From a virus: a DNA stretch of 64,000 nt. Numbering within the stretch: the first letter of the stretch is position 1; each line of letters starts with the position of its first letter. The notes beneath the pieces are model-generated. The model was not told the origin of the DNA. It did no database searches and saw only the letters and a program-made list of their open reading frames with translations. The DNA is taken from positions 110,035-174,034 of the IMG/VR virus record IMGVR_UViG_3300035158_000183; one strand, 5' to 3'. Shown here piece by piece: positions 1 to 64,000 of this stretch. A program made the translations under genes and the position numbers.

Positions 1-2194
1 CACGGTCAGCAGTTGCTGCGTTCAGGCTACTGACTCCCATGATACGAGCTGGATCCTCTAAAAAGCTTCGGGCCACAGCCTCGCTTCCAGCCAGTGTGCC
101 GGCATCTATCTTGCCAGCGGTTATGAGAGACATAGCCTCCATCTGCTGAGTCAGCTGGGCCATTAGGTTACGTTGGACCAGCTTGCCAGACCACATAGCC
201 TGCACGGCCTGTCCGCCTATCTCTGTAGGTGCGCCGGCTACCCCGAGCATGCCAGCTAATTCTTTCTGCGTTTGAGCCCTACCCATGAACTTAATATCTT
301 CACTGAAAAATTTCCACCACTTATCTCGACCTATGCGGTGCCGTTCGCGTACGTACACCGTAGCGGCATGATCGTCCGTAAGTTCGGCTGCAATAACTTC
401 AGCAGCTTCCCCGCCTGCTTGAGCCTCTGCCCATAGCGGTGCGCCAGTGTGGCGCTCAACTCCTATAAACCCTTCTTGTCCTATAGGAGTAGCGAATTCT
501 CGCACTTCTCCGATGCGAGCACCCTTAAGCTTAGCCAGTATCTCTTCATTCACCCTGAGGCCTTCTCGTAGGTTTATCTTCTTTGCTACAACACGCTCAT
601 ACTCCATCATATCGGCTGCTTGCTCTGCGATAAGTCCCTCTTCCAGGAACATTCTCTTGTTCAGTTCCTCAGCGAGAAAGTTTCCTTCGACCATTCCTCT
701 CTGTAGGGCCTGCTTCTCGTTAGCAGTCTTGGCATAGAACGTTACTAGCTGAGGAGCAGTATAAGCCTCGGCTGCCGTAGCCGCATGTCCACCGTGTACC
801 ATTCTCTGATAGGCTGGGCCCTGAATCTTGCGTTCTAACCGGCTATAGTATTCGCCAAAAGTACCAGCGAATGGTGTGGCCTTAGCCTTAGCTTCCGCCG
901 TGACACCCCACTCTCCCCTAATAAACTGGAAAGGTTGTTGTTCAGTACCCACTAAACGGCCTAGTGGGCCATATAGCTCTTCGGCAGGTGTCATACGCTC
1001 GTGCACGCCTGCCATAAATACACCTCTGGCTACGGGATCCGGACCGCCAACAGGCCACAACTGCCGTCCGCCTGCTGCAGCTTCCTCCACCATCTTTCCG
1101 CGTAATTCTTCAGTCATTTTGCCTGCATACACTGCTTGCTGGCCCAACATCCGTGCTCTAGCCCTGCCTCCAGAAGGCAGCACTGCTTCAGGCAAGGACC
1201 AAACTGCCATTGCTCTGTGTGATGCGTCCCGGTCATGAAGAGCTTCTATGATTCGATGATTTATCTCAATTACTGTGTTCTTAACACCTGTAGTGGTCTT
1301 CTGTCTGGATATGGCGTTGGCCAGAAGATCTACGTACTCATCAGCATAGTTGCGTATAGCTCCTGTCTCACCATAGGCACGCCGGGTTCTATATCTGGCT
1401 GTGAGTCGCTGTCCGCCATAGGCCATCCCTGCACCCTCTAGCGGAATATTTATAGCTTCTCTTCCGATAGCCGCTCTTAGTACAGGAACTTCAGCAAACT
1501 TACCGCCACCTAGTGCTTCCCGGACCATCTCCACACCACGCCAGTCTATCTCCCCGCCAGCTTTGCGCATAGCTTCATCCAGCCTCTCCTGTATGGCCAC
1601 GGCTTTGGGAAAGTCTTGAATAGGTTTTACTGGTCTGTCAATGGTCGTGCCCACAAACTCGCCCGGTGATATGGCTGCCTCCGCTCTGGCCGCCCATGGA
1701 GTGCGTCCGCCTAGAGTGGGATCTGCTGTTAGAGACCGCAGGCGCCCAGCAAAGACATCAGCATCACCCAGCAAATCCTGAATCTCAGCAGCAGCTTGCC
1801 CATAAGCCTTCTTGTATGTAGACTGGCCCATGATATTTTGGAAAGCTGTGTAAGCTTCCTCTTCACTATAACGGCCACCTGCCATAATAGCTTCATAGGC
1901 GGCAGCGGCTATATCATGCTGCAGCACCTTGCCGCCTGGGCCAATCTTGGATAGCTCGTGAATAGCCAGATCTGATGTGTCCACCGTGCTCTTGATGGTG
2001 CGTTGCAGGTTGAACCCACCCATACCAGGTACTCTTGCCGCTACTTCGCCAGCAATATCTCTGGGCATTGTAGTGAAAAGACCCCTGAGAGCGGGATGGG
2101 CCCGGTACAAACCTACGCCAGCACCTCCCAGCAGAGCTGCACCTGCAGTAAACCCCCAGAGTGGTGAACGTTCTTGATAATTGTTATCTGGCAT
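1..2194 (-). CDS. Large virion-type protein, C-terminus beyond window
   Basis: An uninterrupted minus-strand frame runs from an ATG at 2194 off the left edge (731 complete codons visible). Its ATG overlaps the TAA of the upstream 2,610-residue ORF (TAATG), so the two are probably translationally coupled. A glycine/alanine-rich hydrophobic stretch lies near residues 8-32. The rest is hydrophilic, rich in Ala, Glu and Arg, and resembles the helical style of the neighbouring giant protein. I do not recognise a catalytic motif. Position downstream of the tail genes suggests a virion or tail/ejection protein. The true length is unknown. Confidence 0.75.
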   Translation of the reverse strand, partial: MPDNNYQERSPLWGFTAGAALLGGAGVGLYRAHPALRGLFTTMPRDIAGEVAARVPGMGGFNLQRTIKSTVDTSDLAIHELSKIGPGGKVLQHDIAAAAYEAIMAGGRYSEEEAYTAFQNIMGQSTYKKAYGQAAAEIQDLLGDADVFAGRLRSLTADPTLGGRTPWAARAEAAISPGEFVGTTIDRPVKPIQDFPKAVAIQERLDEAMRKAGGEIDWRGVEMVREALGGGKFAEVPVLRAAIGREAINIPLEGAGMAYGGQRLTARYRTRRAYGETGAIRNYADEYVDLLANAISRQKTTTGVKNTVIEINHRIIEALHDRDASHRAMAVWSLPEAVLPSGGRARARMLGQQAVYAGKMTEELRGKMVEEAAAGGRQLWPVGGPDPVARGVFMAGVHERMTPAEELYGPLGRLVGTEQQPFQFIRGEWGVTAEAKAKATPFAGTFGEYYSRLERKIQGPAYQRMVHGGHAATAAEAYTAPQLVTFYAKTANEKQALQRGMVEGNFLAEELNKRMFLEEGLIAEQAADMMEYERVVAKKINLREGLRVNEEILAKLKGARIGEVREFATPIGQEGFIGVERHTGAPLWAEAQAGGEAAEVIAAELTDDHAATVYVRERHRIGRDKWWKFFSEDIKFMGRAQTQKELAGMLGVAGAPTEIGGQAVQAMWSGKLVQRNLMAQLTQQMEAMSLITAGKIDAGTLAGSEAVARSFLEDPARIMGVSSLNAATADR

Positions 2195-5100
2195 TACCTA
2201 ACTCCCATCCTCTTGTGGGTTTCTCGCACTAATTCATCTCTAGAGTCAACGATTTCAATATCATACTCATCCGGTCCTTTAGTAGCCAGACCACACCGCA
2301 TCACCCTGCTGCCACTACCTCCATGGACCTTGGCTAGTGTTTCAGCATTCAGCTTGTGTATCATAACATCTTCTAGCTCAGCACGGGCTTGCATATCTCG
2401 TATAAGGTCTTCATTAATATACGGTTTTCTAGCTAGGGCTCGCTTCCGAGCACCCCAAAGATCGAACTCATGATGGTCGAGTCCGGCCATCTGCACATAC
2501 TGAAGCTTAACATCCTCCATATCAACTGATGGACTATTATGATAGATTCCAATTGGAGAACAATACATGTGCTGGTCTTCAACTTCAAAATCGAGCACCG
2601 TGCCTTCGTATTGGGATCTTTCAATGGTCTCTACTCGATAAGCTATAAAGTTTTCACCTACTATAGCTGAAAGAGAAGAGCTAAGTGACTCTACTGCATA
2701 TTGGGCTTTACCATTTCTCTTCTTTGGCCCATGCAAACTAGCAGGAATACCTTGTGCCTCATATAGCCGTTTGGCCATATAGCATAATTGTCTATTAGCA
2801 AGAATAAGTCTCCCCCGCTCATCTTTAGAAGCATCCCCTGTATTAAGGCCATCTAATAAAGCTGCTTGGCTCTTCTGAGTAATATTCTCTAACCAAGAAG
2901 GAGAATATTTTTGATCACAATATCTACCTACCCAATGATTAATAAGCCAACCGAAAATACTATTTGCTACTACTAAATATGCGCTTTCACTCTTAGGCTT
3001 CTTCTTAAATCTGATGATGCTATCTAATCCAAATTTATCTTTAATGATTTTTTGAGCTAATTCTAGAATTGGGACTTCATCTATATGCGCTGTAAACTGT
3101 ACTCCTCTCATTCTGTCTCCAACAGCCCATGTGTTCCCTCCTGCTAAGTAATAGCCAATTAACCAACAAGTAGCTTCATCTAATTTGATAAATCTATTGA
3201 TTGGTTTAATTCTTCCTGTCTTCGGACGTAAAGTATCATCAAGTATCAGAGTATTGTTTGGAAAACAATTAAGCTTACCAATATCTATTACTGGATCTTC
3301 ATCAGTATGTTTTAGTAAAGGAATAGGCAAGTACGTATTTGTTGTAAGTTTACCTATAGGCATCCATTTAGCAGAATAAGATTCATAATGCTTTGTAGTA
3401 CAGAAATTACATTTCCACATTGTTGTTGCATGCGTGCATACAGATTCAGGCTTTAAATTGTATTTGCATCGTTCAGTCTGAATCCCAAGCACAATATGAT
3501 TCTCTGTTGCTGCCATACAATAAACACTGTTGTGATGAGTTTTAACAATTATAATATCTTCATTTGTCTGTCTCTCAAAAACTTGTTTCACTTGGTTTTC
3601 TCCTTGCAAGGTAGTTAAAGACTGATCTAATTTTACGTCACTTGCATGGAGAATTCTACCATCTGATGTTAAGATATCTTGTTTCGGAGGAACACACCAC
3701 CCTAGCCAGTCTGCGCCTGGCAAGGAGTGGGTTTTGAAGTATTCCTTAGCCTTAAGTTCGCGTATCCATTCATCAAATGGGATCTTTCCATCTGTCTCGG
3801 CTCGCCACTGCTCTTCCATCTCCGGTGTGGCCCCGAAGCCTTCGGTCTTGCGCATAAGAGCAGTCGTAATTAGTGTCTGCTCATCTTCCTTGGTGGCTAT
3901 ACCCGCCTGCTCCTTAGCTCTAGCAGCTCCTGCTTCCTGTTGTAACCACTTGGACATATACAGCCGTTGTTCATTCTCAGGTATCAGGGACAGTATCTCC
4001 TCGCGCTCTTCTGGTGATCTGGCACCTGTGAAAGCAGCAAAGAAGTCACGCTCTCTGCGCGGCAAGGCCCTCATAGCAGCCACTGGTGACCCGAAGACGT
4101 CCAGCCCGAACATGGTCCGCTGCTGGAGTTCCTGTTCCTCCCTCACATCTGACCACCTATTATTGTGGCGCGCAATACGTTCTGCACGCTCTGCCTTCAC
4201 CCAATCCAGCATATCGAAATATTCATTAATGTCACGACGTTGGCGAATTTGTTCAGGAATTCTGTTGAAACCTATAGCGTGTAGTGCCATGTCGGCTGCT
4301 GGCTGTAGAAAGTTCTCCACAGGACGATTCCAAAATGCTGCCTGGGTGCCAATAGCCTCTGAAGCTATGTACTCCTCAATGGCTGATCGTTGTCTGATAA
4401 GCTTGGATGCCGGAGACATAGGCGTTAGATACTCCATAGGGGTCTCAATACCATGCAAGATAGTCTCGCTCATGCGTCCAGCCAAACGCTCAGCAGGAGT
4501 AAATCTTAGCTGCTCGAATTCATCGCGTAGCTCCTTGGCCTCGGCATACTTCTGCTCCGCCAGGACTTGCCCGTAGTCCTGGTCGCCCATCATGGCTACA
4601 GCCTTCATGCGGCTGCCGCGCTTGGTCACATCATAGCGGCGGGACTCCATCTGAGGAGCCTTGATAGTAATCTTCTGCCCCTCAAAGTGCTCAGTGGCGA
4701 AGTCCATTGCCTTCTGCATGTTGGTGATGGCGCCCACGCCCTGCAGCTCGATAACCATGTCGCCGAATTCTGCTGCCTTGATACGACGTGGATCTAAGAC
4801 CTCTGTGACGGTGATATCCCTGGTGCCTAGTAGCTCTGGTCTGAAGCGATACTCAGTTATCTTGCGGCGCTGCTTCCTGGACTTGACCTGTTCCTCAACA
4901 GTTCTGACTAGCTGCTTATCTTGATCCGATAGCCTACCAAAGTTTCGCTTAGCCTTCTGTAGCGTCCACTTATATTCGTCTGACCACATAGCCACATCGC
5001 CCAGGATTTTAAGGCGGTGGACGAGTGGATACTCCTCTGGGTGGACCCCAGCTACCTCAGGATGCAGAGCCTCGTACCCAGGACCCGGCAGTCTGATTTC

Positions 5101-8100
5101 AGCTTCCTTGATCTTCTGGAATGGATTGCCATACTTCAGATCTAAGAAGTAGTCTTCGGGCATCCAGGACGGCATGGTATTCTTTAGAGGGTTATAGGTC
5201 TCAAGATAGCTTCTGGTGCGCGGAATAAAACGTCTCACTGGCTCCGAGTTGTGCAGAAGTAAATAATCCCCAACAAAACAATGAGACTCTTCAACTTCTA
5301 TATCAAAAACTTTAACTCCCGTGGCAGGCTCGGCTTTTACATTTCTAACTGAGTAATATAAAAACCCATCCTGAGTAAACTGCCTACCATTAGAGTGTTC
5401 GAAACTTTCTTCCCAATCATTGTCGAGAATAATGCGGCAATATCTATCATGTTGGTCTTTGCTAAACTTAAGATAGGATCTAAGAGTTGGCTTGCGTTGT
5501 TCGCCCTGCGGATATTGATTGTTAGGTTTGGGAATTTCCAAGTAGTCATCTGTCACTGTGGCAAATACACCAAGTCTTGCCAGGACAATCCAAAGATCTC
5601 GCACTAGCCGATTAGACTTACTAGTAAACCCTCCTGAGTATTTCTCTTTATTACTCCACCCATCGCCACCAATTAAACCAGCAATTAGCTTAGGCAATAA
5701 AGAGATGGGCAGATCAATAAGCCACGCCAATTTCTTAGTGCCGGCATCGGTGCCGAATTGCTTAAGCCATCGTGCTAAAGGAATATTGTGTAGCCTTAAA
5801 GCACAACTTCCTTGTTCGGGTTTCGTAGATATGTTATAGCTAAATCCAAATCTGGCTGTGTATATTTCGCCCAAAATATGAGCTATATCCAGCTCTTCTA
5901 AAGCAAGAGTAAAAGTAATATCTCCAGCCTGTGGGTCAGCACTACCCTCAGCAATCCACCACCCCACAAACCAAGCAAGATCACGACCGAATACAACCTT
6001 ACGTGGAGTTCTTTTGGGAGAGTGCTTTTTCCGGTATGAATTTAATGCTTCCTTCGCATATTGATCGGGAACGATTTCTCTTAAATCTTTCCGAGACATA
6101 AGGGGATTATTCTCTAGTGCTTCTATAGCTTTGGCAAAATGTTTAGTGGCCCTAGAATAGATATAGTCGTCTGTCACCGTTGCTGTAGAAGCAGCGTAGG
6201 GACCAAAATCTATAGATATATCTTCGGAAGTAATACCACCGGGCAGCGGCATTACCACAAAATCATTTGGCTCAATAGCATCAGCTCGAACCCATTGCCA
6301 CGCAATCTCTGTGTCACACAATCCACAAACACTGCAATGTTTCTTAGGGCTATGTGGGGTGCATGGTCTGGCATGACTATCTCTACAGGGAATACGTTTA
6401 TAAACAGCAACAGGGTGATTCCCCGTAACTCTTACCGTCTTATTACCAACCCTGGTATTGATAGTAATCATCTGTTCGTCGGAGCCGCAGATCCTTTCAA
6501 AAACATTAAGTACTTGCTTTGTCTTCATACGGTGATCATAAACAGCATCACCTACTTGAATATCCTCGATGTTCTTCAGGCCATCCGGAGTAAAAACCTT
6601 CTCTCCGGCAGGTAAGCATGCACCTAGCGCACCACCCACATTGAGATGGCTCCATAGCCAGTACTCAGATCCGGTCTCCTTGCCCATGACGCCTAATGTT
6701 TGTAGGTTCTGGAAGAACTCCTCCCTACCCGTCATGGCATGCTCAATAGCTCCCTCAGCAAAACCGACAAGACCTACAGCCTCACGTCTGCGGTACATAA
6801 GCTCGTTGAACAACTGGCTACCTTCTTCGGGTACTACCGGCGCTCCAGGACGCAAGCCCCCAAGCTCATACGCTGGCTCGGTTTCCTTGCGGACATCCGG
6901 TCGATGTACATACTCTCCCTCATCTAGCATCCATTCCTCAGGACGTATTAGCTTGCGAGGCTTGAGAGCTTTGCCCACTGTTGCCGCAACAAGAGGACCG
7001 AAAAATGGTACATCTTTACCGTAAGTGCCTGCAAGCGGGGCCGGCCGCTCATACTGATATTTTCTTTCGTAGTGGTACTTCCACTCGTCTGACCCGAACA
7101 GGGCCTTTAATGGATGGAGCCATGGGTCGTGTTCCCACTTCTCTTCTTCAGTACCATACATGCCCTTCTGGAATGCTCTGGTCCGCAACCTCTCCATGAA
7201 GTGAGGGCGGTAGTATTCTATGCGGCCACCCTCGTAAGGAGTAGAATTGTGCACCAAGAATGTACCCGCCTGGAATAGATGATCCGGGTGATCTACTTCG
7301 AAGTCATAGACAATATCATCATAATCTTCTGTTTCTATCGCGCAAATAACAGAGTAAAGTTTAGAATTACAAACTTTATAGAAATATGGAATCCTACCTG
7401 GAGTCCACTTGATCCTATGCCTCCCCCTATAATCATTCTTCTCAAACTTACAAAGATAAGGATATTCTCCTAAGTTTAACAATATAGAGAATATTGCATC
7501 AAGAAGCCCTCGTCTACAAGAAGAGATAACACAGGTTCTTTGATCTAGATGTCCATCTCCACGCCGATAACCCTCAACCAATTGTTCTTTAAAAGCTTTT
7601 GGTGCAGACATAAATACTTGTGGAAATATTTTGTCTTGTTGGCGCTCGCTATTATAAAACAGCTCAAAGAACATTCTGGCAAGCAAAGAACTGCAGATCC
7701 TTACGACCCAACAGCCTTCGTTTGTTTTCTTCTTGCCTTTCTTAAACCTTACTGTTGGTGTAATGCCAAATTCTTTCTCAGATATAGAGACAACATCATC
7801 AACTATCCATCGTTCTGATTTAGCGTGAACAGTTTCTATCATGTGGGGAATATCATTCTTATAAGAAATATTGCCTTCTGCTAAGAAGTAACCGAATAGA
7901 CGGCCTAGTTCTGGTGTTAATGTTACAACTCTAGGGATTGAAGCCCCCCTAGATCTTTGAACCTTGCCACTATACCAATTCTTCTGTGCGGGGAGAAGAA
8001 TATCTTCACAGATTAAGAAAAGACCAGTCTTTATCAAATCTTCAGAAATAAGCTCAGTTGATGTTTCCTTTAGCTGTGGGATAGGTATCTCTACTCTGTC

Positions 8101-10026
8101 GTTTACTCGAAGCCCTTTCGCTTCTACTTCAACAATTTCTTCTCCTCTAAGAACCGGAACCTTATGATTCCCTGTTAGCTTGGTCTCTGTAATCCAACTA
8201 GCTCTTGTTTTGAATTTGATAATATTACCAGAAAACTTTCTTGTAAATATATTGACGACCTTAGCCTCTTCGCCATCTCTGCCTATTAAGACATCACCAA
8301 TACGAACTTCATGGGCTTCCTTAAATGTTCCGGCATAACACATTGGAATCATTGAGGAATTCGCCAAGCACCTCCCGAACTCCCACCACCTACCCTTCCT
8401 GATGGGCACTTCCTTCTCACCAGAGTAAATTGCCTCCAGCTCCTCGGAAGTCTCAGTAGTACCCAGCAAGTTGAGTCCAGGTATAGCCGCCATTAGATTG
8501 CCAGAAAGCAGTCCCATGCCAGTGCTAAGGGCGCCCCAGGCTGCCACTCCACCTAGAAACCCTAGAGCCATTGGGTGCCTAGCCTTAGCAAGCAATCTAC
8601 CCCCGGGTAGTTTCTTGACAGCTTTACCCAGCTTAGACTCCCATACGGCGTCAGCTATCTTATCAACATGTTCTTTACGCAGATCTTCAGTAATATCTGC
8701 GAAGGCACGCTCGGGGCCTGCTGCGTGGCGTTGCCGAACTGCTGCACCCAATAAACCACCATAGCCGGCCAGGCCCCCCGCCAGCATACCTACGCCACCG
8801 AACCCTACGGCAGTCTTAAGGGATACCAGCCCAGGTGTCACAGCTTCCTGTTCTCGCAATGATTCTGATAGACCCAAAGCTTCTGATGCTCTTGCCCGTG
8901 CAAGGTTCAAATCAGTAAACATAGAAGCGACGCCGTAGAATAGACCTTCATCAAATCTAGGGGCTAGGGCCGTATAGAGACCGGTTGCCGCCCCAATAGC
9001 CAGACCAGCAGGTCTAAACATTTGTCCTGGTCGCTTGAACAGAAAGGCGCCAGCTGCGGCACCACCGGCAGTACCAAGGGCTGGTGCCCAAGCACTACCT
9101 TCCGCCCTCAAATAATCGTAATATTCTAGACCCTTATACGCAGCGGCCAGTCCTAAACCTTTCATCATATACCGGCCGGCCATCTGCATAGCAGAGCCAG
9201 GCTGGACCTTCATGCTGCTGACCACAGGTATACGATTTAGGATAGGAAACACCTCGAACGGCTTCGAGAGTAGCATGTTAAGACGGCCCGCCGTAGTAGC
9301 CGCCTTGGCACGCATCAGCTTCCCAAGTATTTCACCCTTAGCCACTCGGCGCTGCATCTTCTCACTGAGCTGTATATCTTTACCAAAAATCCTAATCTTC
9401 TCGCGGAACTTGGCTCCCAATATCAGCTTGCGACGTCTCTCCGAAGGAGCCATCTCATCCAGCCACTCCTTGTAGTCTATCGGGAGATCTAGCATCTCAT
9501 ATTCGCTTCTTAATAGAGCCTCATTGAGTGACTGATATTCTCCTAGTTTGGTCTTGCTAAGCCGTGCGTAGTAGTCGGCAATGGCAGAACCCTTCTGAGT
9601 GCCTGCAGTGATCTGCAGCCCCATCCCGATAGCTTTACTCTCGCGCGTTACATCACCAAATATCGCACCGGTACGCTCCATCGTCAGACCGCCACCTGTA
9701 CCAAAGATATTTCGGAGATATCCTCCGTACTGGCCTGCAGCCTTCAGCTGGGCCTCTGGCAGATCTATTCTAGACCAGGTTTCTAGGGGCGATAGGAACT
9801 CAGAGATACGGAAGGTTCTGAGTATAGCTGCAGGGAAGGCTGTCTCGGCTGTTCTAATTCCCTGTAGGTAAACATCCCACAGTCTCCCGCCACCGTAAGG
9901 TATAAATCCAGACGCCATTATACCTGCACTAGCGAATCCCAGTTTAGCTAGCGGGGATAGTGTCTCGCTTGGTTGTGGGGGCTGTGGCCCGAAGGCTGTT
10001 ATCGGATCAGCTGGCAATAATTTCAC
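2194..10026 (-). CDS. Giant virion protein in tape-measure position, interrupted by three inteins
   Basis: This 2,610-residue ORF starts with GTG at 10026, overlapping the previous stop as GTGA. Three inteins occupy residues 553-927, 1137-1593 and 2111-2497. Splicing would leave a protein of about 1,391 residues (exteins 552, 209, 517 and 113). All three splice junctions have Cys at intein position 1 and Asn|Ser at the exit. Extein 1 has several Gly/Ala-rich hydrophobic segments (about residues 285-355, 400-430 and 485-520) that could insert into membranes. The second and third exteins are charged and helical, with proline/tryptophan-rich conserved-looking patches around the splice sites (WEFGR|STPYEGG, LGA|SEPVRRF, GW|SPSVDM). 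It follows two genes in tail-chaperone position, where a tape measure is expected, but it lacks the long coiled-coil repeat of typical tape measures, so an ejected or tail-interior protein is an alternative. Confidence 0.8.
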   Translation of the reverse strand: MKLLPADPITAFGPQPPQPSETLSPLAKLGFASAGIMASGFIPYGGGRLWDVYLQGIRTAETAFPAAILRTFRISEFLSPLETWSRIDLPEAQLKAAGQYGGYLRNIFGTGGGLTMERTGAIFGDVTRESKAIGMGLQITAGTQKGSAIADYYARLSKTKLGEYQSLNEALLRSEYEMLDLPIDYKEWLDEMAPSERRRKLILGAKFREKIRIFGKDIQLSEKMQRRVAKGEILGKLMRAKAATTAGRLNMLLSKPFEVFPILNRIPVVSSMKVQPGSAMQMAGRYMMKGLGLAAAYKGLEYYDYLRAEGSAWAPALGTAGGAAAGAFLFKRPGQMFRPAGLAIGAATGLYTALAPRFDEGLFYGVASMFTDLNLARARASEALGLSESLREQEAVTPGLVSLKTAVGFGGVGMLAGGLAGYGGLLGAAVRQRHAAGPERAFADITEDLRKEHVDKIADAVWESKLGKAVKKLPGGRLLAKARHPMALGFLGGVAAWGALSTGMGLLSGNLMAAIPGLNLLGTTETSEELEAIYSGEKEVPIRKGRWWEFGRCLANSSMIPMCYAGTFKEAHEVRIGDVLIGRDGEEAKVVNIFTRKFSGNIIKFKTRASWITETKLTGNHKVPVLRGEEIVEVEAKGLRVNDRVEIPIPQLKETSTELISEDLIKTGLFLICEDILLPAQKNWYSGKVQRSRGASIPRVVTLTPELGRLFGYFLAEGNISYKNDIPHMIETVHAKSERWIVDDVVSISEKEFGITPTVRFKKGKKKTNEGCWVVRICSSLLARMFFELFYNSERQQDKIFPQVFMSAPKAFKEQLVEGYRRGDGHLDQRTCVISSCRRGLLDAIFSILLNLGEYPYLCKFEKNDYRGRHRIKWTPGRIPYFYKVCNSKLYSVICAIETEDYDDIVYDFEVDHPDHLFQAGTFLVHNSTPYEGGRIEYYRPHFMERLRTRAFQKGMYGTEEEKWEHDPWLHPLKALFGSDEWKYHYERKYQYERPAPLAGTYGKDVPFFGPLVAATVGKALKPRKLIRPEEWMLDEGEYVHRPDVRKETEPAYELGGLRPGAPVVPEEGSQLFNELMYRRREAVGLVGFAEGAIEHAMTGREEFFQNLQTLGVMGKETGSEYWLWSHLNVGGALGACLPAGEKVFTPDGLKNIEDIQVGDAVYDHRMKTKQVLNVFERICGSDEQMITINTRVGNKTVRVTGNHPVAVYKRIPCRDSHARPCTPHSPKKHCSVCGLCDTEIAWQWVRADAIEPNDFVVMPLPGGITSEDISIDFGPYAASTATVTDDYIYSRATKHFAKAIEALENNPLMSRKDLREIVPDQYAKEALNSYRKKHSPKRTPRKVVFGRDLAWFVGWWIAEGSADPQAGDITFTLALEELDIAHILGEIYTARFGFSYNISTKPEQGSCALRLHNIPLARWLKQFGTDAGTKKLAWLIDLPISLLPKLIAGLIGGDGWSNKEKYSGGFTSKSNRLVRDLWIVLARLGVFATVTDDYLEIPKPNNQYPQGEQRKPTLRSYLKFSKDQHDRYCRIILDNDWEESFEHSNGRQFTQDGFLYYSVRNVKAEPATGVKVFDIEVEESHCFVGDYLLLHNSEPVRRFIPRTRSYLETYNPLKNTMPSWMPEDYFLDLKYGNPFQKIKEAEIRLPGPGYEALHPEVAGVHPEEYPLVHRLKILGDVAMWSDEYKWTLQKAKRNFGRLSDQDKQLVRTVEEQVKSRKQRRKITEYRFRPELLGTRDITVTEVLDPRRIKAAEFGDMVIELQGVGAITNMQKAMDFATEHFEGQKITIKAPQMESRRYDVTKRGSRMKAVAMMGDQDYGQVLAEQKYAEAKELRDEFEQLRFTPAERLAGRMSETILHGIETPMEYLTPMSPASKLIRQRSAIEEYIASEAIGTQAAFWNRPVENFLQPAADMALHAIGFNRIPEQIRQRRDINEYFDMLDWVKAERAERIARHNNRWSDVREEQELQQRTMFGLDVFGSPVAAMRALPRRERDFFAAFTGARSPEEREEILSLIPENEQRLYMSKWLQQEAGAARAKEQAGIATKEDEQTLITTALMRKTEGFGATPEMEEQWRAETDGKIPFDEWIRELKAKEYFKTHSLPGADWLGWCVPPKQDILTSDGRILHASDVKLDQSLTTLQGENQVKQVFERQTNEDIIIVKTHHNSVYCMAATENHIVLGIQTERCKYNLKPESVCTHATTMWKCNFCTTKHYESYSAKWMPIGKLTTNTYLPIPLLKHTDEDPVIDIGKLNCFPNNTLILDDTLRPKTGRIKPINRFIKLDEATCWLIGYYLAGGNTWAVGDRMRGVQFTAHIDEVPILELAQKIIKDKFGLDSIIRFKKKPKSESAYLVVANSIFGWLINHWVGRYCDQKYSPSWLENITQKSQAALLDGLNTGDASKDERGRLILANRQLCYMAKRLYEAQGIPASLHGPKKRNGKAQYAVESLSSSLSAIVGENFIAYRVETIERSQYEGTVLDFEVEDQHMYCSPIGIYHNSPSVDMEDVKLQYVQMAGLDHHEFDLWGARKRALARKPYINEDLIRDMQARAELEDVMIHKLNAETLAKVHGGSGSRVMRCGLATKGPDEYDIEIVDSRDELVRETHKRMGVR
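2536..3696 (-). mobile_element. Intein 3 of the giant protein (degenerate LAGLIDADG, 387 aa)
   Basis: The element covers residues 2111-2497. It starts CVPPKQDILTSDG, block B is TENH, and it ends PIGIYHN followed by Ser, so the splicing core looks intact. The first endonuclease motif reads LIGYYLAGGN, with Gly where the acidic metal ligand is expected. The second is LLDGLNTGDAS. A Cys cluster (CTH...CNFC) sits near residues 87-99 of the intein. The homing function may therefore be decaying while splicing is preserved. Confidence 0.9.
5248..6618 (-). mobile_element. Intein 2 of the giant protein (LAGLIDADG type, 457 aa)
   Basis: The element covers residues 1137-1593. It begins CLPAGEKVFTPDG with IQVGDAVYD after it. 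Block B is VTGNHPV, and the C-terminus is DYLLLHN followed by Ser. LAGLIDADG motifs are WFVGWWIAEGS and LIAGLIGGDG. A Cys-rich insertion near intein residues 78-101 (CRD, PC, HCSVCGLC) looks like a zinc-binding finger, as found in some homing-endonuclease inteins. All splicing residues are present. Confidence 0.93.
7246..8370 (-). mobile_element. Intein 1 of the giant protein (LAGLIDADG type, 375 aa)
   Basis: The element covers residues 553-927 of the ORF. Block A starts at Cys553 (CLANSSMIPM), followed by the VRIGDVLIG element. Block B carries the T-x-x-H motif (TGNHKV). Two LAGLIDADG motifs are visible, LFGYFLAEGN and LVEGYRRGDG, both retaining the acidic residue. The end reads FLVHN followed by Ser, a canonical block G with penultimate His. 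The DNA is visibly more A+T-rich than the flanking extein. Splicing and homing both look potentially functional. Confidence 0.93.
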
Positions 10027-10739
10027 CTGCCTCGGCGATACATTTTGCGCTTAAATTCCAGCTCTTGCTGTCTGGCACGCTGGATAGCTTCTTCTCTAAT
10101 CTTCTGCATACGTGCTCTACCCTCAGGATCTTCGTCGGCCGGCCTATCAAACTCTTGATATGCTTCGGTATCTTGCCTAAGCACATCTTCTACCAGATAT
10201 GGCTTCTCCACCTCATCCTCAGGCTTCTGAAATGCATGTTCTTCTTCTATTATACCGCGATCTAACAGGACTTTCTCGGCTTGGATGAAGTTATAGACTA
10301 GCTGTTGATAGTTGAGGCTGTCCAGAGATTCGAATGTATATCCAGCAAATACAATGCAGATTACACGCTTCATGTAATCGGCAGTAACATTCAGCTGTTT
10401 CCGGTAGGTCTTGTATAGCTCTTCGGTATAATCTTGAGAATCAACATCTACACCTGACAAAAACAGTGCAAGCCTGGCAGTGGTCTCTGAGATGCCTGCC
10501 GGTAACTGATTGAAATTCTTCTCAGTTTGCCACTCATTCTCGACTATCTGCTCGAAGATACTATCATATATAGCACTTTTCAGGCTAACCTTGGGGGCCA
10601 TATCCAGAAGCAAGGCATATTGGCTGGCCTGCTTTATAGATGGCAGACGGAAGATAACCTCTACACCCTCTACTTCGAAGGCATACAGGTCTTCGGATTT
10701 CTTCTGGATTGCCTCCAGGGCCCGCGTGAGACCATCCAT
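10023..10739 (-). CDS. Tail assembly protein candidate (chaperone position)
   Basis: This 238-residue protein is soluble and helix-rich, with an acidic middle and a strongly basic, Arg/Lys-rich C-terminus. It lies between the 246-residue protein and the giant ORF, with 3 bp upstream spacing and a 4-bp overlap downstream. That is the slot taken by tail assembly chaperones in many myoviruses. There is no sequence overlap or slippery heptamer linking it to the 246-residue gene, so the usual programmed frameshift is not evident. Function is inferred from position only. Confidence 0.6.
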   Translation of the reverse strand: MDGLTRALEAIQKKSEDLYAFEVEGVEVIFRLPSIKQASQYALLLDMAPKVSLKSAIYDSIFEQIVENEWQTEKNFNQLPAGISETTARLALFLSGVDVDSQDYTEELYKTYRKQLNVTADYMKRVICIVFAGYTFESLDSLNYQQLVYNFIQAEKVLLDRGIIEEEHAFQKPEDEVEKPYLVEDVLRQDTEAYQEFDRPADEDPEGRARMQKIREEAIQRARQQELEFKRKMYRRGR

Positions 10740-10742
10740 CGG

Positions 10743-11483
10743 CTACATCTTGATAGTCATCTGGGCGACGAACCCTGGCTCCAGGAATAGACTCTGGAGA
10801 CGGACCTGCTGGACAACCATCCCCATAGCACCAGCGGGTAGTGCCGCTCGCTGTACAGGATCCATCCCAGGCCACAGGACACACTTATCAAAGATCATTT
10901 CTTCGACCTGATGCTCCTGCATCTCGTTGAATCGCGGGTTTGCGTTGATCTGAATCCACTCCTGGCGCTTCAGATAACGGTAAATAAACACATGATTCTC
11001 GATGTTTAGCAGGAATACGTCCCCATGCATACGCTTCCACTCCATTATTGCCTGTGGACCTGGAGCATTGGGATTGATTTGCTTCAGCCTCTCACAGATA
11101 GCCTTGACTCTCTCCACAGGGTCCTCTGGGAAGTCCTCAGGCGGCTCCTGGGGAGATGTAGTCGCTGGTGCGACCTCTGAAGCCTCCGGCATCTGTGGGA
11201 CGGCTGTAGCGGTCTCTGGGGCCGCTGGGGGAACCTCAGGGACTGCTGCAGGCGGAGCGTTATTAGCTTCCGCATCAGCTACCTGCTCGGCCGTGAGCAT
11301 ACCGGCACCGCCGCCGAATCCAGCTGCACTCATAGCAGCCTTGTCCGCACCCATGTCAAAGGGCTTGTCGTCGCCATAGACCTCACTGAAAGACTTCTTG
11401 CCAGCCTTCATCATCTTCTCGGCCTTACGGGCGAGTTCCTGCTCTCGTGGCCCTACCGCCACTTTGCGTTTCTGTTTAGTCAT
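10743..11483 (-). CDS. Tail assembly protein candidate with Pro/Ala-rich linker
   Basis: This 246-residue protein has a basic N-terminus (about 1-45), a Pro/Ala/Glu-rich low-complexity linker at roughly 70-120, and a globular C-terminal half. That half contains a segment FDKCVLWPGMDP followed by LPAGAMGMVVQQV, which resembles the 'valine-rich cleft plus AGV' pattern of phage baseplate or tail-assembly proteins. It lies between the tube-like genes and the 238-residue gene. Role in tail assembly is an inference. Confidence 0.6.
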   Translation of the reverse strand: MTKQKRKVAVGPREQELARKAEKMMKAGKKSFSEVYGDDKPFDMGADKAAMSAAGFGGGAGMLTAEQVADAEANNAPPAAVPEVPPAAPETATAVPQMPEASEVAPATTSPQEPPEDFPEDPVERVKAICERLKQINPNAPGPQAIMEWKRMHGDVFLLNIENHVFIYRYLKRQEWIQINANPRFNEMQEHQVEEMIFDKCVLWPGMDPVQRAALPAGAMGMVVQQVRLQSLFLEPGFVAQMTIKM

Positions 11484-11498
11484 GTTGTAACTCCTTGG

Positions 11499-12365
11499 TT
11501 AAACGATATTTCTTGCTATGAATTGGAACTCTTCTAGGATGGGCTCCCCTGAGACTTCTATTGACTGAGATTGCCCCGTGAAGGAGACATCCATGAGTTT
11601 CTTGACTGTATGATTGGCAGACGGCTTGCTGGTGTCGCCGTACACGATCCAAATGTCTATAGGTGGGTACTGGTCTGCTCTGCGGTGCGAAAGAGCATCC
11701 TCAGTGGCCAACAGCTGGTCCTCAGGGAGGTTTTTACTAAAGAGCCGCTCCCTGAGCAGGGGGTTGGCAGTATCACTGCCATACCATATGGCATCCTCAA
11801 ATACTTCCGCCCACTGCTCGAACCTATCGTCTGGTAAGTTACCGAGATCTCTAAAGAATTGATTGTATGCCTGCTGGGCATTCTTCTTATCCTTAGCAGC
11901 AGCCCATTCCATGGACTGCTCCACATTGGCCTTCATAGTCTTATGTTTCTCAGCTTCACGAGCAGCTGAAAGGAATGTGCCAGGTGTGTCTCCTACCCTA
12001 TATCCTTTAGTCAGACGGCCTTCCTTATTCAGGGTGTAGCGGGGAGTAGTCCACTCTCCACCAAGTTTGAGGTTCTGGTAGCGTATCATCGGATAGCTGA
12101 GATATCCGGATTCCTTGAAGGCCAACATGATAGCTCCTTGTACCACAACCTTGCCTTCTCCTACAAATGAATAGTACTGGCTGGCGTATCCCCATACAGG
12201 TGTCTTCTGCTGAACCGCATTAAAGCTTACAGCGACAGCTGAGTCTATGACTACATCTCCGAACATCACATTGATCTGTGACCCAGAGAAGTAATCGTAC
12301 TCATACGTTGTCTCCCCTACGAATGGAGGAGTAATAAGCTCGCCTTTATGGTTCCTGAGTGCCAT
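11499..12365 (-). CDS. Tail-tube-like paralogue C
   Basis: This 288-residue protein shares the layout of the tail tube protein two genes upstream. An N-terminal FSGSQINVMFGD matches FSGIDIKATFG. A central strand-rich part follows. A C-terminal DQYPPIDIWIVYG matches DQIPPFDIVLAA. A helical insert of about 90 residues (roughly 140-210) is unique to it. The ATG overlaps the preceding stop (TAATG). Possible roles are tail terminator, tube-baseplate adaptor or minor tube subunit. Confidence 0.65.
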   Translation of the reverse strand: MALRNHKGELITPPFVGETTYEYDYFSGSQINVMFGDVVIDSAVAVSFNAVQQKTPVWGYASQYYSFVGEGKVVVQGAIMLAFKESGYLSYPMIRYQNLKLGGEWTTPRYTLNKEGRLTKGYRVGDTPGTFLSAAREAEKHKTMKANVEQSMEWAAAKDKKNAQQAYNQFFRDLGNLPDDRFEQWAEVFEDAIWYGSDTANPLLRERLFSKNLPEDQLLATEDALSHRRADQYPPIDIWIVYGDTSKPSANHTVKKLMDVSFTGQSQSIEVSGEPILEEFQFIARNIV

Positions 12366-13321
12366 TAAATAAATGGATTCCTACGTCTGATATGAGCTGA
12401 AAACATCTGCTCCTTCATAAGATCAGATGCTGTCTTATTCCAGCTCTTGCTTACCCCATGACCGTCGATGGCTCGGGTTTCCACAAGCCTCATGGGGTCT
12501 AGGTCTCTTGCCACATACTGTACCACGTTCTCTGAGTAGATGTCTTCTATAGAGAAGGTCTGGCCTTCCTGGAAGAACTCTACCCCCCACAGGCCCATAT
12601 GAGAAATAGCACCATACTCATTAGCGAAAACCAGGCTGATATCAATGGGAGGCATCTGGTCGGCCAGCATGGTGGTGTAAAGCTGATTGTCGAAGTCACT
12701 AGAGCCAGTACTAAACTGTCTAAGTTTAAGCCGCATAATGTCTGCGAATACGTGTTCATGGAAGATAGTAAATACCATACTACCTGAGATAGTACGAGGC
12801 CCTCTGGTATATGCACGCGGATACACAGCCCCCAAGGGTCGGACTGGAGCTTTATCCCTAAAACTGCCTATAGAGATAGTCTGAATGTCTCCCAGTGTCT
12901 TGGATGTAGGTAAATTCCGGATGTTTTGCAGGATTGCATCCAGTTCACTCAATTCACTATTTCTTACCTGCTGAGCTTGTATATAGTCGGCAAGCTGTTT
13001 GGTGGTCAAGATCTCCCGATTGTTTTCATACCAAATTTCTGCCTTTATGGCCTCTTTCTCTATCGCCCACATCTCGTCCAGCAACAGCTTGTCGTCTATA
13101 GGGTCATGGGGATAGTGAACTACTACCTTGATGTCAGCGCCACTATATGTCCCATAGAATTTGGCGTAATCTGATACGACAGCAGGATTCTTGCTATTCT
13201 GGGCCTTCTTGGCCATAGGGCTATCCGGATGTGGCGGCGGGGGTGGCTTATACACATAGTGTCGTGCAAGGGCGTCCTCGCTGGGCATGGGGCGCTTGGC
13301 GACTATACTAGAATAAACCAT
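12365..13321 (-). CDS. Tail-tube-like paralogue B
   Basis: This 318-residue protein has a disordered Pro-rich N-terminus (PPPPPHPDSP near residue 30). It then repeats the tube fold signature: YSGADIKVVV, a KAPVRPLG-YPRAYTRG stretch matching KAPIYTMG-DPRAFARG of the tube protein, and DQMPPIDISLVFANEYG near residue 230. It probably arose by tandem duplication of the tube gene and serves as a specialised ring or adaptor. It is separated from the tube gene by a strong hairpin at 13347-13376. Confidence 0.65.
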   Translation of the reverse strand: MVYSSIVAKRPMPSEDALARHYVYKPPPPPHPDSPMAKKAQNSKNPAVVSDYAKFYGTYSGADIKVVVHYPHDPIDDKLLLDEMWAIEKEAIKAEIWYENNREILTTKQLADYIQAQQVRNSELSELDAILQNIRNLPTSKTLGDIQTISIGSFRDKAPVRPLGAVYPRAYTRGPRTISGSMVFTIFHEHVFADIMRLKLRQFSTGSSDFDNQLYTTMLADQMPPIDISLVFANEYGAISHMGLWGVEFFQEGQTFSIEDIYSENVVQYVARDLDPMRLVETRAIDGHGVSKSWNKTASDLMKEQMFSAHIRRRNPFI

Positions 13322-13346
13322 ATTTTAGACCTTCAGGAGATGGGAG

Positions 13347-13376
13347 AACCGGGTCAGGCTTAGTCCTGACCCGGTT
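13347..13376 (-). terminator. 12-bp perfect hairpin between tube gene and its paralogue
   Basis: A 12-bp perfect stem (AACCGGGTCAGG / CCTGACCCGGTT) has a 6-nt loop and sits 22 nt after the tube stop codon. No uridine tract follows it on the minus strand. It may be a partial terminator or an mRNA 3' stabiliser that raises tube expression relative to downstream genes. Confidence 0.6.
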
Positions 13377-13397
13377 TATGGGCAGATTGAACACAGA

Positions 13398-14078
13398 TTA
13401 CGATGGGTTAATACCCTGCATTGCTACGTGCTGACCCTGGGACTGCCAAGGAAGCATACCGTGAGCAATATATGTGAAACTGTGCTCGGAGACAATATCG
13501 TCAACTGATACCCCGTAGCCGGAGTTCATCAGCTCGACGCCTAGAATCTTCATGATGGCTAGTGCGCCGTACTCATTTGCAGCTGCTAGTACGATATCGA
13601 ATGGTGGAATCTGGTCAGCGTACCATGGAATCGCTGGCTTCTGATCAGAACCTGCCGATGTTATCTCACTCTCCTGCTGTTGTGCTGTAGCACCCGGGAC
13701 GTTGATACCTTCAGGATCTGCCGCTACACTTGTCTCTCCGACAACGATTTCCTGACTGTACTCTGGACGCAGGTCGTCTACATCGGACAGGAAGTAGAGG
13801 CGTCTTGCTTCTTCTCCTGGTGCTCGGTTCGCAAGCTCCCACATCAATGGGTCTTCGTCGAACTGGATGAATACCAGTGACCCTGCGATGCCACGCTTGC
13901 CTCTTGCGAAGGCACGTGGGTCCGCAGATCCCATTGTATAGATGGGCGCTTTCTCTCGAGAGATAGAATAGCTGATTCCCTGTAGGGTACCGATCACCTT
14001 GGTCCCGAATGTGGCCTTGATGTCGATCCCAGAGAAGCTATTATACCCTCTGGTGAATTCGCTCTGTTGTACTGCCAT
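13398..14078 (-). CDS. Tail tube protein
   Basis: This 226-residue protein lies directly downstream of the tail sheath gene, the standard position of the myovirus tube subunit. The sequence is strand-rich (FSGIDIKATFG, GTLQGISYSISREKAPIY, GIAGSLVFIQF, IPPFDIVLAAANEYG), as expected of a gpV/gp19-type tube fold. It is preceded by a Shine-Dalgarno AGGGAGG and followed by a strong hairpin. It would polymerise as hexameric rings inside the sheath and conduct DNA. Confidence 0.8.
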   Translation of the reverse strand: MAVQQSEFTRGYNSFSGIDIKATFGTKVIGTLQGISYSISREKAPIYTMGSADPRAFARGKRGIAGSLVFIQFDEDPLMWELANRAPGEEARRLYFLSDVDDLRPEYSQEIVVGETSVAADPEGINVPGATAQQQESEITSAGSDQKPAIPWYADQIPPFDIVLAAANEYGALAIMKILGVELMNSGYGVSVDDIVSEHSFTYIAHGMLPWQSQGQHVAMQGINPS

Positions 14079-14099
14079 AGTCTATCTCGACCTCCCTAG

Positions 14100-16016
14100 T
14101 TAGCCTGATTTCGAAACCGAAACCGTTACTGTGACCTGACGCAGCTCGAAAGCTGGGATCAGAGTCAGATTGATATCAGCTTTACCCTGAACCTCCATCT
14201 GAGGTGTCTGGATAATCTCGAATGGACGGTAGTCCTGGAGGTAACGAGCTGTCTTGGCTGCCAAGAGAACCTTCTCTACAGATGTCTGCATAGAGGCCCT
14301 TGTGGCATCCGACATACCCTCGCCCAGGAACGGATCGACTGCAGCACGTACTCCGTCAATGACGGCCTTCACAATACGTACTGTGGACAGGCGGTTCCAG
14401 TCACTGGTTGGCAGGGCGGCTGTGGGAGCATCTGCTACTACCAGACCAGTTGTCTTCTGGCGGAGGCAGGTGTACCCGGCACCGGCCATATCATCCAGAG
14501 CCTGGAGACCGAGACGGAAGATCAGTGTCGAGTTAGCTACCCGCTTGTTTGTGGGTGCGCTAGCTGGCGACATGTTGATATAGAACCCGCCGTATGAGGC
14601 TGCGAAGCTTGCCGGATAGGCGGTTGAGCTAAAACTGTTTCTGAGCAGTGGGTAATCCACCACAACAGAGAAGTATTTACCGAGGTCTACCGGAATCTCG
14701 TTATCGTCTTCGATCTCGGCTCCGGAGTCCATGAATTTACCTTCTGTAGCGATGAAGCCACCGCCGAAGGCACCTGAGCGATGCTCATACTTGCCAGCCA
14801 TAAACTTATTACCAACCAGACCACTGCCGTTATCATTGGCAGAGGCGATGTGATAGAGGCCAGACGCCGTATCGAGCGTCCATGTGGGCTCGCGGCCCAC
14901 CCAACGTGCCTTGTCTACGAGGGAGTTGGAAGCTGGTGGCAGAACGCCAATAACACCCGTCGCATCCACGACATTGGTGGAGTACTCATACAGGAAGCGG
15001 CCCAGCTGATAAGCGAAGTTGACCTCGTGGAAGTCATCTCCAGTCAGAGTTGTGCCGTCAATCTTGGTTGTGGCTGTTGCAGAACCTGGAGCATCCGTCG
15101 GCCATATATCAGCCGAGGCAAATACGCCAGAACCGTCATTGAACCACCACCAGAAGTAGTACTCGCCCTCATACTCTTCTACGAAGAGCCTACCCAGAGC
15201 ATCGACATCCTGACCTGGACGATAGCGGCCCTTGGTCGGGTATGTGTTGGCGGATGGAGACTCAGGCGTAATAGCACCCAGGTAGTGTCCCTGATTAACT
15301 ACATTGTAGTCATCTAGGTAGACATCCATTGGTACGATCACGTCGAAGTCTGTTTGCTTGATGTTCTCGTATGCTACGTAAAGCTCCTCGTACATCTCCA
15401 TTCTGGACATACCCAGGCCATCATCCCCAGCTGTGAAGGAAGTCCCTGCATATGTGCTCGGGTCCACGTCTTCGAGGTTGATAAAGGCACTTGCTGAGCC
15501 AATGTCCGGTCCGCCACCAGAGTGACGATAACCGCTAACGATTACCTCGTATCTCTCGATGGGGCTGGTCTCGTCATTATCGAAAACAATGACGTCGTCC
15601 GTGTTGCGCTTCACTACCAGGCGGTCGGTACTGTCGTCGTAATACATAGCGTAGTTACCACCAGCATCTGCGTCTTGCTCGACAGTCTCAATCTTGTAAC
15701 CGCCTGCACCACCTGCAGAGTTACCTACACCCTCCAGAATGGCGGGCTTGGAACCAATACGGTACATGGCGATTTCGTCTGCGCCTGCAGCTTTGACTTC
15801 CCACATACCGCGAAGTAGTGTACCGTCATTGCCAAACTCAGACTTAGCCTGTGTGGTAGAGGGGACCAGGTATGTTAGGTGGCCTTGCCCCTTCCCCGAT
15901 GTACCTACGATCATAGCCCTTGGGGCAACAGCTGTAGCCTCGGGGGCGAGGTTGCCGTCGTTCTTGTAAACGATCACACCAGCGAGATTTTCATACTGCA
16001 CGCTTGTGTCGGTCAT
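14100..16016 (-). CDS. Tail sheath protein
   Basis: This 638-residue protein has a typical sheath N-terminus (GVIVYKND, then APRAMIVGTSGKGQG and SEFGNDGTLLRGMWEVKAAGADEI, split here for length). Its C-terminus contains the conserved core (RPFEIIQTPQMEV, LTLIPAFELRQVTVTVSVS). Large Gly/Asp/Tyr-rich insertions in the middle would form surface domains. Contractile sheath subunits wrap the tube and drive DNA delivery. Its position immediately before the tube gene supports the call and assigns the phage to the contractile-tailed group. Confidence 0.9.
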   Translation of the reverse strand: MTDTSVQYENLAGVIVYKNDGNLAPEATAVAPRAMIVGTSGKGQGHLTYLVPSTTQAKSEFGNDGTLLRGMWEVKAAGADEIAMYRIGSKPAILEGVGNSAGGAGGYKIETVEQDADAGGNYAMYYDDSTDRLVVKRNTDDVIVFDNDETSPIERYEVIVSGYRHSGGGPDIGSASAFINLEDVDPSTYAGTSFTAGDDGLGMSRMEMYEELYVAYENIKQTDFDVIVPMDVYLDDYNVVNQGHYLGAITPESPSANTYPTKGRYRPGQDVDALGRLFVEEYEGEYYFWWWFNDGSGVFASADIWPTDAPGSATATTKIDGTTLTGDDFHEVNFAYQLGRFLYEYSTNVVDATGVIGVLPPASNSLVDKARWVGREPTWTLDTASGLYHIASANDNGSGLVGNKFMAGKYEHRSGAFGGGFIATEGKFMDSGAEIEDDNEIPVDLGKYFSVVVDYPLLRNSFSSTAYPASFAASYGGFYINMSPASAPTNKRVANSTLIFRLGLQALDDMAGAGYTCLRQKTTGLVVADAPTAALPTSDWNRLSTVRIVKAVIDGVRAAVDPFLGEGMSDATRASMQTSVEKVLLAAKTARYLQDYRPFEIIQTPQMEVQGKADINLTLIPAFELRQVTVTVSVSKSG

Positions 16017-16018
16017 TA

Positions 16019-16744
16019 TTAACCCTCCTCAATGTTAGTTGATACATTTACGTTCAGCGCCAGACGCTTAAGCTCCTGAGAGCCGAACTGATACGTATCT
16101 TCAGTCCTTACCATGAAGGTAATAGGATATTTAGTTAGTGGCAGCTCGCCAATGGTTACTCTCGCTCTGTCTCCAACGCCCTCTTCAATAGTCTTAATCC
16201 TGTGCAGTCCGAAATACCATCGGTAGCTATCCATCACGTTCTCAAACCATAAGACACGCTTAAAAGCTGTGTAGTCGTCTCGGGCGTATATATTAAATAC
16301 AACCCAGTTATCATAGAAGCGCCCCATGGTCACCAGCTTCTCACTTGGATGTTCGGGGTGCTGTTGTATACTTCTTACATGGGCTACTACTTCTCGCACT
16401 CTTCCAGTACCCGCAGGGCCCTTATTAAACTGTCCTGGCGCTCGGGCCCTCATGAAGAAGGTGATAGCCTCTGTGTCAACGGACTCAGGCGGGTCATCCG
16501 CCAGAACCAGCAGCCTCTTGTCATCTGGTACATGCTCGGAGGCCTGCCTGGAAGCGACAGCTTCCTGGACAAGCTCGTAGAAGCCCAGAAGATTGGCTCC
16601 TGGGTGTGTGGCAGTATCTACAGCACCGATGTTCTGGATATATCTATTGATAGCCAGAGCAGCGTCTGCTTCAGAAAGCCTAACAGCCCCTCCTAGATCT
16701 GGAATAGCTGTTATATTGTCTGTTTTTGACACCATACCATACAC
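16019..16744 (-). CDS. Neck or tail-completion protein candidate
   Basis: The longest frame starts at a GTG at 16744. An in-frame ATG at 16735 (MVSKTDN) is more likely and still overlaps the upstream gene by about 56 nt. The protein is about 238 residues, globular, without recognisable motifs. It lies between the Cys-rich neck candidate and the sheath gene, where tail terminator/completion proteins usually sit. The role is inferred from position only. Confidence 0.6.
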   Translation of the reverse strand: MYGMVSKTDNITAIPDLGGAVRLSEADAALAINRYIQNIGAVDTATHPGANLLGFYELVQEAVASRQASEHVPDDKRLLVLADDPPESVDTEAITFFMRARAPGQFNKGPAGTGRVREVVAHVRSIQQHPEHPSEKLVTMGRFYDNWVVFNIYARDDYTAFKRVLWFENVMDSYRWYFGLHRIKTIEEGVGDRARVTIGELPLTKYPITFMVRTEDTYQFGSQELKRLALNVNVSTNIEEG

Positions 16745-17252
16745 TCCACTCGCGTCTATACTGCGCCGTGACTTGCCAAAATTCTACCCTTCCTCTATCG
16801 GCCCTAAACTGGTCAGCGCTCACAATCTCGTAAACTGCACTGCGCTCCACCGGCTGTGCGGGCCGGCCTTCATTATCTAACACGACTTCGACTATAAAGT
16901 CGCTTGATGAGACATCCACATTGTACTCGAGGTAGAATAATCCCTTACCTCCATCTTGGAATGACTCATTATTCTTATAATACACTATTTTGTACTCATC
17001 CCAAAAGTATCCATGCCCATGACAGTACCGGCAAAAGCTGTCTCTGTCGGGTTCATCCGTGATCCTGCTTCGACACGGACACCTCAATAGCTCACCATCA
17101 CTGCCTTCCCGCATCTTCCTCAGCAGACCTACCTTCCCCTTGGCTATTTCGCCTGCCGATCCATACAATAACTGGCTCAGCTCCTCCCGGAGGTCCAGCT
17201 CGATACCGCCGCTGCGGGCGGTACCATATGGATTAGTCATACTCGCGGTCAT
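16680..17252 (-). CDS. Cys-rich head-tail connector candidate
   Basis: This protein has 190 residues from ATG 17252, or 186 from ATG 17240, which overlaps the upstream stop more tightly. A metal-binding-type motif CPC...FCRYCHGHGYFW lies at residues 58-83 (Cys58, 60, 74, 77). This style is seen in short head-closure/neck proteins of tailed phages. Its 3' end overlaps the next gene by more than 50 nt, unusually long for this genome. Function is inferred. Confidence 0.6.
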   Translation of the reverse strand: MTASMTNPYGTARSGGIELDLREELSQLLYGSAGEIAKGKVGLLRKMREGSDGELLRCPCRSRITDEPDRDSFCRYCHGHGYFWDEYKIVYYKNNESFQDGGKGLFYLEYNVDVSSSDFIVEVVLDNEGRPAQPVERSAVYEIVSADQFRADRGRVEFWQVTAQYRREWSVWYGVKNRQYNSYSRSRRGC

Positions 17253-19041
17253 AACTCGACTCTCTACGTTTCCTAAATGTCCTCAGATCTCTGCGGCCTG
17301 AGGCATATCGTGAGCTGTTGGCAGCCGACTGACTGCTATGCACGCCCACGCCTGATGTGGGCTCCCATTGTCTATTTACAAATATGAAATCCTCTGCCAA
17401 AGCACCCTTGACCGAGTACTGCGGTTTCAGGCTACCGGCAGGATGTATCTCGCCGCCAGACTGGACAGATACTTCCCAGCTGGCTGCACAGTCTTCTAGC
17501 TGTGCTAGAATATTACGTAAATTGCCTGGTCCACCAGCTCTGGACACACTGAGGTCTCCCAGGGTCTTGGACATCCTATCCGCCAGACTGCTGTCGCCCA
17601 GAAGGGCTCTAACCAGTATGAACTCTGCCAGGCATGTGGTGTACTGTCTGCGAGCTTGATTAAAGAAGGTAGCTTGGGTAATGGTCTTGAATCTGATGGC
17701 ATCAGCCTGAAGGCTGGCCTCTAGGATAGCCAGCATAATGGTCTCATCAGGTACATCCACCAGAAGCGGACCCAGGTCAAGACGGATACGCCTTAGGCTC
17801 GAGTATAGTGGTGTATAAGGTGTTGTAAAGTAAGATTCATAATCCGAGCCCAAAGCGTTTCCGTTTAAGTCAGCTATATCCTTATCGAGCTTTAAGCGAA
17901 CTATATTATTCTCGTACAGCTGCCCTGGGTCCAATTGGATTGTCAGGACACTGCCCGCTAGCGTGGATACAAAGTCTAGCTCACCTGTTGCCAGGAAGGC
18001 ATCTTCGTCACCATTAGCCGGCTCCGACCATACATCTATTGCATTGGCTAGAGTTGCCGTAGCTGGTGGGTCTGAGAAAGTAACTTCAATGATTTCGCCA
18101 TTATACGGGTCGGTACTTATGGCTACACCATATTCCATATCAGGCGGGTCTACCTCAGAGACGCTAAATGAGGAGGCAGTTACCGACTCTCCTATTACGT
18201 TACTTAGAACACTCTCAATCCCTGAAGTAGGAGAATCTGACGGTGGAGTCAGGATGGCGCCACTGCCTGCAAAGAAACTCCAGCGGTAGGTATTGGGTAA
18301 TACTACAGACGGTATCACCTTGCATTCGAAGGTGTCTCCTACGGTGAAACTGCCGTCATGGTGGCAGGTGATATAGATACCATCCTCTAATTCTCTAGCC
18401 CCTGTGCTGGTAATACCATTATAGGTTGTAAGCGGATCATTCTTGTTCCACCACATATACTCTGCATCACCAGTGGGACCGCCTGCCGTAATCTCCACAA
18501 CATACTCTCTAGTATTGTCACCAGTATATCCACCATGGAAGGTTAGGTAGTCTGGGCCAGCAGGAGAGCGTTGGGTGTCGAATACAGTCCTAGTACGGAC
18601 ACCCGTATCGAAGTCATCAGCAGGCTTCTCGTCACCCAGGATAATGGCCATGTATTGTACATTAGGCTTAAGTGGTTTGTCCGGAGTCAGGATAGCAACT
18701 GTACGCCACAGGTTTCCGGCACCGGTATAGTCCTTAACGCTATCATCTACAGGAGCACCAGAAGCGTCTTCTCTGGAAAATGAAATAGTTGCCTTGACAT
18801 AGCCCTTGAAATATGGTGAGGACAGAATATCCTCATCATCAAAGCCCGGAACATCTAGTGGTGTAACATCTATAGGCCCAAATACCGGAGCGTCATCCGG
18901 ACCAGTTAAAACTAAAGTACCCTCATTAATGGAGTCGAGATCCATCTCCTGGTCGAATACCACTCTGACTTGGTCACCAATAGGTATACCTGTAGCATCT
19001 GGAGCTGGATACACACTAACGACTTGTGGAGTTGTCGCCAT
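17233..19041 (-). CDS. Virion protein with Big_5-like Ig domains
   Basis: This 602-residue protein begins with VVSVYPAPDATGIPIGDQVRVVFDQEMD, quoted in two parts: the 'P-x-D-(A)-T-G-I-P' start and the 'V-x-F-D-Q-E-M-D' element. These are diagnostic of the bacterial Ig-like Big_5/SbsA domain. A second related unit is near 320-410 (VAISTDPYNGEIIEVTFSD). The C-terminal 180 residues are helical and may attach it to the neck. It is probably a surface-exposed head-tail junction or whisker protein that binds glycans or cells. Confidence 0.65.
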   Translation of the reverse strand: MATTPQVVSVYPAPDATGIPIGDQVRVVFDQEMDLDSINEGTLVLTGPDDAPVFGPIDVTPLDVPGFDDEDILSSPYFKGYVKATISFSREDASGAPVDDSVKDYTGAGNLWRTVAILTPDKPLKPNVQYMAIILGDEKPADDFDTGVRTRTVFDTQRSPAGPDYLTFHGGYTGDNTREYVVEITAGGPTGDAEYMWWNKNDPLTTYNGITSTGARELEDGIYITCHHDGSFTVGDTFECKVIPSVVLPNTYRWSFFAGSGAILTPPSDSPTSGIESVLSNVIGESVTASSFSVSEVDPPDMEYGVAISTDPYNGEIIEVTFSDPPATATLANAIDVWSEPANGDEDAFLATGELDFVSTLAGSVLTIQLDPGQLYENNIVRLKLDKDIADLNGNALGSDYESYFTTPYTPLYSSLRRIRLDLGPLLVDVPDETIMLAILEASLQADAIRFKTITQATFFNQARRQYTTCLAEFILVRALLGDSSLADRMSKTLGDLSVSRAGGPGNLRNILAQLEDCAASWEVSVQSGGEIHPAGSLKPQYSVKGALAEDFIFVNRQWEPTSGVGVHSSQSAANSSRYASGRRDLRTFRKRRESSYDREYD

Positions 19042-19043
19042 AG

Positions 19044-19373
19044 TTAATCTTCCTCAATAATCTCAAAGCTTTCTGCCAGCTCTAGCTCCTTGGCATTAGA
19101 GGGTACATAGGGTAAGTCCTGTACCGCCCGAGCCTGTATTTCAAGCTGTTCGGCTGCCTGGGCAGCCTGCTGGCGCCTAGCTTCTCGCCGCAGGTACTGT
19201 ATAAACTCAAAGCCTTCTGAAATGGTTACCTTGCCAGTCTCTACCGAGAACTCAAGATTCTTCTTAATCTTAGCCCACTCTTCTTCTGTGGGTGGCCTGC
19301 TCATCTTCTCCCTGAGTTGTAGTAGCTCTGCTTTTTCCATTCTAGTACTCCGATATAGCTGTCTCAATAGCAT
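19044..19373 (-). CDS. Small helical protein of the head module
   Basis: This 109-residue protein is charged and predicted helical (KAELLQLREKMSRPPTEEEW, QYLRREARRQQAAQ). It overlaps the upstream gene by 30 nt and precedes the Ig-domain gene by 2 nt. No family recognised. Confidence 0.6.
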   Translation of the reverse strand: MLLRQLYRSTRMEKAELLQLREKMSRPPTEEEWAKIKKNLEFSVETGKVTISEGFEFIQYLRREARRQQAAQAAEQLEIQARAVQDLPYVPSNAKELELAESFEIIEED

Positions 19374-19890
19374 TCAAGACACTAGAACGCTTCTTGCCTT
19401 CTCGCTCTACTTCTTCACAGGCATGTAGTAGTGTCAGGTTGTCGTCTTCCTGCGGCAGCGCCTTAATGTACTTGATGATGGTACTGTGGTGCTTGTCTAA
19501 GAGGATATCGGCCTCGTCATAGAATTTCTTCTCAATAACCCAGCCATCTTCCTCTACAGCCTGTTCCTCTAAATCTTCAGGGCTTATGGTAGTCACCGAT
19601 ATGATTTCAGGTATTGTATCCTGTTCCTCAGGTATATCTTCGGTGTCTACTGTATTCCCATCAAACATGATTATCTGGTCTGTAGTACCTGGTATTACCT
19701 CCTGGGAGGCATCCCCAGACAGCAGGATTACCTCACGAGCTAATATACTCTTATCGATAATATCTTTCTGTGTGGGAGTGAGCTTATCGATGTCGAGAAG
19801 CGGACTAATCCGGTTGCCCGGATGAAGCTTGATAGGGTTAAGAATCCAAAATGGTGCCATTCCTATCAGCTTCAATCTGGCGAGTCTCAT
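19342..19890 (-). CDS. Hypothetical protein downstream of major capsid gene
   Basis: This 182-residue protein has a short N-terminal part resembling a capsid or connector accessory protein (KLHPGNRISPLLDIDKLT), then a very acidic middle. It is the first gene after the terminator that follows the capsid gene. No catalytic motif is visible. Confidence 0.6.
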   Translation of the reverse strand: MRLARLKLIGMAPFWILNPIKLHPGNRISPLLDIDKLTPTQKDIIDKSILAREVILLSGDASQEVIPGTTDQIIMFDGNTVDTEDIPEEQDTIPEIISVTTISPEDLEEQAVEEDGWVIEKKFYDEADILLDKHHSTIIKYIKALPQEDDNLTLLHACEEVEREGKKRSSVLNAIETAISEY

Positions 19891-19924
19891 ATCATACTCC
19901 TTGGCTAGAGACCTCTATCAAACA

Positions 19925-19962
19925 AAAGGGGAGAAGGAGCATGTTCACTCCTACTCCCCTTT
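19925..19962 (-). terminator. Rho-independent terminator after the major capsid gene
   Basis: On the minus strand an AAAGGGGAG / CTCCCCTTT outer stem and a GGAG / CTCC inner stem close an 8-nt loop and are followed by TTTTGTTTG. The hairpin starts 25 nt beyond the capsid stop codon. It would let the capsid message accumulate to a higher level than the downstream neck and tail genes. Confidence 0.75.
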
Positions 19963-19987
19963 CGAGCTACGATGATGAGACCGACGC

Positions 19988-21256
19988 TTATAGACCGCTG
20001 ATAGCTGTCGTTACGTCCAGCTCATCCAGAGAACCAGCAGAAGAAATCGTTGGGTGTACTGGAAGTGCGATTTCGTTTGCCTTGATAGGTACGTTTCGCA
20101 TCACGCCGACGGCGAGACCATCTTCGTACACTGCAAATGCATAACGCTCTTTCAGTTTCACCTTCATGATATCCGCATTCATATCTTCCCACTGATCCGT
20201 GCTGACATCCTCATCCACAACCAGCGCACCGAGGTTTGCCGAGTCGAAGATCATGATGTCGCATGTGTGGTTGTCCTCGTTGAACGGAACGAATGGACTT
20301 ACCAGCACACGCAGCGGGTACGGGAAGTAGTTCGGAATCACTGCTGGGCTGTTGAGGTTCTGGTCGATCTGATTCGCATTCTCCGGATCAGATGCTGTCG
20401 CACCAGCCGCATTCTCCGGCGGTGTGTACTGACCATAGCCACCCTGCATACCCATCTTGCTCTGGTTCGCAGAGTTCCATGGGAGACCCTGTTTCGCCAT
20501 GTTATGGCGCTGGAACCACTGACCGTTGCCTGTATTCTTAGCGATAGTCTGCAGGAACGGATCAATCATCCACATGGACCATGCCAGTGGGTGAAGCAGA
20601 ATAGTATCAGGAGTATAGCCCTGCATCATGATATGGGAATACCCCTTCAGAAGGTCTTCCATGCGGCAGGAGCCGTTGCCAGCACCTGTCATGGAGCGCC
20701 CTGTGCAGGTCCCATACATAGATTCCGTTGGGTTCTTGTTGTCGAACAGTGATACGCCCATCCCAGAGATGAAGTCCATACCCTTCTTCTCCTTATGACG
20801 GTCCAGACCACGACGGCCGGCTCTGACGTGCATGTTCATGATGTCATACTGGGAGTACTTCTGCATTTCCTCAGTAATCTTAAACATAATACCCGTCTTA
20901 CCAACGTTGATGGTCACGGAACCAGGTGCTACGTTCAGGCTCTGTTCTGGATAGGTCTGACCTTCTGCAAGGTCGAAAGCTACCATGGCGCCCATTGCCG
21001 GGAACGTAATTCTGGCCGCTGGGGTGTAGGCGATACGATCTAGAAGAGACGGGATGATGAGCATCGGCTCTACCGGCTCACGCACGATCTCTTCAATAAC
21101 CTTCGGCATCCAAATCGCTGCCTGGGGAGTTGCCAGGAGATCCCTGAACTCCACCTTGGACTGCGTAGGAACGTTGAACCCGAAGTTGAACCAGGTGTCC
21201 CTATACAGTTTGTATTCGTCGCCGAAGGCCTTGGCTGAATCAAATTTCTTACTCAT
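19988..21256 (-). CDS. Major capsid protein (HK97 fold)
   Basis: This 422-residue protein lies two genes after the prohead protease/scaffold and is followed by a strong terminator. Features consistent with an HK97-fold capsid are a helical N-arm, then FPAMGAMVAFDLAEGQTYPE, KTGIMFKITEEMQKYSQYD and MNMHVRAGRRGLDRHKEK (P-domain long helix). A substrate-loop region and a C-terminal IPNYFPYPLRVLVSPFVPF segment followed by ERYAFAVYEDGLAVGVMRN are typical of the A-domain. The ribosome binding site (GGAGG) is strong. Confidence 0.85.
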   Translation of the reverse strand: MSKKFDSAKAFGDEYKLYRDTWFNFGFNVPTQSKVEFRDLLATPQAAIWMPKVIEEIVREPVEPMLIIPSLLDRIAYTPAARITFPAMGAMVAFDLAEGQTYPEQSLNVAPGSVTINVGKTGIMFKITEEMQKYSQYDIMNMHVRAGRRGLDRHKEKKGMDFISGMGVSLFDNKNPTESMYGTCTGRSMTGAGNGSCRMEDLLKGYSHIMMQGYTPDTILLHPLAWSMWMIDPFLQTIAKNTGNGQWFQRHNMAKQGLPWNSANQSKMGMQGGYGQYTPPENAAGATASDPENANQIDQNLNSPAVIPNYFPYPLRVLVSPFVPFNEDNHTCDIMIFDSANLGALVVDEDVSTDQWEDMNADIMKVKLKERYAFAVYEDGLAVGVMRNVPIKANEIALPVHPTISSAGSLDELDVTTAISGL

Positions 21257-21277
21257 TGGTTTTTCCTCCGACTTAGG

Positions 21278-22672
21278 TTATCGACCGATAAGGTTGACTA
21301 TGACCATTCGCTCTGCGCCGCCCGCATATGTGAGTTGATCACTTCGCCCACCGGTTGCAGAACCAGGTGTACGCATATTTGCTGCAGTCTGGCCTGCGTA
21401 TGCTGTTTTTACCTTCTCCAGGTAGTCTCGTGGATACTCATTGACACCAATGATCTGACCTACGATACCATTCTGGTGATTCTGAATTGCCTGCTCAAGC
21501 TGTGCGGAGATGTCTGCATCTGCGCCCGTACCGTAGTTTGGGTCAGCACTGTAGACAGCAAACGAAGAGTTATAACCTTCTGCAGTACCGATATCCAGTG
21601 AGGCCTTGACCAGGTTACTGGACTCGTCGTAGGTGAGGAAGTCACCGAACGAGAGATTTCCTGTGGCACACATGTAAGTGTTGCCTGCCGACGCTACAGC
21701 ATCCTCGTAGTTGTAATACGTGATAGTTGCGCCAGTTGTCCATGGGGATGGGATAGCGTTGCCGCCAGCCTCATACAGGAACAGGAGACCCAGCTCTGTG
21801 TCCAGGAAGTAGTCTCCAGCAGCTGAGATAGCTGTCACGGAGCCAACTTTCTTGGTCAGACCCGATACGGATGGAGTGAGTGGTGTATCCATCGTGATGG
21901 CTGCCAGCGGGAACTTGGCGAACAGGTAGCAAACTACGTTGTCGCCTGCAGATACGTCGTTGGAGTACTTCACGATTTCAGTGATCTGCGTTGAGCTGAA
22001 CCATCCACCGGCACGAGGTGTCGTACCATCCAGCTGGTTCTGAAGCAGCGCTGCCGCTCCACCCGTGTTGTCATTAGCCATTGTTTCTGTAGCTTCCTCT
22101 GCTGGTACCACTGGAACAGTGATGCAGTAGTCACAGGTTACGGCTGTAAGAGCCTGTGGGCGGAAGTTGTGCTGGTAAAGCTCGCCTGGGTTGAAATGAT
22201 CTGGCCCAGCTGCTTTCCAGTAGTTATAGGACGACACGCCGATAGGCTTCGAAATGAAGTCCATGGCTCTCTCGCCTTCACGGATCAGGCCGCGTTCTTT
22301 GAGAGCGTCAGAGACCTGCTCTTCAGTGTAGCTAACAGCGCCTGCCACTGCTACACCTGTGGTGAGGTCGATGACGTTCTCTGCGGCGTCTGTAGCCGTA
22401 TAGGTGAGAATAGTCGTTCCACTTGCTTTGTTCCAGGCCTTGCGCAGACCTGCTGGGACGAGGTGTCCTCTTCGATCTTCCGCCACTACCTTACCTGCGG
22501 AGATGACAATGTAGTACTCATATTCATAGTCGTACCGCTGTACAGGCAGCCAGGGAGCAGCGAAGCTTTCAAAGTGAGGACGCTCAGAGTGGGAGTACTC
22601 CACGTTGGGAGTAACACGGCCCATGCGATCCCAGAATTTGTGATTGGGATTATATCCTCTGTCGATTGCCAT
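21278..22672 (-). CDS. Head protein candidate (decoration or vertex type)
   Basis: This 464-residue protein lies between the protease/scaffold and capsid genes. Near residues 50-75 it contains YIVISAGKVVAEDRRGHLVPAG, here noted as the 'SAGKVVAxD..G.LVPAG' signature. That signature resembles short phage capsid-stabilising proteins, with the rest being strand-rich Ala/Thr/Gly sequence. It could be a decoration protein, a minor capsid or a head-associated protein. The call is by position and style. Confidence 0.6.
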   Translation of the reverse strand: MAIDRGYNPNHKFWDRMGRVTPNVEYSHSERPHFESFAAPWLPVQRYDYEYEYYIVISAGKVVAEDRRGHLVPAGLRKAWNKASGTTILTYTATDAAENVIDLTTGVAVAGAVSYTEEQVSDALKERGLIREGERAMDFISKPIGVSSYNYWKAAGPDHFNPGELYQHNFRPQALTAVTCDYCITVPVVPAEEATETMANDNTGGAAALLQNQLDGTTPRAGGWFSSTQITEIVKYSNDVSAGDNVVCYLFAKFPLAAITMDTPLTPSVSGLTKKVGSVTAISAAGDYFLDTELGLLFLYEAGGNAIPSPWTTGATITYYNYEDAVASAGNTYMCATGNLSFGDFLTYDESSNLVKASLDIGTAEGYNSSFAVYSADPNYGTGADADISAQLEQAIQNHQNGIVGQIIGVNEYPRDYLEKVKTAYAGQTAANMRTPGSATGGRSDQLTYAGGAERMVIVNLIGR

Positions 22673-22694
22673 AGTTGGTTACCTCCTAGTACAT

Positions 22695-24833
22695 CTACTC
22701 AGCGGCACTATCTGATTCCGCTGAAAGGCTTTCAAAAGTCAATTCGTCGGTAAACATATCCAATGCCTTCATTCTATCATAAATCTTCTGTGCATCGGAA
22801 ATTTGCCCATCGGCGATCAACTCTTTGATATTGTTGATAGCTTCCACGGCTGGAGCAGAGAGACCCTCTGGCAGCTGTGTATTGTTCTTGTCTGTGTTGA
22901 CTGTCGGGTTATCCACAGAGCCGTCTGGCTCACGAGACATCCCATCATTCAGTTTATTTACAATGACTTGCAGATCAAAGCCATCTGTGATGGCAGCTTC
23001 CTGCTTGTCGAGGTCTGCATCCTTGAGGGCCTCCTGAGCTTTCTCGATATCCTCGAATTTGCCATTCAGGACGCCTACTAAGGCCAAATTATCGGCTCTG
23101 GCTTTGTAGAGAGACGCGCCAAGCTCCACATAGGAGTCTACCTGTGCACGGTAGTCCTCGTATGCTCTCTGCAGCTCTCCACGGAGAACCTGGAGAGTAT
23201 CCTGCAGGCTTTCAAGCTCCTGCTTGGCCTCTGTGGCTGCTGCCTCAGCTGTTTCAGCCTTCTCTTGGTGTACAGCACAGTCGCTGCAGTCACGCTGGAC
23301 CTTCAGGTCGCGGCTGATGAGTTCTAGCTCAGCTGAGTGGAATAGAGTGCGGAGATCCTCATTGTTGAGGTCTTTCAGCTGGTCCTCTGCACATGGTGAA
23401 GTGTTGCTGTCGGCTGGTGAAGTATCAGGCGCACTATCTGCAGAATCGTTGTTCTTGGACCCTCCACAGCCCAGGGCCTTCGCCTTACGTGCCACACATG
23501 CAAGAATCCTAGACTTATCGCCAGGACCCTTATAGCGGCCGATAAGTCGTCTGGCTGCTGTTACATGTGCACAATCCGGGACTGGGAAGGAACGATCCGG
23601 GCCACAGAATGTTGAGCCGGCTAGACCCTTACGCTGCTTGGCAGTAAGTCTGGCGTCAGCTGCGTCAAACTCTTCCTGCGTAATAAGCCCTTCATCTAAC
23701 ATAGCCTTAAGCTCAACCTGCATATTGTCTGCTACTTCATCAGCATTTACTTTCTGATCTGCTGTTTCCAGGTCTTCCAGAGCATACTGAATCGCTGTTT
23801 CCTCATCCAGCTCAGCCTCTTCCTGGAATGGGAAGAACTCGGCGTCGCCCTTGAGAGCTGCGATCTTCTGCGCAAAGTCAGCCAAGACCTTCTCCTCTGC
23901 TTCCTTGCGGAGCTTCTTGAGGGTCTCAAAGACCTTCTTCTCAGCATCAGAAAGAACGATTTCGTCTTTAGCTGATTTTGCCATATCGTCCTCCTTGTTG
24001 TGGTAATCCTTAAACTCGAAGACAGTATCCGTAAGAATATCAAATACTTCCTCTTGTTTATTAAGTACAGTTACTACCTTATTATTGTCAGCGTTAGCCT
24101 CATCCATAATCTGGACAGCCACTAGAGTGTCGCCCTCCAGAGCTACGAAGCTAGTCTCTAGGTATTGGTGTACGCCAGGGATGGCCAGGGCGGGGAACTT
24201 ATGACCATCCTCTGCATCATCCTCGTACATTTCCCCCATATCGTGCTCGCAGAAGCCATCGGCGGCCCAGTTTTGGCCACAGATCAGGCAGTGTGCGGCG
24301 CCTGGGGAGCGGAAATGTGTGGATACGGCGTCAAAGCGGCCATCTCTGACCTGCTCAATGGTTTCCTTGTCATAAATGTCAGCATACAGCTCGATGTAAC
24401 CAAGTCCTCGCCACTCTTCCTTCTCCGTGATACCAGCACGCATAAGGTTTCTGGCAGCCTTCAACTGGTCCTTCATGGGAGCACTACTGCTCATAAGGGA
24501 CTGGATGTCAGGGTTATCCTGTAGCTCTTCAGGTATAGTCGGGACGAACCTGGCGCTACGAACTACACCTACTGGATCCGATTCTAGATCGTGGTGCTTA
24601 AGGATCTTGGTGGGCTTTTCGCCTACCCTGAAGGTGCCTACTCCTTCAGCCATGCGCGATGGGATATAGAAACGCCTATTCCGATTTAATACCCCAGCAT
24701 GGCTAGCCTCCATGCGGATACGCAGAGCCTTAGATAGAGGGGCCGCACTGAGAAAATCCGTCCATTCATCGACCTGTTGCTCTGTAGGCTTGGTCAGCCT
24801 AAAGTAGTCAGTGAACGTAAGATTGATTGTCAT
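22695..24833 (-). CDS. Prohead maturation protease fused to scaffold-like region
   Basis: I place the start at ATG 24833 (9 nt after AAGGAG), giving 712 residues; a longer frame begins at GTG 24860. The N-terminal third resembles head maturation serine proteases. It has the HAGVLNRNRRFY motif (His45), a LKHHDLESDPVG segment near 80, and VSTHF with candidate Ser171. A zinc-knuckle-like CLICG...C.H cluster follows at 182-197. The remainder is acidic, coiled-coil-rich scaffold-like sequence. It includes a conserved-looking RSFPVPDCAHVTAARRLI element (about residue 410-430) known from phage scaffold or capsid-assembly proteins. Confidence 0.75.
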   Translation of the reverse strand: MTINLTFTDYFRLTKPTEQQVDEWTDFLSAAPLSKALRIRMEASHAGVLNRNRRFYIPSRMAEGVGTFRVGEKPTKILKHHDLESDPVGVVRSARFVPTIPEELQDNPDIQSLMSSSAPMKDQLKAARNLMRAGITEKEEWRGLGYIELYADIYDKETIEQVRDGRFDAVSTHFRSPGAAHCLICGQNWAADGFCEHDMGEMYEDDAEDGHKFPALAIPGVHQYLETSFVALEGDTLVAVQIMDEANADNNKVVTVLNKQEEVFDILTDTVFEFKDYHNKEDDMAKSAKDEIVLSDAEKKVFETLKKLRKEAEEKVLADFAQKIAALKGDAEFFPFQEEAELDEETAIQYALEDLETADQKVNADEVADNMQVELKAMLDEGLITQEEFDAADARLTAKQRKGLAGSTFCGPDRSFPVPDCAHVTAARRLIGRYKGPGDKSRILACVARKAKALGCGGSKNNDSADSAPDTSPADSNTSPCAEDQLKDLNNEDLRTLFHSAELELISRDLKVQRDCSDCAVHQEKAETAEAAATEAKQELESLQDTLQVLRGELQRAYEDYRAQVDSYVELGASLYKARADNLALVGVLNGKFEDIEKAQEALKDADLDKQEAAITDGFDLQVIVNKLNDGMSREPDGSVDNPTVNTDKNNTQLPEGLSAPAVEAINNIKELIADGQISDAQKIYDRMKALDMFTDELTFESLSAESDSAAE

Positions 24834-24846
24834 ACTGTTACACTCC

Positions 24847-27800
24847 TTAGCCACCGACACCCAATTCGACCGTGCAGGTACAATGGGGGTGTAAAGGTGG
24901 CAGTTCTTCGTAGATTATAGCATCTGAGTTTTTGTAATTCAAAGGATGTTTATCACAGATTTCGCAAGGTTCACTTCCGTGACGGTGAGAAACCAGCTCT
25001 TCGAAGTCCAAAACCCGGTATCCACTGGCCTTGCCATAGTTGTAGGCCCTCATAATCTCACTGTTGTCTATCATGGCTGTTCTGTGGCGCAGGGCCTGTA
25101 GCATCAGGCCGGCGAATATGGCATCCTCAGCCTTCAGGCCTGGAGATTTCATAGTATACCGATCTAAGCTCTGAATGACCTCTTTCCTGAGTTTCATCAT
25201 ATATCTGGTGATGTGGTCGTTGATCTTCTCGTCAGCTCTCCCGGCATTTACTTGCCATATTTCGACATTTATGTCTCGTATACCCTGTCTATAGGCTTGG
25301 CGGGCCAGTAAGCTGAGGCGTTCTGCTGCCTTGCCGAAGGCTGCGTCTACCATAACCTGGAGTTCCTTGGTGCGGGCACCACGGTTCCGGATCTGGATAT
25401 CGATATCATTTCTGAGGATATCGTAAGCTGTCTGAAGAGGCGGCTGCTGGCTGAATATGTAATCTAGTGTAGGAACGGCATTTCGCAGGCCGAAGTTGTC
25501 CTTGTTGACCTTGGCACTGGCTCTGGTGCCATGCTGGTTAGCAGGCTTGTTCTTATTAGTAACAGAGTTGCCGCCAGCAGACTTGGTTTTGTTTTGTGCC
25601 GTTCTGGAGACTGCTTCGGACTGGGATGTTGCAGTTCCTGGCTCGTCGAGGGACTGGAGTATAACCTTGTCTCTCTCGATCAGCCCATATTGAGTCATAG
25701 CCCAATCTCCATCACCCTTCACGAACATACGACCCTTGCTATTGGAGGTCGGCCAACCCTCACCCTCAAATGGCTCGTAGCCTAGCTCGATACGCATCTC
25801 TGGATGGGTGATGGCGTTCTTCAGGAAGATATCCACAAAGTGATTCTCTTTAGCCTGGCGGGCCTCGAAGTCAATCTCCTTGAACTTGAGGTATACCTTG
25901 TTCTCTTCGTCGAAGAGCGAGCCATCCGAGAAGGTACTCTCCAACATGAGTTCGCGTATTATGAATGACTCGAACTGTGAGGCAAATTCTTTCTGATCAG
26001 CCTTGGTGTCGTCGATGAGGTTGCGTGACATGGTCTGGGCAGTAGAGTTCCCCTGAATGCTGATCTTTCCATTTCTTCTAACAACTAATACATGATTCGG
26101 GACCTCAAAAGCCCATACCTTGTCTCTGTAAAAAACCTTTTTGATTTGATGATCTCTTACTTCGACCACTGTCTTTGGATGGATATTAATCCTGCCAACG
26201 CCCTTATGGGCTGGTCCTAATGAAGACCGAAGACCCAACCTTGATGTTAGTTCTTGTATACCATCTAACAGCTCTTTACTACTTGAGCTATATGAAAAAC
26301 CCTTACGACCTGGCCTAGAATCATAAGATCCATCTCCTGAAACCAAAGCCACAAGAAGTAACCAAAGTTGTTTTGCTGGTAGGTTTAGAAATTCTCTTGG
26401 AATCTTTTTGTTATCGCTATAAGTACCAACATTCTCTGCCAAATATGTCCAAAGCGATTTACAATTTATCCAGAACCTAGAGCAAGAATCAGAATCGTTT
26501 ATATACTCATTAAACCTAAACGGCAATCTCTCAAGTACTGTTCTAATCTTGATTACTTTTTCAGGATTAGTCTTATTGCTTTGAGAGATAGAGATAGCCC
26601 ATTTATTATCTTGTTTGGCTAAAGTTCCCTCGGATATAAAATACCCTAAAAACTCAAGCCAATCATCCATGTCTATATTATTAAATGGACCAAGGTTGTC
26701 ATGATTGGTTATATTAGGGCTATAATCTACTTGAGGAAGATCAAATGTAGACTGTTCTGTCCCTTCTACTTCTGATGGAGAAGCTAATAAACAAAACTTC
26801 TTTACGTCAATATCTTGAACTTCTCTTAACTCCCAAGTAATTTTATCTTTCCAGCCAATTCTCCCAAAATATAATTTGTGATTTGGCGTCACGACAAGAT
26901 CAACATGACGATTACTAATCTTATAAAGTTCCCCCTCATAATCATAAGTAAGCAAACCATCAACTGGCTTCTGAAATTCTAATTGTTGGGTTTCAGGATT
27001 AATAGTACCAACCTTGTCACCATCCCTATAGTCCCAATAATTTTTCCAACCAGAATCTGTAAGAATTTGGGTCTGGTTATCAAAACACCGGTTGGCTGTA
27101 CCACCCTCACCCATATCCACCGAGCTATTGCCAAGACCAGTAAATATCCTCTGCTTGAAGTGAGCTATTACCTTCTCAACTGCTACGGGGCCGGCCTTGG
27201 TAGCCAGTGGAATGATTTCGTGCCGCTCCGGTGTAACCCAGCAACCATCTGTAGGCATTTGGGCCACCTTCAACTGTATCTCTTGGACTTCATCTTTACC
27301 ATCGGGGTTCACAGCAGCAGGGTTATTCTCTGTACCAACCTTGTAGTGGAATAATGGGAAAAGATGCTGGTAGACCAGAAGCTCTATATTCTCTTCAATA
27401 CGGCGCAGAGCGCGGATATCATCCTTAACTGAGGCCAGAACAGGGGTACCCACAGAGTAGCCCTCCCGCTTGTCATAGTAGAAGTGTACCACGTCATCAG
27501 GGCTGAACTCCTTAGCGGTCTTGCCGTAGACCTCCTGCTGGTACTTCTTAAGCCTACCGTATTCGTCTCTCTTGAATCTGACAGTCTCCGGAGCCATTAA
27601 GAAGTAACCCGCTACAGGCTGTAGCTTCTTGCCGTCAGGTGTAGTTCTGACACGACCGCCAGATGCCGGCTCCTTGCGCACCTTCACCCAGAAGGCATTC
27701 GAGGTACGTATTAATGCCCAGATAGTCTGGCTGATCAGGACCGGGAACGGAGTTCCGGTAGCTGTTTCCATTTGCTGGAAGCGTCTCTTGACATAACGCA

Positions 27801-28104
27801 CCCTCTCGGGCTTGGTTCCAACAAACTCGTAGCCCTCCTTCAGGAACAGGTTCTTCTTATTGCGGAATGCTCTGCGAACATAGGATTCGGTATCTATGAT
27901 ACGCCCACATTCTGCCAGATCCCATTCTGGAGCCTCCCAGCGCAATGATGGGGCGCGAGACCTGCCAATATTATTTGTGTATACCTTGGTGGGTGCTGGG
28001 ATGACCCTGGGTATAATAGCTCGCTTAGTCGTTCCCTTTGGCCCCTTACCAAAGCCATCATTCTTGGGCACTATAGTTTTAGCTGTGGTAGATGCCTTAG
28101 CCAT
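24847..28104 (-). CDS. Portal protein with intein and C-terminal MuF-type domain
   Basis: The ORF encodes 1,085 residues. Residues 340-686 are an intein, leaving about 738 residues. The portal region (extein residues 1-560 or so) contains PDDVVHFYYDKREGYSVGTPVLASV and the intein insertion site GGTANR|STAQTMSRN, both typical of phage portals. The last 200 residues form a Mu gpF/SPP1 gp7-like minor head domain. It ends in the signature CEICDKHPLNYK ... LHPHCTCTVEL with paired Cys and His. Portal-MuF fusions are known but less common than separate genes. The portal forms the dodecameric packaging channel. Confidence 0.88.
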   Translation of the reverse strand: MAKASTTAKTIVPKNDGFGKGPKGTTKRAIIPRVIPAPTKVYTNNIGRSRAPSLRWEAPEWDLAECGRIIDTESYVRRAFRNKKNLFLKEGYEFVGTKPERVRYVKRRFQQMETATGTPFPVLISQTIWALIRTSNAFWVKVRKEPASGGRVRTTPDGKKLQPVAGYFLMAPETVRFKRDEYGRLKKYQQEVYGKTAKEFSPDDVVHFYYDKREGYSVGTPVLASVKDDIRALRRIEENIELLVYQHLFPLFHYKVGTENNPAAVNPDGKDEVQEIQLKVAQMPTDGCWVTPERHEIIPLATKAGPVAVEKVIAHFKQRIFTGLGNSSVDMGEGGTANRCFDNQTQILTDSGWKNYWDYRDGDKVGTINPETQQLEFQKPVDGLLTYDYEGELYKISNRHVDLVVTPNHKLYFGRIGWKDKITWELREVQDIDVKKFCLLASPSEVEGTEQSTFDLPQVDYSPNITNHDNLGPFNNIDMDDWLEFLGYFISEGTLAKQDNKWAISISQSNKTNPEKVIKIRTVLERLPFRFNEYINDSDSCSRFWINCKSLWTYLAENVGTYSDNKKIPREFLNLPAKQLWLLLVALVSGDGSYDSRPGRKGFSYSSSSKELLDGIQELTSRLGLRSSLGPAHKGVGRINIHPKTVVEVRDHQIKKVFYRDKVWAFEVPNHVLVVRRNGKISIQGNSTAQTMSRNLIDDTKADQKEFASQFESFIIRELMLESTFSDGSLFDEENKVYLKFKEIDFEARQAKENHFVDIFLKNAITHPEMRIELGYEPFEGEGWPTSNSKGRMFVKGDGDWAMTQYGLIERDKVILQSLDEPGTATSQSEAVSRTAQNKTKSAGGNSVTNKNKPANQHGTRASAKVNKDNFGLRNAVPTLDYIFSQQPPLQTAYDILRNDIDIQIRNRGARTKELQVMVDAAFGKAAERLSLLARQAYRQGIRDINVEIWQVNAGRADEKINDHITRYMMKLRKEVIQSLDRYTMKSPGLKAEDAIFAGLMLQALRHRTAMIDNSEIMRAYNYGKASGYRVLDFEELVSHRHGSEPCEICDKHPLNYKNSDAIIYEELPPLHPHCTCTVELGVGG
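26047..27087 (-). mobile_element. Portal intein (LAGLIDADG type, 347 aa)
   Basis: The intein starts at Cys340 (CFDNQTQILTDSGW), with block B VTPNHKL. Homing-endonuclease motifs are FLGYFISEGT and LVALVSGDGS, both with the acidic residue. The exit is KISIQGN followed by Ser. The penultimate residue is Gly rather than the usual His, a substitution tolerated in some functional inteins. The DNA is clearly more A+T-rich than the portal exteins, indicating separate ancestry. Confidence 0.93.
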
Positions 28105-30181
28105 TCGTGCTGCCTCTCTTCTCGAAGTCGGCTATCCAGCTACGAACCTGCTCTAGCTCGTCCTGAGCGACGTTCTTAAAGCAATCTTTGATAATTGTAC
28201 CTGATTCCACAAACTTTTGCTTGTCAGCAGGCTTCTTTGGAGCACTAATAGTTTCTCCTGGTACTGTACCCGGGACCACTGCTTCCGGAACCTGCTCAAC
28301 ACCGCTAGGTGTAGTCTCCAGCGTCGGAGTGTGATCTTGCACATCAGGACCAGCTTGCCGACCTGGGGGGATAACCGCTACGGTCCCGTCATCCTGCACC
28401 TCAAATTGTGTGGCAGAGTGGCGGTTTAACTCGCCCTCAAGTATAAATTTCATTTGACTCGGATTGAAATTTGTGTGGGTTCCACACTCGAGACCATTCT
28501 CAGACACAGCCTTAATCATAGCCTTGACTAGCATAATTAGCTGTATCAGTCTCGATTTGAGCATTGTGGTATCGGCCTTCTTGGTCATCCACCCCAGATC
28601 GGTGCCGAGCAAATCATGAACCATTTGGGTGACATAGGTGAACCAGTCCCTGACATACTGCACTGCGCCCTGTAGTATATTACGTAAGTGTACAATGGAG
28701 GCCACAATAGGTGAGGTGACGTAGTATTCTGTAGCCGGAATAGGTTTGGCCTGCTTCTCAGGTGGGTGGTAGCCCGCCTCAAACTCACCACCTACCATAT
28801 ACTTCTCAGAGTTAGGTATATCGTCCTTACTCCAGCGGGTGCCGTCATGCTGCTCATACCTGAGCGGAGGAGGTATATACTGTCTCTTGGCTCGTTCCTG
28901 GGCACGCATTTCCTTCCACCGCTCATCACGCTCTCTGCGCTCTTCTTCGGTCAGGGCTGGGTCCCACTCCTCATCAATCTCCAGAGCAGCTAGCTCTGTT
29001 TCCTCCAACGGATAGTCAGGGATAGTGGGGTTGTATTTTTGCGAGTCAGGTGTTCTAAAGACTTCTGCTTCCCAGTTACCCCAGACACCAGCCTTTGGAT
29101 CCAGAGCACCAGGCTCTATAATACCTTTCTCTGGGTCGCCCAGACCTGCTGTACCGCCTATACCCATAGGATTAGCGATATTAACATGCCCAGGCCCAGC
29201 CACACCTACATCCAGATCGATATTACCCCCGACTTGAGCTAGCGGTATACGAGCACTCTGAGCTATAAGGATAGTCTCATTGATATGGTCAATGACACAG
29301 ATAATAGGACCCAAGATGAGCTGTACCCACTTGTCAAGCCAGGCTGACAGAGCATCCAGGAATGGACTCAGTATGGGGCCTACCAATTGTATAATGAAGT
29401 CAATATTGAATTTAACATCCAGATTGAGCTTGGCCAGATATTGTGTGAGCAGAGCCAAAATGGCCAGGAGATCCTGAGGACACAGGTGCTTGAGAAGATT
29501 GAGCAGCTCACAAATATCTACAAATGCACCAGGGTCCTTGAACAGAGACTTTACCTTATCCAGGATATCGGTACGTACCTTAATATTGAGAGCATGGATT
29601 TCCAGCAAGTCACCGTCAGGCAGCAAGTTACCCGGGTCTAGAAGCCTGTCAAAACAGGGCACACACTCGGTAAGCAGCCTGCCTATATTTTCAGCTCTAG
29701 TCTTAGCAGACACATCTGAGCCAAATATCTTGGTGTAGTCAAAGTCTTCCTGGCTCTGGCGGAGCCCACTCATGAAAGCATCTGGGCTATCCATGGCTGT
29801 ATCCCAGTAATCTAGCCTCTTCTCACTCTTCTTCTTAGCTTCTGTGTAGAAGGGATCAGTCTCAGGTGCTGCTCCAGTTACCTGGTGCATACCAGGATAG
29901 TACCGCATCTGCAGCCTGGTGCGCTCTGCAAAGTTCCTAGTAGAGTACACATCACGATAGTGATACGCCTTGGCATAGTCTTCGCGCGTCCAGTTGGCAG
30001 CATCTAGCTCAAAAGTCTTGATAATTATTGCATAATCCTGCTGCGCAAACGTATTGTCAGGATTTACATATACACCAAACTCGCCTGTCTCGGCCTTACC
30101 CTTGGTCCAATCGGGTGTGGCCTTGAAAGCAGCCTCAGAAGAGGTCTCAACAGGTATATATTCATCCTGAGTAAATGACAT
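28097..30181 (-). CDS. Structural protein upstream of portal, function unknown
   Basis: This 694-residue protein has an ATG in a TAATG overlap with the preceding gene and a 3' end overlapping the portal start by 8 nt. The middle (about 225-310) is strongly hydrophobic and amphipathic, with leucine-rich segments such as DLLAILALLTQYLAKLNLD and a LILGPIICVIDHI segment. Flanks are charged and Pro/Glu-rich. It may be a membrane-interacting or head-interior protein. Confidence 0.6.
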   Translation of the reverse strand: MSFTQDEYIPVETSSEAAFKATPDWTKGKAETGEFGVYVNPDNTFAQQDYAIIIKTFELDAANWTREDYAKAYHYRDVYSTRNFAERTRLQMRYYPGMHQVTGAAPETDPFYTEAKKKSEKRLDYWDTAMDSPDAFMSGLRQSQEDFDYTKIFGSDVSAKTRAENIGRLLTECVPCFDRLLDPGNLLPDGDLLEIHALNIKVRTDILDKVKSLFKDPGAFVDICELLNLLKHLCPQDLLAILALLTQYLAKLNLDVKFNIDFIIQLVGPILSPFLDALSAWLDKWVQLILGPIICVIDHINETILIAQSARIPLAQVGGNIDLDVGVAGPGHVNIANPMGIGGTAGLGDPEKGIIEPGALDPKAGVWGNWEAEVFRTPDSQKYNPTIPDYPLEETELAALEIDEEWDPALTEEERRERDERWKEMRAQERAKRQYIPPPLRYEQHDGTRWSKDDIPNSEKYMVGGEFEAGYHPPEKQAKPIPATEYYVTSPIVASIVHLRNILQGAVQYVRDWFTYVTQMVHDLLGTDLGWMTKKADTTMLKSRLIQLIMLVKAMIKAVSENGLECGTHTNFNPSQMKFILEGELNRHSATQFEVQDDGTVAVIPPGRQAGPDVQDHTPTLETTPSGVEQVPEAVVPGTVPGETISAPKKPADKQKFVESGTIIKDCFKNVAQDELEQVRSWIADFEKRGSTNG

Positions 30182-30540
30182 TATAGTTCGCCTACAGCAC
30201 CGAGAGCGGCTTTGGTAGCCTTGCCCCCACCTTCCTTGATAGCTTCCTTCTGCTTGGCCAACAGACGAGAAGCGCTCCTGGGGAAAGATCCATTATACTT
30301 TGTCAGCACCTTTCCTTGACCTGGCGCGACAGTCGAACCAGATTGTGCCGCAGGCCCGCCTGTTGTGGTTACAGCCTGGCCTGGATTTGTATGCGTGGGC
30401 AGGTTACTGGGCTTCATCATCTCAATGGCATCTTTCCTGGTCAAGAAGTCCTCCATGATTAGAGGGAATAGCTTACAATAGCCGATTTGTACCTGAGCTA
30501 CCTCATAGGCCTGGTCATTTAGTGGAGTAAAGGTCATCAT
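30181..30540 (-). CDS. Small hypothetical protein of the packaging module
   Basis: This 119-residue protein starts at ATG 30540 and has a Gly/Thr/Pro-rich linker around residues 48-72 and a basic, Ala/Lys-rich C-terminus. It sits in a tight four-gene string between terminase and the 694-residue gene. No family recognised. Confidence 0.55.
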   Translation of the reverse strand: MMTFTPLNDQAYEVAQVQIGYCKLFPLIMEDFLTRKDAIEMMKPSNLPTHTNPGQAVTTTGGPAAQSGSTVAPGQGKVLTKYNGSFPRSASRLLAKQKEAIKEGGGKATKAALGAVGEL

Positions 30541-30542
30541 AG

Positions 30543-30962
30543 CTACAGGTCCTCCGGATTGGGTATATTGCTGTTGGCTATCTTGGCCATCTCAGATACG
30601 CATGTCTGGTACATCTGGAATGTGATTTCCCGACCATCACCACCGAACACACGCTTGACAGCCTCAATGATGCGTAACTGGTTATCTGGGTTCAGAGTAA
30701 TCTTAACATTCTTGCAACGGTCACTAATCTCGTCCTCAAGCTGTTTGCACTCTTCAATAATCTTGCCGTAACCATCAAAGACTTCCTTCGCTTTGTCCTG
30801 ACGAAAAGCCAGAGTAGTACGGTCCTTTGTCTTGTCTTCCTCTCTTATATATGGTCGCAGAACATCAGCTGGCTCCGGAGGCACCCACTTAGTTGCACTA
30901 GTAGCATCCAGTATAGAGTGGTCTCTGGGCGATAGCATCCTGCGAAGTTCGGCTTCATTCAT
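30543..30962 (-). CDS. Small charged hypothetical protein
   Basis: This 139-residue protein is predominantly helical and acidic-basic mixed (CKQLEDEISDRCKNVKITL, IIEAVKRVFGGDGREITF). It is coupled to its upstream neighbour by TAATG and ends 2 nt before the next start. No family recognised. Confidence 0.55.
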   Translation of the reverse strand: MNEAELRRMLSPRDHSILDATSATKWVPPEPADVLRPYIREEDKTKDRTTLAFRQDKAKEVFDGYGKIIEECKQLEDEISDRCKNVKITLNPDNQLRIIEAVKRVFGGDGREITFQMYQTCVSEMAKIANSNIPNPEDL

Positions 30963-31426
30963 TATGGCACCACGGCATTTTCGGTATAGCTCACGTTGAG
31001 CACGATGTCAGTCTTGACCTTGGCGTCAGTGTTGGGCGGACAGGTAATTAGATACCAGAAGGGGAAGTATGTGGTTGTGTCTGCACCGCTGTCGCTGCCA
31101 ACACTCTCCATATCAATTTCATTGCCCCAATCTATGTCCTCCCATTCACCTGCAGTGGGTTCTTCCCCACCTGCATTGAGCTTAACGCCCCAGCCTGTCT
31201 CATCATAAGCTACATCGCCATACGGGCTAGCATCCACCAGATCTATGGGCTTGATACGTAGATTGGAGAACCACTTACTTACATCAGCATTTCTCAAATA
31301 TAAACAGACAGTTATGGTATCTCCTGGCTTGCCATCATGTACTGTGGTCAGCGGAGTGGAGAGATCCTGGTCCGATGACATCTCGACAAACTGGTCATCT
31401 TCCTTGTAGTAGATTGCTAGGCCCAT
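30962..31426 (-). CDS. Beta-rich protein next to terminase, possible head decoration
   Basis: This 154-residue protein has alternating hydrophobic strands (DTITVCLYLRNADVSKWF, YFPFWYLITCPP, TDIVLNVSYTENAVV) suggesting an Ig-like or jelly-roll fold, which is common in capsid decoration proteins. No signal peptide. It begins 9 nt after the terminase stop. Confidence 0.55.
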   Translation of the reverse strand: MGLAIYYKEDDQFVEMSSDQDLSTPLTTVHDGKPGDTITVCLYLRNADVSKWFSNLRIKPIDLVDASPYGDVAYDETGWGVKLNAGGEEPTAGEWEDIDWGNEIDMESVGSDSGADTTTYFPFWYLITCPPNTDAKVKTDIVLNVSYTENAVVP

Positions 31427-31435
31427 GAAATCCTC

Positions 31436-33388
31436 CTAGATATTGGTACGCGAAGGTCGTTGTTTATGTACATTAGCGCGGCGACGCTTTCTTTGCAACC
31501 ATTCAGCTTTACGTTGTGCTTCCATATCGCTTTCCCAGCCAACCCGATTGGTCTTGGCCACATCAGCAGCACTACTAATTCTACCAGGCATCATGTATGA
31601 TTGCCTACTGTTAGCTGGGATTTCTTCCATACGGCGATCTTCTGGACGATGGATCTCTGGTCTAGCCTGTTGCTGGTCAGCTATTCGGTTCTCCCGGTCC
31701 TGTAGAGACTCTGGCCTCTGAACAGTACGTGGATCTGGAACCGCTATTACTGTAGTGATAAACTTAGAGGCATGTAGGTCATCGAACTCCAGGTGGAATG
31801 CCACCAGAGCTAGGTTGAGTGCATCTAGCCGGTGATCCAGAACCTTAGGTTCACGGAGGCCAAAAACCTGTACCTTAGTGGGCGTAACACGCTCTACAAT
31901 ATAGTTTCGTAGCTGCTTCTCCAAGACATGGTCATGAGAGGAAATAATAATTCTCTCCTGCTCAAAAGCCCTCACGGAAGCACTGACCATGAACGGTTTG
32001 GCTGGCTTCTTGATCTTCTCATGGGTGATAGGGTCACGCACCTGCAGAGATGCCCCGGAGTCATATTTCTTCAGTATATCCAGTAACTTAGCAGTCTGTA
32101 AGTCCCCGCCCTTCCTGCGCTCTTTGTAAGCAGTCTGTCTCAATAGCTCATAGTTAGTACTCCCGCCTCCGGCATCAATATACACAAACGACGGTCGCCA
32201 CTTCCTATTCATTTCCAGAAGCTTTTGCACACCAGTGAGCTGTGTGAACTCAGTCTTAGGCACCAGCACTGCATCTACTATCTGGAATTTGCCAGTGAAA
32301 GTATTATGCCCTACGACTACTATCTCCGTACCATGCTGCTCGTTCCAGTCAGTGCCAATACAGTACCTCCATGTAGATGACCTCTTGTGTTCGCCGTACT
32401 GGTAGTCCGTAAGAGCCGTATCGATATACTCAGGTTTATAGACGCCCGCTTCCGAAGAACCCCACTCTGCCAAGTACTCATGGGTCCAGTCCTCCTCAGT
32501 GAAAGAGGAGCGTTCCATCTCCACATTCTTCCAGTGGGGCAGCACCTTGTAGTTATGATGGTACTCCTTATAGTGTGGGTTTCCAGTACAGAACTTATAG
32601 TATGGTGTCTGAAAGCCAGATGGAGTTGAGAATCCTACCAGTGCAGTATCAGGAGATGTCTGCAACAGCGGGATGACAGCGCCAGTAATAGCCTTCTCGT
32701 CAATATAGTCCATCTCCTCCAGGTACAATCTGTCAGCATCCTGTCCTCGGATAGAGACACCCTCAGATTTGCCCTTGGTGCCGGCAGCAAAACCACGGAG
32801 TCTTGCACCATTGGTAAGCTTGATCTCATAGTATGGCGCAGATACATCACGCACTACCATATTAGCTAACTCTGGATTGCTATGGATAAACGCCCGGACT
32901 CTGGTGATAATTTCTTCAGTATGGGATTTTTGTGGACCCGCTACCACTATCTTGATATTGGGTTCGGTAAATAGGTAGTAACATATCTCAATGCAGATCA
33001 GGTCGGTTTTGCCAGTACGTCGAGCAGTCCGGAGGACTTTACGCCTGGAGGTACAGCGCAAAATGCGTCCCTGGTACCATCTGGCTATCCATGGATCGTC
33101 TGTCGGAAGCTTAAGGTACCGCGCAGCCCACTTCACAATATCAGCTACTGCTTCCAGCTCCGCCCATGCCTCATCCGTAAAGGCAGTTCTCATATTTGGG
33201 TCTAGTTGGTTCCTGGGTATCCCTGTACAGGGAACTAGAAACTTACCACGAGCAGCCTTGCCATGCTCATCGACAAACTTCTCATATTTCTTAAGCTGTT
33301 TACGGACACAGTCGTGGCATTGATCTTCGACCTCATCCAGGACGAAGGGTAGCTTAAACTTCCGCAGATCCGTGCATGCATCTTCCAT
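31436..33388 (-). CDS. terL: Large terminase subunit
   Basis: This 650-residue protein carries both terminase activities. The ATPase has Walker A TARRTGKT (residues 121-128), an adenine-motif region upstream, Walker B LYLEEMD (221-227, with tandem Glu) and coupling motif FSTPSG near 253. The nuclease is RNase H-like with acidic residues Asp347 (GTDWNE), Asp405 (VYIDAGGG) and Asp522 (HRLDALN). Length is within the usual 450-750 residue range. It docks on the portal, translocates DNA into the prohead and cuts concatemers. Confidence 0.92.
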   Translation of the reverse strand: MEDACTDLRKFKLPFVLDEVEDQCHDCVRKQLKKYEKFVDEHGKAARGKFLVPCTGIPRNQLDPNMRTAFTDEAWAELEAVADIVKWAARYLKLPTDDPWIARWYQGRILRCTSRRKVLRTARRTGKTDLICIEICYYLFTEPNIKIVVAGPQKSHTEEIITRVRAFIHSNPELANMVVRDVSAPYYEIKLTNGARLRGFAAGTKGKSEGVSIRGQDADRLYLEEMDYIDEKAITGAVIPLLQTSPDTALVGFSTPSGFQTPYYKFCTGNPHYKEYHHNYKVLPHWKNVEMERSSFTEEDWTHEYLAEWGSSEAGVYKPEYIDTALTDYQYGEHKRSSTWRYCIGTDWNEQHGTEIVVVGHNTFTGKFQIVDAVLVPKTEFTQLTGVQKLLEMNRKWRPSFVYIDAGGGSTNYELLRQTAYKERRKGGDLQTAKLLDILKKYDSGASLQVRDPITHEKIKKPAKPFMVSASVRAFEQERIIISSHDHVLEKQLRNYIVERVTPTKVQVFGLREPKVLDHRLDALNLALVAFHLEFDDLHASKFITTVIAVPDPRTVQRPESLQDRENRIADQQQARPEIHRPEDRRMEEIPANSRQSYMMPGRISSAADVAKTNRVGWESDMEAQRKAEWLQRKRRRANVHKQRPSRTNI

Positions 33389-33392
33389 AATA

Positions 33393-34211
33393 TTACCTAT
33401 GTACGAACATAGCTTCCCGGCCCAGGAGGGACCGGGCAGACATGGTGCCGCGATTCATCATGGACAGAGATTGCTGTCTCATGGTGTGGGCCCGTTGGGT
33501 GTTGAAGGCTGGGCTTTGTACGCCCCAGTTGAGGCGACGCTTGCTCTGTTCACGCTCTACTAGCCTGTCGGGAATCCTGGTTAGGGCTTCTGTCATACTA
33601 CCACCGGCTATCGCTCCCGCCATACCACCAGCCAGGTATCCTACGCCTGCACCTATGGCTGTGCCCACAATTGGTATAGCACTACCTATGGCTGCACCAA
33701 TACCCATACCAGCTTTGCTGCCTACTTCCCAGCCTATAAAGTCTGCAATACCTATAGTGGCACCTCGAGCGGCCTCAACACCTTCCTGGCCAGCACCCGC
33801 CTCCATAGCGCCTAGGGTGGCAAATATAGCAGAGGTTACAAAAGCTCCTCCGAGAGCATACTTGATAGCACCGGCTCCGGCAAAACCTCCTCCGCCCATC
33901 TTCCGAGCTTCTTTCAAGGCCTTGGCAATGCCAGTGTCTCCCTTGTGCATCCTCTGAAGCTCTGTAAGGCGCCTGATATATTTCGGGCTGCCTGCAGCAT
34001 GTTTGTGCCGCCATGGGTTTATCAACATTTCCTTACGGTTAGGAGCAAATATTGTAGCCGCCATTCCGCCCCTGGCATAACTCTTGGCGAATTGTGCCCG
34101 ACCCCATTGGTGAGCACGATATCTTGCACGCGTTCCCAGGTCAGCCCCGGGAGGCGGTCGATCTGGTTGTCCGGTAAACCAGTTGAGATACGGATTGGAA
34201 AAATCTGCCAT
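33393..34211 (-). CDS. Gly/Ala-rich membrane-active protein candidate (272 aa)
   Basis: The 272-residue protein has a basic N-terminal third. A long Gly/Ala/Ile-rich hydrophobic region at about 110-210 includes GSKAGMGIGAAIGSAIP and AIGAGVGYLAGGMAGAIAGG, with GxxxG-type repeats that favour helix packing in membranes. The C-terminus is Arg/Met-rich. It lies upstream of terminase with two other glycine-rich proteins behind a sigma70-like promoter. An ejection or membrane-pore role is an inference. Confidence 0.6.
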   Translation of the reverse strand: MADFSNPYLNWFTGQPDRPPPGADLGTRARYRAHQWGRAQFAKSYARGGMAATIFAPNRKEMLINPWRHKHAAGSPKYIRRLTELQRMHKGDTGIAKALKEARKMGGGGFAGAGAIKYALGGAFVTSAIFATLGAMEAGAGQEGVEAARGATIGIADFIGWEVGSKAGMGIGAAIGSAIPIVGTAIGAGVGYLAGGMAGAIAGGSMTEALTRIPDRLVEREQSKRRLNWGVQSPAFNTQRAHTMRQQSLSMMNRGTMSARSLLGREAMFVHR

Positions 34212-34239
34212 ACTATACTAGACCTGGATGGAGTGGTTC

Positions 34240-34731
34240 TTAATAGCTACGATTGGATCCGAGTATGGAGTTTCCGATATAGGCGCCAGATCCCATACCC
34301 AGAGCTGCGAAACTTCCTGCACCCCATTTGTTAATACTCATAAAATTACGACCAATCAAGGCATTAGCTCCACGCGCACCGGCCTGTAGGTGTCCGCCAC
34401 CCACAATAGCAGCAGATCCTAGCCCCCCTAATTTACCTTGATTACTCATTATTCTTCCAGCGCCCCAGTCCATCATACGTCCGCCCGCCCCAGCGAGTCG
34501 GTTAGCCCCTGTGCCCAGAGCACCTGCGATACTTTTGATTCCATGTCCGCGACCCAGTGCGCCAATTCCTCTTGCAGCAGGGCCCAAAAGCATACCAGCT
34601 GCTGCGCCGCCCAGCGCTCCGCCTGCTATACCACCATAATCTCCCCAGTCGCCAACTGCCCCCATGGCTCCACCTGCAGCGGCACCAGCGAAACCTCTAC
34701 CTATTAAGCCTCTTGCGAAAAATCCTGGCAT
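34240..34731 (-). CDS. Gly/Ala-rich hydrophobic protein with SNRSY C-terminus
   Basis: This 163-residue protein is almost entirely Gly/Ala with periodic Arg (RGFAGAAAGGAMGAVGDWGD, GGAAAGMLLGPAARGIGALG). It ends SILGSNRSY, closely matching the STILESNRPY end of the next upstream gene, so the two are paralogues. Composition suggests glycine-zipper membrane helices. Confidence 0.6.
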   Translation of the reverse strand: MPGFFARGLIGRGFAGAAAGGAMGAVGDWGDYGGIAGGALGGAAAGMLLGPAARGIGALGRGHGIKSIAGALGTGANRLAGAGGRMMDWGAGRIMSNQGKLGGLGSAAIVGGGHLQAGARGANALIGRNFMSINKWGAGSFAALGMGSGAYIGNSILGSNRSY

Positions 34732-34747
34732 GTTGTTGATCTCCTAA

Positions 34748-35170
34748 TTAGTAGGGTCGGTTGGACTCTAATATTGTTGAGCCGATTAGTCCTGAAGCGC
34801 CTATTCCCCCAGCCGCAGTAAGGGCTGTTGTCAAGCCACGACGAGTAAAGCCTCTTCCTCCTACCTCTCGCATCCCCTCTATTAGAGGCCCAGTCCTACC
34901 AAACCAGCCCCCTGCCGCAGCATTACTACGCATCTTACTGCCCAGAAATGCAAATCCACGACGGCCCCATCTACTTCCCATTAGTGCACCGGTTGCGGCG
35001 CCAAAGCCTGTACCTGCTAGTTGGCTTTGATCACCACTCATTAAAGCACCACCTATTATGGAGTATCCCAGACCGCCCACGCCTCCTCTAACTGCGCCAG
35101 CGCCGACACCTCGGCCCATACCCAAGCTACTCGGAACACCAGCAAACCAAGAAGGTTTAAAAAATGCCAT
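34748..35170 (-). CDS. Gly/Ala-rich hydrophobic protein with SNRPY C-terminus
   Basis: This 140-residue protein is the first gene after the promoter at 35202-35230 and has a strong AAGGAGG ribosome binding site. Glycine-zipper-like segments (GRGVGAGAVRGGVGGLGYS, GTGFGAATGALMGSRWG) alternate with basic residues. Shares its C-terminal pattern with the 163-residue gene downstream. Confidence 0.6.
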   Translation of the reverse strand: MAFFKPSWFAGVPSSLGMGRGVGAGAVRGGVGGLGYSIIGGALMSGDQSQLAGTGFGAATGALMGSRWGRRGFAFLGSKMRSNAAAGGWFGRTGPLIEGMREVGGRGFTRRGLTTALTAAGGIGASGLIGSTILESNRPY

Positions 35171-35201
35171 AAATACCTCCTTACAGAGTGATACACTTTA
35201 A

Positions 35202-35230
35202 ATTATAGTATGATTTTATACTCCTGTCGA
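35202..35230 (-). promoter_or_regulatory. Sigma70-type promoter
   Basis: Reading leftward: TCGACA at 35230-35225, a 17-bp spacer, then TATAAT at 35207-35202 (5 of 6 and 6 of 6 consensus matches). It overlaps the 3' end of the 1,638-residue gene. A start site near 35195 would give a leader of about 25 nt before the ATG at 35170. It would transcribe the glycine-rich trio and terminase. Confidence 0.7.
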
Positions 35231-38200
35231 GGCAAACTTCTCATGTCTATGCCCGGCTCCACGTGAAGCCCTCAGACCGATGCCCACAGCAGCCTGGCTG
35301 TCGTTATAGAATCTCTTATTGCGCTTCAGTATGTAGTCATCGTAGCGCTGGCGCTTCTGAGCCCGCCAATTCACTAAATATTCTGAAGCCTTACGCTTGC
35401 GTCTTGCCTGATATTCATTCCAGGCCTTATAAGCTTTCTTCGTTAGCTCCCGACGGCTTATTTGGTGGCTCTCTAGATTTTGATCCCATAGTGGGCTTTC
35501 CGTGCTAGGATTATAACCAGAGCCAAACTCAGAAAAGCTTTTGACCATTTGGCCGCCTATCGAGTGCTCTGAACTGGGATTTATTCCATGTAGTTTAACG
35601 GTATCCTTCTTGCGGCCAATTAACATATTCACAGCTTCTTCTACATCAGGCTTCAGGTCCTCTATCCAATTTACTGGGGCTTCAGCTACAATGCCAGGCC
35701 GTGGGACACCCTCTACAAGACGTATTTTTAGCAGCTGCTCCTCTTCAAAGCGCCACTGTTCCATCATCTTGAAGAAGTCTTCATGCTCCCCACCACCAGC
35801 TAGTAATTTAGCTCTGTCTTCAGCTTTCTTCATTTCACGCTCTGCCTGACGTAGCTTAAACGCGTTATCCTGCCGCACCCTGACCATATTAGCAAAATGC
35901 TGCTCGCCCTTGAATCCCGCTAATTCGCCCCCTAGTGGCGCTGATAGAGGTTGTAAAACCGGCCTTTGAGCAGCATGCGCTGCTCGGCGTTCTCGGACAA
36001 CGCGAACAAACTCCTCCTCGCTGGAGAATTTACCTATCAGTGGCCTAGAGGGTCTCCTGAATATCTTGCCCAAGAATCTAGGCATCCAGCCAGAACCAAA
36101 CTCAGAATGGGCTCTAATAGATTGAGCGCCGAGATCTTCTGAGCCGGGGTGGATGCCATCTATAGGCTGCAAGGCTTTATTCGGCCCACCACCTATAGTG
36201 TCAAGTACAACATGTACATCTTGTTTGAGCCCAGCAGATTTGGCTCTGGCCAGATGCTCCTCCATCTTTCCCCAGTGGTATGCCATGGACGCTTCCATTG
36301 TAGCCACAGGCGACTGGACGCCAGCTGCTCTAGAAGCCATTCCGAAATCAATCCAAGATACATGTCCGCTTTCGGGACTGTAAAGGATGTTGGCCATATT
36401 GGGGTCGATATTCATCCACCCCTTGCCGACCACACCCGACATCTGCTTTCTCATCTCGGATTCGATATGCTTCTTAGGAACGGATATTCCCATCTTCCTC
36501 AGTTCGTAGATAGGAGTACCGGGCATGTACTCCATAAATAAGCGATCATCTTTCAGGCCATACGCCGTTGGGGTGATCTCTCCAGAAATTTCTCGCAGAA
36601 CATCGTATTCCTTCCTGATGGAACCTACAGACCTCTGCTTCAGAAACTTCAGTGCTTTAGGAAATTCTCTACTTTCCTTCAGGACATACTTGAAGGCGTG
36701 ACCTTCAACCTCAGACTCAAACAGATGGGCCATTCCAGATTGCCCATGGCCAAGTTTTTTGACCTCCGTTCCCTTCTGAAGGGCAGAAGCAAATCTTCTA
36801 CTACTGAGGAGTTTCTTATAGGCCTCTTCTGCCGGAAGGTCCTTGAATATTTTTCTGGCTATCTGTCTTAAAGGATCCCAGCCGCTACCGAACTCAGAGT
36901 GAGACCGCACAGACTGAGCCCCCATGCCTTCTGAGCCAGGATGAAGACCATTTATAGGCTTATAGGCTCTGTTGCGCCTTGGGAAGCGTCGAGCATAAAC
37001 CTCATTGTAGTATGCTAGCTCTTCTTGATAGGTTCGCCAGAGGCCTGGTAGATCTTTAACTTCCTCTTCAAGTTGAGCCCGCTCCCGGGCAGACTCTCTT
37101 TCCATAGTCTCTATAGAAGCACCATACTGTATATCTTCTTCGGCCAGACGACCAGCTTCTAGATCAGCCATCACCTTGGCCTTCACGCGCTCAAGCTTCT
37201 CTACATCAGCTTGGAACTTAGCCTCATCGAATGGGACTTCTATCATCGCCCTCTCGGAAGGGTCTTCACGGCTGATGTATTCTAGATAGCCCTTCTCTTG
37301 GCCGAGAGCATGCATGTAAAACCGCAACTGAGCCTCATGCTTCTTAAAGGCTCCACGCTCTCTGATATGCTGTAGCCGTCTAGCACTGACTGTCTTGATG
37401 TCGCCTGGTATGCCGCCTGGATAGAGAACATCAATAAACCCTGCCATGCCCAACTCTGGGTCATGCACAAATCTTTCGACATCCTCTACCTCACCACGCG
37501 CATACTGAGCTGCCTCAAAGAATCTGTGGCCCGCCACACCAGCCATGGAGGCTGCTGTCAGCATCTCAGTTTCTCGCTGCTCCTCGGTAAGATACTTGTA
37601 GATTTCCCTCTCGCTTGCCCCTAGCTTACTTGGAGCGAAACGTGTGTACTTAGGTACCTCTTTACGCTGGTGCCACTCAGGTTGTAGCCATGGGTTGGGC
37701 CCCCTATAGCCAGAACCGAAGTCTGAGTGTGCTCGCATGGCCTGGGCGCCCGTACCTTCAGACCCGGGGTGCATACCCTGAATCCTATTAAATGTGAAAC
37801 GTCCAGGGTGTCGGATATCTTGCCACTCGTCCATCGCCTGCTGGAGGGTTTCTTTAGAGATTTCCTCGGTAGCAATCTTATGGTAGTCAGCTACCTGGTA
37901 TAGGCCGACAGCAGTACGCCGGAGGTGCGGTGGGACCCAGCGTGTATACTTTTCAACTACAGACTCCAGTTCCGGATTCTGTGGAAGTGTGTATGTTCCT
38001 ATATTGTATACCTGTAGGGCGCCTCGGTGAGCAAACATCTCGTTGGCTACCCATTCCACATAAGGGTTATCCGGGTCTTCTCGGACAGTCTGTTGGGCTA
38101 TTCGGATATTGCGGTTGTAGACTGGTGCCTTGGCGGCCAGGTGAGCTATATCTTCCTTAGAGGTCATCCTGCCGCTCAGCAGCTGCCTCTGGGCTTCTCG

Positions 38201-40132
38201 GATGAAAGTAGCCTTATCTTCTGGGTCGATATCCAAATCCCAGAGAGCATGAAGACCTTCATGCAGTGTCGTCTCTCGAACCTTGATTGGAGAGATGTAC
38301 TTCATCAATTCTCTGGTCCCATAAACTCCTGCCTTGCTGGTTATATGGGAACCTATAATAACTTCACTGGGATCGAGGATACCGCCGATGTTTAGCTCGT
38401 CCTTGGCAGGATAATAGGAACCAAAGGCACCTATAGATTCTCTCTCTGTAAAGGCGGCATTAACCTTAGCAAGATTCTTATAGTCTCGCCAGAAAATTTC
38501 ACGTGATAGCACCTTGAAGGCATCAGGCCCACTAAGCATCAGCATAGACTTGTCCATCTCTTGAGCCCGCACTGCCTTGCGTACCAACTTGCGGTACTCT
38601 TTAGCAGTTAGCAGCCTATCCTCCAGCATCTCCTTCTCAATAGTTGGCTGTGTAATACCTCTGTAGCCAGACCCGAAGTCCGTGAGTTGCCTACGGGTAC
38701 GCTGTGCCATACCTCCGTCCCGCATACCCTCTATGAGCTTATAGTCCTCATCCCTGGAGGAGATGGCCAGCCCTACTAGCCCTAGGCCAGCCACAACACC
38801 GGCACCCTTGAGCGCTCCACCCCAGGTAGGTTTGAATCTCCTGATATCTACAAACGATCTATTAGATTTAATCTCGGGATAGAACTTACCCAGATGCTCA
38901 TGAAATGGTCTGGCGTACTCTGCCTCGCTAGCCAGCATCTTAGAGGCATAATCCTGAAACCGCATACCCTCGTCAATTAGCTGCAACTTCTGACCCGTAC
39001 CACGATGTACGGCTGCCTGGAAGACATCGAAGTTCTGCAGGAAAGTCTGTCTGGCGGCTTTGTGGTCTTTAAGTTTATCCCAGATAAACTCTGTCATTTG
39101 CACATCAAAACCAGCACCATGGGCACCTATCGCTGCTCCCTTGAAGCCTAGTGTCTCGGCCACAGCAGCCAGCTGCCAGCCTCTAGGTTTCAGCCTGAGG
39201 TCTTCGAACATACCAGCTTGCCAGCCCACTACCTTCCTGCCTATGGTATTGGACAGAAAAGCTTGGGTATGCTCAGCGACATCCAGAAGGTGAGTCTGCT
39301 TGAGGGCTCTATGTAGCTCATCCTGCAGCCCATGTCGAGAGGCCTGCTCCATGAGTATTGGGATATCAAACTGCTTTATGTTGTACCCCATTACAGTGCG
39401 ACCCGGGGTGAGCTGTTTGATAAACTTCTTGACTACTTGCTTCTCGGTAAGAGTGGTCTGTCCGGAGACTGCCAGGGCCTGCCGATACTTCGGGATGATG
39501 GTTTCCTCAATATAAGGATCATATCTCTTGGTAGGGTCCAGGTGCCCAAAGAACTCGGAGACCTGGCCACGCTGATGCATGCCAACAGTAAGAATACGAG
39601 AATCTCTACCCAGGAGACCTGTGGTTTCGAGGTCGAATATAAGTGGGTCCACCACACCAGGTCGCTGGAGGGCCTTCATCACTGAGACATCTGCCAGCCC
39701 TTCAAATAGTGGAGCACGGCCAGTGGCCTGACCGAAGCTGACAACGCCTCCGAAGAGACTACGGTTAACACTCTTGGCCTGGAGGCCTCTCCCACTGCCC
39801 CTGGTGTACTCTACAGGGTTAATGGGGACTCCCCACTGGTCAGGACCATAGTAGCTAGGTAGGTGGCCCAGCTCTAGTCTGCGCTTATGGTAGAACTGCC
39901 ACCAGCGCTGCCCACTAGTCTCCTTGACAGTCTCTTCCAGATAGTTCCGGACGAAGAATAGCTCTTCCTGGGTCCTGGCGGCCCGGATGAGCTGCTCAGG
40001 AGAATACAGATGCATTAGGCTCTTATCTATCTCGCGGAACCAGCGATTCCTGTACTGCTCCCAGATAGGTCGGCCAGGGGCCTCTAGAATATCATCTAGT
40101 AATTCCGATATGTTAGGATCTTGTGTGGGCAC
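35216..40132 (-). CDS. Modular multi-enzyme protein: exonuclease, metallopeptidase, PD-(D/E)XK nuclease, kinase
   Basis: This 1,638-residue protein has a GTG start at 40132 after AGGTGA. Four enzyme-like modules are separated by five copies of a 27- to 30-residue repeat. Residues 160-355: DEDDh exonuclease with IFDLETTG (Asp167, Glu169), YNIKQFD (Asp256) and GAHGAGFD (His338, Asp343). Residues 495-780: HEXXH peptidase-like domain, HEGLH at 624-628, with possible third ligand in VEWVANEMFAH (Glu693 or Glu698). Residues 815-1055: PD-(D/E)XK nuclease, GHRFFE, Asp901, GDIK (Asp911, Lys913), Gln935 and Tyr939 in the RecB/Cas4 style. Residues 1085-1320: kinase fold with G-loop LGHGQSG, Lys1152, Asp1243/Asn1248 and DFG (Asp1262). 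The final parts (1350-1513 and 1541-1638) are helical and basic. A hydrophobic helix lies at about 437-458. It sits among packaging genes; virion packaging and delivery to the host is my inference. Confidence 0.8.
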   Translation of the reverse strand: MPTQDPNISELLDDILEAPGRPIWEQYRNRWFREIDKSLMHLYSPEQLIRAARTQEELFFVRNYLEETVKETSGQRWWQFYHKRRLELGHLPSYYGPDQWGVPINPVEYTRGSGRGLQAKSVNRSLFGGVVSFGQATGRAPLFEGLADVSVMKALQRPGVVDPLIFDLETTGLLGRDSRILTVGMHQRGQVSEFFGHLDPTKRYDPYIEETIIPKYRQALAVSGQTTLTEKQVVKKFIKQLTPGRTVMGYNIKQFDIPILMEQASRHGLQDELHRALKQTHLLDVAEHTQAFLSNTIGRKVVGWQAGMFEDLRLKPRGWQLAAVAETLGFKGAAIGAHGAGFDVQMTEFIWDKLKDHKAARQTFLQNFDVFQAAVHRGTGQKLQLIDEGMRFQDYASKMLASEAEYARPFHEHLGKFYPEIKSNRSFVDIRRFKPTWGGALKGAGVVAGLGLVGLAISSRDEDYKLIEGMRDGGMAQRTRRQLTDFGSGYRGITQPTIEKEMLEDRLLTAKEYRKLVRKAVRAQEMDKSMLMLSGPDAFKVLSREIFWRDYKNLAKVNAAFTERESIGAFGSYYPAKDELNIGGILDPSEVIIGSHITSKAGVYGTRELMKYISPIKVRETTLHEGLHALWDLDIDPEDKATFIREAQRQLLSGRMTSKEDIAHLAAKAPVYNRNIRIAQQTVREDPDNPYVEWVANEMFAHRGALQVYNIGTYTLPQNPELESVVEKYTRWVPPHLRRTAVGLYQVADYHKIATEEISKETLQQAMDEWQDIRHPGRFTFNRIQGMHPGSEGTGAQAMRAHSDFGSGYRGPNPWLQPEWHQRKEVPKYTRFAPSKLGASEREIYKYLTEEQRETEMLTAASMAGVAGHRFFEAAQYARGEVEDVERFVHDPELGMAGFIDVLYPGGIPGDIKTVSARRLQHIRERGAFKKHEAQLRFYMHALGQEKGYLEYISREDPSERAMIEVPFDEAKFQADVEKLERVKAKVMADLEAGRLAEEDIQYGASIETMERESARERAQLEEEVKDLPGLWRTYQEELAYYNEVYARRFPRRNRAYKPINGLHPGSEGMGAQSVRSHSEFGSGWDPLRQIARKIFKDLPAEEAYKKLLSSRRFASALQKGTEVKKLGHGQSGMAHLFESEVEGHAFKYVLKESREFPKALKFLKQRSVGSIRKEYDVLREISGEITPTAYGLKDDRLFMEYMPGTPIYELRKMGISVPKKHIESEMRKQMSGVVGKGWMNIDPNMANILYSPESGHVSWIDFGMASRAAGVQSPVATMEASMAYHWGKMEEHLARAKSAGLKQDVHVVLDTIGGGPNKALQPIDGIHPGSEDLGAQSIRAHSEFGSGWMPRFLGKIFRRPSRPLIGKFSSEEEFVRVVRERRAAHAAQRPVLQPLSAPLGGELAGFKGEQHFANMVRVRQDNAFKLRQAEREMKKAEDRAKLLAGGGEHEDFFKMMEQWRFEEEQLLKIRLVEGVPRPGIVAEAPVNWIEDLKPDVEEAVNMLIGRKKDTVKLHGINPSSEHSIGGQMVKSFSEFGSGYNPSTESPLWDQNLESHQISRRELTKKAYKAWNEYQARRKRKASEYLVNWRAQKRQRYDDYILKRNKRFYNDSQAAVGIGLRASRGAGHRHEKFASTGV
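35507..38737 (-). repeat. Five-copy linker repeat within the multi-enzyme protein
   Basis: Copies lie at nt 38657-38737 (residues 466-492), 37697-37786 (783-812), 36869-36955 (1060-1088), 36080-36166 (1323-1351) and 35507-35593 (1514-1542). The core pattern is [IL]-x-G-[IM]-[HN]-P-[GS]-S-E ... G-[AG]-Q ... H/F-S-[ED]-F-G-S-G-[YW]. Copy 1 is the most diverged (GMRDGGMAQ...LTDFGSGY). The repeats fall exactly between predicted domains, so they are likely flexible linkers, docking sites or processing sites. Confidence 0.85.
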
Positions 40133-40142
40133 ACAGAGTCAC

Positions 40143-40937
40143 CTACTTGGCTTCCCAGTCGGCCTCTTCGATTGACTCGTCAGCTAGCTTTTCAGCGTCA
40201 GCCTTGATGTCTTCTATGGAAACGCCCTTCCTCTTGGCCATAGCACCTATAGCTTCCTTCAAGTAAGCGAAGTGCTGGCCAACATCGCCATCCTCACGGC
40301 GCTTAAGAGCAGCAGCTCTCTTGTATTTCTCTTTCCTGGTAGCCGCCAAGCTCTCTAGAATCTGCGCCCTAACCTTCTGGACCTTGTCCTTCACCTCTAG
40401 TATGGGGTGTGGGTTCAGGGTCTCGGAGGTAGCCTTGTCACCCTCAGTGACGTCCAGGCGGAGCAGATTCCATGCCTCCTCATCCGTCGAGAGACCATTA
40501 TTAGCTCTATAGTCAATTATATCGCATTCTACTAGCTTATTAACAAGAACCATCTCAGTCCGGCTCTCGACATCCACCTGCAGGTCCTCCACATAGCTCT
40601 GAAGCCAGGTGGAGATAAGATTTGCCTCCACAGGACAGGGGTCTGATATTGGATAATCTTGCCCATCATGGAACGGGCATGACTTGTTGGGGCATTTCTT
40701 CCCACCACAGAGCATGGGTATAGCGGCCGAGGTACCGACCTTCATCCTCACGATATGATTACGGAATTTGAGGGCCTGCTCCGGAGTCATGGTCTTCTCC
40801 AGCTTGGCCAGCTGTTGCCTGGGCAGCTCGAGAAAGTTAAAGAAGTCTGTCTTGGACACATTGCCCAGAGCATCTACCTGAGTGCCATCCAACTTCAGGA
40901 GAGCTGCCTTGGGAGTACCTGATCCACTGCCACCCAT
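40143..40937 (-). CDS. Cys-rich protein upstream of packaging genes, candidate small terminase
   Basis: This 264-residue protein has a Cys cluster MLCGGKKCPNKSCPFHDG...DPCPVE at about residues 75-104 that could bind zinc. It is followed by a helical region (LISTWLQSYVEDLQVD, LVNKLVECDIIDYRANN) and a basic C-terminal helix set. It is coupled to the terminase-like ATPase by TAATG. Small terminase subunits are the expected DNA-recognition partners here, so that role is plausible but unproven. Confidence 0.55.
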   Translation of the reverse strand: MGGSGSGTPKAALLKLDGTQVDALGNVSKTDFFNFLELPRQQLAKLEKTMTPEQALKFRNHIVRMKVGTSAAIPMLCGGKKCPNKSCPFHDGQDYPISDPCPVEANLISTWLQSYVEDLQVDVESRTEMVLVNKLVECDIIDYRANNGLSTDEEAWNLLRLDVTEGDKATSETLNPHPILEVKDKVQKVRAQILESLAATRKEKYKRAAALKRREDGDVGQHFAYLKEAIGAMAKRKGVSIEDIKADAEKLADESIEEADWEAK

Positions 40938-41488
40938 TACTTAGCCACCCAATTTCCTTCTAGCTCGGTCTGATACTGGTCATCAGTATAGTAGGTCTTC
41001 GCCTCGTGAACTTTATCCAAACCATCTTCAAGATACAGGCTGCCTGCCTGGAACTTAACAGCAGGATAGATATCCCACAGTTTCTTGGCCAGCGGAGGCT
41101 CTTCATGGTCATATATCTTGGGCGAGGAGAAGAGTATTTTCTGGGTATCACCCATAGCACTGAATATCAGCCCAAGAGCATCTTCTCTAACAGATGCGAA
41201 CTCCTCGACAAGAATACAATCGAACTCACGTGCTCTTATCGCCTCAGCAGTAGATGCGAAGAATACATTGTCGGTAGGGTCCATGCGTCCCTTGACCTCT
41301 TCCCAGATGGCTTTCACCGGTGCGAGTATCAGTAGGTGCTGGCCAGCAGCTGCTTTCTCGTTCGCAATCTCGACCAGCAGATCAGTCTTGCCAATTCTCC
41401 TCGGCAGGACCGCCATGACATGCATATCTGTGTCTATTGCAGTCTTGAGGATATTATGACAGAGAGCAGTTAGATCATTATTAGCCAT
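40937..41488 (-). CDS. Stand-alone terminase-like P-loop ATPase
   Basis: This 183-residue protein has Walker A PRRIGKTD (residues 29-36), an arginine-containing loop typical of terminase ATPases, and Walker B CILVEE (91-96). A motif III-like FSSPKIYD follows near 118. It lacks any nuclease domain and is much shorter than a large terminase. The ATPase centre may be fed by the Cys-rich protein encoded just upstream. The full-length terminase elsewhere in the window makes this an accessory or regulatory motor subunit candidate. Confidence 0.65.
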   Translation of the reverse strand: MANNDLTALCHNILKTAIDTDMHVMAVLPRRIGKTDLLVEIANEKAAAGQHLLILAPVKAIWEEVKGRMDPTDNVFFASTAEAIRAREFDCILVEEFASVREDALGLIFSAMGDTQKILFSSPKIYDHEEPPLAKKLWDIYPAVKFQAGSLYLEDGLDKVHEAKTYYTDDQYQTELEGNWVAK

Positions 41489-41870
41489 CTTTGAACTCCT
41501 CTATCTCCATTTGCTTCGGCTTGCGGGGAAGGGTAGGCTGGTAGTCAAAGGGCCTGGCCTGATCCGGATCTACCGGCCCGATGCCAACCACGAAGGCCTC
41601 TGCATCGAAATATCTGGCAAAGACATACTCTGGCATAGCGTACAGGTGGCCGCCACCAGCGACGGTCACCCAACCGTTATATTTGTCCTGAGCGACAACA
41701 TCATAGACGGTATTCTTCTTAAATACTGCACAGAAGTCTTCTTTACAGACCGTAACGGCTCCGGAGGGCACCCTGAACTCACAGTTGGGCGTATTGGGAT
41801 GCACGACCCACCAGCCCTCACTAGGCTTGATGGGGAATTCTTTAGGATCTATTCTGATATGTCTCATCAT
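41481..41870 (-). CDS. Hypothetical protein (129 aa)
   Basis: A compact soluble protein starting with tandem Met codons overlapping the GroES-like stop (GAATGATG). Predicted mixed alpha/beta, with Trp-rich N-terminus (GWWVVHPNTPNCEF) and a Pro/Lys-rich tail. Its end overlaps the ATPase start by 8 nt. No family recognised. Confidence 0.55.
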   Translation of the reverse strand: MMRHIRIDPKEFPIKPSEGWWVVHPNTPNCEFRVPSGAVTVCKEDFCAVFKKNTVYDVVAQDKYNGWVTVAGGGHLYAMPEYVFARYFDAEAFVVGIGPVDPDQARPFDYQPTLPRKPKQMEIEEFKDG

Positions 41871-42163
41871 TCCACCGCCAACATACCATCATACTTCAGG
41901 AAGAGGAACTTCTCGCCCCTTATACTGAAGTTGATACCAACCTTGCCGTAGTAGACCACAGTATCGCCAACCTTGTAGGGCAGCTCCCTGGGCTGGTCCT
42001 CATCCTTGTTCATAATGTAGGATATATCCTCTGAAATCTGCGTAACCTTAGCCTTCTTGATGTCCTCACTACCCGGTTTTTTGGCAATTAAAATACCGCC
42101 TTCCGATACTTCATCCTCTGCAGTGATGGGTGAGGCAATGATCCATTCGTTTACAGGTTTCAT
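41867..42163 (-). CDS. GroES-like co-chaperonin
   Basis: This 98-residue protein has the normal Cpn10 length. It shows the family layout: N-terminal strand PVNEWIIASPI, mobile-loop region SEGGILIAKKPGSED, then KVGDTVVYYGKVGINF and the C-terminal FLFLKYDGMLAVE, matching the E-x-LI...DILAV ending of GroES. Phage co-chaperonins (T4 gp31 type) replace host GroES to fold the large capsid protein. It lies in the same transcript as the capsid and packaging genes, consistent with that use. Confidence 0.85.
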   Translation of the reverse strand: MKPVNEWIIASPITAEDEVSEGGILIAKKPGSEDIKKAKVTQISEDISYIMNKDEDQPRELPYKVGDTVVYYGKVGINFSIRGEKFLFLKYDGMLAVE

Positions 42164-42166
42164 TTC

Positions 42167-42466
42167 TTACTCCTTGGTTTCGTAGGTCCTGGCCCAGTTA
42201 TGGTATAGCCAGCATATTACAGCTGCAGCATCGGCTGCCTGGTTCTGGAGGAAGAACTCCTTGGCCGCTACAGCATATTTACAGTCCACTCCATCTGTGG
42301 AGTTATGACAGAACCAATCGAACCTCTCAATCATTGAGCTATCCTCATAGCCGGTCTTCTCCAGGAACTCAGCCAATCTACTGAGTATCTTGGGATCCAT
42401 TAATTGCCTGAGGTTTTTGCGGAACGCGGACAAATTCAGCATAACCTGATCCTTCTGTGGAAGCAT
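42167..42466 (-). CDS. Hypothetical protein (99 aa)
   Basis: Helical protein with four Cys/His residues scattered (FCHNS, CKYAVAAK, VICWLYHN), placed 3 nt before the GroES-like gene. No known motif; membership in the same operon is the only clue. Confidence 0.5.
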   Translation of the reverse strand: MLPQKDQVMLNLSAFRKNLRQLMDPKILSRLAEFLEKTGYEDSSMIERFDWFCHNSTDGVDCKYAVAAKEFFLQNQAADAAAVICWLYHNWARTYETKE

Positions 42467-42521
42467 ACTTCCTCCGGTAATACTCTTTGTATCAGAAATT
42501 TGCGTACCTGTAAAGGTCTTT

Positions 42522-43304
42522 CTATGGGTCTACAGAATGATTTATGGCGGTAGGTCTGCGGACCTTGATCCTGCGGCTGTGGAGGAGGATCTCGTGTATC
42601 TTATTTACCTTGTCGCTGGTGTTATCAACCTTGGACTTCTGGGACTTGAGGGCACCCTTGATCTCTGTGATATCCTTGTTGTAGACCTTCTGCTGGACAT
42701 ACTTATCCTCGACATCCTTCTTGGCCTCTTCAGTGGCGAAATGATCCTTCTCAACGACATACTCCCTGAGGTCGGAGTGGGCCTTGCTGGCCCAGACTGC
42801 GGCACCCACACAGAGTGCCACAATGGTGATCACTGCCCCTATGGGGATAGCCTTGGTGGCCCTGCCATTTATAGGAGCCGAGGGCGGGTATGACTTCTGT
42901 TGTACTGCATACCTGATGGACCTCTCCAGATCATAGCTGGTCAGCCTGGGCTTATGGAGATAATCAGCCGCCCCAGCCCTGAGGAGCTGTGTATCAATTG
43001 GCTGATGTTCATTGCCTGTCATCACGATTAGGGGCACCTTCCATCCATTTCTGGAGGCTTCTTCCATGAGGTTATCCCCGTTTTGTCGGGAGAGTCGGTT
43101 ATCTACGAGGCAGGCATCATACTGTTTTGTGGCAAGGGCGATCTTGGCAGCGGAGTAGGTACTGACCCAGTCCGCCTTGAAGAATCGGCCATACACCTCC
43201 GTGAGCATGTCACGGGTCTTGTGGAAATCAGGTTCGGAATCTTCTAGTATAAGGACCCTGGTGATCTCAGAATCTGCCAGGGGGAAATCAGTATCTTCAG
43301 GCAT
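42522..43304 (-). CDS. Membrane-anchored CheY-like receiver domain protein
   Basis: This 260-residue protein is the first gene of the leftward unit. Residues 14-138 form a response-regulator receiver domain: acidic pair Glu21-Asp22, phospho-acceptor Asp68 (ACLVDNRL), Thr96 (VMTGNEH) and Lys118 (LHKPR), so all conserved positions are present. A single membrane helix follows (about 152-173, IPIGAVITIVALCVGAAVW). A charged, coiled-coil-prone region lies at about 175-240, with a basic tail. There is no DNA-binding or enzymatic output domain. It could intercept host phosphorelay signals at the membrane. Confidence 0.8.
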   Translation of the reverse strand: MPEDTDFPLADSEITRVLILEDSEPDFHKTRDMLTEVYGRFFKADWVSTYSAAKIALATKQYDACLVDNRLSRQNGDNLMEEASRNGWKVPLIVMTGNEHQPIDTQLLRAGAADYLHKPRLTSYDLERSIRYAVQQKSYPPSAPINGRATKAIPIGAVITIVALCVGAAVWASKAHSDLREYVVEKDHFATEEAKKDVEDKYVQQKVYNKDITEIKGALKSQKSKVDNTSDKVNKIHEILLHSRRIKVRRPTAINHSVDP

Positions 43305-43776
43305 ATAGATATCTCCTATTAGGTGTAGAGGTTGTATACCCTGATTGTATCATAAATTATGCAGTATAGCCGGAATGGGGCCTTCAGTGGGGTGTGTTTC
43401 GGCGGGTCCGGAGAAGTCAAGGCCATATGGGGTAGATTTTGAGAAAAAATATATTTCATATTTCGCAATGTGAAATCCTGTATATGGAAATGAATACAGA
43501 TATTTGTATTGGATATTGATTTGGAGTCCATATGGAACCCAAAATGAACATTCCGAGTGAATACCTAGTATGTGTGGGTGGTGGTAGGGGCCACAACCTG
43601 CGTTCGGAGCCCACGGGGTGGTCTCGTGGGACCGAGTTCTGTCTTCATCCACCCTGGATGGATGATTGACTGAACACGCTGCGGATGGTCTGCAGCACTG
43701 TGTCAGACAGTATTCTGACAGCTCTCTCAGCGAGGAGATATCCACTCCCCGAGCCTACTGAGAAGAGATAATTACA

Positions 43777-43803
43777 TGGTACTGAACAGCAGAGTCAGTA
43801 CCA
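43777..43803. promoter_or_regulatory. Inverted repeat, 9-bp arms
   Basis: TGGTACTGA and TCAGTACCA are separated by 9 nt. The arm contains GGTACTG, the same core that recurs in the tandem repeat at 47743-47866. Either an operator or an RNA hairpin. Confidence 0.5.
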
Positions 43804-44363
43804 GTAGGATTTAAAACCTGTGGATTACTACTTCTTCTACTCTGATACACTCACCAGTCTGGCATCACTGAAAGGTTGTGTAATTCAACCTGTGGTGTAC
43901 ATCAGCGTCATATCACTATATGTGATAGGTGTACTACCATCAGTGCTGTATATCAGATACTACATATCACTGTAGATATACATTAAGCTCTGAAATAAGT
44001 AGGAGATATATGTATATCCGTCCCTGAGAAGGAACAGTTAGATATGTACTGCCATACTGACTGGTGGTTATATCCCATATAGCTGGGTCAGTAATGCGTA
44101 GTAGTGGGCGCATGAACGACAGCTATCCTACCCCAGCTGGTGTGAGGGGAACAGCACATAGGAACAGCAGTGGTCCAGGGACACTGCCTAGTACGGTGCT
44201 CAGTACCGCACACCAGAGTACTCGATCTATGACTAGCCTCTAGTAGGTGTTGTGTAACCGAAGATGCACAGCACAGTGTACACATACACAGATAGGTTAA
44301 TTAATAAACACTGACCTACGATGTACACACTACTACGCTAGTCATAAATCCACCCCTCTATCA

Positions 44364-44390
44364 TGCCCATGTGCCTGGTATACATGGGCA
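44364..44390. promoter_or_regulatory. Inverted repeat, 9-bp arms, upstream of first rightward gene
   Basis: TGCCCATGT and ACATGGGCA are separated by 9 nt, about 90 nt before the ATG at 44479. No uridine tract follows, so an operator or leader hairpin is more likely than a terminator. Confidence 0.5.
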
Positions 44391-44453
44391 GCATAGATGG
44401 ATGGATATGCAAGGCAAACCAAGAAAAATCCTGCAACGGATTTGGTAAACAAA

Positions 44454-44465
44454 GCCCTAACGGGC
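44454..44465 (+). promoter_or_regulatory. SD-proximal mini-hairpin, copy 1 (UAAC loop)
   Basis: GCCC-TAAC-GGGC ends 3 nt before the Shine-Dalgarno AGGAGGAAGG of the 44479 gene. UAAC is a known stable tetraloop class. The same element recurs before three following genes, so it is likely a shared translation or mRNA-stability signal. Confidence 0.6.
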
Positions 44466-44478
44466 AAAGGAGGAAGGC

Positions 44479-44805
44479 ATGAAGAAGTTCAAGATTGCAT
44501 TGCTGGCACCACTGCATGGGTGGGTAACCCTGCTGGCGAAAGACGCCCAGACCGCTCTCGACGGCATCCACGACATGACCGGCTGCAAGGTCAAGGTCAT
44601 GGAGGTAACTCCGCTCTGCAAGTGCTCTGACGAAGAGCAGCAGGCAGCAGAACAGGCCAAAGGCCTCGAAGCGGTCATCCTGGAACGCAACACTTGGCAG
44701 CCCGTAACTGCCGAGAACTACCAGGAGATCATGGCACAGATGACCGGGAGGGCCCTCAAGAAGATCGCAAAGCACATTAGCCGCCTGGACGACCTAGACA
44801 AGTAA
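44479..44805 (+). CDS. Hypothetical early protein (108 aa)
   Basis: First gene of the rightward unit, with a strong Shine-Dalgarno AGGAGGAAGG. Small soluble helical protein with a short hydrophobic start (IALLAPLHGWVTLL) and two Cys (LCKCSD). No family recognised. Followed directly by a tRNA-like element. Confidence 0.65.
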   Translation: MKKFKIALLAPLHGWVTLLAKDAQTALDGIHDMTGCKVKVMEVTPLCKCSDEEQQAAEQAKGLEAVILERNTWQPVTAENYQEIMAQMTGRALKKIAKHISRLDDLDK

Positions 44806-44836
44806 CCATGAAGACCCTCTAGTCTCAACAGCCGAC

Positions 44837-44886
44837 AGGAGTGGGGTACTAAGCCTCTGCAGCAAGGTGCAATTCCTTGTGCTCCT
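44837..44886 (+). ncRNA. tRNA-like element 1 (no D arm)
   Basis: A 7-bp acceptor-like stem AGGAGTG / TGCTCCT (two wobble pairs) closes a structure. Its 3' arm is a T-arm look-alike, CAAGG-TGCAATT-CCTTG, with 5-bp stem and 7-nt loop. The loop carries GTGC instead of TTC. There is room for only one small middle hairpin, so this is not a standard tRNA. It lies between the first gene and the next SD-proximal hairpin. Confidence 0.4.
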
Positions 44887-44892
44887 ATAACC

Positions 44893-44904
44893 GCCCTAAC
44901 GGGC
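44893..44904 (+). promoter_or_regulatory. SD-proximal mini-hairpin, copy 2 (UAAC loop)
   Basis: Same GCCC-TAAC-GGGC sequence, immediately followed by AGGAAGGGG, 14 nt before the ATG at 44919. Confidence 0.6.
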
Positions 44905-44918
44905 AGGAAGGGGTCAAC

Positions 44919-45110
44919 ATGACTACCGCAGTAGAGAAAGCCATTGCCAGTGTGCTGGCAACGCTGACCAAGGAAGAGAGGGAAGGCAATCCTACTCCTC
45001 TGGTCAATGACACCACAATCGTCCTCAACAAGATCGAGCTGATGTTGAGGCGCAAGGAAGAGGCTATCGACGCCAAGATCGACAGCATCTGCCCCAAGCC
45101 GACCTGGTAG
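44919..45110 (+). CDS. Small helical protein (63 aa)
   Basis: Start chosen at ATG 44919, downstream of AGGAAGG; the longer upstream frame would run through the hairpin. Charged, helix-forming protein (KAIASVLATLTKEEREG, LRRKEEAIDAKID). Unknown function. Confidence 0.65.
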   Translation: MTTAVEKAIASVLATLTKEEREGNPTPLVNDTTIVLNKIELMLRRKEEAIDAKIDSICPKPTW

Positions 45111-45174
45111 TACCCAACCAACCGTATCCCACCAAGCCGGTCCTCTGGGCAAGACCTAAAACTGCCCTATCTAT

Positions 45175-45246
45175 GGCACGGCACCAAGGGTTTAATTCCC
45201 TGAAGTGCACATGGCTCAAAGGTAGGTTCGAATCCTACCCGTGCCA
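45175..45246 (+). ncRNA. tRNA-like element 2 (perfect acceptor and T arm)
   Basis: A 7-bp perfect acceptor stem GGCACGG / CCGTGCC and a canonical T arm GTAGG-TTCGAAT-CCTAC, with discriminator A; total 72 nt, a normal tRNA length. The central 40 nt do not fold into normal D and anticodon arms. The only clear hairpin is AGGG-TTTAATT-CCCT, whose 7-nt loop would present UAA, followed by an unpaired stretch. Probably a degenerate or atypical tRNA. Confidence 0.5.
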
Positions 45247-45252
45247 CTAACC

Positions 45253-45264
45253 GCCCTAACGGGC
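45253..45264 (+). promoter_or_regulatory. SD-proximal mini-hairpin, copy 3 (UAAC loop)
   Basis: Identical to copy 2, including the flanking AACC before and AGGAAGG after. It directly follows the tRNA-like element. Confidence 0.6.
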
Positions 45265-45279
45265 AGGAAGGAGATGGTC

Positions 45280-45486
45280 ATGAAGGCTATCAAGATCGCC
45301 ATGAGAGTGGCACAGGCAATCAAGAGGGCCGAGCAGGCTCTGGTAAGGGCCCAGAACGAGGCCAAGCACATGGTGCAGGAAGCCAGCAACTGGGACAACC
45401 ACAAGGCTGCAGCAGCACACGTAGCCATGGCCGACAGGAAAGTGCGGGTGGCCAAGGCCCGTCTGGCTGAAGCGAAGGCCAGGTAG
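45280..45486 (+). CDS. Small basic Ala/Lys-rich protein (68 aa)
   Basis: Two ATGs are possible (45274 and 45280); 45280 has the better 8-nt spacing from AGGAAGG. The product is a single long amphipathic helix rich in Ala, Lys and Arg (RVAQAIKRAEQALVRAQNEA), suggestive of nucleic-acid or membrane-surface binding. No family recognised. Confidence 0.6.
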   Translation: MKAIKIAMRVAQAIKRAEQALVRAQNEAKHMVQEASNWDNHKAAAAHVAMADRKVRVAKARLAEAKAR

Positions 45487-45493
45487 TATGACG

Positions 45494-45552
45494 AGTGCAG
45501 GCAGGTGCTAGGGACTACACATCCCTACAGGGTTCGACACCCTGCTGTGCTA
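45494..45552 (+). ncRNA. tRNA-like element 3 (D-armless)
   Basis: Acceptor-like stem AGTGCAG / CTGTGCT (two wobbles), an 8-nt linker, and an anticodon-like hairpin with a 6-bp stem TAGGGA / TCCCTA and 7-nt loop CTACACA. A perfect T arm CAGGG-TTCGACA-CCCTG then abuts it directly. No D arm and no variable loop. Sits in the same place relative to the next gene as elements 1 and 2. Confidence 0.45.
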
Positions 45553-45557
45553 TTGAA

Positions 45558-45569
45558 GCCCGCAAGGGC
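45558..45569 (+). promoter_or_regulatory. SD-proximal mini-hairpin, copy 4 (GNRA loop)
   Basis: GCCC-GCAA-GGGC: the stem is conserved but the loop is a GNRA tetraloop instead of UAAC, which points to selection on structure rather than sequence. AGGAAGGAG follows. Confidence 0.6.
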
Positions 45570-45583
45570 AGGAAGGAGCAACC

Positions 45584-45751
45584 ATGGATTACCTGACCAT
45601 GGTGATCAACAAGTATTCGGCTACACCGGAGCCGGAGAAGGATAAGGAGATTGTGCCTTATCGGGACCGACCAACCAAACAAGCTGCCATGGAGACAACC
45701 TTGGCACAGTTCTGCTATCAGTGCGCTGAGGCAGAGAAGGAGGATGTGTAA
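45584..45751 (+). CDS. Small acidic protein (55 aa)
   Basis: ATG 45584 follows AGGAAGGAG; the stop overlaps the next ATG (TAATG). Sequence is hydrophilic (YSATPEPEKDKE) with two Cys near the C-terminus (FCYQCAEA). Unknown function. Confidence 0.6.
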   Translation: MDYLTMVINKYSATPEPEKDKEIVPYRDRPTKQAAMETTLAQFCYQCAEAEKEDV

Positions 45752-46056
45752 TGTCCAAGAAAACAAAACTGCTGCACAAGGTCGGCAAGGGCCTAATCAA
45801 GGCCGGGGCCGCTGTAGACTCGGCATTTGGTGCCGTAGATGCGGTGGAGAAGAAGATCGGCAGAGGCAAGATGCTCGATGACCGCATCGAAGATGGCGCC
45901 AAGTGGACCGCCAACAAAATCAAGGCTGGGTTCCATAAGGCCAAGGACGTGGTGATCGAAAGTACCACCAAGGCCAAGGAGAAGGTCGCCAAGATCAAAC
46001 CTACCAAGGTGGTAGAACCCGAGAAGGCCAAGCCGTGGTCTGTGGACCAGAGCTGA
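45751..46056 (+). CDS. Small Lys-rich protein (101 aa)
   Basis: Very basic, helix-rich protein with repeats of Lys-Ala and Lys-Val (KVGKGLIKAGAAV, KAKEKVAKIK). No membrane segment. The composition suggests nucleic-acid binding. Coupled to the preceding gene by TAATG. Confidence 0.6.
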   Translation: MSKKTKLLHKVGKGLIKAGAAVDSAFGAVDAVEKKIGRGKMLDDRIEDGAKWTANKIKAGFHKAKDVVIESTTKAKEKVAKIKPTKVVEPEKAKPWSVDQS

Positions 46057-46070
46057 AATGGAGGTAAATA

Positions 46071-47144
46071 ATGTCGAAGATGTCCAACAAGGCATTGGTG
46101 GAATGGGACACTGGAACTGCAGAGAAATTCAACAGGCCTAACAAGGTCAGGAAGGAATCGAGGATGAAGGAATTCAAGGACCCGAATGTCGTACTCAACT
46201 ACGACGAAGTGGCCATCAACTACGCAACTCCCTGGTGGGAGGACCGCACCACCATCCAGGAGCTGGCTGACTTCCTACAACCGCTCTTCGGCACGGAACT
46301 CTGTGCGGATATGCTCCCGCCCCAGGACATCTCTTGGTACCTCAGGGACCAGGAGACCCGCCTCTACTGGATGCACAGGGATATGCGCGAGCTGCCCGCT
46401 AGAATCGTAGAAGCCCAGGACAAGGCCGATGAGGCCTTCGCTGCGGCTCAGGCTGCTTCTGCTGCCATCGAGGTGGACCTCGAGGACGGAATGCCCGACC
46501 ACTTCATGATTGAGGCCAAGGTAGAGTGCAAGAAGCTCTGGAACAAGGCCAAGAAGCTCCAGGCTGAGGTCGGCTACATGGAGTACTACCTGGAGCATCT
46601 GCCCCAGATAATCCTGGACACGGAGGCTGCTACCGATAGGGCTGAGTGGCGGAAGAACCAGCCTGAGGAGTACTTCAAGACTGAGGCTGACAAGGAGGAA
46701 GCGAAGCAGGAGTGGAACTTCCACTGGGCCCAGGCCAAGAGATACTGGCAGCACGTGCTTGCCTGGCTCGTTGACAACGGCGAGAGCCGCATGTCGGATG
46801 CCAAGGCCAAGATGCTGTTCCGCAGCCTGGACCACAAGCTGGCCAGGAAGGAGATAAGCTCCTGGTATTACTACGCTATCTCCATGGAGGTGGTAAGGAT
46901 CCGCAACAACAGGCAGCCCCATGCTATCTGGGAGCAGGAGCTGGACAGGCTGACTAGGTATGCTGCCGGCTGCAAAGCCAGGGCAGAGGCCGATGGCAAC
47001 ACCTGGGGCACTCCCATACCCAAGGAGTACGAGCCCATGGAGATGGAGTACACCTTCATGTCGGACAGGTGCAACCTGTCTGAAGATGAGATGATCCATG
47101 CCATCGATGAGAGGGGAGCTTTCCGGAACAAATACCGGAACTAG
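46071..47144 (+). CDS. Hypothetical helical protein (357 aa)
   Basis: Starts 5 nt after GGAGGTAAA. Long, charged, Trp-rich helical protein with heptad-like segments (AQDKADEAFAAAQAASAA, ECKKLWNKAKKLQAEVGYM). Codon use is G+C-rich. No signal peptide and no catalytic motif recognised. It is the last gene before a 765-bp spacer. Confidence 0.65.
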   Translation: MSKMSNKALVEWDTGTAEKFNRPNKVRKESRMKEFKDPNVVLNYDEVAINYATPWWEDRTTIQELADFLQPLFGTELCADMLPPQDISWYLRDQETRLYWMHRDMRELPARIVEAQDKADEAFAAAQAASAAIEVDLEDGMPDHFMIEAKVECKKLWNKAKKLQAEVGYMEYYLEHLPQIILDTEAATDRAEWRKNQPEEYFKTEADKEEAKQEWNFHWAQAKRYWQHVLAWLVDNGESRMSDAKAKMLFRSLDHKLARKEISSWYYYAISMEVVRIRNNRQPHAIWEQELDRLTRYAAGCKARAEADGNTWGTPIPKEYEPMEMEYTFMSDRCNLSEDEMIHAIDERGAFRNKYRN

Positions 47145-47169
47145 CCCCCCCCCGACCAAAGGGAGGGGA

Positions 47170-47183
47170 GCCCCCTTGGGGGC
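47170..47183 (+). terminator. Terminator-like hairpin after the 357-residue gene
   Basis: GCCCCC-TT-GGGGGC lies 26 nt past the stop codon. No U-tract follows, so the element may work with a factor or only protect the 3' end. Confidence 0.4.
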
Positions 47184-47909
47184 ACTAATGTATGTCTTGA
47201 CTGATTGCTGGTTAGTGTGCGCGGCGCCAGACCGAATAAGCTTCAAGTACCCCTTCGACAAATTGGAGACTCCGTTCGGTACGGTCACCGTCTTCGACCG
47301 TAATGTCTAACTATATTCGGTATCACGCTTCGCACCAGCCCCGTCTGCGCCTGAAATACCCTGCTAATCACGCTTCGCCTGCTTCAAATGGTAGTCGACT
47401 CCCTCGCTACGCTCGGTCAAACATCAAATCATATACTATATACGTACTGGTACGTCTTACTGTTCACGGTATTATACAGTAATACTGTAGCCCGTAAGGG
47501 CTTACCTGTATATACTGTTATAACTGTTAACTGTATAGGGCCTTTAGGCCCTTAATGCCTTCAAGAGTATATGTAAGTGTGCGGAATAGTCGTGTTTATC
47601 GGCAACTCCAGGAAGGTAGTGGGCCCGTGGGGCCTATACTGCTTTCCCCGGAGCGCGCACTACACTCTTGAAGGTAAACCACTAAAATCATTACATTCTG
47701 CTCTTCTCATGTGGGAGAACAGGCAAAATGTATCCAACTGCCTGGTACTGGTTTGGTATAGTATTAGTACTGGTGCTGGTGTGGTACTGGTAGAGTACTG
47801 GTGCAGTATTAGCATTGGTACGGTATCGGTACAGCATTGGTACAGTACCAGTATTGGTACTGGTAGGAGATAGACAGAATCTAGGTAAAACAACTGAAAG
47901 GATGGTTTC
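47184..47909 (+). other. Spacer with hairpins and repeats, no convincing gene
   Basis: About 725 nt. Hairpins AGCCC-GTAA-GGGCT (47489-47502) and AGGGCC-TTTA-GGCCCT (47537-47552) flank an A+T-rich stretch with repeated TACTG/CTGTATA words, followed by a minisatellite-like tract. Short ORFs exist but lack ribosome binding sites, and the one at 47577 is largely the repeat. It probably holds promoters for the genes from 47910. Confidence 0.6.
47743..47866 (+). repeat. Degenerate GGTACTGGT tandem repeat
   Basis: About 124 nt made of units close to GGTACTGGT / AGTATTGGTAC, many containing the palindrome GTAC. Two longer sub-units (AGTATTAG.. and AGTACTGGTGC..) are also repeated. The same word appears in the inverted repeat at 43777. 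Could be iterons or protein-binding sites. Confidence 0.75.
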
Positions 47910-48221
47910 ATGGGTAAACTGTATAATATCTACAATGTGTGTCCGGCGGATGGGGAAGGAACTAAACCAGATGTCACCATTGTAAAGCAGCGTGTGGAGC
48001 TAACCGACACTGAGGTGGAGTACTACAGAGAATACTGTATGTACGAGGTGGAGGAGATGCAGGACCGTGACGTGCTTATCAGTTCTTGTGACAACTGTGG
48101 CCTGCTTACACTACAAGAGTATCGTGTGTTGCCGGTTGAGGACGAACACTACCCCGGTACAACAGCCTTGCTGAAATGTCAGTGTAGGAAATGCAACCAT
48201 AAACAGGAAGTGCTGGTTTAG
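47910..48221 (+). CDS. Zinc-ribbon protein (103 aa)
   Basis: Acidic protein with a zinc-ribbon signature: CDNCGLLTLQ near residue 60 and CQCRKCNHKQ near 90 (two CxxC-type pairs). First gene after the repeat spacer. Probably binds nucleic acid or a host protein; specific role unknown. Confidence 0.65.
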   Translation: MGKLYNIYNVCPADGEGTKPDVTIVKQRVELTDTEVEYYREYCMYEVEEMQDRDVLISSCDNCGLLTLQEYRVLPVEDEHYPGTTALLKCQCRKCNHKQEVLV

Positions 48222-48230
48222 GAGGAAGCA

Positions 48231-48443
48231 ATGTTCAAACTCTATGCAGTCAAGTGTGAAGGCGAGTACTACAACTTCGGTACCATGAAGTGGGAGGAAA
48301 ACCTGGAACTGGATTGCCTAGCCTACAATCAGTGGAGTGCCGAAGAGAAGGCAATACAGACCGAGGGTGCTCAGGTTATCGTCTTTAGGTGTAAGCGCGA
48401 ACGCGCTTATGTGCCGGTCTCCTGGGTACAGGGAGGCTGGTAA
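48231..48443 (+). CDS. Hypothetical protein (70 aa)
   Basis: Follows AGGAGGAAGCA. Mixed alpha/beta. Its TAA stop is the first three bases of the upstream 35-bp direct repeat that flanks the NADAR gene. Confidence 0.6.
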   Translation: MFKLYAVKCEGEYYNFGTMKWEENLELDCLAYNQWSAEEKAIQTEGAQVIVFRCKRERAYVPVSWVQGGW

Positions 48444-48475
48444 CCAAACTCAGAGATGAGTGGAAAGGAAAGTAG
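48441..48475 (+). repeat. 35-bp perfect direct repeat, left copy
   Basis: Starts TAACCAAACTCAGAG and ends GGAAAGTAG; identical over all 35 bases to 48889-48923. The left copy is non-coding leader for the NADAR gene. The right copy encodes the last 11 residues and stop of the NADAR protein, so the left copy is a remnant of that coding end. Confidence 0.95.
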
Positions 48476-48485
48476 GGAGGAGACG

Positions 48486-48923
48486 ATGAAGTTCGTAAAG
48501 AACTGGTTCTCTAACTTCTTGCCTATGGATACGCCGATCCAGGACAGAGGAGTTAAATTCCATACTGTGGAGCACTTCTTCCAGGCCATGAAGTGTGAAC
48601 GTGACGATTTGGCCGGCCGGAGGGAGATAGCTGAGGCTGCCACTCCAGGCCAGGCCAAGAGACTTGGCAGGAAAGTCATACTTCGCACTGGTTGGGATGG
48701 AATGAAGCTTGAAGTCATGGAATTCGCGCTCCGCCACAAGTTCGCACCTGGTACGTCCTGGCATAAGAAGCTCATGGAGACCACTGAAGAGATAACAGAG
48801 TGGAATAACTGGCATGACAACTTCTGGGGTCACTGCAAGTGTGACCGCTGTGCCGATAAGCCACACCAAAATCATTTGGGCAGACTGCTAACCAAACTCA
48901 GAGATGAGTGGAAAGGAAAGTAG
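48486..48923 (+). CDS. NADAR-family protein (YbiA-like N-glycosidase fold)
   Basis: Start chosen at ATG 48486 after GGAGGAGACG (145 residues, usual family size); the longer frame from 48456 begins inside the direct repeat. Motifs of the DUF1768/NADAR family are present: FSNF (8-11), TVEHFFQAMK (27-36), REIAEAATPGQAKRLGR, LEVMEFALRHKF, DNFWG (111-115) and NHLGRLL. A CKCDRC segment (118-122 region) is an insertion that could bind metal. Family members cleave N-glycosidic bonds of ADP-ribose- or riboflavin-pathway intermediates, and some counter NAD-based or ADP-ribosylation defence. The role here is inferred. Confidence 0.8.
   Translation: MKFVKNWFSNFLPMDTPIQDRGVKFHTVEHFFQAMKCERDDLAGRREIAEAATPGQAKRLGRKVILRTGWDGMKLEVMEFALRHKFAPGTSWHKKLMETTEEITEWNNWHDNFWGHCKCDRCADKPHQNHLGRLLTKLRDEWKGK
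48889..48923 (+). repeat. 35-bp perfect direct repeat, right copy
   Basis: Encodes the NADAR C-terminus TKLRDEWKGK plus stop. Its GGAAAGGAAAG also supplies the ribosome binding site of the next gene, just as the left copy lies before the NADAR gene. Confidence 0.95.
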
Positions 48924-48924
48924 T

Positions 48925-49110
48925 ATGAAACGAGATGCGTACAAACGACGGATGGTTCTGGCTGCTGACTCTGCCATGTGCAAAGTCATCTTCGGTGCGT
49001 GCCCGCTCAAGTGGGCCATGCTCGATGCTGCCAGGAGGTTCAATGTAAGCTTCAAGGCCGTGGCCTATGAGGTTGACATTCGCGGACTGGATGCCCTGGC
49101 TACCGACTAG
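48925..49110 (+). CDS. Small basic protein (61 aa)
   Basis: ATG one base after the NADAR stop. Helix-turn-helix-like spacing is possible in LDAARRFNVSFKAVAYEVDIRG, but too short to assign. Two Cys (MCKVIFGACP). Confidence 0.55.
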   Translation: MKRDAYKRRMVLAADSAMCKVIFGACPLKWAMLDAARRFNVSFKAVAYEVDIRGLDALATD

Positions 49111-49139
49111 TCAGAGTCATCAAATCTTAGGAGGACAAA

Positions 49140-49424
49140 ATGAAAAACACAATCTTGGTAGGAATCATCGCCGGCCTGGCGCTGGCACTGATAGTCATCT
49201 GGTCAGGTGGCTGCTCCAGCAATGGCATCATCGGTCTGGACAACTATGAGCATGGTGTAGCACTATGTGAGTCCAAGTACTCCGCAGTGGTACATCCGAA
49301 CAAGGCTCATGTCTGGAACGATGGAACAGCCACATTTGTCATCAATGAGGGTCACTACCATGATCCCGAGGTCAAAGAACTGGTCAAGCTGGCACACAAG
49401 GAGTGCGCTAAGTTCAGCAACTAA
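49140..49424 (+). CDS. Putative lipoprotein (94 aa)
   Basis: Signal sequence MKNTILVGIIAGLALALIVI followed by WSGGCSS, a lipobox-like cleavage site (Cys25). The mature part is about 70 residues with His-rich VINEGHYHDPEVK and two more Cys. Likely exported and lipid-anchored; superinfection exclusion is a common role for such phage proteins, but this is inference. Confidence 0.65.
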   Translation: MKNTILVGIIAGLALALIVIWSGGCSSNGIIGLDNYEHGVALCESKYSAVVHPNKAHVWNDGTATFVINEGHYHDPEVKELVKLAHKECAKFSN

Positions 49425-49459
49425 AGGATGTTTCTGCCATACTACAGGGAGAACATGGA

Positions 49460-49555
49460 ATGAAGTGTTACACTGGTGTTGGCTTGCGCAATACGCCTAA
49501 AGACATCTTGGATGTTATGACAGCACTTGCGCGATACCTCGCAAACAATGGCTAG
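49460..49555 (+). pseudogene. Remnant of a SLOG/Rossmann-type protein (31 codons)
   Basis: Reads MKCYTGVGLRNTPKDILDVM and then TALARYLANNG before TAG. This matches the conserved first strand-helix of SLOG-superfamily (DprA/TIGR00725-like) phage proteins, which continue G-W-x-L-R-S-G. Here the expected Trp codon is TAG and the following bases ACGCTGCGC still spell T-L-R. The remaining 100 or more residues are missing. Could also be translated as a short peptide. Confidence 0.45.
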
Positions 49556-49668
49556 ACGCTGCGCAGATGACCATGACATCAAGGATGCAGCCCAGGCCAT
49601 ACTCTCAGAATATGAGTAAGGAAATACATAGCCCTAGCCTACGAGATATCACAATGGAGGAGGACCAA

Positions 49669-49704
49669 ATGTCTAAGCCAAAACTGTCAAAGGTGGCGCC
49701 ATGA
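49669..49704 (+). CDS. 11-codon leader peptide overlapping the next start
   Basis: A strong GGAGGAGGACC precedes ATG 49669. The frame encodes MSKPKLSKVAP and stops at TGA within ATGA, where the ATG begins the next gene. It probably feeds ribosomes into the 232-residue gene by termination-reinitiation. Confidence 0.4.
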   Translation: MSKPKLSKVAP

Positions 49705-50399
49705 CTCGCATATATGGCTGGCACTTCCTGCGCAACAATGGCACCACGAGAGGTGCTACCAGTCCCGAATCCGGGGGACTGGAGGTGTGGGACAAGGAAT
49801 TGATAATGGACGCACAGGGGCTGCATATGAGCAGGCAACCGATTGACGCATTGGACCATGCAGAGAGCGGCATAGTGCGTCGCGTGTACGCGTATGGCGA
49901 CATCGTTGAAGGCGACAATAAACTGGTTGCAAGCCACCGCAAGGAGGTGTGGCGCATCGACGCAACGCAGACCCTGCATTGGTTTGTGGTGTGGTGTGCT
50001 CGACGGGCGCTGCAATTGGATTTGTGGGACGACGATGGACCGGACCCCCGCAGCATTGCGGCGATTAACACAAAAGACAAGTGGCTGCGTTGCAAGGCCA
50101 CGAACGAAGAATTGGCCGTAGCCAGGATCGCAGCCTGGGAGGCAACCGGGAACCCAACCAGGGACGCAGCCAGAGCCAGAGCCAGGGACGTATCCTGGGC
50201 CGCAGCCACCGCCGCATCCAGGGCCGCATCCTGGGCCACAGCCAGGGACGTATCCAGGACCACAGCCTGGGCCACAGCCGGTGACGCATTCAGTGACACA
50301 TCCTGGGCCGCAGCCAGGGCCGCACAAAACGACAAACTTACCGCCATGCTCAAGGCACAACACCGAGAGGAGAGAGGAAGTAATGCGAATCCAGTGTGA
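49701..50399 (+). CDS. Protein with Ala/Trp/Arg repeat tract (DUF7666-like style)
   Basis: This 232-residue protein has an N-terminal globular half (YGWHFLRNNGTTR, VRRVYAYGDIVEGDNKLVASH) that looks like a small phage family seen with Ala-rich tails. Residues 140-215 form a repetitive tract (RDAARARARDVSWAAATAAS) rich in Ala, Arg, Asp, Trp and Ser. The DNA repeats GCAGCC/GGGACG. Likely one long helix. Its last 17 nt overlap the next gene. Confidence 0.6.
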   Translation: MTRIYGWHFLRNNGTTRGATSPESGGLEVWDKELIMDAQGLHMSRQPIDALDHAESGIVRRVYAYGDIVEGDNKLVASHRKEVWRIDATQTLHWFVVWCARRALQLDLWDDDGPDPRSIAAINTKDKWLRCKATNEELAVARIAAWEATGNPTRDAARARARDVSWAAATAASRAASWATARDVSRTTAWATAGDAFSDTSWAAARAAQNDKLTAMLKAQHREERGSNANPV

Positions 50400-50688
50400 C
50401 ATCAAGTACCACAAGGGCGAGGCCGAAGTGGTATTTGATCAGTACCGAGATGGCAGCCCTGCCATCCAGCTCGTGACCTTCGATGAGGGCTGGCCGGAGC
50501 CAATAGCAATTGCCACTGTGTGGGTGCCAGACCTCGGAGAGAACGAAGTTGCCATCAAGAACTACTCAGAGAATGAAGGAATCCTACAAACACTGGTTAA
50601 TGCCGGTATTGTAGCAGCTCCCCATCGGGAGATGACCAATGGGTTTGTAACCATTTCCATATGTGCCCTGCTCAAGGAGCAGGCATAA
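50383..50688 (+). CDS. DUF4313-like conserved phage protein (101 aa)
   Basis: Start at ATG 50383 after AGAGAGGAAG; the longer frame lacks a ribosome binding site. Contains the strand-rich core PAIQLVTFDEGWPEPIAIATV and VAIKNYSENEGILQTLVNAG, characteristic of a small phage family annotated DUF4313. Molecular role unknown. Confidence 0.65.
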   Translation: MRIQCDIKYHKGEAEVVFDQYRDGSPAIQLVTFDEGWPEPIAIATVWVPDLGENEVAIKNYSENEGILQTLVNAGIVAAPHREMTNGFVTISICALLKEQA

Positions 50689-50736
50689 CTGGAAAACAGC
50701 CAAGAAGATGCGCAAGAGCGCAGAGAGGAAAGAACA

Positions 50737-51228
50737 ATGCTATGTGACAAGTGTTACGAGGAACTGAAGAAGGACAATCCCGAAGACGCAGCTAGCCTAC
50801 GTAAACTGGCATATCCATCCGTAAGGAGTACGAGGAGCGCAGCCCTGAGACTTGTCTGCAGGACTAACACGTGCCAGGAGCTGGCTAAGTGGATAGAACC
50901 ATGCGACGTCGCACTTCAAGAGACTGAGGAGGAAGAAGAAGAGACTGCTACCGAAAAGTTCCGTAAGGAGTACGAAGAGCACAGAGATGACATGAAGGGT
51001 GTTTTCGGCGTGGCCGGAGAGATAATCGAGGACCTGGGCCCAGACGTTAAGGCAGTCCTAGAGAAGTACATCAGGCTTCTCCACGACGCCGCCAGCAGGA
51101 TCGAGCTTTCCGAGGAGATGGCCAAAACACAGGCCAAGAACTATGCCAGGCTATTCAATGCTCTGGCAGCTGAGAACTTCACCAAAGAAGAGACCATGGC
51201 CATCATCTGCAGGCCGAGGGTATTCTGA
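50737..51228 (+). CDS. Hypothetical Cys-containing acidic protein (163 aa)
   Basis: N-terminal Cys pair MLCDKCYEELKK and a second CRTNTCQ near 47 could form a zinc ribbon. A Glu-rich segment (residues 62-72) and a helical C-terminal half follow. No known family. Confidence 0.6.
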   Translation: MLCDKCYEELKKDNPEDAASLRKLAYPSVRSTRSAALRLVCRTNTCQELAKWIEPCDVALQETEEEEEETATEKFRKEYEEHRDDMKGVFGVAGEIIEDLGPDVKAVLEKYIRLLHDAASRIELSEEMAKTQAKNYARLFNALAAENFTKEETMAIICRPRVF

Positions 51229-51264
51229 GAAAAACTATCCAGTATTTCCTGCAAGGAGGAACCA

Positions 51265-51702
51265 ATGTGTCTAAAGCTTACAAGAGACTCAGCCAGACTG
51301 AAGAGGAACCTTCGACGTAGGAAGAGGCCAATAATAGCCTATAAACTACTGAATACCGACAATACATCACAGATTAGCCCATACCAATGGGAACCAGGCC
51401 CCAACGAATCTAGCAGGGCCTCAGCAGTTCTAGTATCAGGAGAAATACTGACTAGAGAAGTTCATCAGGGGTTCCACTTCTTCCTAGAAGAGCCTAAGGG
51501 TTGTCCCCGTCCGTGTCAGTGTCGCTGTCCGTGTCTGTATCCGTGTCAGAATCGGTGTCGGTATCGATGTACAGATACATTTCCTACAAACAAAGTGGTC
51601 AAGTTCCGCATTGAACCAACAGATATAGTAGCAGTCGGCAAATGGGACAGCATAGACTGTCTAGTAGCTACCAAGGCCACCATGATAAAGGAGGAGTCAT
51701 GA
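51265..51702 (+). CDS. Protein with Cys/Arg hexanucleotide-repeat tract (145 aa)
   Basis: Starts after AAGGAGGAACC. Residues 77-103 are a Cys-rich tract (CPRPCQCRCPCLYPC then QNRCRYRC) encoded by an imperfect (TGTCNG)n hexanucleotide repeat at about 51503-51568. The same DNA in another frame reads alternating Val-Ser. Sides of the tract are basic and Ser-rich. A repeat expansion is likely; zinc or disulphide binding possible. Confidence 0.55.
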   Translation: MCLKLTRDSARLKRNLRRRKRPIIAYKLLNTDNTSQISPYQWEPGPNESSRASAVLVSGEILTREVHQGFHFFLEEPKGCPRPCQCRCPCLYPCQNRCRYRCTDTFPTNKVVKFRIEPTDIVAVGKWDSIDCLVATKATMIKEES

Positions 51703-51896
51703 AGCATCCAGATAACTCATACTTCCAGGACATGGAGCTATTCCAGGTCTTCATTAGCAGAATGGTGGCCCTGGCCAAGGAAGTTAATGAGAACTTCGAG
51801 GGCGGTCCTGTGTTTGCCCTCGGCTTCATTGAACAGGCCGTCCGGGACAGGATAGCTGAATGTTCACAGGAGGAGCCAGATGGAGAAGATACTTGA
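51699..51896 (+). CDS. Small acidic protein (65 aa)
   Basis: ATG 51699 overlaps the preceding stop as ATGA, with GGAGGAG 7 nt upstream. Helical and acidic (MVALAKEVNENFEGG ... EEPDGEDT). Overlaps the next gene by 17 nt. Confidence 0.6.
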   Translation: MKHPDNSYFQDMELFQVFISRMVALAKEVNENFEGGPVFALGFIEQAVRDRIAECSQEEPDGEDT

Positions 51897-52215
51897 GGTC
51901 CTGAACCAGGACTTCCGCAACGCGACCCACGACACGCTAGCACTCAGTGACGAGGACGGGGAGACCGTAGGATACTTGATGCCCCAACGGACAATCCGCA
52001 TCACCAGCCACAGCGCTAACACTAAGGGCAGATACTTCCGTGGTTCCACGAACGAGGCCGACCCAGTATGCTTCGCAATCCCGGAAGACAATATGTTCCA
52101 TAGCATCAAGATAAGACTGCTGGAACCCCTGGGGAAGGCACCCGAAGCCCTGACAGATGATGAGCACGCTGGCATGGTATATAACCCCTACACCAAGAGG
52201 TGGAGCTTCCTATGA
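51880..52215 (+). CDS. Hypothetical protein (111 aa)
   Basis: Starts inside the previous gene after AGGAGGAGCC. Mixed alpha/beta sequence (TVGYLMPQRTIRITSHSA). No recognised motif. Confidence 0.55.
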   Translation: MEKILEVLNQDFRNATHDTLALSDEDGETVGYLMPQRTIRITSHSANTKGRYFRGSTNEADPVCFAIPEDNMFHSIKIRLLEPLGKAPEALTDDEHAGMVYNPYTKRWSFL

Positions 52216-52505
52216 AACCGATCAAGGACATGAACTGGCCAGAGATAGGTAGCCTAGTAATAAGGCTAAACATACTAAGCAGGGACCTTAAAGACCTTGC
52301 TGGCCGAGCACAGGGCAATAGGAAGTGCCAGTGGCTCAACCGTAGTGCTCACGCTTCAGCTGCCAGTATCCGCCTCCGAGACATCAAGGGAGTTATCCCA
52401 GATGGTGAAGAGACTGACCAGATAGCTATGGCAAGGGGTATATTCCGCACTCCTGCCATACTTCAAGAAGCAGTCAACACCTGGCTTAGAATGGGCTGGT
52501 TGTAA
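52212..52505 (+). CDS. Hypothetical protein (97 aa)
   Basis: ATG 52212 in an ATGA overlap with the preceding stop, with AGAGGTGGAG upstream. Helical, basic, with an Arg-rich middle (RDLKDLAGRAQGNRK). Possible nucleic-acid contact; no family assigned. Confidence 0.55.
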   Translation: MKPIKDMNWPEIGSLVIRLNILSRDLKDLAGRAQGNRKCQWLNRSAHASAASIRLRDIKGVIPDGEETDQIAMARGIFRTPAILQEAVNTWLRMGWL

Positions 52506-52543
52506 TAATAGATGCCCCAGAGAGGGGCAGAGAGGAGTTGCAA

Positions 52544-52963
52544 ATGTGCAACAGCAAACTGACCGACATCATCCTAACCAATGGCAACGTGCTTCCATTG
52601 TATAGTAAGCTGCCAGCATCCTACATCCACTCGGATGAGCCGCTGGAGCACCCCACGTACCTCTGGAACGGTGAAGTCGAGGTCAACGAACTGTCGAAGG
52701 ACGCCACCCTGGCTGTCATCGACACATTCGCCTACCATGCCCGTCACCAGGAGACTGGAGACATCGTCCGTATTCGTACCGGGAGCTTCAAGCACAGAGG
52801 CCGCCAGTTCTGCCTCAAGCTGCTCGCCGTTATCGACGGCGACAAGCTGCAGCTGGTGGTCGAGCCTGCCAAGGAGCATATGTCTGACATCGCTCCGCTG
52901 TCGCCTGTAAAGATATCTGGGGTATCCCAGGCAGTCCGGAAATTCCGCTCCGAGGCCGCCTAG
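52544..52963 (+). CDS. Beta-rich hypothetical protein (139 aa)
   Basis: Start at ATG 52544, 6 nt after GAGGAG (a TTG at 52538 is less likely). Strand-rich C-terminal half (DIVRIRTGSFKHRGRQF, KLLAVIDGDKLQLVVEP) suggests an OB- or SH3-like barrel. Followed by a 209-nt spacer. Confidence 0.6.
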   Translation: MCNSKLTDIILTNGNVLPLYSKLPASYIHSDEPLEHPTYLWNGEVEVNELSKDATLAVIDTFAYHARHQETGDIVRIRTGSFKHRGRQFCLKLLAVIDGDKLQLVVEPAKEHMSDIAPLSPVKISGVSQAVRKFRSEAA

Positions 52964-53172
52964 GATTCTCTTCTCCCAAATCTCCCCGACAGAGTGCCCA
53001 AAGTAGCTATTCCAGGTACCAAAAGTATCTGTCAGGGAATACATTCTACCTGTAATAATCAGTAGTTAATTCAACCGCTATCGGAGTATGTACCAAAAGT
53101 TGTACATTTTCGTCAAAGTTATATGTAAGTTAAGCATTGTTATATGCTCTACTTCATAGAGGAGGAACAATA
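52964..53172 (+). promoter_or_regulatory. A+T-rich spacer with direct repeats, probable promoter region
   Basis: GTACCAAAAGT occurs twice (53016-53026 and 53090-53100), with a weaker copy GTGCCCAAAGT at 52993. The region is markedly A+T-rich for this genome and precedes the SRAP-like gene. No hexamer pair at 16-18 bp spacing is good enough to call a promoter; the repeats suggest activator or operator sites. Confidence 0.45.
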
Positions 53173-53619
53173 ATGTGCGGCTCATTAAGACTCGAAGGAC
53201 AGAAAGACTTCGTACCAAGAGGCAGCCCAATAGATAGCATCTACCTCGAGGGCAGCCACCAGGACATCACCTCATATGCTTGGGACGGCTATGCCCGGAC
53301 TGACGGTAGGAAAGATGGCACCAAAACTATGGCTGAACAGTGGTCAGACAAGGAGTGGAGAGCCACAACTGTCAAGATTGAGCAGTTCACAGAGTACTGC
53401 AAAGACACTGGCAAGCTGCACAATTTCAATGCCAGCAGAATCGGCGCCATCATCAATAAGCGGGGCCAGCTGAAGATACTGACCCGCCCGGCAAAGACAC
53501 AGCAGGAGGTCGCTATACATCATAGGATGCCAAGCCGCCTTCCCAAGGATATGAGCCTACAGGATTATACCCAGGCTCTCAATAAGGTCACTGGCGGGGA
53601 TTATAAACCCGCTGAATGA
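53173..53619 (+). CDS. Miniature SRAP-like (YedK/HMCES) protein
   Basis: Starts at ATG 53173 after GGAGGAACA; 148 residues against about 220 for YedK. It begins Met-Cys-Gly, so Met removal exposes Cys2, the residue that crosslinks abasic sites in SRAP proteins. SYAWDGYA (residues 34-41) matches the W-G-Y strand, FNASRIGAI (85-93) matches the N-A-R segment, and LKILTRPAKTQQEVAIHHRMP matches the I-H-x-R-M-P motif (His116). The usual Gly-Trp/Tyr-x-Glu-Trp block between these is missing; a KEW at 60-62 lies before the Asn. Role in protecting phage ssDNA abasic sites is inferred. Confidence 0.6.
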   Translation: MCGSLRLEGQKDFVPRGSPIDSIYLEGSHQDITSYAWDGYARTDGRKDGTKTMAEQWSDKEWRATTVKIEQFTEYCKDTGKLHNFNASRIGAIINKRGQLKILTRPAKTQQEVAIHHRMPSRLPKDMSLQDYTQALNKVTGGDYKPAE

Positions 53620-53634
53620 CAGAAAGGAATGACA

Positions 53635-54066
53635 ATGTCACGACACAAGATCAAGATCGACAGGAATGAAGCCACGAAGCGCCGTATGCTCAAGGAAATT
53701 GAGACCGCTGCTGCAGTGCGTAAGCCTGCATGGTGGAAGCGGGCTCTCAACGCCACAGCTGGTAGCCTGAAGACGGCTGCTAAGGCCACCGCCAGGGGAA
53801 CCGCTGTGGCTGCTAAAGCCACAGGCAAGGGCTGCACCACCGGTGCCAAGGCCACAGGATCCTTCTGCAAGGACCAGTACGAGCGTGCTCACAATATGGC
53901 CTATGGTTTTCTGGCCAATGTGAAGAAGGGTGAGAAGCTGGCTGAAGAGCTGGATGAGCAGCTCGAGGCTGCACAACCCTCCATGAACAGGAAGGCTCTC
54001 TTCGATGCTGCTACTGAGCTGAGGGAGCGAGCCAACGTGCTGGAAGCCATAGCCAAGAGGTCGTAG
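53635..54066 (+). CDS. Basic Ala/Thr/Lys-rich protein (143 aa)
   Basis: Start at ATG 53635, 6 nt from AAAGGA, preferred over ATG 53629. A histone-H1-like stretch (KTAAKATARGTAVAAKATGKG) is followed by an acidic helical C-terminus. May bind nucleic acid. Alternatively the Gly/Ala part is a peripheral membrane helix. Confidence 0.55.
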   Translation: MSRHKIKIDRNEATKRRMLKEIETAAAVRKPAWWKRALNATAGSLKTAAKATARGTAVAAKATGKGCTTGAKATGSFCKDQYERAHNMAYGFLANVKKGEKLAEELDEQLEAAQPSMNRKALFDAATELRERANVLEAIAKRS

Positions 54067-54068
54067 CC

Positions 54069-54182
54069 ATGTACCCACAGATCATGGACTGTCCGAGTTG
54101 TGGTAAACCCAGCAGCGCCTATGAAGACAGCTTCTGCGGCGGCTGCGAAATCTACTCGTTCGACGAGTGGTGCCGACCGTAA
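54069..54182 (+). CDS. Zinc-ribbon microprotein (37 aa)
   Basis: ATG 54069 lies 2 nt after the previous stop. Two CxxC pairs (DCPSCG near residue 8 and FCGGCE near 23) make a complete zinc ribbon in a peptide too short for most gene finders. Likely a protein- or RNA-binding knuckle. Confidence 0.55.
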   Translation: MYPQIMDCPSCGKPSSAYEDSFCGGCEIYSFDEWCRP

Positions 54183-54194
54183 CCAGGAGTAACC

Positions 54195-54698
54195 ATGACC
54201 ATCATTCATGTCAAGGGCACCCAGTGCTCAGGTAAGAGCTGCACCATAGCTCCATTCAGAGACGACCCAGACATCGCTGTCTTTGATGTGCTCGACTTCT
54301 ACAAGAAGAAGGGTGCCATTAAAGCAGATAATACGATGGACTGGGACATCTGGGAGACCATCAAATATGAGGTGGCCTATGCTCTGGATACATTCCTGGA
54401 CAGTAATGCCGGCAAGCTAAGAATTGTAGAGTCTGGCAGCAACCTGGTTGTGAACCAGACACTCATCCAGCGGCCGGAGTCCATCACCACACTGGAACTG
54501 AAGACCCCAGATGATACTGTCCTCAAGGCCAGAGCCAAAGAGGTAGGCTTAAAAGAAGATAGAGTAATTGATTTCAAGCAGATGTACCTCCGGAGGCACG
54601 CCGACCGTGAGGAGAATGCATACACCACAGAGGCTGCACAGGAGGTAATCCGCAGCCAGCTCGAGAAACTCAAGGAGGCTAAGAGAGAGGAAGACTAA
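54195..54698 (+). CDS. P-loop kinase-like protein (167 aa)
   Basis: Walker A GTQCSGKS at residues 8-15 at the end of the first strand, as in nucleoside/nucleotide kinases. An IVESGSNLVV element near residue 78 could be the Walker B strand. Arg/Lys-rich lid-like segment (LRRHADREENAYT) in the C-terminal third. Substrate cannot be told; nucleotide or polynucleotide kinase are options. Confidence 0.65.
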   Translation: MTIIHVKGTQCSGKSCTIAPFRDDPDIAVFDVLDFYKKKGAIKADNTMDWDIWETIKYEVAYALDTFLDSNAGKLRIVESGSNLVVNQTLIQRPESITTLELKTPDDTVLKARAKEVGLKEDRVIDFKQMYLRRHADREENAYTTEAAQEVIRSQLEKLKEAKREED

Positions 54699-55291
54699 TG
54701 TTCTGGAAGAAGAAGCCCAGAAAGACTGCTATTCGGTTCCTGAAGATCTATGATGGAATCGATATGCACCCCAAAGTCGTCTCAGCACCACCGGAGGTGA
54801 CAGAAAAGACACTAAAGGACATAGTCAAGCACCCAAAACGGTATGCCTTTGACGCCCAGCAGCGTGACGGACTAGCATGTCAGCCACGCATCAAGATAGC
54901 TAAGCTTGAGACACCCGAGTATGTAGCTGAACATGACATCGACATCGTCGCCGAGGTCACATATCTATATGATACGCCGCCGCCGCCACGTAGGATGAGC
55001 GGACTAGGAAAGCTACTACTTGCCATCACCATCTGGTTCATACTAGGTAGCCTGGTGCTCATAGTTGGGCATCACCACGCTGCACGTAAATCTGCTATCA
55101 GTGCAGCCTGCTACTATTTCACCCGTGACGGTGTTCCTAACTTCATCGAGATAGATGGAATCCGTTACAACCTTAATCCAGATGGTAGCATAGATGAGGT
55201 AGACAACTTAACAATGGGTGCCTGGCACAGGCAGGTAGTAGCAGAAGGTAAATGTATACGGGTTGATTCAACAGGAAGGAGGATAGAATGA
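54698..55291 (+). CDS. Single-pass membrane protein (197 aa)
   Basis: Basic cytosolic N-terminal part, one membrane helix at about 105-125 (LLLAITIWFILGSLVLIV) and a C-terminal domain of about 70 residues with a YNLNPDGSIDEVDNL repeat-like strand. Coupled by TAATG to the kinase-like gene. Confidence 0.65.
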   Translation: MFWKKKPRKTAIRFLKIYDGIDMHPKVVSAPPEVTEKTLKDIVKHPKRYAFDAQQRDGLACQPRIKIAKLETPEYVAEHDIDIVAEVTYLYDTPPPPRRMSGLGKLLLAITIWFILGSLVLIVGHHHAARKSAISAACYYFTRDGVPNFIEIDGIRYNLNPDGSIDEVDNLTMGAWHRQVVAEGKCIRVDSTGRRIE

Positions 55292-55656
55292 GTATTGTTG
55301 GATTACTACTCATTGCATTCGGTTCGGCATTTGCCGTGGTCTACCTGATAAGCCACTACGTACCACTCATATCCACCTGGTTCGGCAAGACATGGAGCCC
55401 AAGGCTCCTCATCTGCTCTGCGTTCCTAGGTCCATTCGATGTACTGGTCACCACCATCCTGATATGTGGAGCATGGATAGGCGTCACTACTGCCGTAACA
55501 GGCGTCGGTATGATGATCTACAACGTTCTGACCAGCATTGGGCTGTCAATCGGCGTTATCTTCACCAAGAAAGTCCTAGCACCACGATGGCGCAGGAAAT
55601 ACAACGAGATCGTTGATGAACAGAAAGCGGTCTCAGTGAAAGGAGAATTGCTATAA
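55288..55656 (+). CDS. Polytopic membrane protein (122 aa)
   Basis: Three hydrophobic segments (LLLIAFGSAFAVVYLI, LICSAFLGPFDVLVTTILI, IGVTTAVTGVGMMIYNV) and a basic C-terminal tail (RWRRKYNE). ATGA overlap upstream, TAATG downstream. No family recognised. Confidence 0.65.
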   Translation: MSIVGLLLIAFGSAFAVVYLISHYVPLISTWFGKTWSPRLLICSAFLGPFDVLVTTILICGAWIGVTTAVTGVGMMIYNVLTSIGLSIGVIFTKKVLAPRWRRKYNEIVDEQKAVSVKGELL

Positions 55657-55895
55657 TGGAAACCCTCGGATTTATTCTAATTGCCACTGGCATGGTCCTC
55701 TTGAAACTAATAATAGTCTTCATCGTGGCCATTCCTACTGGCATGGGTCTCGGAATCGGCCTCTATGCTGTCAAGAAGTGGTTCGCTAAGTGCGAGGCCA
55801 AGAAACTTCTGGACAAACACGGCAAGGAAGTCAAAGAGGTCGAAGCCGAGGAAGCCGTCGCAGGCGGCGTCACAGCAGCCGGAGCTACCGCATGA
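55656..55895 (+). CDS. Membrane protein (79 aa)
   Basis: Two closely spaced hydrophobic helices (FILIATGMVLLKLIIVFIVA, IPTGMGLGIGLYAV) followed by an acidic tail rich in Glu and Ala. Confidence 0.6.
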   Translation: METLGFILIATGMVLLKLIIVFIVAIPTGMGLGIGLYAVKKWFAKCEAKKLLDKHGKEVKEVEAEEAVAGGVTAAGATA

Positions 55896-56392
55896 GGAGG
55901 CTCCTCAATTGGTTCGGTCGTGGTACAAGGAGGCTCACATTCTGGGTCTCTAAGGCCACGACGGCTGTTGTTGCAATCCTTGCAGCCCTGACCGGTCTAA
56001 CAACTATGGATGGCCTCTTCCAGGTCCCACGGCTGGTCGTAGCCTTCTTCATCTTCATCTTCGGCCTGCCCATAGGACTCGCAATATTCGGAGGCTCATT
56101 TAATATATTCCTGTGGCTCGCTACCGTAGTAGTCGTACTATTCGCAATGAATCTGCACAACACCTGGGAGGTAATTACCACCCTGCGTGCTGGCGGTCTC
56201 GATTTCATGATGGCCAGCCAAGCAGTTAGTGCAGTGAATTCAATGGTACCGACACCCGAAGGTATGCGAGACCTACAGATAAAGATTAATAGAGTCAACA
56301 AGAATTACGCGAACCTGTTGGCAGCCTGTGAAGGTGACTATGAGGGTAGGATCTTAGACGATTTCGAGGTACCGAAGCTGAAGAAAGGATAA
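55892..56392 (+). CDS. Membrane protein with coiled-coil tail (166 aa)
   Basis: ATG 55892 overlaps the preceding stop (ATGA). Basic start MRRLLNWFGRGTRR, then membrane helices at about 24-38, 48-70 and 76-94. C-terminal 70 residues are soluble and helical, with a YANLLAACEGDYEGRI segment. Confidence 0.65.
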   Translation: MRRLLNWFGRGTRRLTFWVSKATTAVVAILAALTGLTTMDGLFQVPRLVVAFFIFIFGLPIGLAIFGGSFNIFLWLATVVVVLFAMNLHNTWEVITTLRAGGLDFMMASQAVSAVNSMVPTPEGMRDLQIKINRVNKNYANLLAACEGDYEGRILDDFEVPKLKKG

Positions 56393-56396
56393 AGTC

Positions 56397-56798
56397 ATGG
56401 ACGCTGAGGCAGCAGAAGACATCCTCGAGAACCAGGACGAGGCAGAGGACCGAGACCCGGAAGATGAGGCCAGCAATAAGGCACTCCCGTCCGATCCGTC
56501 AATGTTGTACGCTGACGGCGAGGTCTATGACCTAAAGGACCCGGACCAGGTCAGCGACCTCCAGGAGAACCTCCAGGCCAAACGGAACGACCTCAAAGCT
56601 GGACAGCTGAAGAGGTATGAGAACCACTCAACCGAATGGGGCGGTGGCGGCAGGAGCCGGCTGTTATACGATAGCGTCAGGGCTAATCTGGCTCAGCAGT
56701 ACCATGCTGGTGAGCATGACATGACCTGGCAAGAGCAGCACGAAGAAGCCGAAAAGGTCAAGAGAATCGTGGCCATCCGCAACAGGCATAAATACTAA
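56397..56798 (+). CDS. Acidic hydrophilic protein (133 aa)
   Basis: N-terminal 30 residues are almost all Asp/Glu/Ala; the rest is charged and helical (VSDLQENLQAKRNDLKAG). No hydrophobic core is obvious, so it may be intrinsically disordered or a DNA mimic. The strongly acidic head is compatible with inhibition of a DNA-binding host protein, though this is speculative. Confidence 0.6.
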   Translation: MDAEAAEDILENQDEAEDRDPEDEASNKALPSDPSMLYADGEVYDLKDPDQVSDLQENLQAKRNDLKAGQLKRYENHSTEWGGGGRSRLLYDSVRANLAQQYHAGEHDMTWQEQHEEAEKVKRIVAIRNRHKY

Positions 56799-56835
56799 TG
56801 ATTCGTCAATCACTATTATGGAGAGGAGGACTGTA

Positions 56836-57084
56836 ATGTCAGCTAAATACATACATGACTGTCCGGGCTGCGAATTCATACAAAACCTGACTGTCGAAGG
56901 AGTCATGTATGACATCTACCGCTGCCCCGGTAGAATCATGGGTCCCTCATGGATAGGCCGCTGGAGCAGCAAACCATCGCAGTATTGGAGCATGCCCTGG
57001 GATGTCCTGAGTACAGCAGACATCGAGAACATGACTCCCTTAGCCCAGGCTATATACAAGATAGCTGACGGATACGAAGAGTAG
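56836..57084 (+). CDS. Cys-containing small protein (82 aa)
   Basis: ATG 56836 after GAGAGGAGGA. DCPGCEF and a later RCPG give three Cys. Trp-rich middle. No family recognised. Confidence 0.6.
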   Translation: MSAKYIHDCPGCEFIQNLTVEGVMYDIYRCPGRIMGPSWIGRWSSKPSQYWSMPWDVLSTADIENMTPLAQAIYKIADGYEE

Positions 57085-57155
57085 GGGAGCCTGTTTACCA
57101 AAACCGCGAAGTAATAGACCTTGCATACTCTCAAGTTCAAGACCAGGAGAAAGAA

Positions 57156-57422
57156 ATGAAACGTCACCTGATAGCCGGCCTGCTAATTGGACTACTGGTA
57201 GCACCAGTGGTCTGGTTTACTCTACCTGCTGGCGCCCAAAATAAACAAGAAAACCCTGTAAGACATATATGGGGAACTGCAACACCCAGAATGTCTGGCC
57301 TCTGCATTGAAGGAGTGAAGTATGTGGTAATTGAAGGGCCCAGTGGTGTGGACCTTGAACCACTTCTTGGCCGAACTGGCAACTTACGCAAATGTATCTA
57401 CAGAGGGAAACACTATGAGTAA
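57156..57422 (+). CDS. Secreted small protein (88 aa)
   Basis: Clear signal peptide: KRH, hydrophobic LIAGLLIGLLVAPVVWFTL, then cleavage motif AGA|Q near residue 28. The mature part of about 60 residues has two Cys that could form a disulphide in the periplasm or outside the cell. Overlaps the next gene by 8 nt. Confidence 0.65.
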   Translation: MKRHLIAGLLIGLLVAPVVWFTLPAGAQNKQENPVRHIWGTATPRMSGLCIEGVKYVVIEGPSGVDLEPLLGRTGNLRKCIYRGKHYE

Positions 57423-57657
57423 TTTCAAGGACCCTAAATGTCCCGAGTGTGGCTCGGACCAGCTCTTCTACATTGAGGGCCGCGAGAACCACTACCCCAT
57501 AACAGTCCTCAAGGATGATGGTATGGATGTATGCGGTACTCTATGTGAGAGCTTTACCACAGGGGACAGCAGATTCGAATGCGACGACTGTGAGACAGAG
57601 TGGAGCACCCGTGACGACCTGCTGCATGCCATCAAAGGGAGCCAGGATGCTAAATGA
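57415..57657 (+). CDS. Zinc-ribbon protein (80 aa)
   Basis: Classical rubredoxin-like pairs KCPECGS (near residue 8) and ECDDCET (near 55) with a strand-rich middle. Overlaps both neighbours. Probably a nucleic-acid- or host-protein-binding knuckle. Confidence 0.65.
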   Translation: MSNFKDPKCPECGSDQLFYIEGRENHYPITVLKDDGMDVCGTLCESFTTGDSRFECDDCETEWSTRDDLLHAIKGSQDAK

Positions 57658-57820
57658 ATGTTCTTGCGGGTCTGGCGAATACCCGCACCCACTATATGAT
57701 GGATACAATATCTTCCTAACCTATGCTTGTAGCAAGTGTGAGGAGGAGAAGTTAAGTAAGTTTCGTCCAGATATCCTGGACCATTATGAGTGCGACGAAC
57801 CCATCGAACCGGAGAAGTAA
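57647..57820 (+). CDS. Cys-rich small protein (57 aa)
   Basis: ATG 57647 lies inside the previous gene. ECSCGSGEYPHPLYD and ACSKCEEEK make a second zinc-ribbon-type protein next to the first, possibly by duplication of the module. Confidence 0.55.
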   Translation: MLNECSCGSGEYPHPLYDGYNIFLTYACSKCEEEKLSKFRPDILDHYECDEPIEPEK

Positions 57821-57944
57821 ACGGCCCGCACGGAACCACAGATATGTGTGGGTGAGAGAGCACTCTTTAAACTACACGCGATGACCATAACTGTGACAGC
57901 CTGCTGAAGAGCCGGCTATATCCCTGACTTTCAAAGGAGAAGTC

Positions 57945-58679
57945 ATGAAAGACACAATCATTATCGACGGTAAAGAGTATGTTGCAAAGGAGTTCTACGA
58001 TAAACGGATTGGAGAAGCCGTTGATAGGTTCCTGAGCGACGTGACTGACGTACTAGCCGATAGGAAGAGGACGGTCAAGCCCCATATTCAGCCTAAGGCC
58101 AAGGCTAGGAAGAAACCAGCCAGGAAACATAAACACTCACAGTCTCACTATTCCCCAAGGCTTAGCGAGGACCAGCTTGCCAACGCCCTCACTGGCAGGT
58201 TTGGCGCTAGGCCATTTACCCCAGCCGATGCGAGTAAAGCCCTTGGGAGGAATAGGCCAGCACTACTTGTACGGCTGAAGAGGCTCCAGGATAACGGTAT
58301 GGCCAACTGCATTGCCGAAGGTGCCGGCCGCCAGCATTCAGTCTGGCAAATGACTGCAGAACTGACACAAGGCTCAGGTAGATACCCAGTAACGCCATTG
58401 CTGCCCAAGATATGCTCAACCATCCGCAAGGATATGCAAGACAGGGGCATCCACAAGGCCAGCGTCACGGAACCAGTAGAAGAGGCTCTAACACTAGCAG
58501 GCTACCCAACTAATAGGACCAAGGGTATTGCCATCCGGCAGCTACTCAAAAAGCCGGACATTGCATCCAGGTACGGTCTTACCTTCACCAAGGATAAGAA
58601 GGAGGGTGTAGTCGCAGTTCTGGGCCTTCCCAGTAATGCAGACCTATCACCATCTATCCCCCGGGCCAAGAAGGTTTAG
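57945..58679 (+). CDS. Winged-helix-type DNA-binding protein candidate (244 aa)
   Basis: The N-terminal segment has a Lys/Arg/His-rich linker (residues 45-66). It is followed by a region with a winged-helix pattern (FTPADASKALGRNRPALLVRLKRLQDNG, quoted here as the 'ALGRNRPALLVRLKRLQ' recognition part). The C-terminal third has another helical basic segment (GIAIRQLLKKPD). A regulator or replication accessory role is plausible. Confidence 0.55.
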   Translation: MKDTIIIDGKEYVAKEFYDKRIGEAVDRFLSDVTDVLADRKRTVKPHIQPKAKARKKPARKHKHSQSHYSPRLSEDQLANALTGRFGARPFTPADASKALGRNRPALLVRLKRLQDNGMANCIAEGAGRQHSVWQMTAELTQGSGRYPVTPLLPKICSTIRKDMQDRGIHKASVTEPVEEALTLAGYPTNRTKGIAIRQLLKKPDIASRYGLTFTKDKKEGVVAVLGLPSNADLSPSIPRAKKV

Positions 58680-58714
58680 GTGGATAGTTAATAGCTCAAG
58701 CTAAAGGAGGTAGT

Positions 58715-59059
58715 ATGAGCAAACTGATAGCCCAAATGAAGCGTCTCTTCAGTGGCATCTGGAGGGTAACCTCCGGCGCTGCACGCAAAGCCACCAATGG
58801 GACCAACACCGCCGTGAAGGCAGTAGGATCTGGCTTAGCCTGGTTAGGCACGTCAATCCTATTCGTAGCACTGCTAATCTGTATCACGCTGGCCGCAGTT
58901 CCAGCCGGTATATTCAGCTTCGCAAAGCTGAAACCCGAAACGCAGGAACAGAGTGTCGCTGGAGTGAAGAAACCTGAGGCCGAAACTGTCGAGGACTCGG
59001 GGGTTGCTAACCCAAAACCCGACAGTAAACCTGCCAAGGATGATAAGGCAACGGGATGA
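58715..59059 (+). CDS. Single-pass membrane protein (114 aa)
   Basis: Amphipathic basic N-terminus, membrane helix at about 46-68 (ILFVALLICITLAAVPAG), then a hydrophilic Lys/Glu/Pro tail. AAAGGAGG ribosome binding site. ATGA overlap with the next gene. Confidence 0.65.
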   Translation: MSKLIAQMKRLFSGIWRVTSGAARKATNGTNTAVKAVGSGLAWLGTSILFVALLICITLAAVPAGIFSFAKLKPETQEQSVAGVKKPEAETVEDSGVANPKPDSKPAKDDKATG

Positions 59060-59409
59060 AGAGGCTACTCCGAAAGCTTGTCCGGAAGTGCTCCAACTTC
59101 ACCAGAGGCGTACTTCTGGTATTTGGCCGCCTGCTCGGAATCAAGAGGGACGGCCCTCATCGGTACGACACAGGTCAGCTGACTACAGCCGCATGGATAT
59201 TCTTCCTCGGCATACCAATCGGCCTGATACTGACAGGAACAGAGTTCCCACTATGGATCTGGGCAGCCATCGTACTGGGAGTCCTAGCAATCTCAAACGC
59301 GGACCCAGCCATGATGTTGGTAGCCAGGATAGCAGAGGATGGCGTAGATGGCGTGGTAGAGGAGGAAGAACCACGAGTGATACCAGGACCAGGAGACAGC
59401 TATGCATGA
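59056..59409 (+). CDS. Membrane protein (117 aa)
   Basis: Basic N-terminus (MKRLLRKLVRKC), two membrane helices (AAWIFFLGIPIGLILTGT, LWIWAAIVLGVLAISN) and an acidic tail. Resembles a holin in size and topology, but there is no lysis gene next to it in the window. Confidence 0.6.
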   Translation: MKRLLRKLVRKCSNFTRGVLLVFGRLLGIKRDGPHRYDTGQLTTAAWIFFLGIPIGLILTGTEFPLWIWAAIVLGVLAISNADPAMMLVARIAEDGVDGVVEEEEPRVIPGPGDSYA

Positions 59410-59614
59410 ATTAGCAACCCTATACCTAACACTCGGTGTTATCACCGCCCTATTCATGGGATATATTGCCACCGAGGGCGGCACGAAACCACGCCAGCAT
59501 TCAACCCTGACCTACATACTTGTGGTGTTAGCCTGGTGGATGGTAATCGCAATGGTTGCTACCATCCGGTGGAAACGCAAGAGGAAGGAGAAGAAACAAG
59601 CAGGTGAGGCCTGA
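59402..59614 (+). CDS. Membrane protein (70 aa)
   Basis: Two helices (LYLTLGVITALFMGYIA, YILVVLAWWMVIAMVA) followed by a highly basic tail (RWKRKRKEKKQ). Overlaps the previous gene by 8 nt. Confidence 0.6.
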   Translation: MHELATLYLTLGVITALFMGYIATEGGTKPRQHSTLTYILVVLAWWMVIAMVATIRWKRKRKEKKQAGEA

Positions 59615-59695
59615 TAGTTATTTGTTTTTCTGATGTACTCGATGAAATCCAGAGAGTGTTGAGTGGGGTGATCCCACCAACCAAAGGAGGACGAA

Positions 59696-60313
59696 ATGGA
59701 TATTGAACTTGTAGGCGTTATCGGCAACAAGGGGATGAAACCCCGGATAACCTGGGACTGGCGCAAGCGGCAGGGCAAAACTGTCAAGGCGCCGTTCATC
59801 AGGTTCTCCATGTTCGTCGAGGACAAAACCAAGGCCCCGGATAGAACCACGGGCCGTAGACCCAGGGAAGTCTGGCAGGTCATCTTGCCGGAAACCCAGC
59901 GTGGCCAGAAACTCTTTGAGTATCTCAGGCCAGGCCGGCAGGTATTCGTGCGGGGGCGTGCAACCCTAGCTCCAGGCGTCGGAACCAACTCCGAGGGCCA
60001 GCAGCAGATGTACGCCAATGCCAAGTGCTACATGGGCGAGATCCAGTTCCTGGATTCACCGCCAGAGCGCGTGGCAGAGCGGATGCTCCGCACCATGCAC
60101 GAGGACATGAAAATCATCGACGATGACCAGCATAAGGCAATGTCCGACTCCGTGACGAACTACTATCGCAGGCTGGACGAGGAGGACCCGCCTCGCATCA
60201 TCGAGGACCGGACCACCACAGAAGCCAGCGACAGGGCACCGGAAGAGGTCGACAACGACCCAGACCCGGATGCACCGGAGTTCCCGGATGGCGTTGACGA
60301 CGACCCCATCTAG
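59696..60313 (+). CDS. SSB-like single-stranded DNA-binding protein (205 aa)
   Basis: N-terminal about 125 residues are OB-fold-like: strand pattern DIELVGVIGNKG, FIRFSMFVED, REVWQVILPE, LRPGRQVFVRGR and ANAKCYMGEIQFL. The C-terminus is acidic and Pro-rich, ending DGVDDDPI, comparable to the DDDIPF interaction tip of SSB. It would coat ssDNA during phage replication and recruit partners through its tail. Confidence 0.65.
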   Translation: MDIELVGVIGNKGMKPRITWDWRKRQGKTVKAPFIRFSMFVEDKTKAPDRTTGRRPREVWQVILPETQRGQKLFEYLRPGRQVFVRGRATLAPGVGTNSEGQQQMYANAKCYMGEIQFLDSPPERVAERMLRTMHEDMKIIDDDQHKAMSDSVTNYYRRLDEEDPPRIIEDRTTTEASDRAPEEVDNDPDPDAPEFPDGVDDDPI

Positions 60314-60335
60314 CTCACAACTGCTTCTCCATTGT

Positions 60336-60394
60336 GGGAGGGGCTGTAGGGTAAGGACAAGTCATCTCGGCGTCATAACTCTACAGCCTCTCCC
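60336..60394 (+). promoter_or_regulatory. Long hairpin upstream of the XRE gene
   Basis: GGGAGGGGCTGTAG (60336-60349) pairs with CTACAGCCTCTCCC (60381-60394) over 14 bp, including one G-U, around a 31-nt loop. No U-tract. It separates the SSB-like gene from the regulator and may act as a partial terminator or leader control. Confidence 0.55.
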
Positions 60395-60421
60395 GCTCCT
60401 TCCCAACAGAAGGCACTACTA

Positions 60422-60685
60422 ATGGGCAGCCTCTATACCATGAAAACTTTCAGTCTACGTCGAGCCATGCAAGATGCCGGGCTTAACTGTTCACAGTTGA
60501 GCCGGAAAGCAGGCATAAGCCGTTCAACTATTAGCAACCTCATGCGTGGCAAGTGCGATGAGGTAAGAGAGGAGACACTCCGGAAGCTGTCTAAAGCCCT
60601 GGGGCTTCAGCCCAACCATTTGGTAGGTTACTTAGGTAAACGTAAGCTCAAGGCTTTATTCGGTGACGATGACATCAAATTCTGA
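60422..60685 (+). CDS. XRE-family HTH regulator (87 aa)
   Basis: Helix-turn-helix: SQLSRKAGISRSTISNLMRG, followed by LRKLSKALGL, the classic Cro/C1 pattern. 87 residues from ATG 60422 (ATG 60440 is possible). Basic C-terminus with KRKLKALF. No dimerisation domain, so it may act like Cro or an antitoxin. Confidence 0.8.
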   Translation: MGSLYTMKTFSLRRAMQDAGLNCSQLSRKAGISRSTISNLMRGKCDEVREETLRKLSKALGLQPNHLVGYLGKRKLKALFGDDDIKF

Positions 60686-60711
60686 CATGTGACAACAGAA
60701 AGAGGGGCAAC

Positions 60712-62934
60712 ATGTCACACACACGCAAGCGCATCTGGACGAAACGTGGCTGGCAAGATATACCAGTTACGGGAGAAGACCTAGAACGACTCATGTCTCC
60801 CCGGGCTCGTAGGTCGTCATACGAGGAAATCCCGGAGAGCACAGCACCGCCAAGTGAGATGAGCTTGGTACAGGAGGCACACAACGCAATACAAGTCGAG
60901 CCTATTGGATCCAAGCTTGACGAGTTGCCGGGGCCGCTGAGGGATATAGTCTCACAGCCTGACGAATGGCACATAGTCAACAACAAGCTATTCAGAGTTG
61001 TAGACGAAATCACACAGGTTGTGGAACGGAAACACTGGGGCTCAGACAAGGATGATGCCGATGCCGACCCATTGGCCACGCCTGACACCACCAGCAGGCT
61101 CTTCTTGGAGGAGCTAGGGCTGGTCTATCCTGAAGCCACGAGCACGGAGATTACTGACATCCTGGGGTCCGCAGCAGCTGCCGATGGCGGCTACCAGGTG
61201 TATGACACTTCTCAGGGCACACGGGTAGACGTAGACCCATCCCACATATCCATTGTACCCGGTGGAGCATTCTTCGACGAAGACGTGGAAGCCGGCTACA
61301 GCGGCCATGATCACAACGAGATCGTGATGCAACGTGGCCTGAAGACGTTCACAGCCAACATGCCCGACCTGCCGGATGAGGCATACGCGAAACTAGCCGA
61401 AATCAAAGACGAATATGATGCTCTTATAGCCAGGGTCAAGGATGACAAGGAGCTGGAACTGCTATACGTCATGTTTGAGCAGGCTCTGGACAGGGTGATC
61501 AACCCATACCTGACGCTAGCGCTCAATTCACCCTACTGTGGCAGAGGCTACTCAGCTCCCCAGCGGGAGCACATATTCATCAATACTCCCCAGGTATTCC
61601 CAGCCAGCGAGGCAGCAGACGAGAGAGAACGGTTCTTCTACCAACTGATAGGTGAGGCAGGCTCATGCTCGAACTGGAATGACCTCTTCGGGCCACGCCT
61701 AACCACCAGGACTGTAGGACCTGATGGCAACGACCTGATCAGTACAACAAGGCCTGGAGGCTTCTTCGGGAAAGTACGCGGGATGTATGCCCATGATAAG
61801 GAGCTTAGCAATAAGTGGGGCCTAGTCGACCGGTACGACAAGGATGGCAACCTAGTACAGGAGTCAGCCTTCACCAAGGAACGGAAACAGTTCATCCGCC
61901 AGTACAGAGAGCAGAACAAGGGTGACGAAGAGGCTCTCAGGATTGCAGTCTGGGTGTGGTTCGACCGGATAGCCGGAGAAATCCCTGCTGTATACGACGG
62001 AGATGAGCTGGTACAACCGCGTAGGCGATTCAGGGACAGCATCTGGCGGCAGCGAAGGACCAAGGCCCTACAGGACCTGTTCCTCAAGCGCAGGCACTGG
62101 GACGCCATCTACGACATGCTAGGCGTAGTAAAGCAGCGGCTCCAGCTGTCCAAGAATCCTACTGAGGAGCGCCGGGACACACTTAAGAAGCTCGCCAAGT
62201 ACTTCCGGAAGGTCCAGTCATTATCCGACCTGAAGAGGTACATGGCATGGGCCCAGAAGCGCAGGGTAACCAGGACACGTGAGGCCGTAGACTGTAGTCA
62301 GTGCCGACAGCGGAGGCTATTCAGGCTACAGAGTGGCAACCGCACAGAGCTATGCATGGCCGCCGCAGGACCTGACGGATGGCAGATGCCACTGGACATA
62401 CTGCTCAGCAGGAAAGACCTGAAGTGCGCCCGGAAGAACCGAGGCGGAAAGTGCAAGAATTACCAGCCGTTCCAGAGGGCTCAGGACTGCACAGTAATAC
62501 CTAGCCTGCTAGACAGAGTATCAGTTAATGACGAGTATCTCTGGAAGAAGTCCTGCACCAAGAAGGAACGCTATCTGCTGGGCCGACTCCAGCTATTCGC
62601 AGCTCTCCACGAACAGGTCAAGTCTAACGAGCCTACTGACCTGGAGGATATCTCCATAACCTGCCCATACCTGACAAAGGAACGACACCAGGATGGCCGT
62701 GAGTATACTGTACCATGTGACTGTATGGCTACAGGCCAGCCGGAATTCTTCGAGCTGGATAATAACAGAGGCCTGCTGGGCATCCGGTGCGATGGCTGTA
62801 ATAAGATCGTCTGGCTATTACACCATAAGGAGAGTCCTGAGCTACTGACAAAGAGTGAACTGGCCGGAAGGTTCCATGTGGAAGGAGAAGACGGATGGAC
62901 ATTGGAATTATCACTCCCAAAGGATGGAGAATAG
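60712..62934 (+). CDS. Large protein of unknown function (740 aa)
   Basis: A hydrophilic protein with an acidic N-terminal third. The central Arg/Lys-rich region (about 430-540) is likely nucleic-acid-binding. Two Cys clusters are present: DCSQCRQRRLF through LKCARKNRGGKCKNY (about 525-585) and TCPYLTKE through IRCDGCNKIVW (about 645-715), each with several Cys. No polymerase, helicase or nuclease motif is visible. Following SSB- and XRE-type genes, a role in DNA metabolism is possible. Confidence 0.65.
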   Translation: MSHTRKRIWTKRGWQDIPVTGEDLERLMSPRARRSSYEEIPESTAPPSEMSLVQEAHNAIQVEPIGSKLDELPGPLRDIVSQPDEWHIVNNKLFRVVDEITQVVERKHWGSDKDDADADPLATPDTTSRLFLEELGLVYPEATSTEITDILGSAAAADGGYQVYDTSQGTRVDVDPSHISIVPGGAFFDEDVEAGYSGHDHNEIVMQRGLKTFTANMPDLPDEAYAKLAEIKDEYDALIARVKDDKELELLYVMFEQALDRVINPYLTLALNSPYCGRGYSAPQREHIFINTPQVFPASEAADERERFFYQLIGEAGSCSNWNDLFGPRLTTRTVGPDGNDLISTTRPGGFFGKVRGMYAHDKELSNKWGLVDRYDKDGNLVQESAFTKERKQFIRQYREQNKGDEEALRIAVWVWFDRIAGEIPAVYDGDELVQPRRRFRDSIWRQRRTKALQDLFLKRRHWDAIYDMLGVVKQRLQLSKNPTEERRDTLKKLAKYFRKVQSLSDLKRYMAWAQKRRVTRTREAVDCSQCRQRRLFRLQSGNRTELCMAAAGPDGWQMPLDILLSRKDLKCARKNRGGKCKNYQPFQRAQDCTVIPSLLDRVSVNDEYLWKKSCTKKERYLLGRLQLFAALHEQVKSNEPTDLEDISITCPYLTKERHQDGREYTVPCDCMATGQPEFFELDNNRGLLGIRCDGCNKIVWLLHHKESPELLTKSELAGRFHVEGEDGWTLELSLPKDGE

Positions 62935-63428
62935 ATCCAGGCCGTGGGGTACCAATACCACTGGTCATTACCCATGGCGCCGAACACAACAGGATCAAGT
63001 TCTTCCCACTCCTCGCCGCTCAACCATTCGATGATGAGATGGATAACATCGGGAAGACTGTCCTCATAACCGGCAAGGAGTACGTGATTAACAACAGGAG
63101 GTATGACCTCAGCTCAGGCTATGCCCTTGAAGCCTGGCTACTACCGCAAGGTACACTAATCCCTAAGCTAAGACGGTCAACAGGCCGTGAGGCCGACATC
63201 ATTCGTGATGAACACGGATTCCCAGCAAATGGATATTGGCCCGTGGTCAAACGAGTATGGGAAGACGAGCCAGAACCAGCTGAGGAGCCCTCCGCCCAAC
63301 CGCCAACACCTAACGACTTCATTGAACAGGCTATGGACGTACTATCCGAACTTACAGACATATCGGAATCATTCAACCTAGATGACAATGACGAAGAGGC
63401 TGAAGACACAGAACCAGGGCCGGAATAA
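62895..63428 (+). CDS. Hypothetical protein with acidic tail (177 aa)
   Basis: Starts inside the previous gene (40-nt overlap) after GAAGGAG. An ordered first 120 residues (ITPKGWRIDPG, KTVLITGKEYVINNRRYD) then a Pro/Glu-rich linker and a very acidic C-terminus. No family recognised. Confidence 0.6.
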   Translation: MDIGIITPKGWRIDPGRGVPIPLVITHGAEHNRIKFFPLLAAQPFDDEMDNIGKTVLITGKEYVINNRRYDLSSGYALEAWLLPQGTLIPKLRRSTGREADIIRDEHGFPANGYWPVVKRVWEDEPEPAEEPSAQPPTPNDFIEQAMDVLSELTDISESFNLDDNDEEAEDTEPGPE

Positions 63429-63553
63429 TGGTGTTCTCCCTGTAAGACATTACCTCTTGGGTGGTTACACTTTCCTGTTGCCCCTCGATAGGTGCCACCC
63501 AGCCCACCTGGGTACGTGGGTCCAGTAAACTGCCCAACCTATAAGGAGAACAC
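63428..63553 (+). promoter_or_regulatory. Structured leader with 5-codon ORF and masked ribosome binding site
   Basis: Immediately after the previous stop, ATG GTG TTC TCC CTG TAA (63428-63445, in a TAATG overlap) encodes MVFSL. Its GTGTTCTCC (63431-63439) is exactly complementary to GGAGAACAC (63545-63553), which contains the GGAG part of the next gene's Shine-Dalgarno. Between them lie possible hairpins GGGTGG/CCACCC and CCCAC/GTGGG. Ribosomes on the short ORF would open the mask, as in translational attenuation. Confidence 0.45.
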
Positions 63554-63898
63554 ATGGCCTCCAAGCAGAAGCTAATATTGGAGTTCGAGAATGGCCACCT
63601 ACGGAAGTGGACTGTTAAGGGCTGGCCGCCACCAGGCGAGCCTGATGCACTTAAAGACATACGGTCCAGGCTGTCCAAGCTCGAGGCCGACTGGGGAAGT
63701 GCAATGTGCCTCCTCAGCATGGCCATACCACGGATAATACGGCAGAACGAGCACCACAAAGACCTGGACGACTTCGACTGCCATATGCTGTTTTTGAAGA
63801 ACTCAGGAGCAGTCGAGCAGGCCTTGGCCCAGCTCCTGAGGACGCAGAAAGACGAAAACGGCTTGCCCATAGCTCCTAACGGGAGTATAGTCAATTGA
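63554..63898 (+). CDS. Hypothetical protein (114 aa)
   Basis: Soluble, helical protein (IRSRLSKLEADWGSAMCLLS). ATG follows AAGGAGAACAC, which can be sequestered by the upstream leader. Directly precedes the tRNA-Pro gene. Confidence 0.6.
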   Translation: MASKQKLILEFENGHLRKWTVKGWPPPGEPDALKDIRSRLSKLEADWGSAMCLLSMAIPRIIRQNEHHKDLDDFDCHMLFLKNSGAVEQALAQLLRTQKDENGLPIAPNGSIVN

Positions 63899-63901
63899 TT
63901 G

Positions 63902-63977
63902 CCGGGTGTAGCGTAGCCTGGCTTAACGCGGGTGCCTTGGGTGCATCAGAACGGGGATTCGAATCCCTCCACCCAGA
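63902..63977 (+). tRNA. tRNA-Pro (anticodon UGG)
   Basis: 76 nt. Acceptor CCGGGTG / CACCCAG with one C-A mismatch at 2-71, C1-G72 and discriminator A73 as expected for bacterial tRNA-Pro. D arm GCGT..ACGC with GG in the loop; anticodon arm GGTGC-CTTGGGT-GCATC giving UGG with G37; T arm GGGGA-TTCGAAT-CCCTC with an A-C mismatch at the loop end. CCA is not encoded. Fold is convincing despite two mismatches. Confidence 0.8.
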
Positions 63978-63988
63978 TAGGGAAGATC

Positions 63989-64000
63989 ATGACTGATAAA
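63989..64000 (+). CDS. Start of a further gene, cut by the window edge
   Basis: ATG 63989 preceded by AGGGAAG; only MTDK is visible. Listed so that the edge is not read as non-coding. Confidence 0.4.

Follow-up and report, generated by a model that had tools for sequence, protein, structure and literature searches.

The closest described kind of protein to the one presented here is the polyvalent protein of phages and conjugative elements. In Iyer et al. 2017 (PMC5512222), polyvalent proteins are described as carrying 2–15 disparate effector domains per chain and as being encoded near late virion genes. Their domains include GNATs, HEXXH peptidases and kinases in which the C-lobe is reduced; injection is predicted, and some are processed. 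The same text describes a polyvalent-type kinase that has lost its C-terminal subdomain and has an insert between the catalytic His and Asp. It also notes that the virion RNA polymerase of phage N4 contains a peptidase domain, yet is packaged uncut.

Here, we describe P0001, a phage protein which, like polyvalent proteins, brings together disparate activities in one chain and is encoded near late and virion genes. We show that its enzyme modules are separate units joined by a dedicated linker of ~27 aa and that related environmental myophages have gained, lost and rearranged such units at one fixed site, flanked by a small-terminase-like gene and the large terminase gene (TerL).

Results

The analyzed stretch of DNA (the window) is the terminal 64 kb of an IMG/VR virus record that is 174 kb long. 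The virus is a tailed phage; profile searches find TerL, capsid and contractile sheath genes in the window. The P0001 gene lies just ahead of TerL, with portal, capsid and sheath genes in the same operon direction. It starts with a GTG at 40132, preceded by AGGTGA and lying 11 nt after the stop codon of the upstream gene, and its frame runs uninterrupted to a stop at 35216. A frameshift fusion or annotation artefact was dismissed, given the clean single ORF and the long relatives on other contigs. P0001 and its neighbors are as follows.

31436–33388, minus strand: large terminase TerL (PHROG 2, 9e-34)
33393–34211, minus strand: 272-aa membrane protein, a conserved neighbor, downstream of the linker gene in 39/42 loci
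34240–34731, minus strand: Gly-rich membrane protein, 163 aa (synteny)
34748–35170, minus strand: Gly-rich membrane protein, 140 aa (synteny)
35216–40132, minus strand: P0001, linker-jointed multi-enzyme protein, 1,638 aa; intact ORF, with same-place relatives on ~40 contigs
40143–40937, minus strand: 264-aa Cys-motif protein, a small-terminase candidate named by position and by eye; directly upstream of P0001, and preceding the linker gene in 30/30 relatives with enough upstream sequence

Two genes before P0001, a 183-aa ORF (40937–41488, minus strand) resembles a shortened terminase ATPase (PHROG 2, 1.6e-5), and a second terminase-like fragment is also found upstream in several relatives. 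Further upstream of the packaging cluster is a 260-aa protein (42522–43304, minus strand) with an N-terminus that looks, by eye, like a response regulator; it has homologues near the packaging cluster in L008, L010, L024, L032, L038 and L067. A gene of the portal region (24847–28104, minus strand) is split by a LAGLIDADG intein, and a candidate prohead protease, named by eye and by position, lies at 22695–24860.

The original prediction was of a single polypeptide, encoded in the packaging/virion operon, that combines four enzyme classes. It missed five junction linkers, a Gly-rich TM-like segment and two further C-terminal segments. From the N-terminus, the parts of P0001 are these.

38954–39643, minus strand: DEDDh 3′–5′ exonuclease module, residues 164–393 (Pfam RNase_H_2 4e-6, PHROG 192 6.7e-13, PADLOC DEDDh 2.2e-11)
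38756–38821, minus strand: Gly-rich TM-like segment, residues 438–459, directly before linker 1 (sequence; hydrophobic segments are enriched before linkers)
38663–38743, minus strand: linker 1, residues 464–490 (linker HMM 1e-12)
37883–38608, minus strand: HEXXH module, residues 509–750, putative gluzincin-like peptidase (H624/H628 and E698 invariant in alignment)
37706–37792, minus strand: linker 2, residues 781–809 (linker HMM 2e-11)
37004–37696, minus strand: RecB/Cas4-like PD-(D/E)XK nuclease module, residues 813–1043 (PHROG 1706 6.4e-10; invariant motif residues, 11 sequences)
36878–36964, minus strand: linker 3, residues 1057–1085 (linker HMM 7e-13)
36215–36853, minus strand: RIO/Bud32-like kinase module with a short C-lobe, residues 1094–1306 (ABC1 1.8e-6; AlphaFold and Foldseek)
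36086–36166, minus strand: linker 4, residues 1323–1349 (linker HMM 1e-9)
35594–36082, minus strand: unassigned module, residues 1351–1513 (domain painting; no relative in the set)
35513–35593, minus strand: linker 5, residues 1514–1540 (linker HMM 5e-6)
35216–35512, minus strand: basic C-terminal tail, residues 1541–1638, ending GIGLRASRGAGHRHEKFASTGV, common to the nearest relatives (alignment)

Profiles and conserved residues bear out three of the four predicted classes. The N-terminal module has the DxE, NxxxxD and HxxxxD motifs of a DEDDh exonuclease (D167/E169 in FDLETTG, N251/D256, and H338…D343 in HGAGFD) together with a profile match, that to RNase_H_2 exceeding the Pfam cut-off. The PD-(D/E)XK module has H869, G898-x-x-D901, K913, Q935 and Y939 in every one of 11 sequences; the H, D, D/E-x-K and QxxxY signature of RecB/Cas4-like nucleases is thereby conserved, again with a profile match, and the relative L024 matches the PHROG ‘Cas4-domain exonuclease’ at 8e-6. 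The kinase module, whose ABC1 match exceeds the cut-off, retains G1130, K1152, E1175, D1243, N1248, D1262 and G1264 in at least 24 of 26–27 sequences. Glycine loop, Lys, alpha-C Glu, catalytic Asp/Asn and DxG are hence all represented, as is the fold: AlphaFold models 188 residues with pLDDT of at least 90, and Foldseek matches this model to many kinases, the top one being RIO2 (9e-9). Past the DFG, the model has a single helix and then disorder, indicating a short C-lobe, while HxD spacing is normal in relatives.

The fourth class holds at the level of the motif. H624-E-G-L-H628 and E698 (in VANEMFAH), the HEXXH and distal Glu ligand of a zincin, are invariant in 5/5 aligned sequences from 4 distinct phages, which have 30–40% identity to the window. 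A chance HEXXH match is unlikely because HEXXH and the distal Glu are both invariant among the relatives. A confident fold was obtained for the kinase; the AlphaFold model of the HEXXH module is poor (mean pLDDT 51), and neither Foldseek, with this low-confidence model as query, nor a PDB profile gave a zincin match. Assignment of this module as a putative metallopeptidase remains a motif-level call. The key residues ascribed to each module are conserved in relatives, and chance motif matches were dismissed on this ground as the source of the enzyme calls. No relatives of P0001 were found in INPHARED or among PDB sequences.

A copy of the linker lies at each module boundary of P0001 (n=5), and copies also split the final ~300 residues (1350–1638). 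The consensus, YNTIEGLRHGGxAxxxRKxxTDFGSG[WYF], is two-part with variable central spacing, and occurs in up to six copies per polypeptide. It often follows FSGRDDx and sometimes a Gly-rich membrane-like segment; hydrophobic segments precede 13/97 linkers, versus 0.9% at random positions. Linker residues are invariant across very divergent phages, and identical linker residues share a codon 46% of the time, versus 41% expected. Codons are thus nearly randomised, meaning that the linker is conserved as a peptide, and recent DNA duplication was dismissed as its origin for this reason. Linkers are more alike within one protein (0.59) than between proteins (0.53; 0/2,000 permutations). Those that flank the kinase have low AlphaFold confidence (~50 or less, against >90 for the kinase core), and as modeled the linkers look disordered. 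Because the linker is apparently disordered, conserved as a peptide, repeated at junctions and co-varying within a genome, the data suggest an element recognised in trans.

The consensus was not found among the deposited phages of INPHARED, and a search of 84,980 prokaryote genomes gave no confirmed match. The family is easily overlooked because no deposited phage in the searched collection bears the linker. Scanning the remaining proteins of the 174-kb record with the linker HMM turned up no copy, on which basis a general capsid-targeting tag was dismissed. The two Gly-rich membrane proteins (34240–35170, minus strand) end in …GSTILESNRPY and …GNSILGSNRSY, as do, in similar form, their relatives. 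These ends resemble the linker-start ‘TM-SGRDDxY’, as though, speculatively, the linker were cut after Tyr. A protein at the same locus in another phage (L013:3324–6491) has a different repeated linker, NPIKGHDAGHWGRDQTFASGDFEPGSSWKG, likewise after Gly-rich TM segments; here, the junction peptide has itself turned over.

To gather the family, the linker HMM was applied to relatives fetched via TerL, followed by rounds via the kinase and the linker itself. This yielded 42 distinct proteins including P0001, of 464–2,419 aa, with 108 linkers. All linker-bearing members come from metagenomic contigs, some truncated and several near-duplicates; the non-redundant set comprises 39 proteins and 98 linkers. 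Domain HMMs built from the set identify 26 kinase, 14 SNase, 13 DEDDh, 11 PD-(D/E)XK and 5 HEXXH stretches, and ~20 further module types are unnamed. Pfam supports SNase in many of the proteins, and kinase and DEDDh in some; names other than these three and PD-(D/E)XK are provisional. The SNase module has no relatives in INPHARED. ATP-grasp, GNAT and ART labels, given by eye to some cargo modules, had no library support and were rejected. Among the commonest unknown cargo types is a recurrent module in which, by eye, an HExxE motif comes ahead of a conserved H…E (L010, L019, L034, L041, L051, L059).

The linker gene has a fixed address. In 39 of the 42 loci it is followed by the 272-aa-type membrane protein and TerL (the window’s TerL lies outside the short locus L001, yet within the window), and it comes after the 264-aa small-terminase-like gene in all 30 of these 39 for which enough upstream sequence exists. 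The three exceptions (L071, L072 and L077) are homologues of a second giant, a Gly- and TM-rich protein of 2,610 aa encoded in the window at 2194–10026 (minus strand) with three intein stretches (Pfam). These homologues carry the same linkers and nuclease cargo, so the same linker bears cargo on two giant proteins.

At this address, the modules are shuffled. None of the 98 non-redundant linkers falls inside a called domain (eight classes), against 26.7 expected from circular shifts (minimum 14 in 2,000). In a TerL phylogeny with 35 phages, 28 of which were counted once contigs cut at the linker gene had been set aside, the minimum number of changes in module presence is 7 for DEDDh, 6 for SNase, 5 each for PD-(D/E)XK and kinase, and 3 for HEXXH. 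Between the window and L038, identity is 65% in PD-(D/E)XK, 32% in the adjacent kinase and 53% in TerL, which is direct evidence of modules moving independently. DEDDh is always the first module where found. The order DEDDh, HEXXH, PD-(D/E)XK, kinase, for which no precedent was known, occurs solely in the window among the 42 proteins; P0001 is one member of a large family with constantly reshuffled orders. In L083, for example, DEDDh and HEXXH are followed by SNase, a further segment bearing an HERVH motif, and kinase, such that DEDDh-linker-HEXXH recurs. A C-terminal G-x-[RK]-x-H tail is seen in 21/35 proteins versus 41/502 control ORFs, a pattern picked post hoc; a shared tail is suggestive only, and a universal one was set aside.

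Discussion

Several features distinguish the linker family from polyvalent proteins. It has a dedicated, conserved junction linker (the word ‘linker’ has 0 occurrences in PMC5512222) and a fixed locus before TerL. Its SNase is not mentioned in that paper, and neither a DEDDh exonuclease nor a PD-(D/E)XK module was found in the passages on polyvalent proteins that were consulted. None of the polyvalent marker domains in Pfam (MPTase-PolyVal, LPD, ArdC-N and others) was found in P0001 or its relatives.

Among cultured relatives, Acinetobacter phage ME3 encodes a protein, ME3_11, at the same locus before TerL. Like the linker family, ME3_11 has an exonuclease-like N-terminus (FDTETTG), a Gly-rich TM segment and a C-terminal end resembling L063-type members; unlike P0001, it has a single module and no linker, and its exonuclease match is weak in Pfam (0.03). 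ME3_11 may be a one-module version of the linker protein. ME3_12, and gp006–gp008 of the cultured relative KLEB27-3, are likewise encoded at this locus. Another ME3 protein, ME3_9 (L021:4078–5373), matches the window’s 264-aa small-terminase-like gene (1e-10); it is annotated as an RNA (guanine-N1-)-methyltransferase, probably wrongly. The ME3 paper, a genome announcement, contains no virion proteomics, and we found no proteomics paper for the cultured relatives KLEB27-3 or MTATph1.

We give an even chance to the idea that P0001 is a polyvalent-protein-like phage effector array, in which the enzymes are swapped as cassettes and the linker is kept. The place of the gene in the operon, the mix of domains, which resembles that of polyvalent proteins, and the repeats at the junctions all agree with the earlier proposal of an injected effector borne by the virion, or of a polyprotein. 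Of the steps this implies, the most certain is that P0001 would be made with the virion proteins and ride in or on the particle. Somewhat less surely, it would enter the host with the DNA, aided by the Gly-rich membrane segments and the neighboring Gly-rich membrane proteins; polyvalent proteins, encoded near late genes (PMC5512222), are the precedent for such injection. Less certain still, the linker would be a recognition peptide that lacks structure and acts in trans, most likely as a processing site where the modules come apart, or otherwise as a loading or docking tag. Least certain, the enzymes may cleave DNA of the host or of rivals, and may proteolyse and phosphorylate targets in the host, with the variable set reflecting an arms race. 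Several points count against an effector array: no polyvalent marker domain was found, the linker motif is long for a protease site, and capsid-borne nucleases would threaten the packaged genome unless inactive or kept outside.

A related proposal, to which we assign about one chance in three, is a phage polyprotein, in which a factor of the phage or host, acting in trans, cuts the junction peptide, such that a virion-borne precursor frees a custom cocktail of nuclease, protease and kinase, and cassettes are exchanged at the fixed locus. Polymorphic toxins and processed viral polyproteins show cassette exchange at a fixed place and a repeated junction peptide. The linker family, with its conserved peptide repeated at domain junctions as in processed polyproteins, may be analogous to both, although its cassettes are swapped at all positions, not solely the C-terminus. 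HEXXH modules are missing from most family members, and the HEXXH module therefore cannot be a general processing enzyme.

There is perhaps one chance in four that the linker is instead a docking or loading tag for a capsid, tail or membrane partner, and that the protein works uncut. Docking retains this plausibility because the linker is long and consists of two parts, the spacing at its center being variable; TM-like segments often lie ahead of it, and it is also present on the second giant TM-rich protein. The N4 virion RNA polymerase, packaged uncut despite its peptidase domain (PMC5512222), is in line with such a role. However, up to six copies per chain would be redundant for docking one chain, and the linker occurs in no protein of this phage record besides P0001. 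We favor proteolytic release over docking.

It is rather unlikely, at around one in five, that P0001 is a late intracellular multi-enzyme protein for packaging and genome maturation (end trimming, debris clearing, phosphorylation to regulate terminase) that is never packaged and uses its linkers as flexible tethers. The location between a small-terminase-like gene and TerL and the several nuclease modules would suit this role. Yet the enzyme set is replaced time and again beside a conserved TerL, which is odd for a packaging machine, and neither the membrane-like segments before linkers nor the wide range of unrelated modules is expected of one. Least probable, and improbable in absolute terms, is that the linkers, though present at every exchange point, are passive spacers of no recognised function that spread as modules recombine: such spacers are normally low-complexity and without conservation, whereas here the peptide is conserved with its codons nearly randomised, and its residues are invariant across very divergent phages.

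Taken as an effector array, the enzyme set looks like an interchangeable toolkit against bacterial cells. If this is correct, the linker would serve as a sequence tag by which phage attack enzymes can be found, and each inter-linker segment a candidate host-takeover or anti-defence domain, many without a detectable family. The family would then supply new effector domains in large number, offer a natural design for virion delivery of multiple enzymes, and provide a counterpart, in phages, of processed viral polyproteins that can be put to the test.
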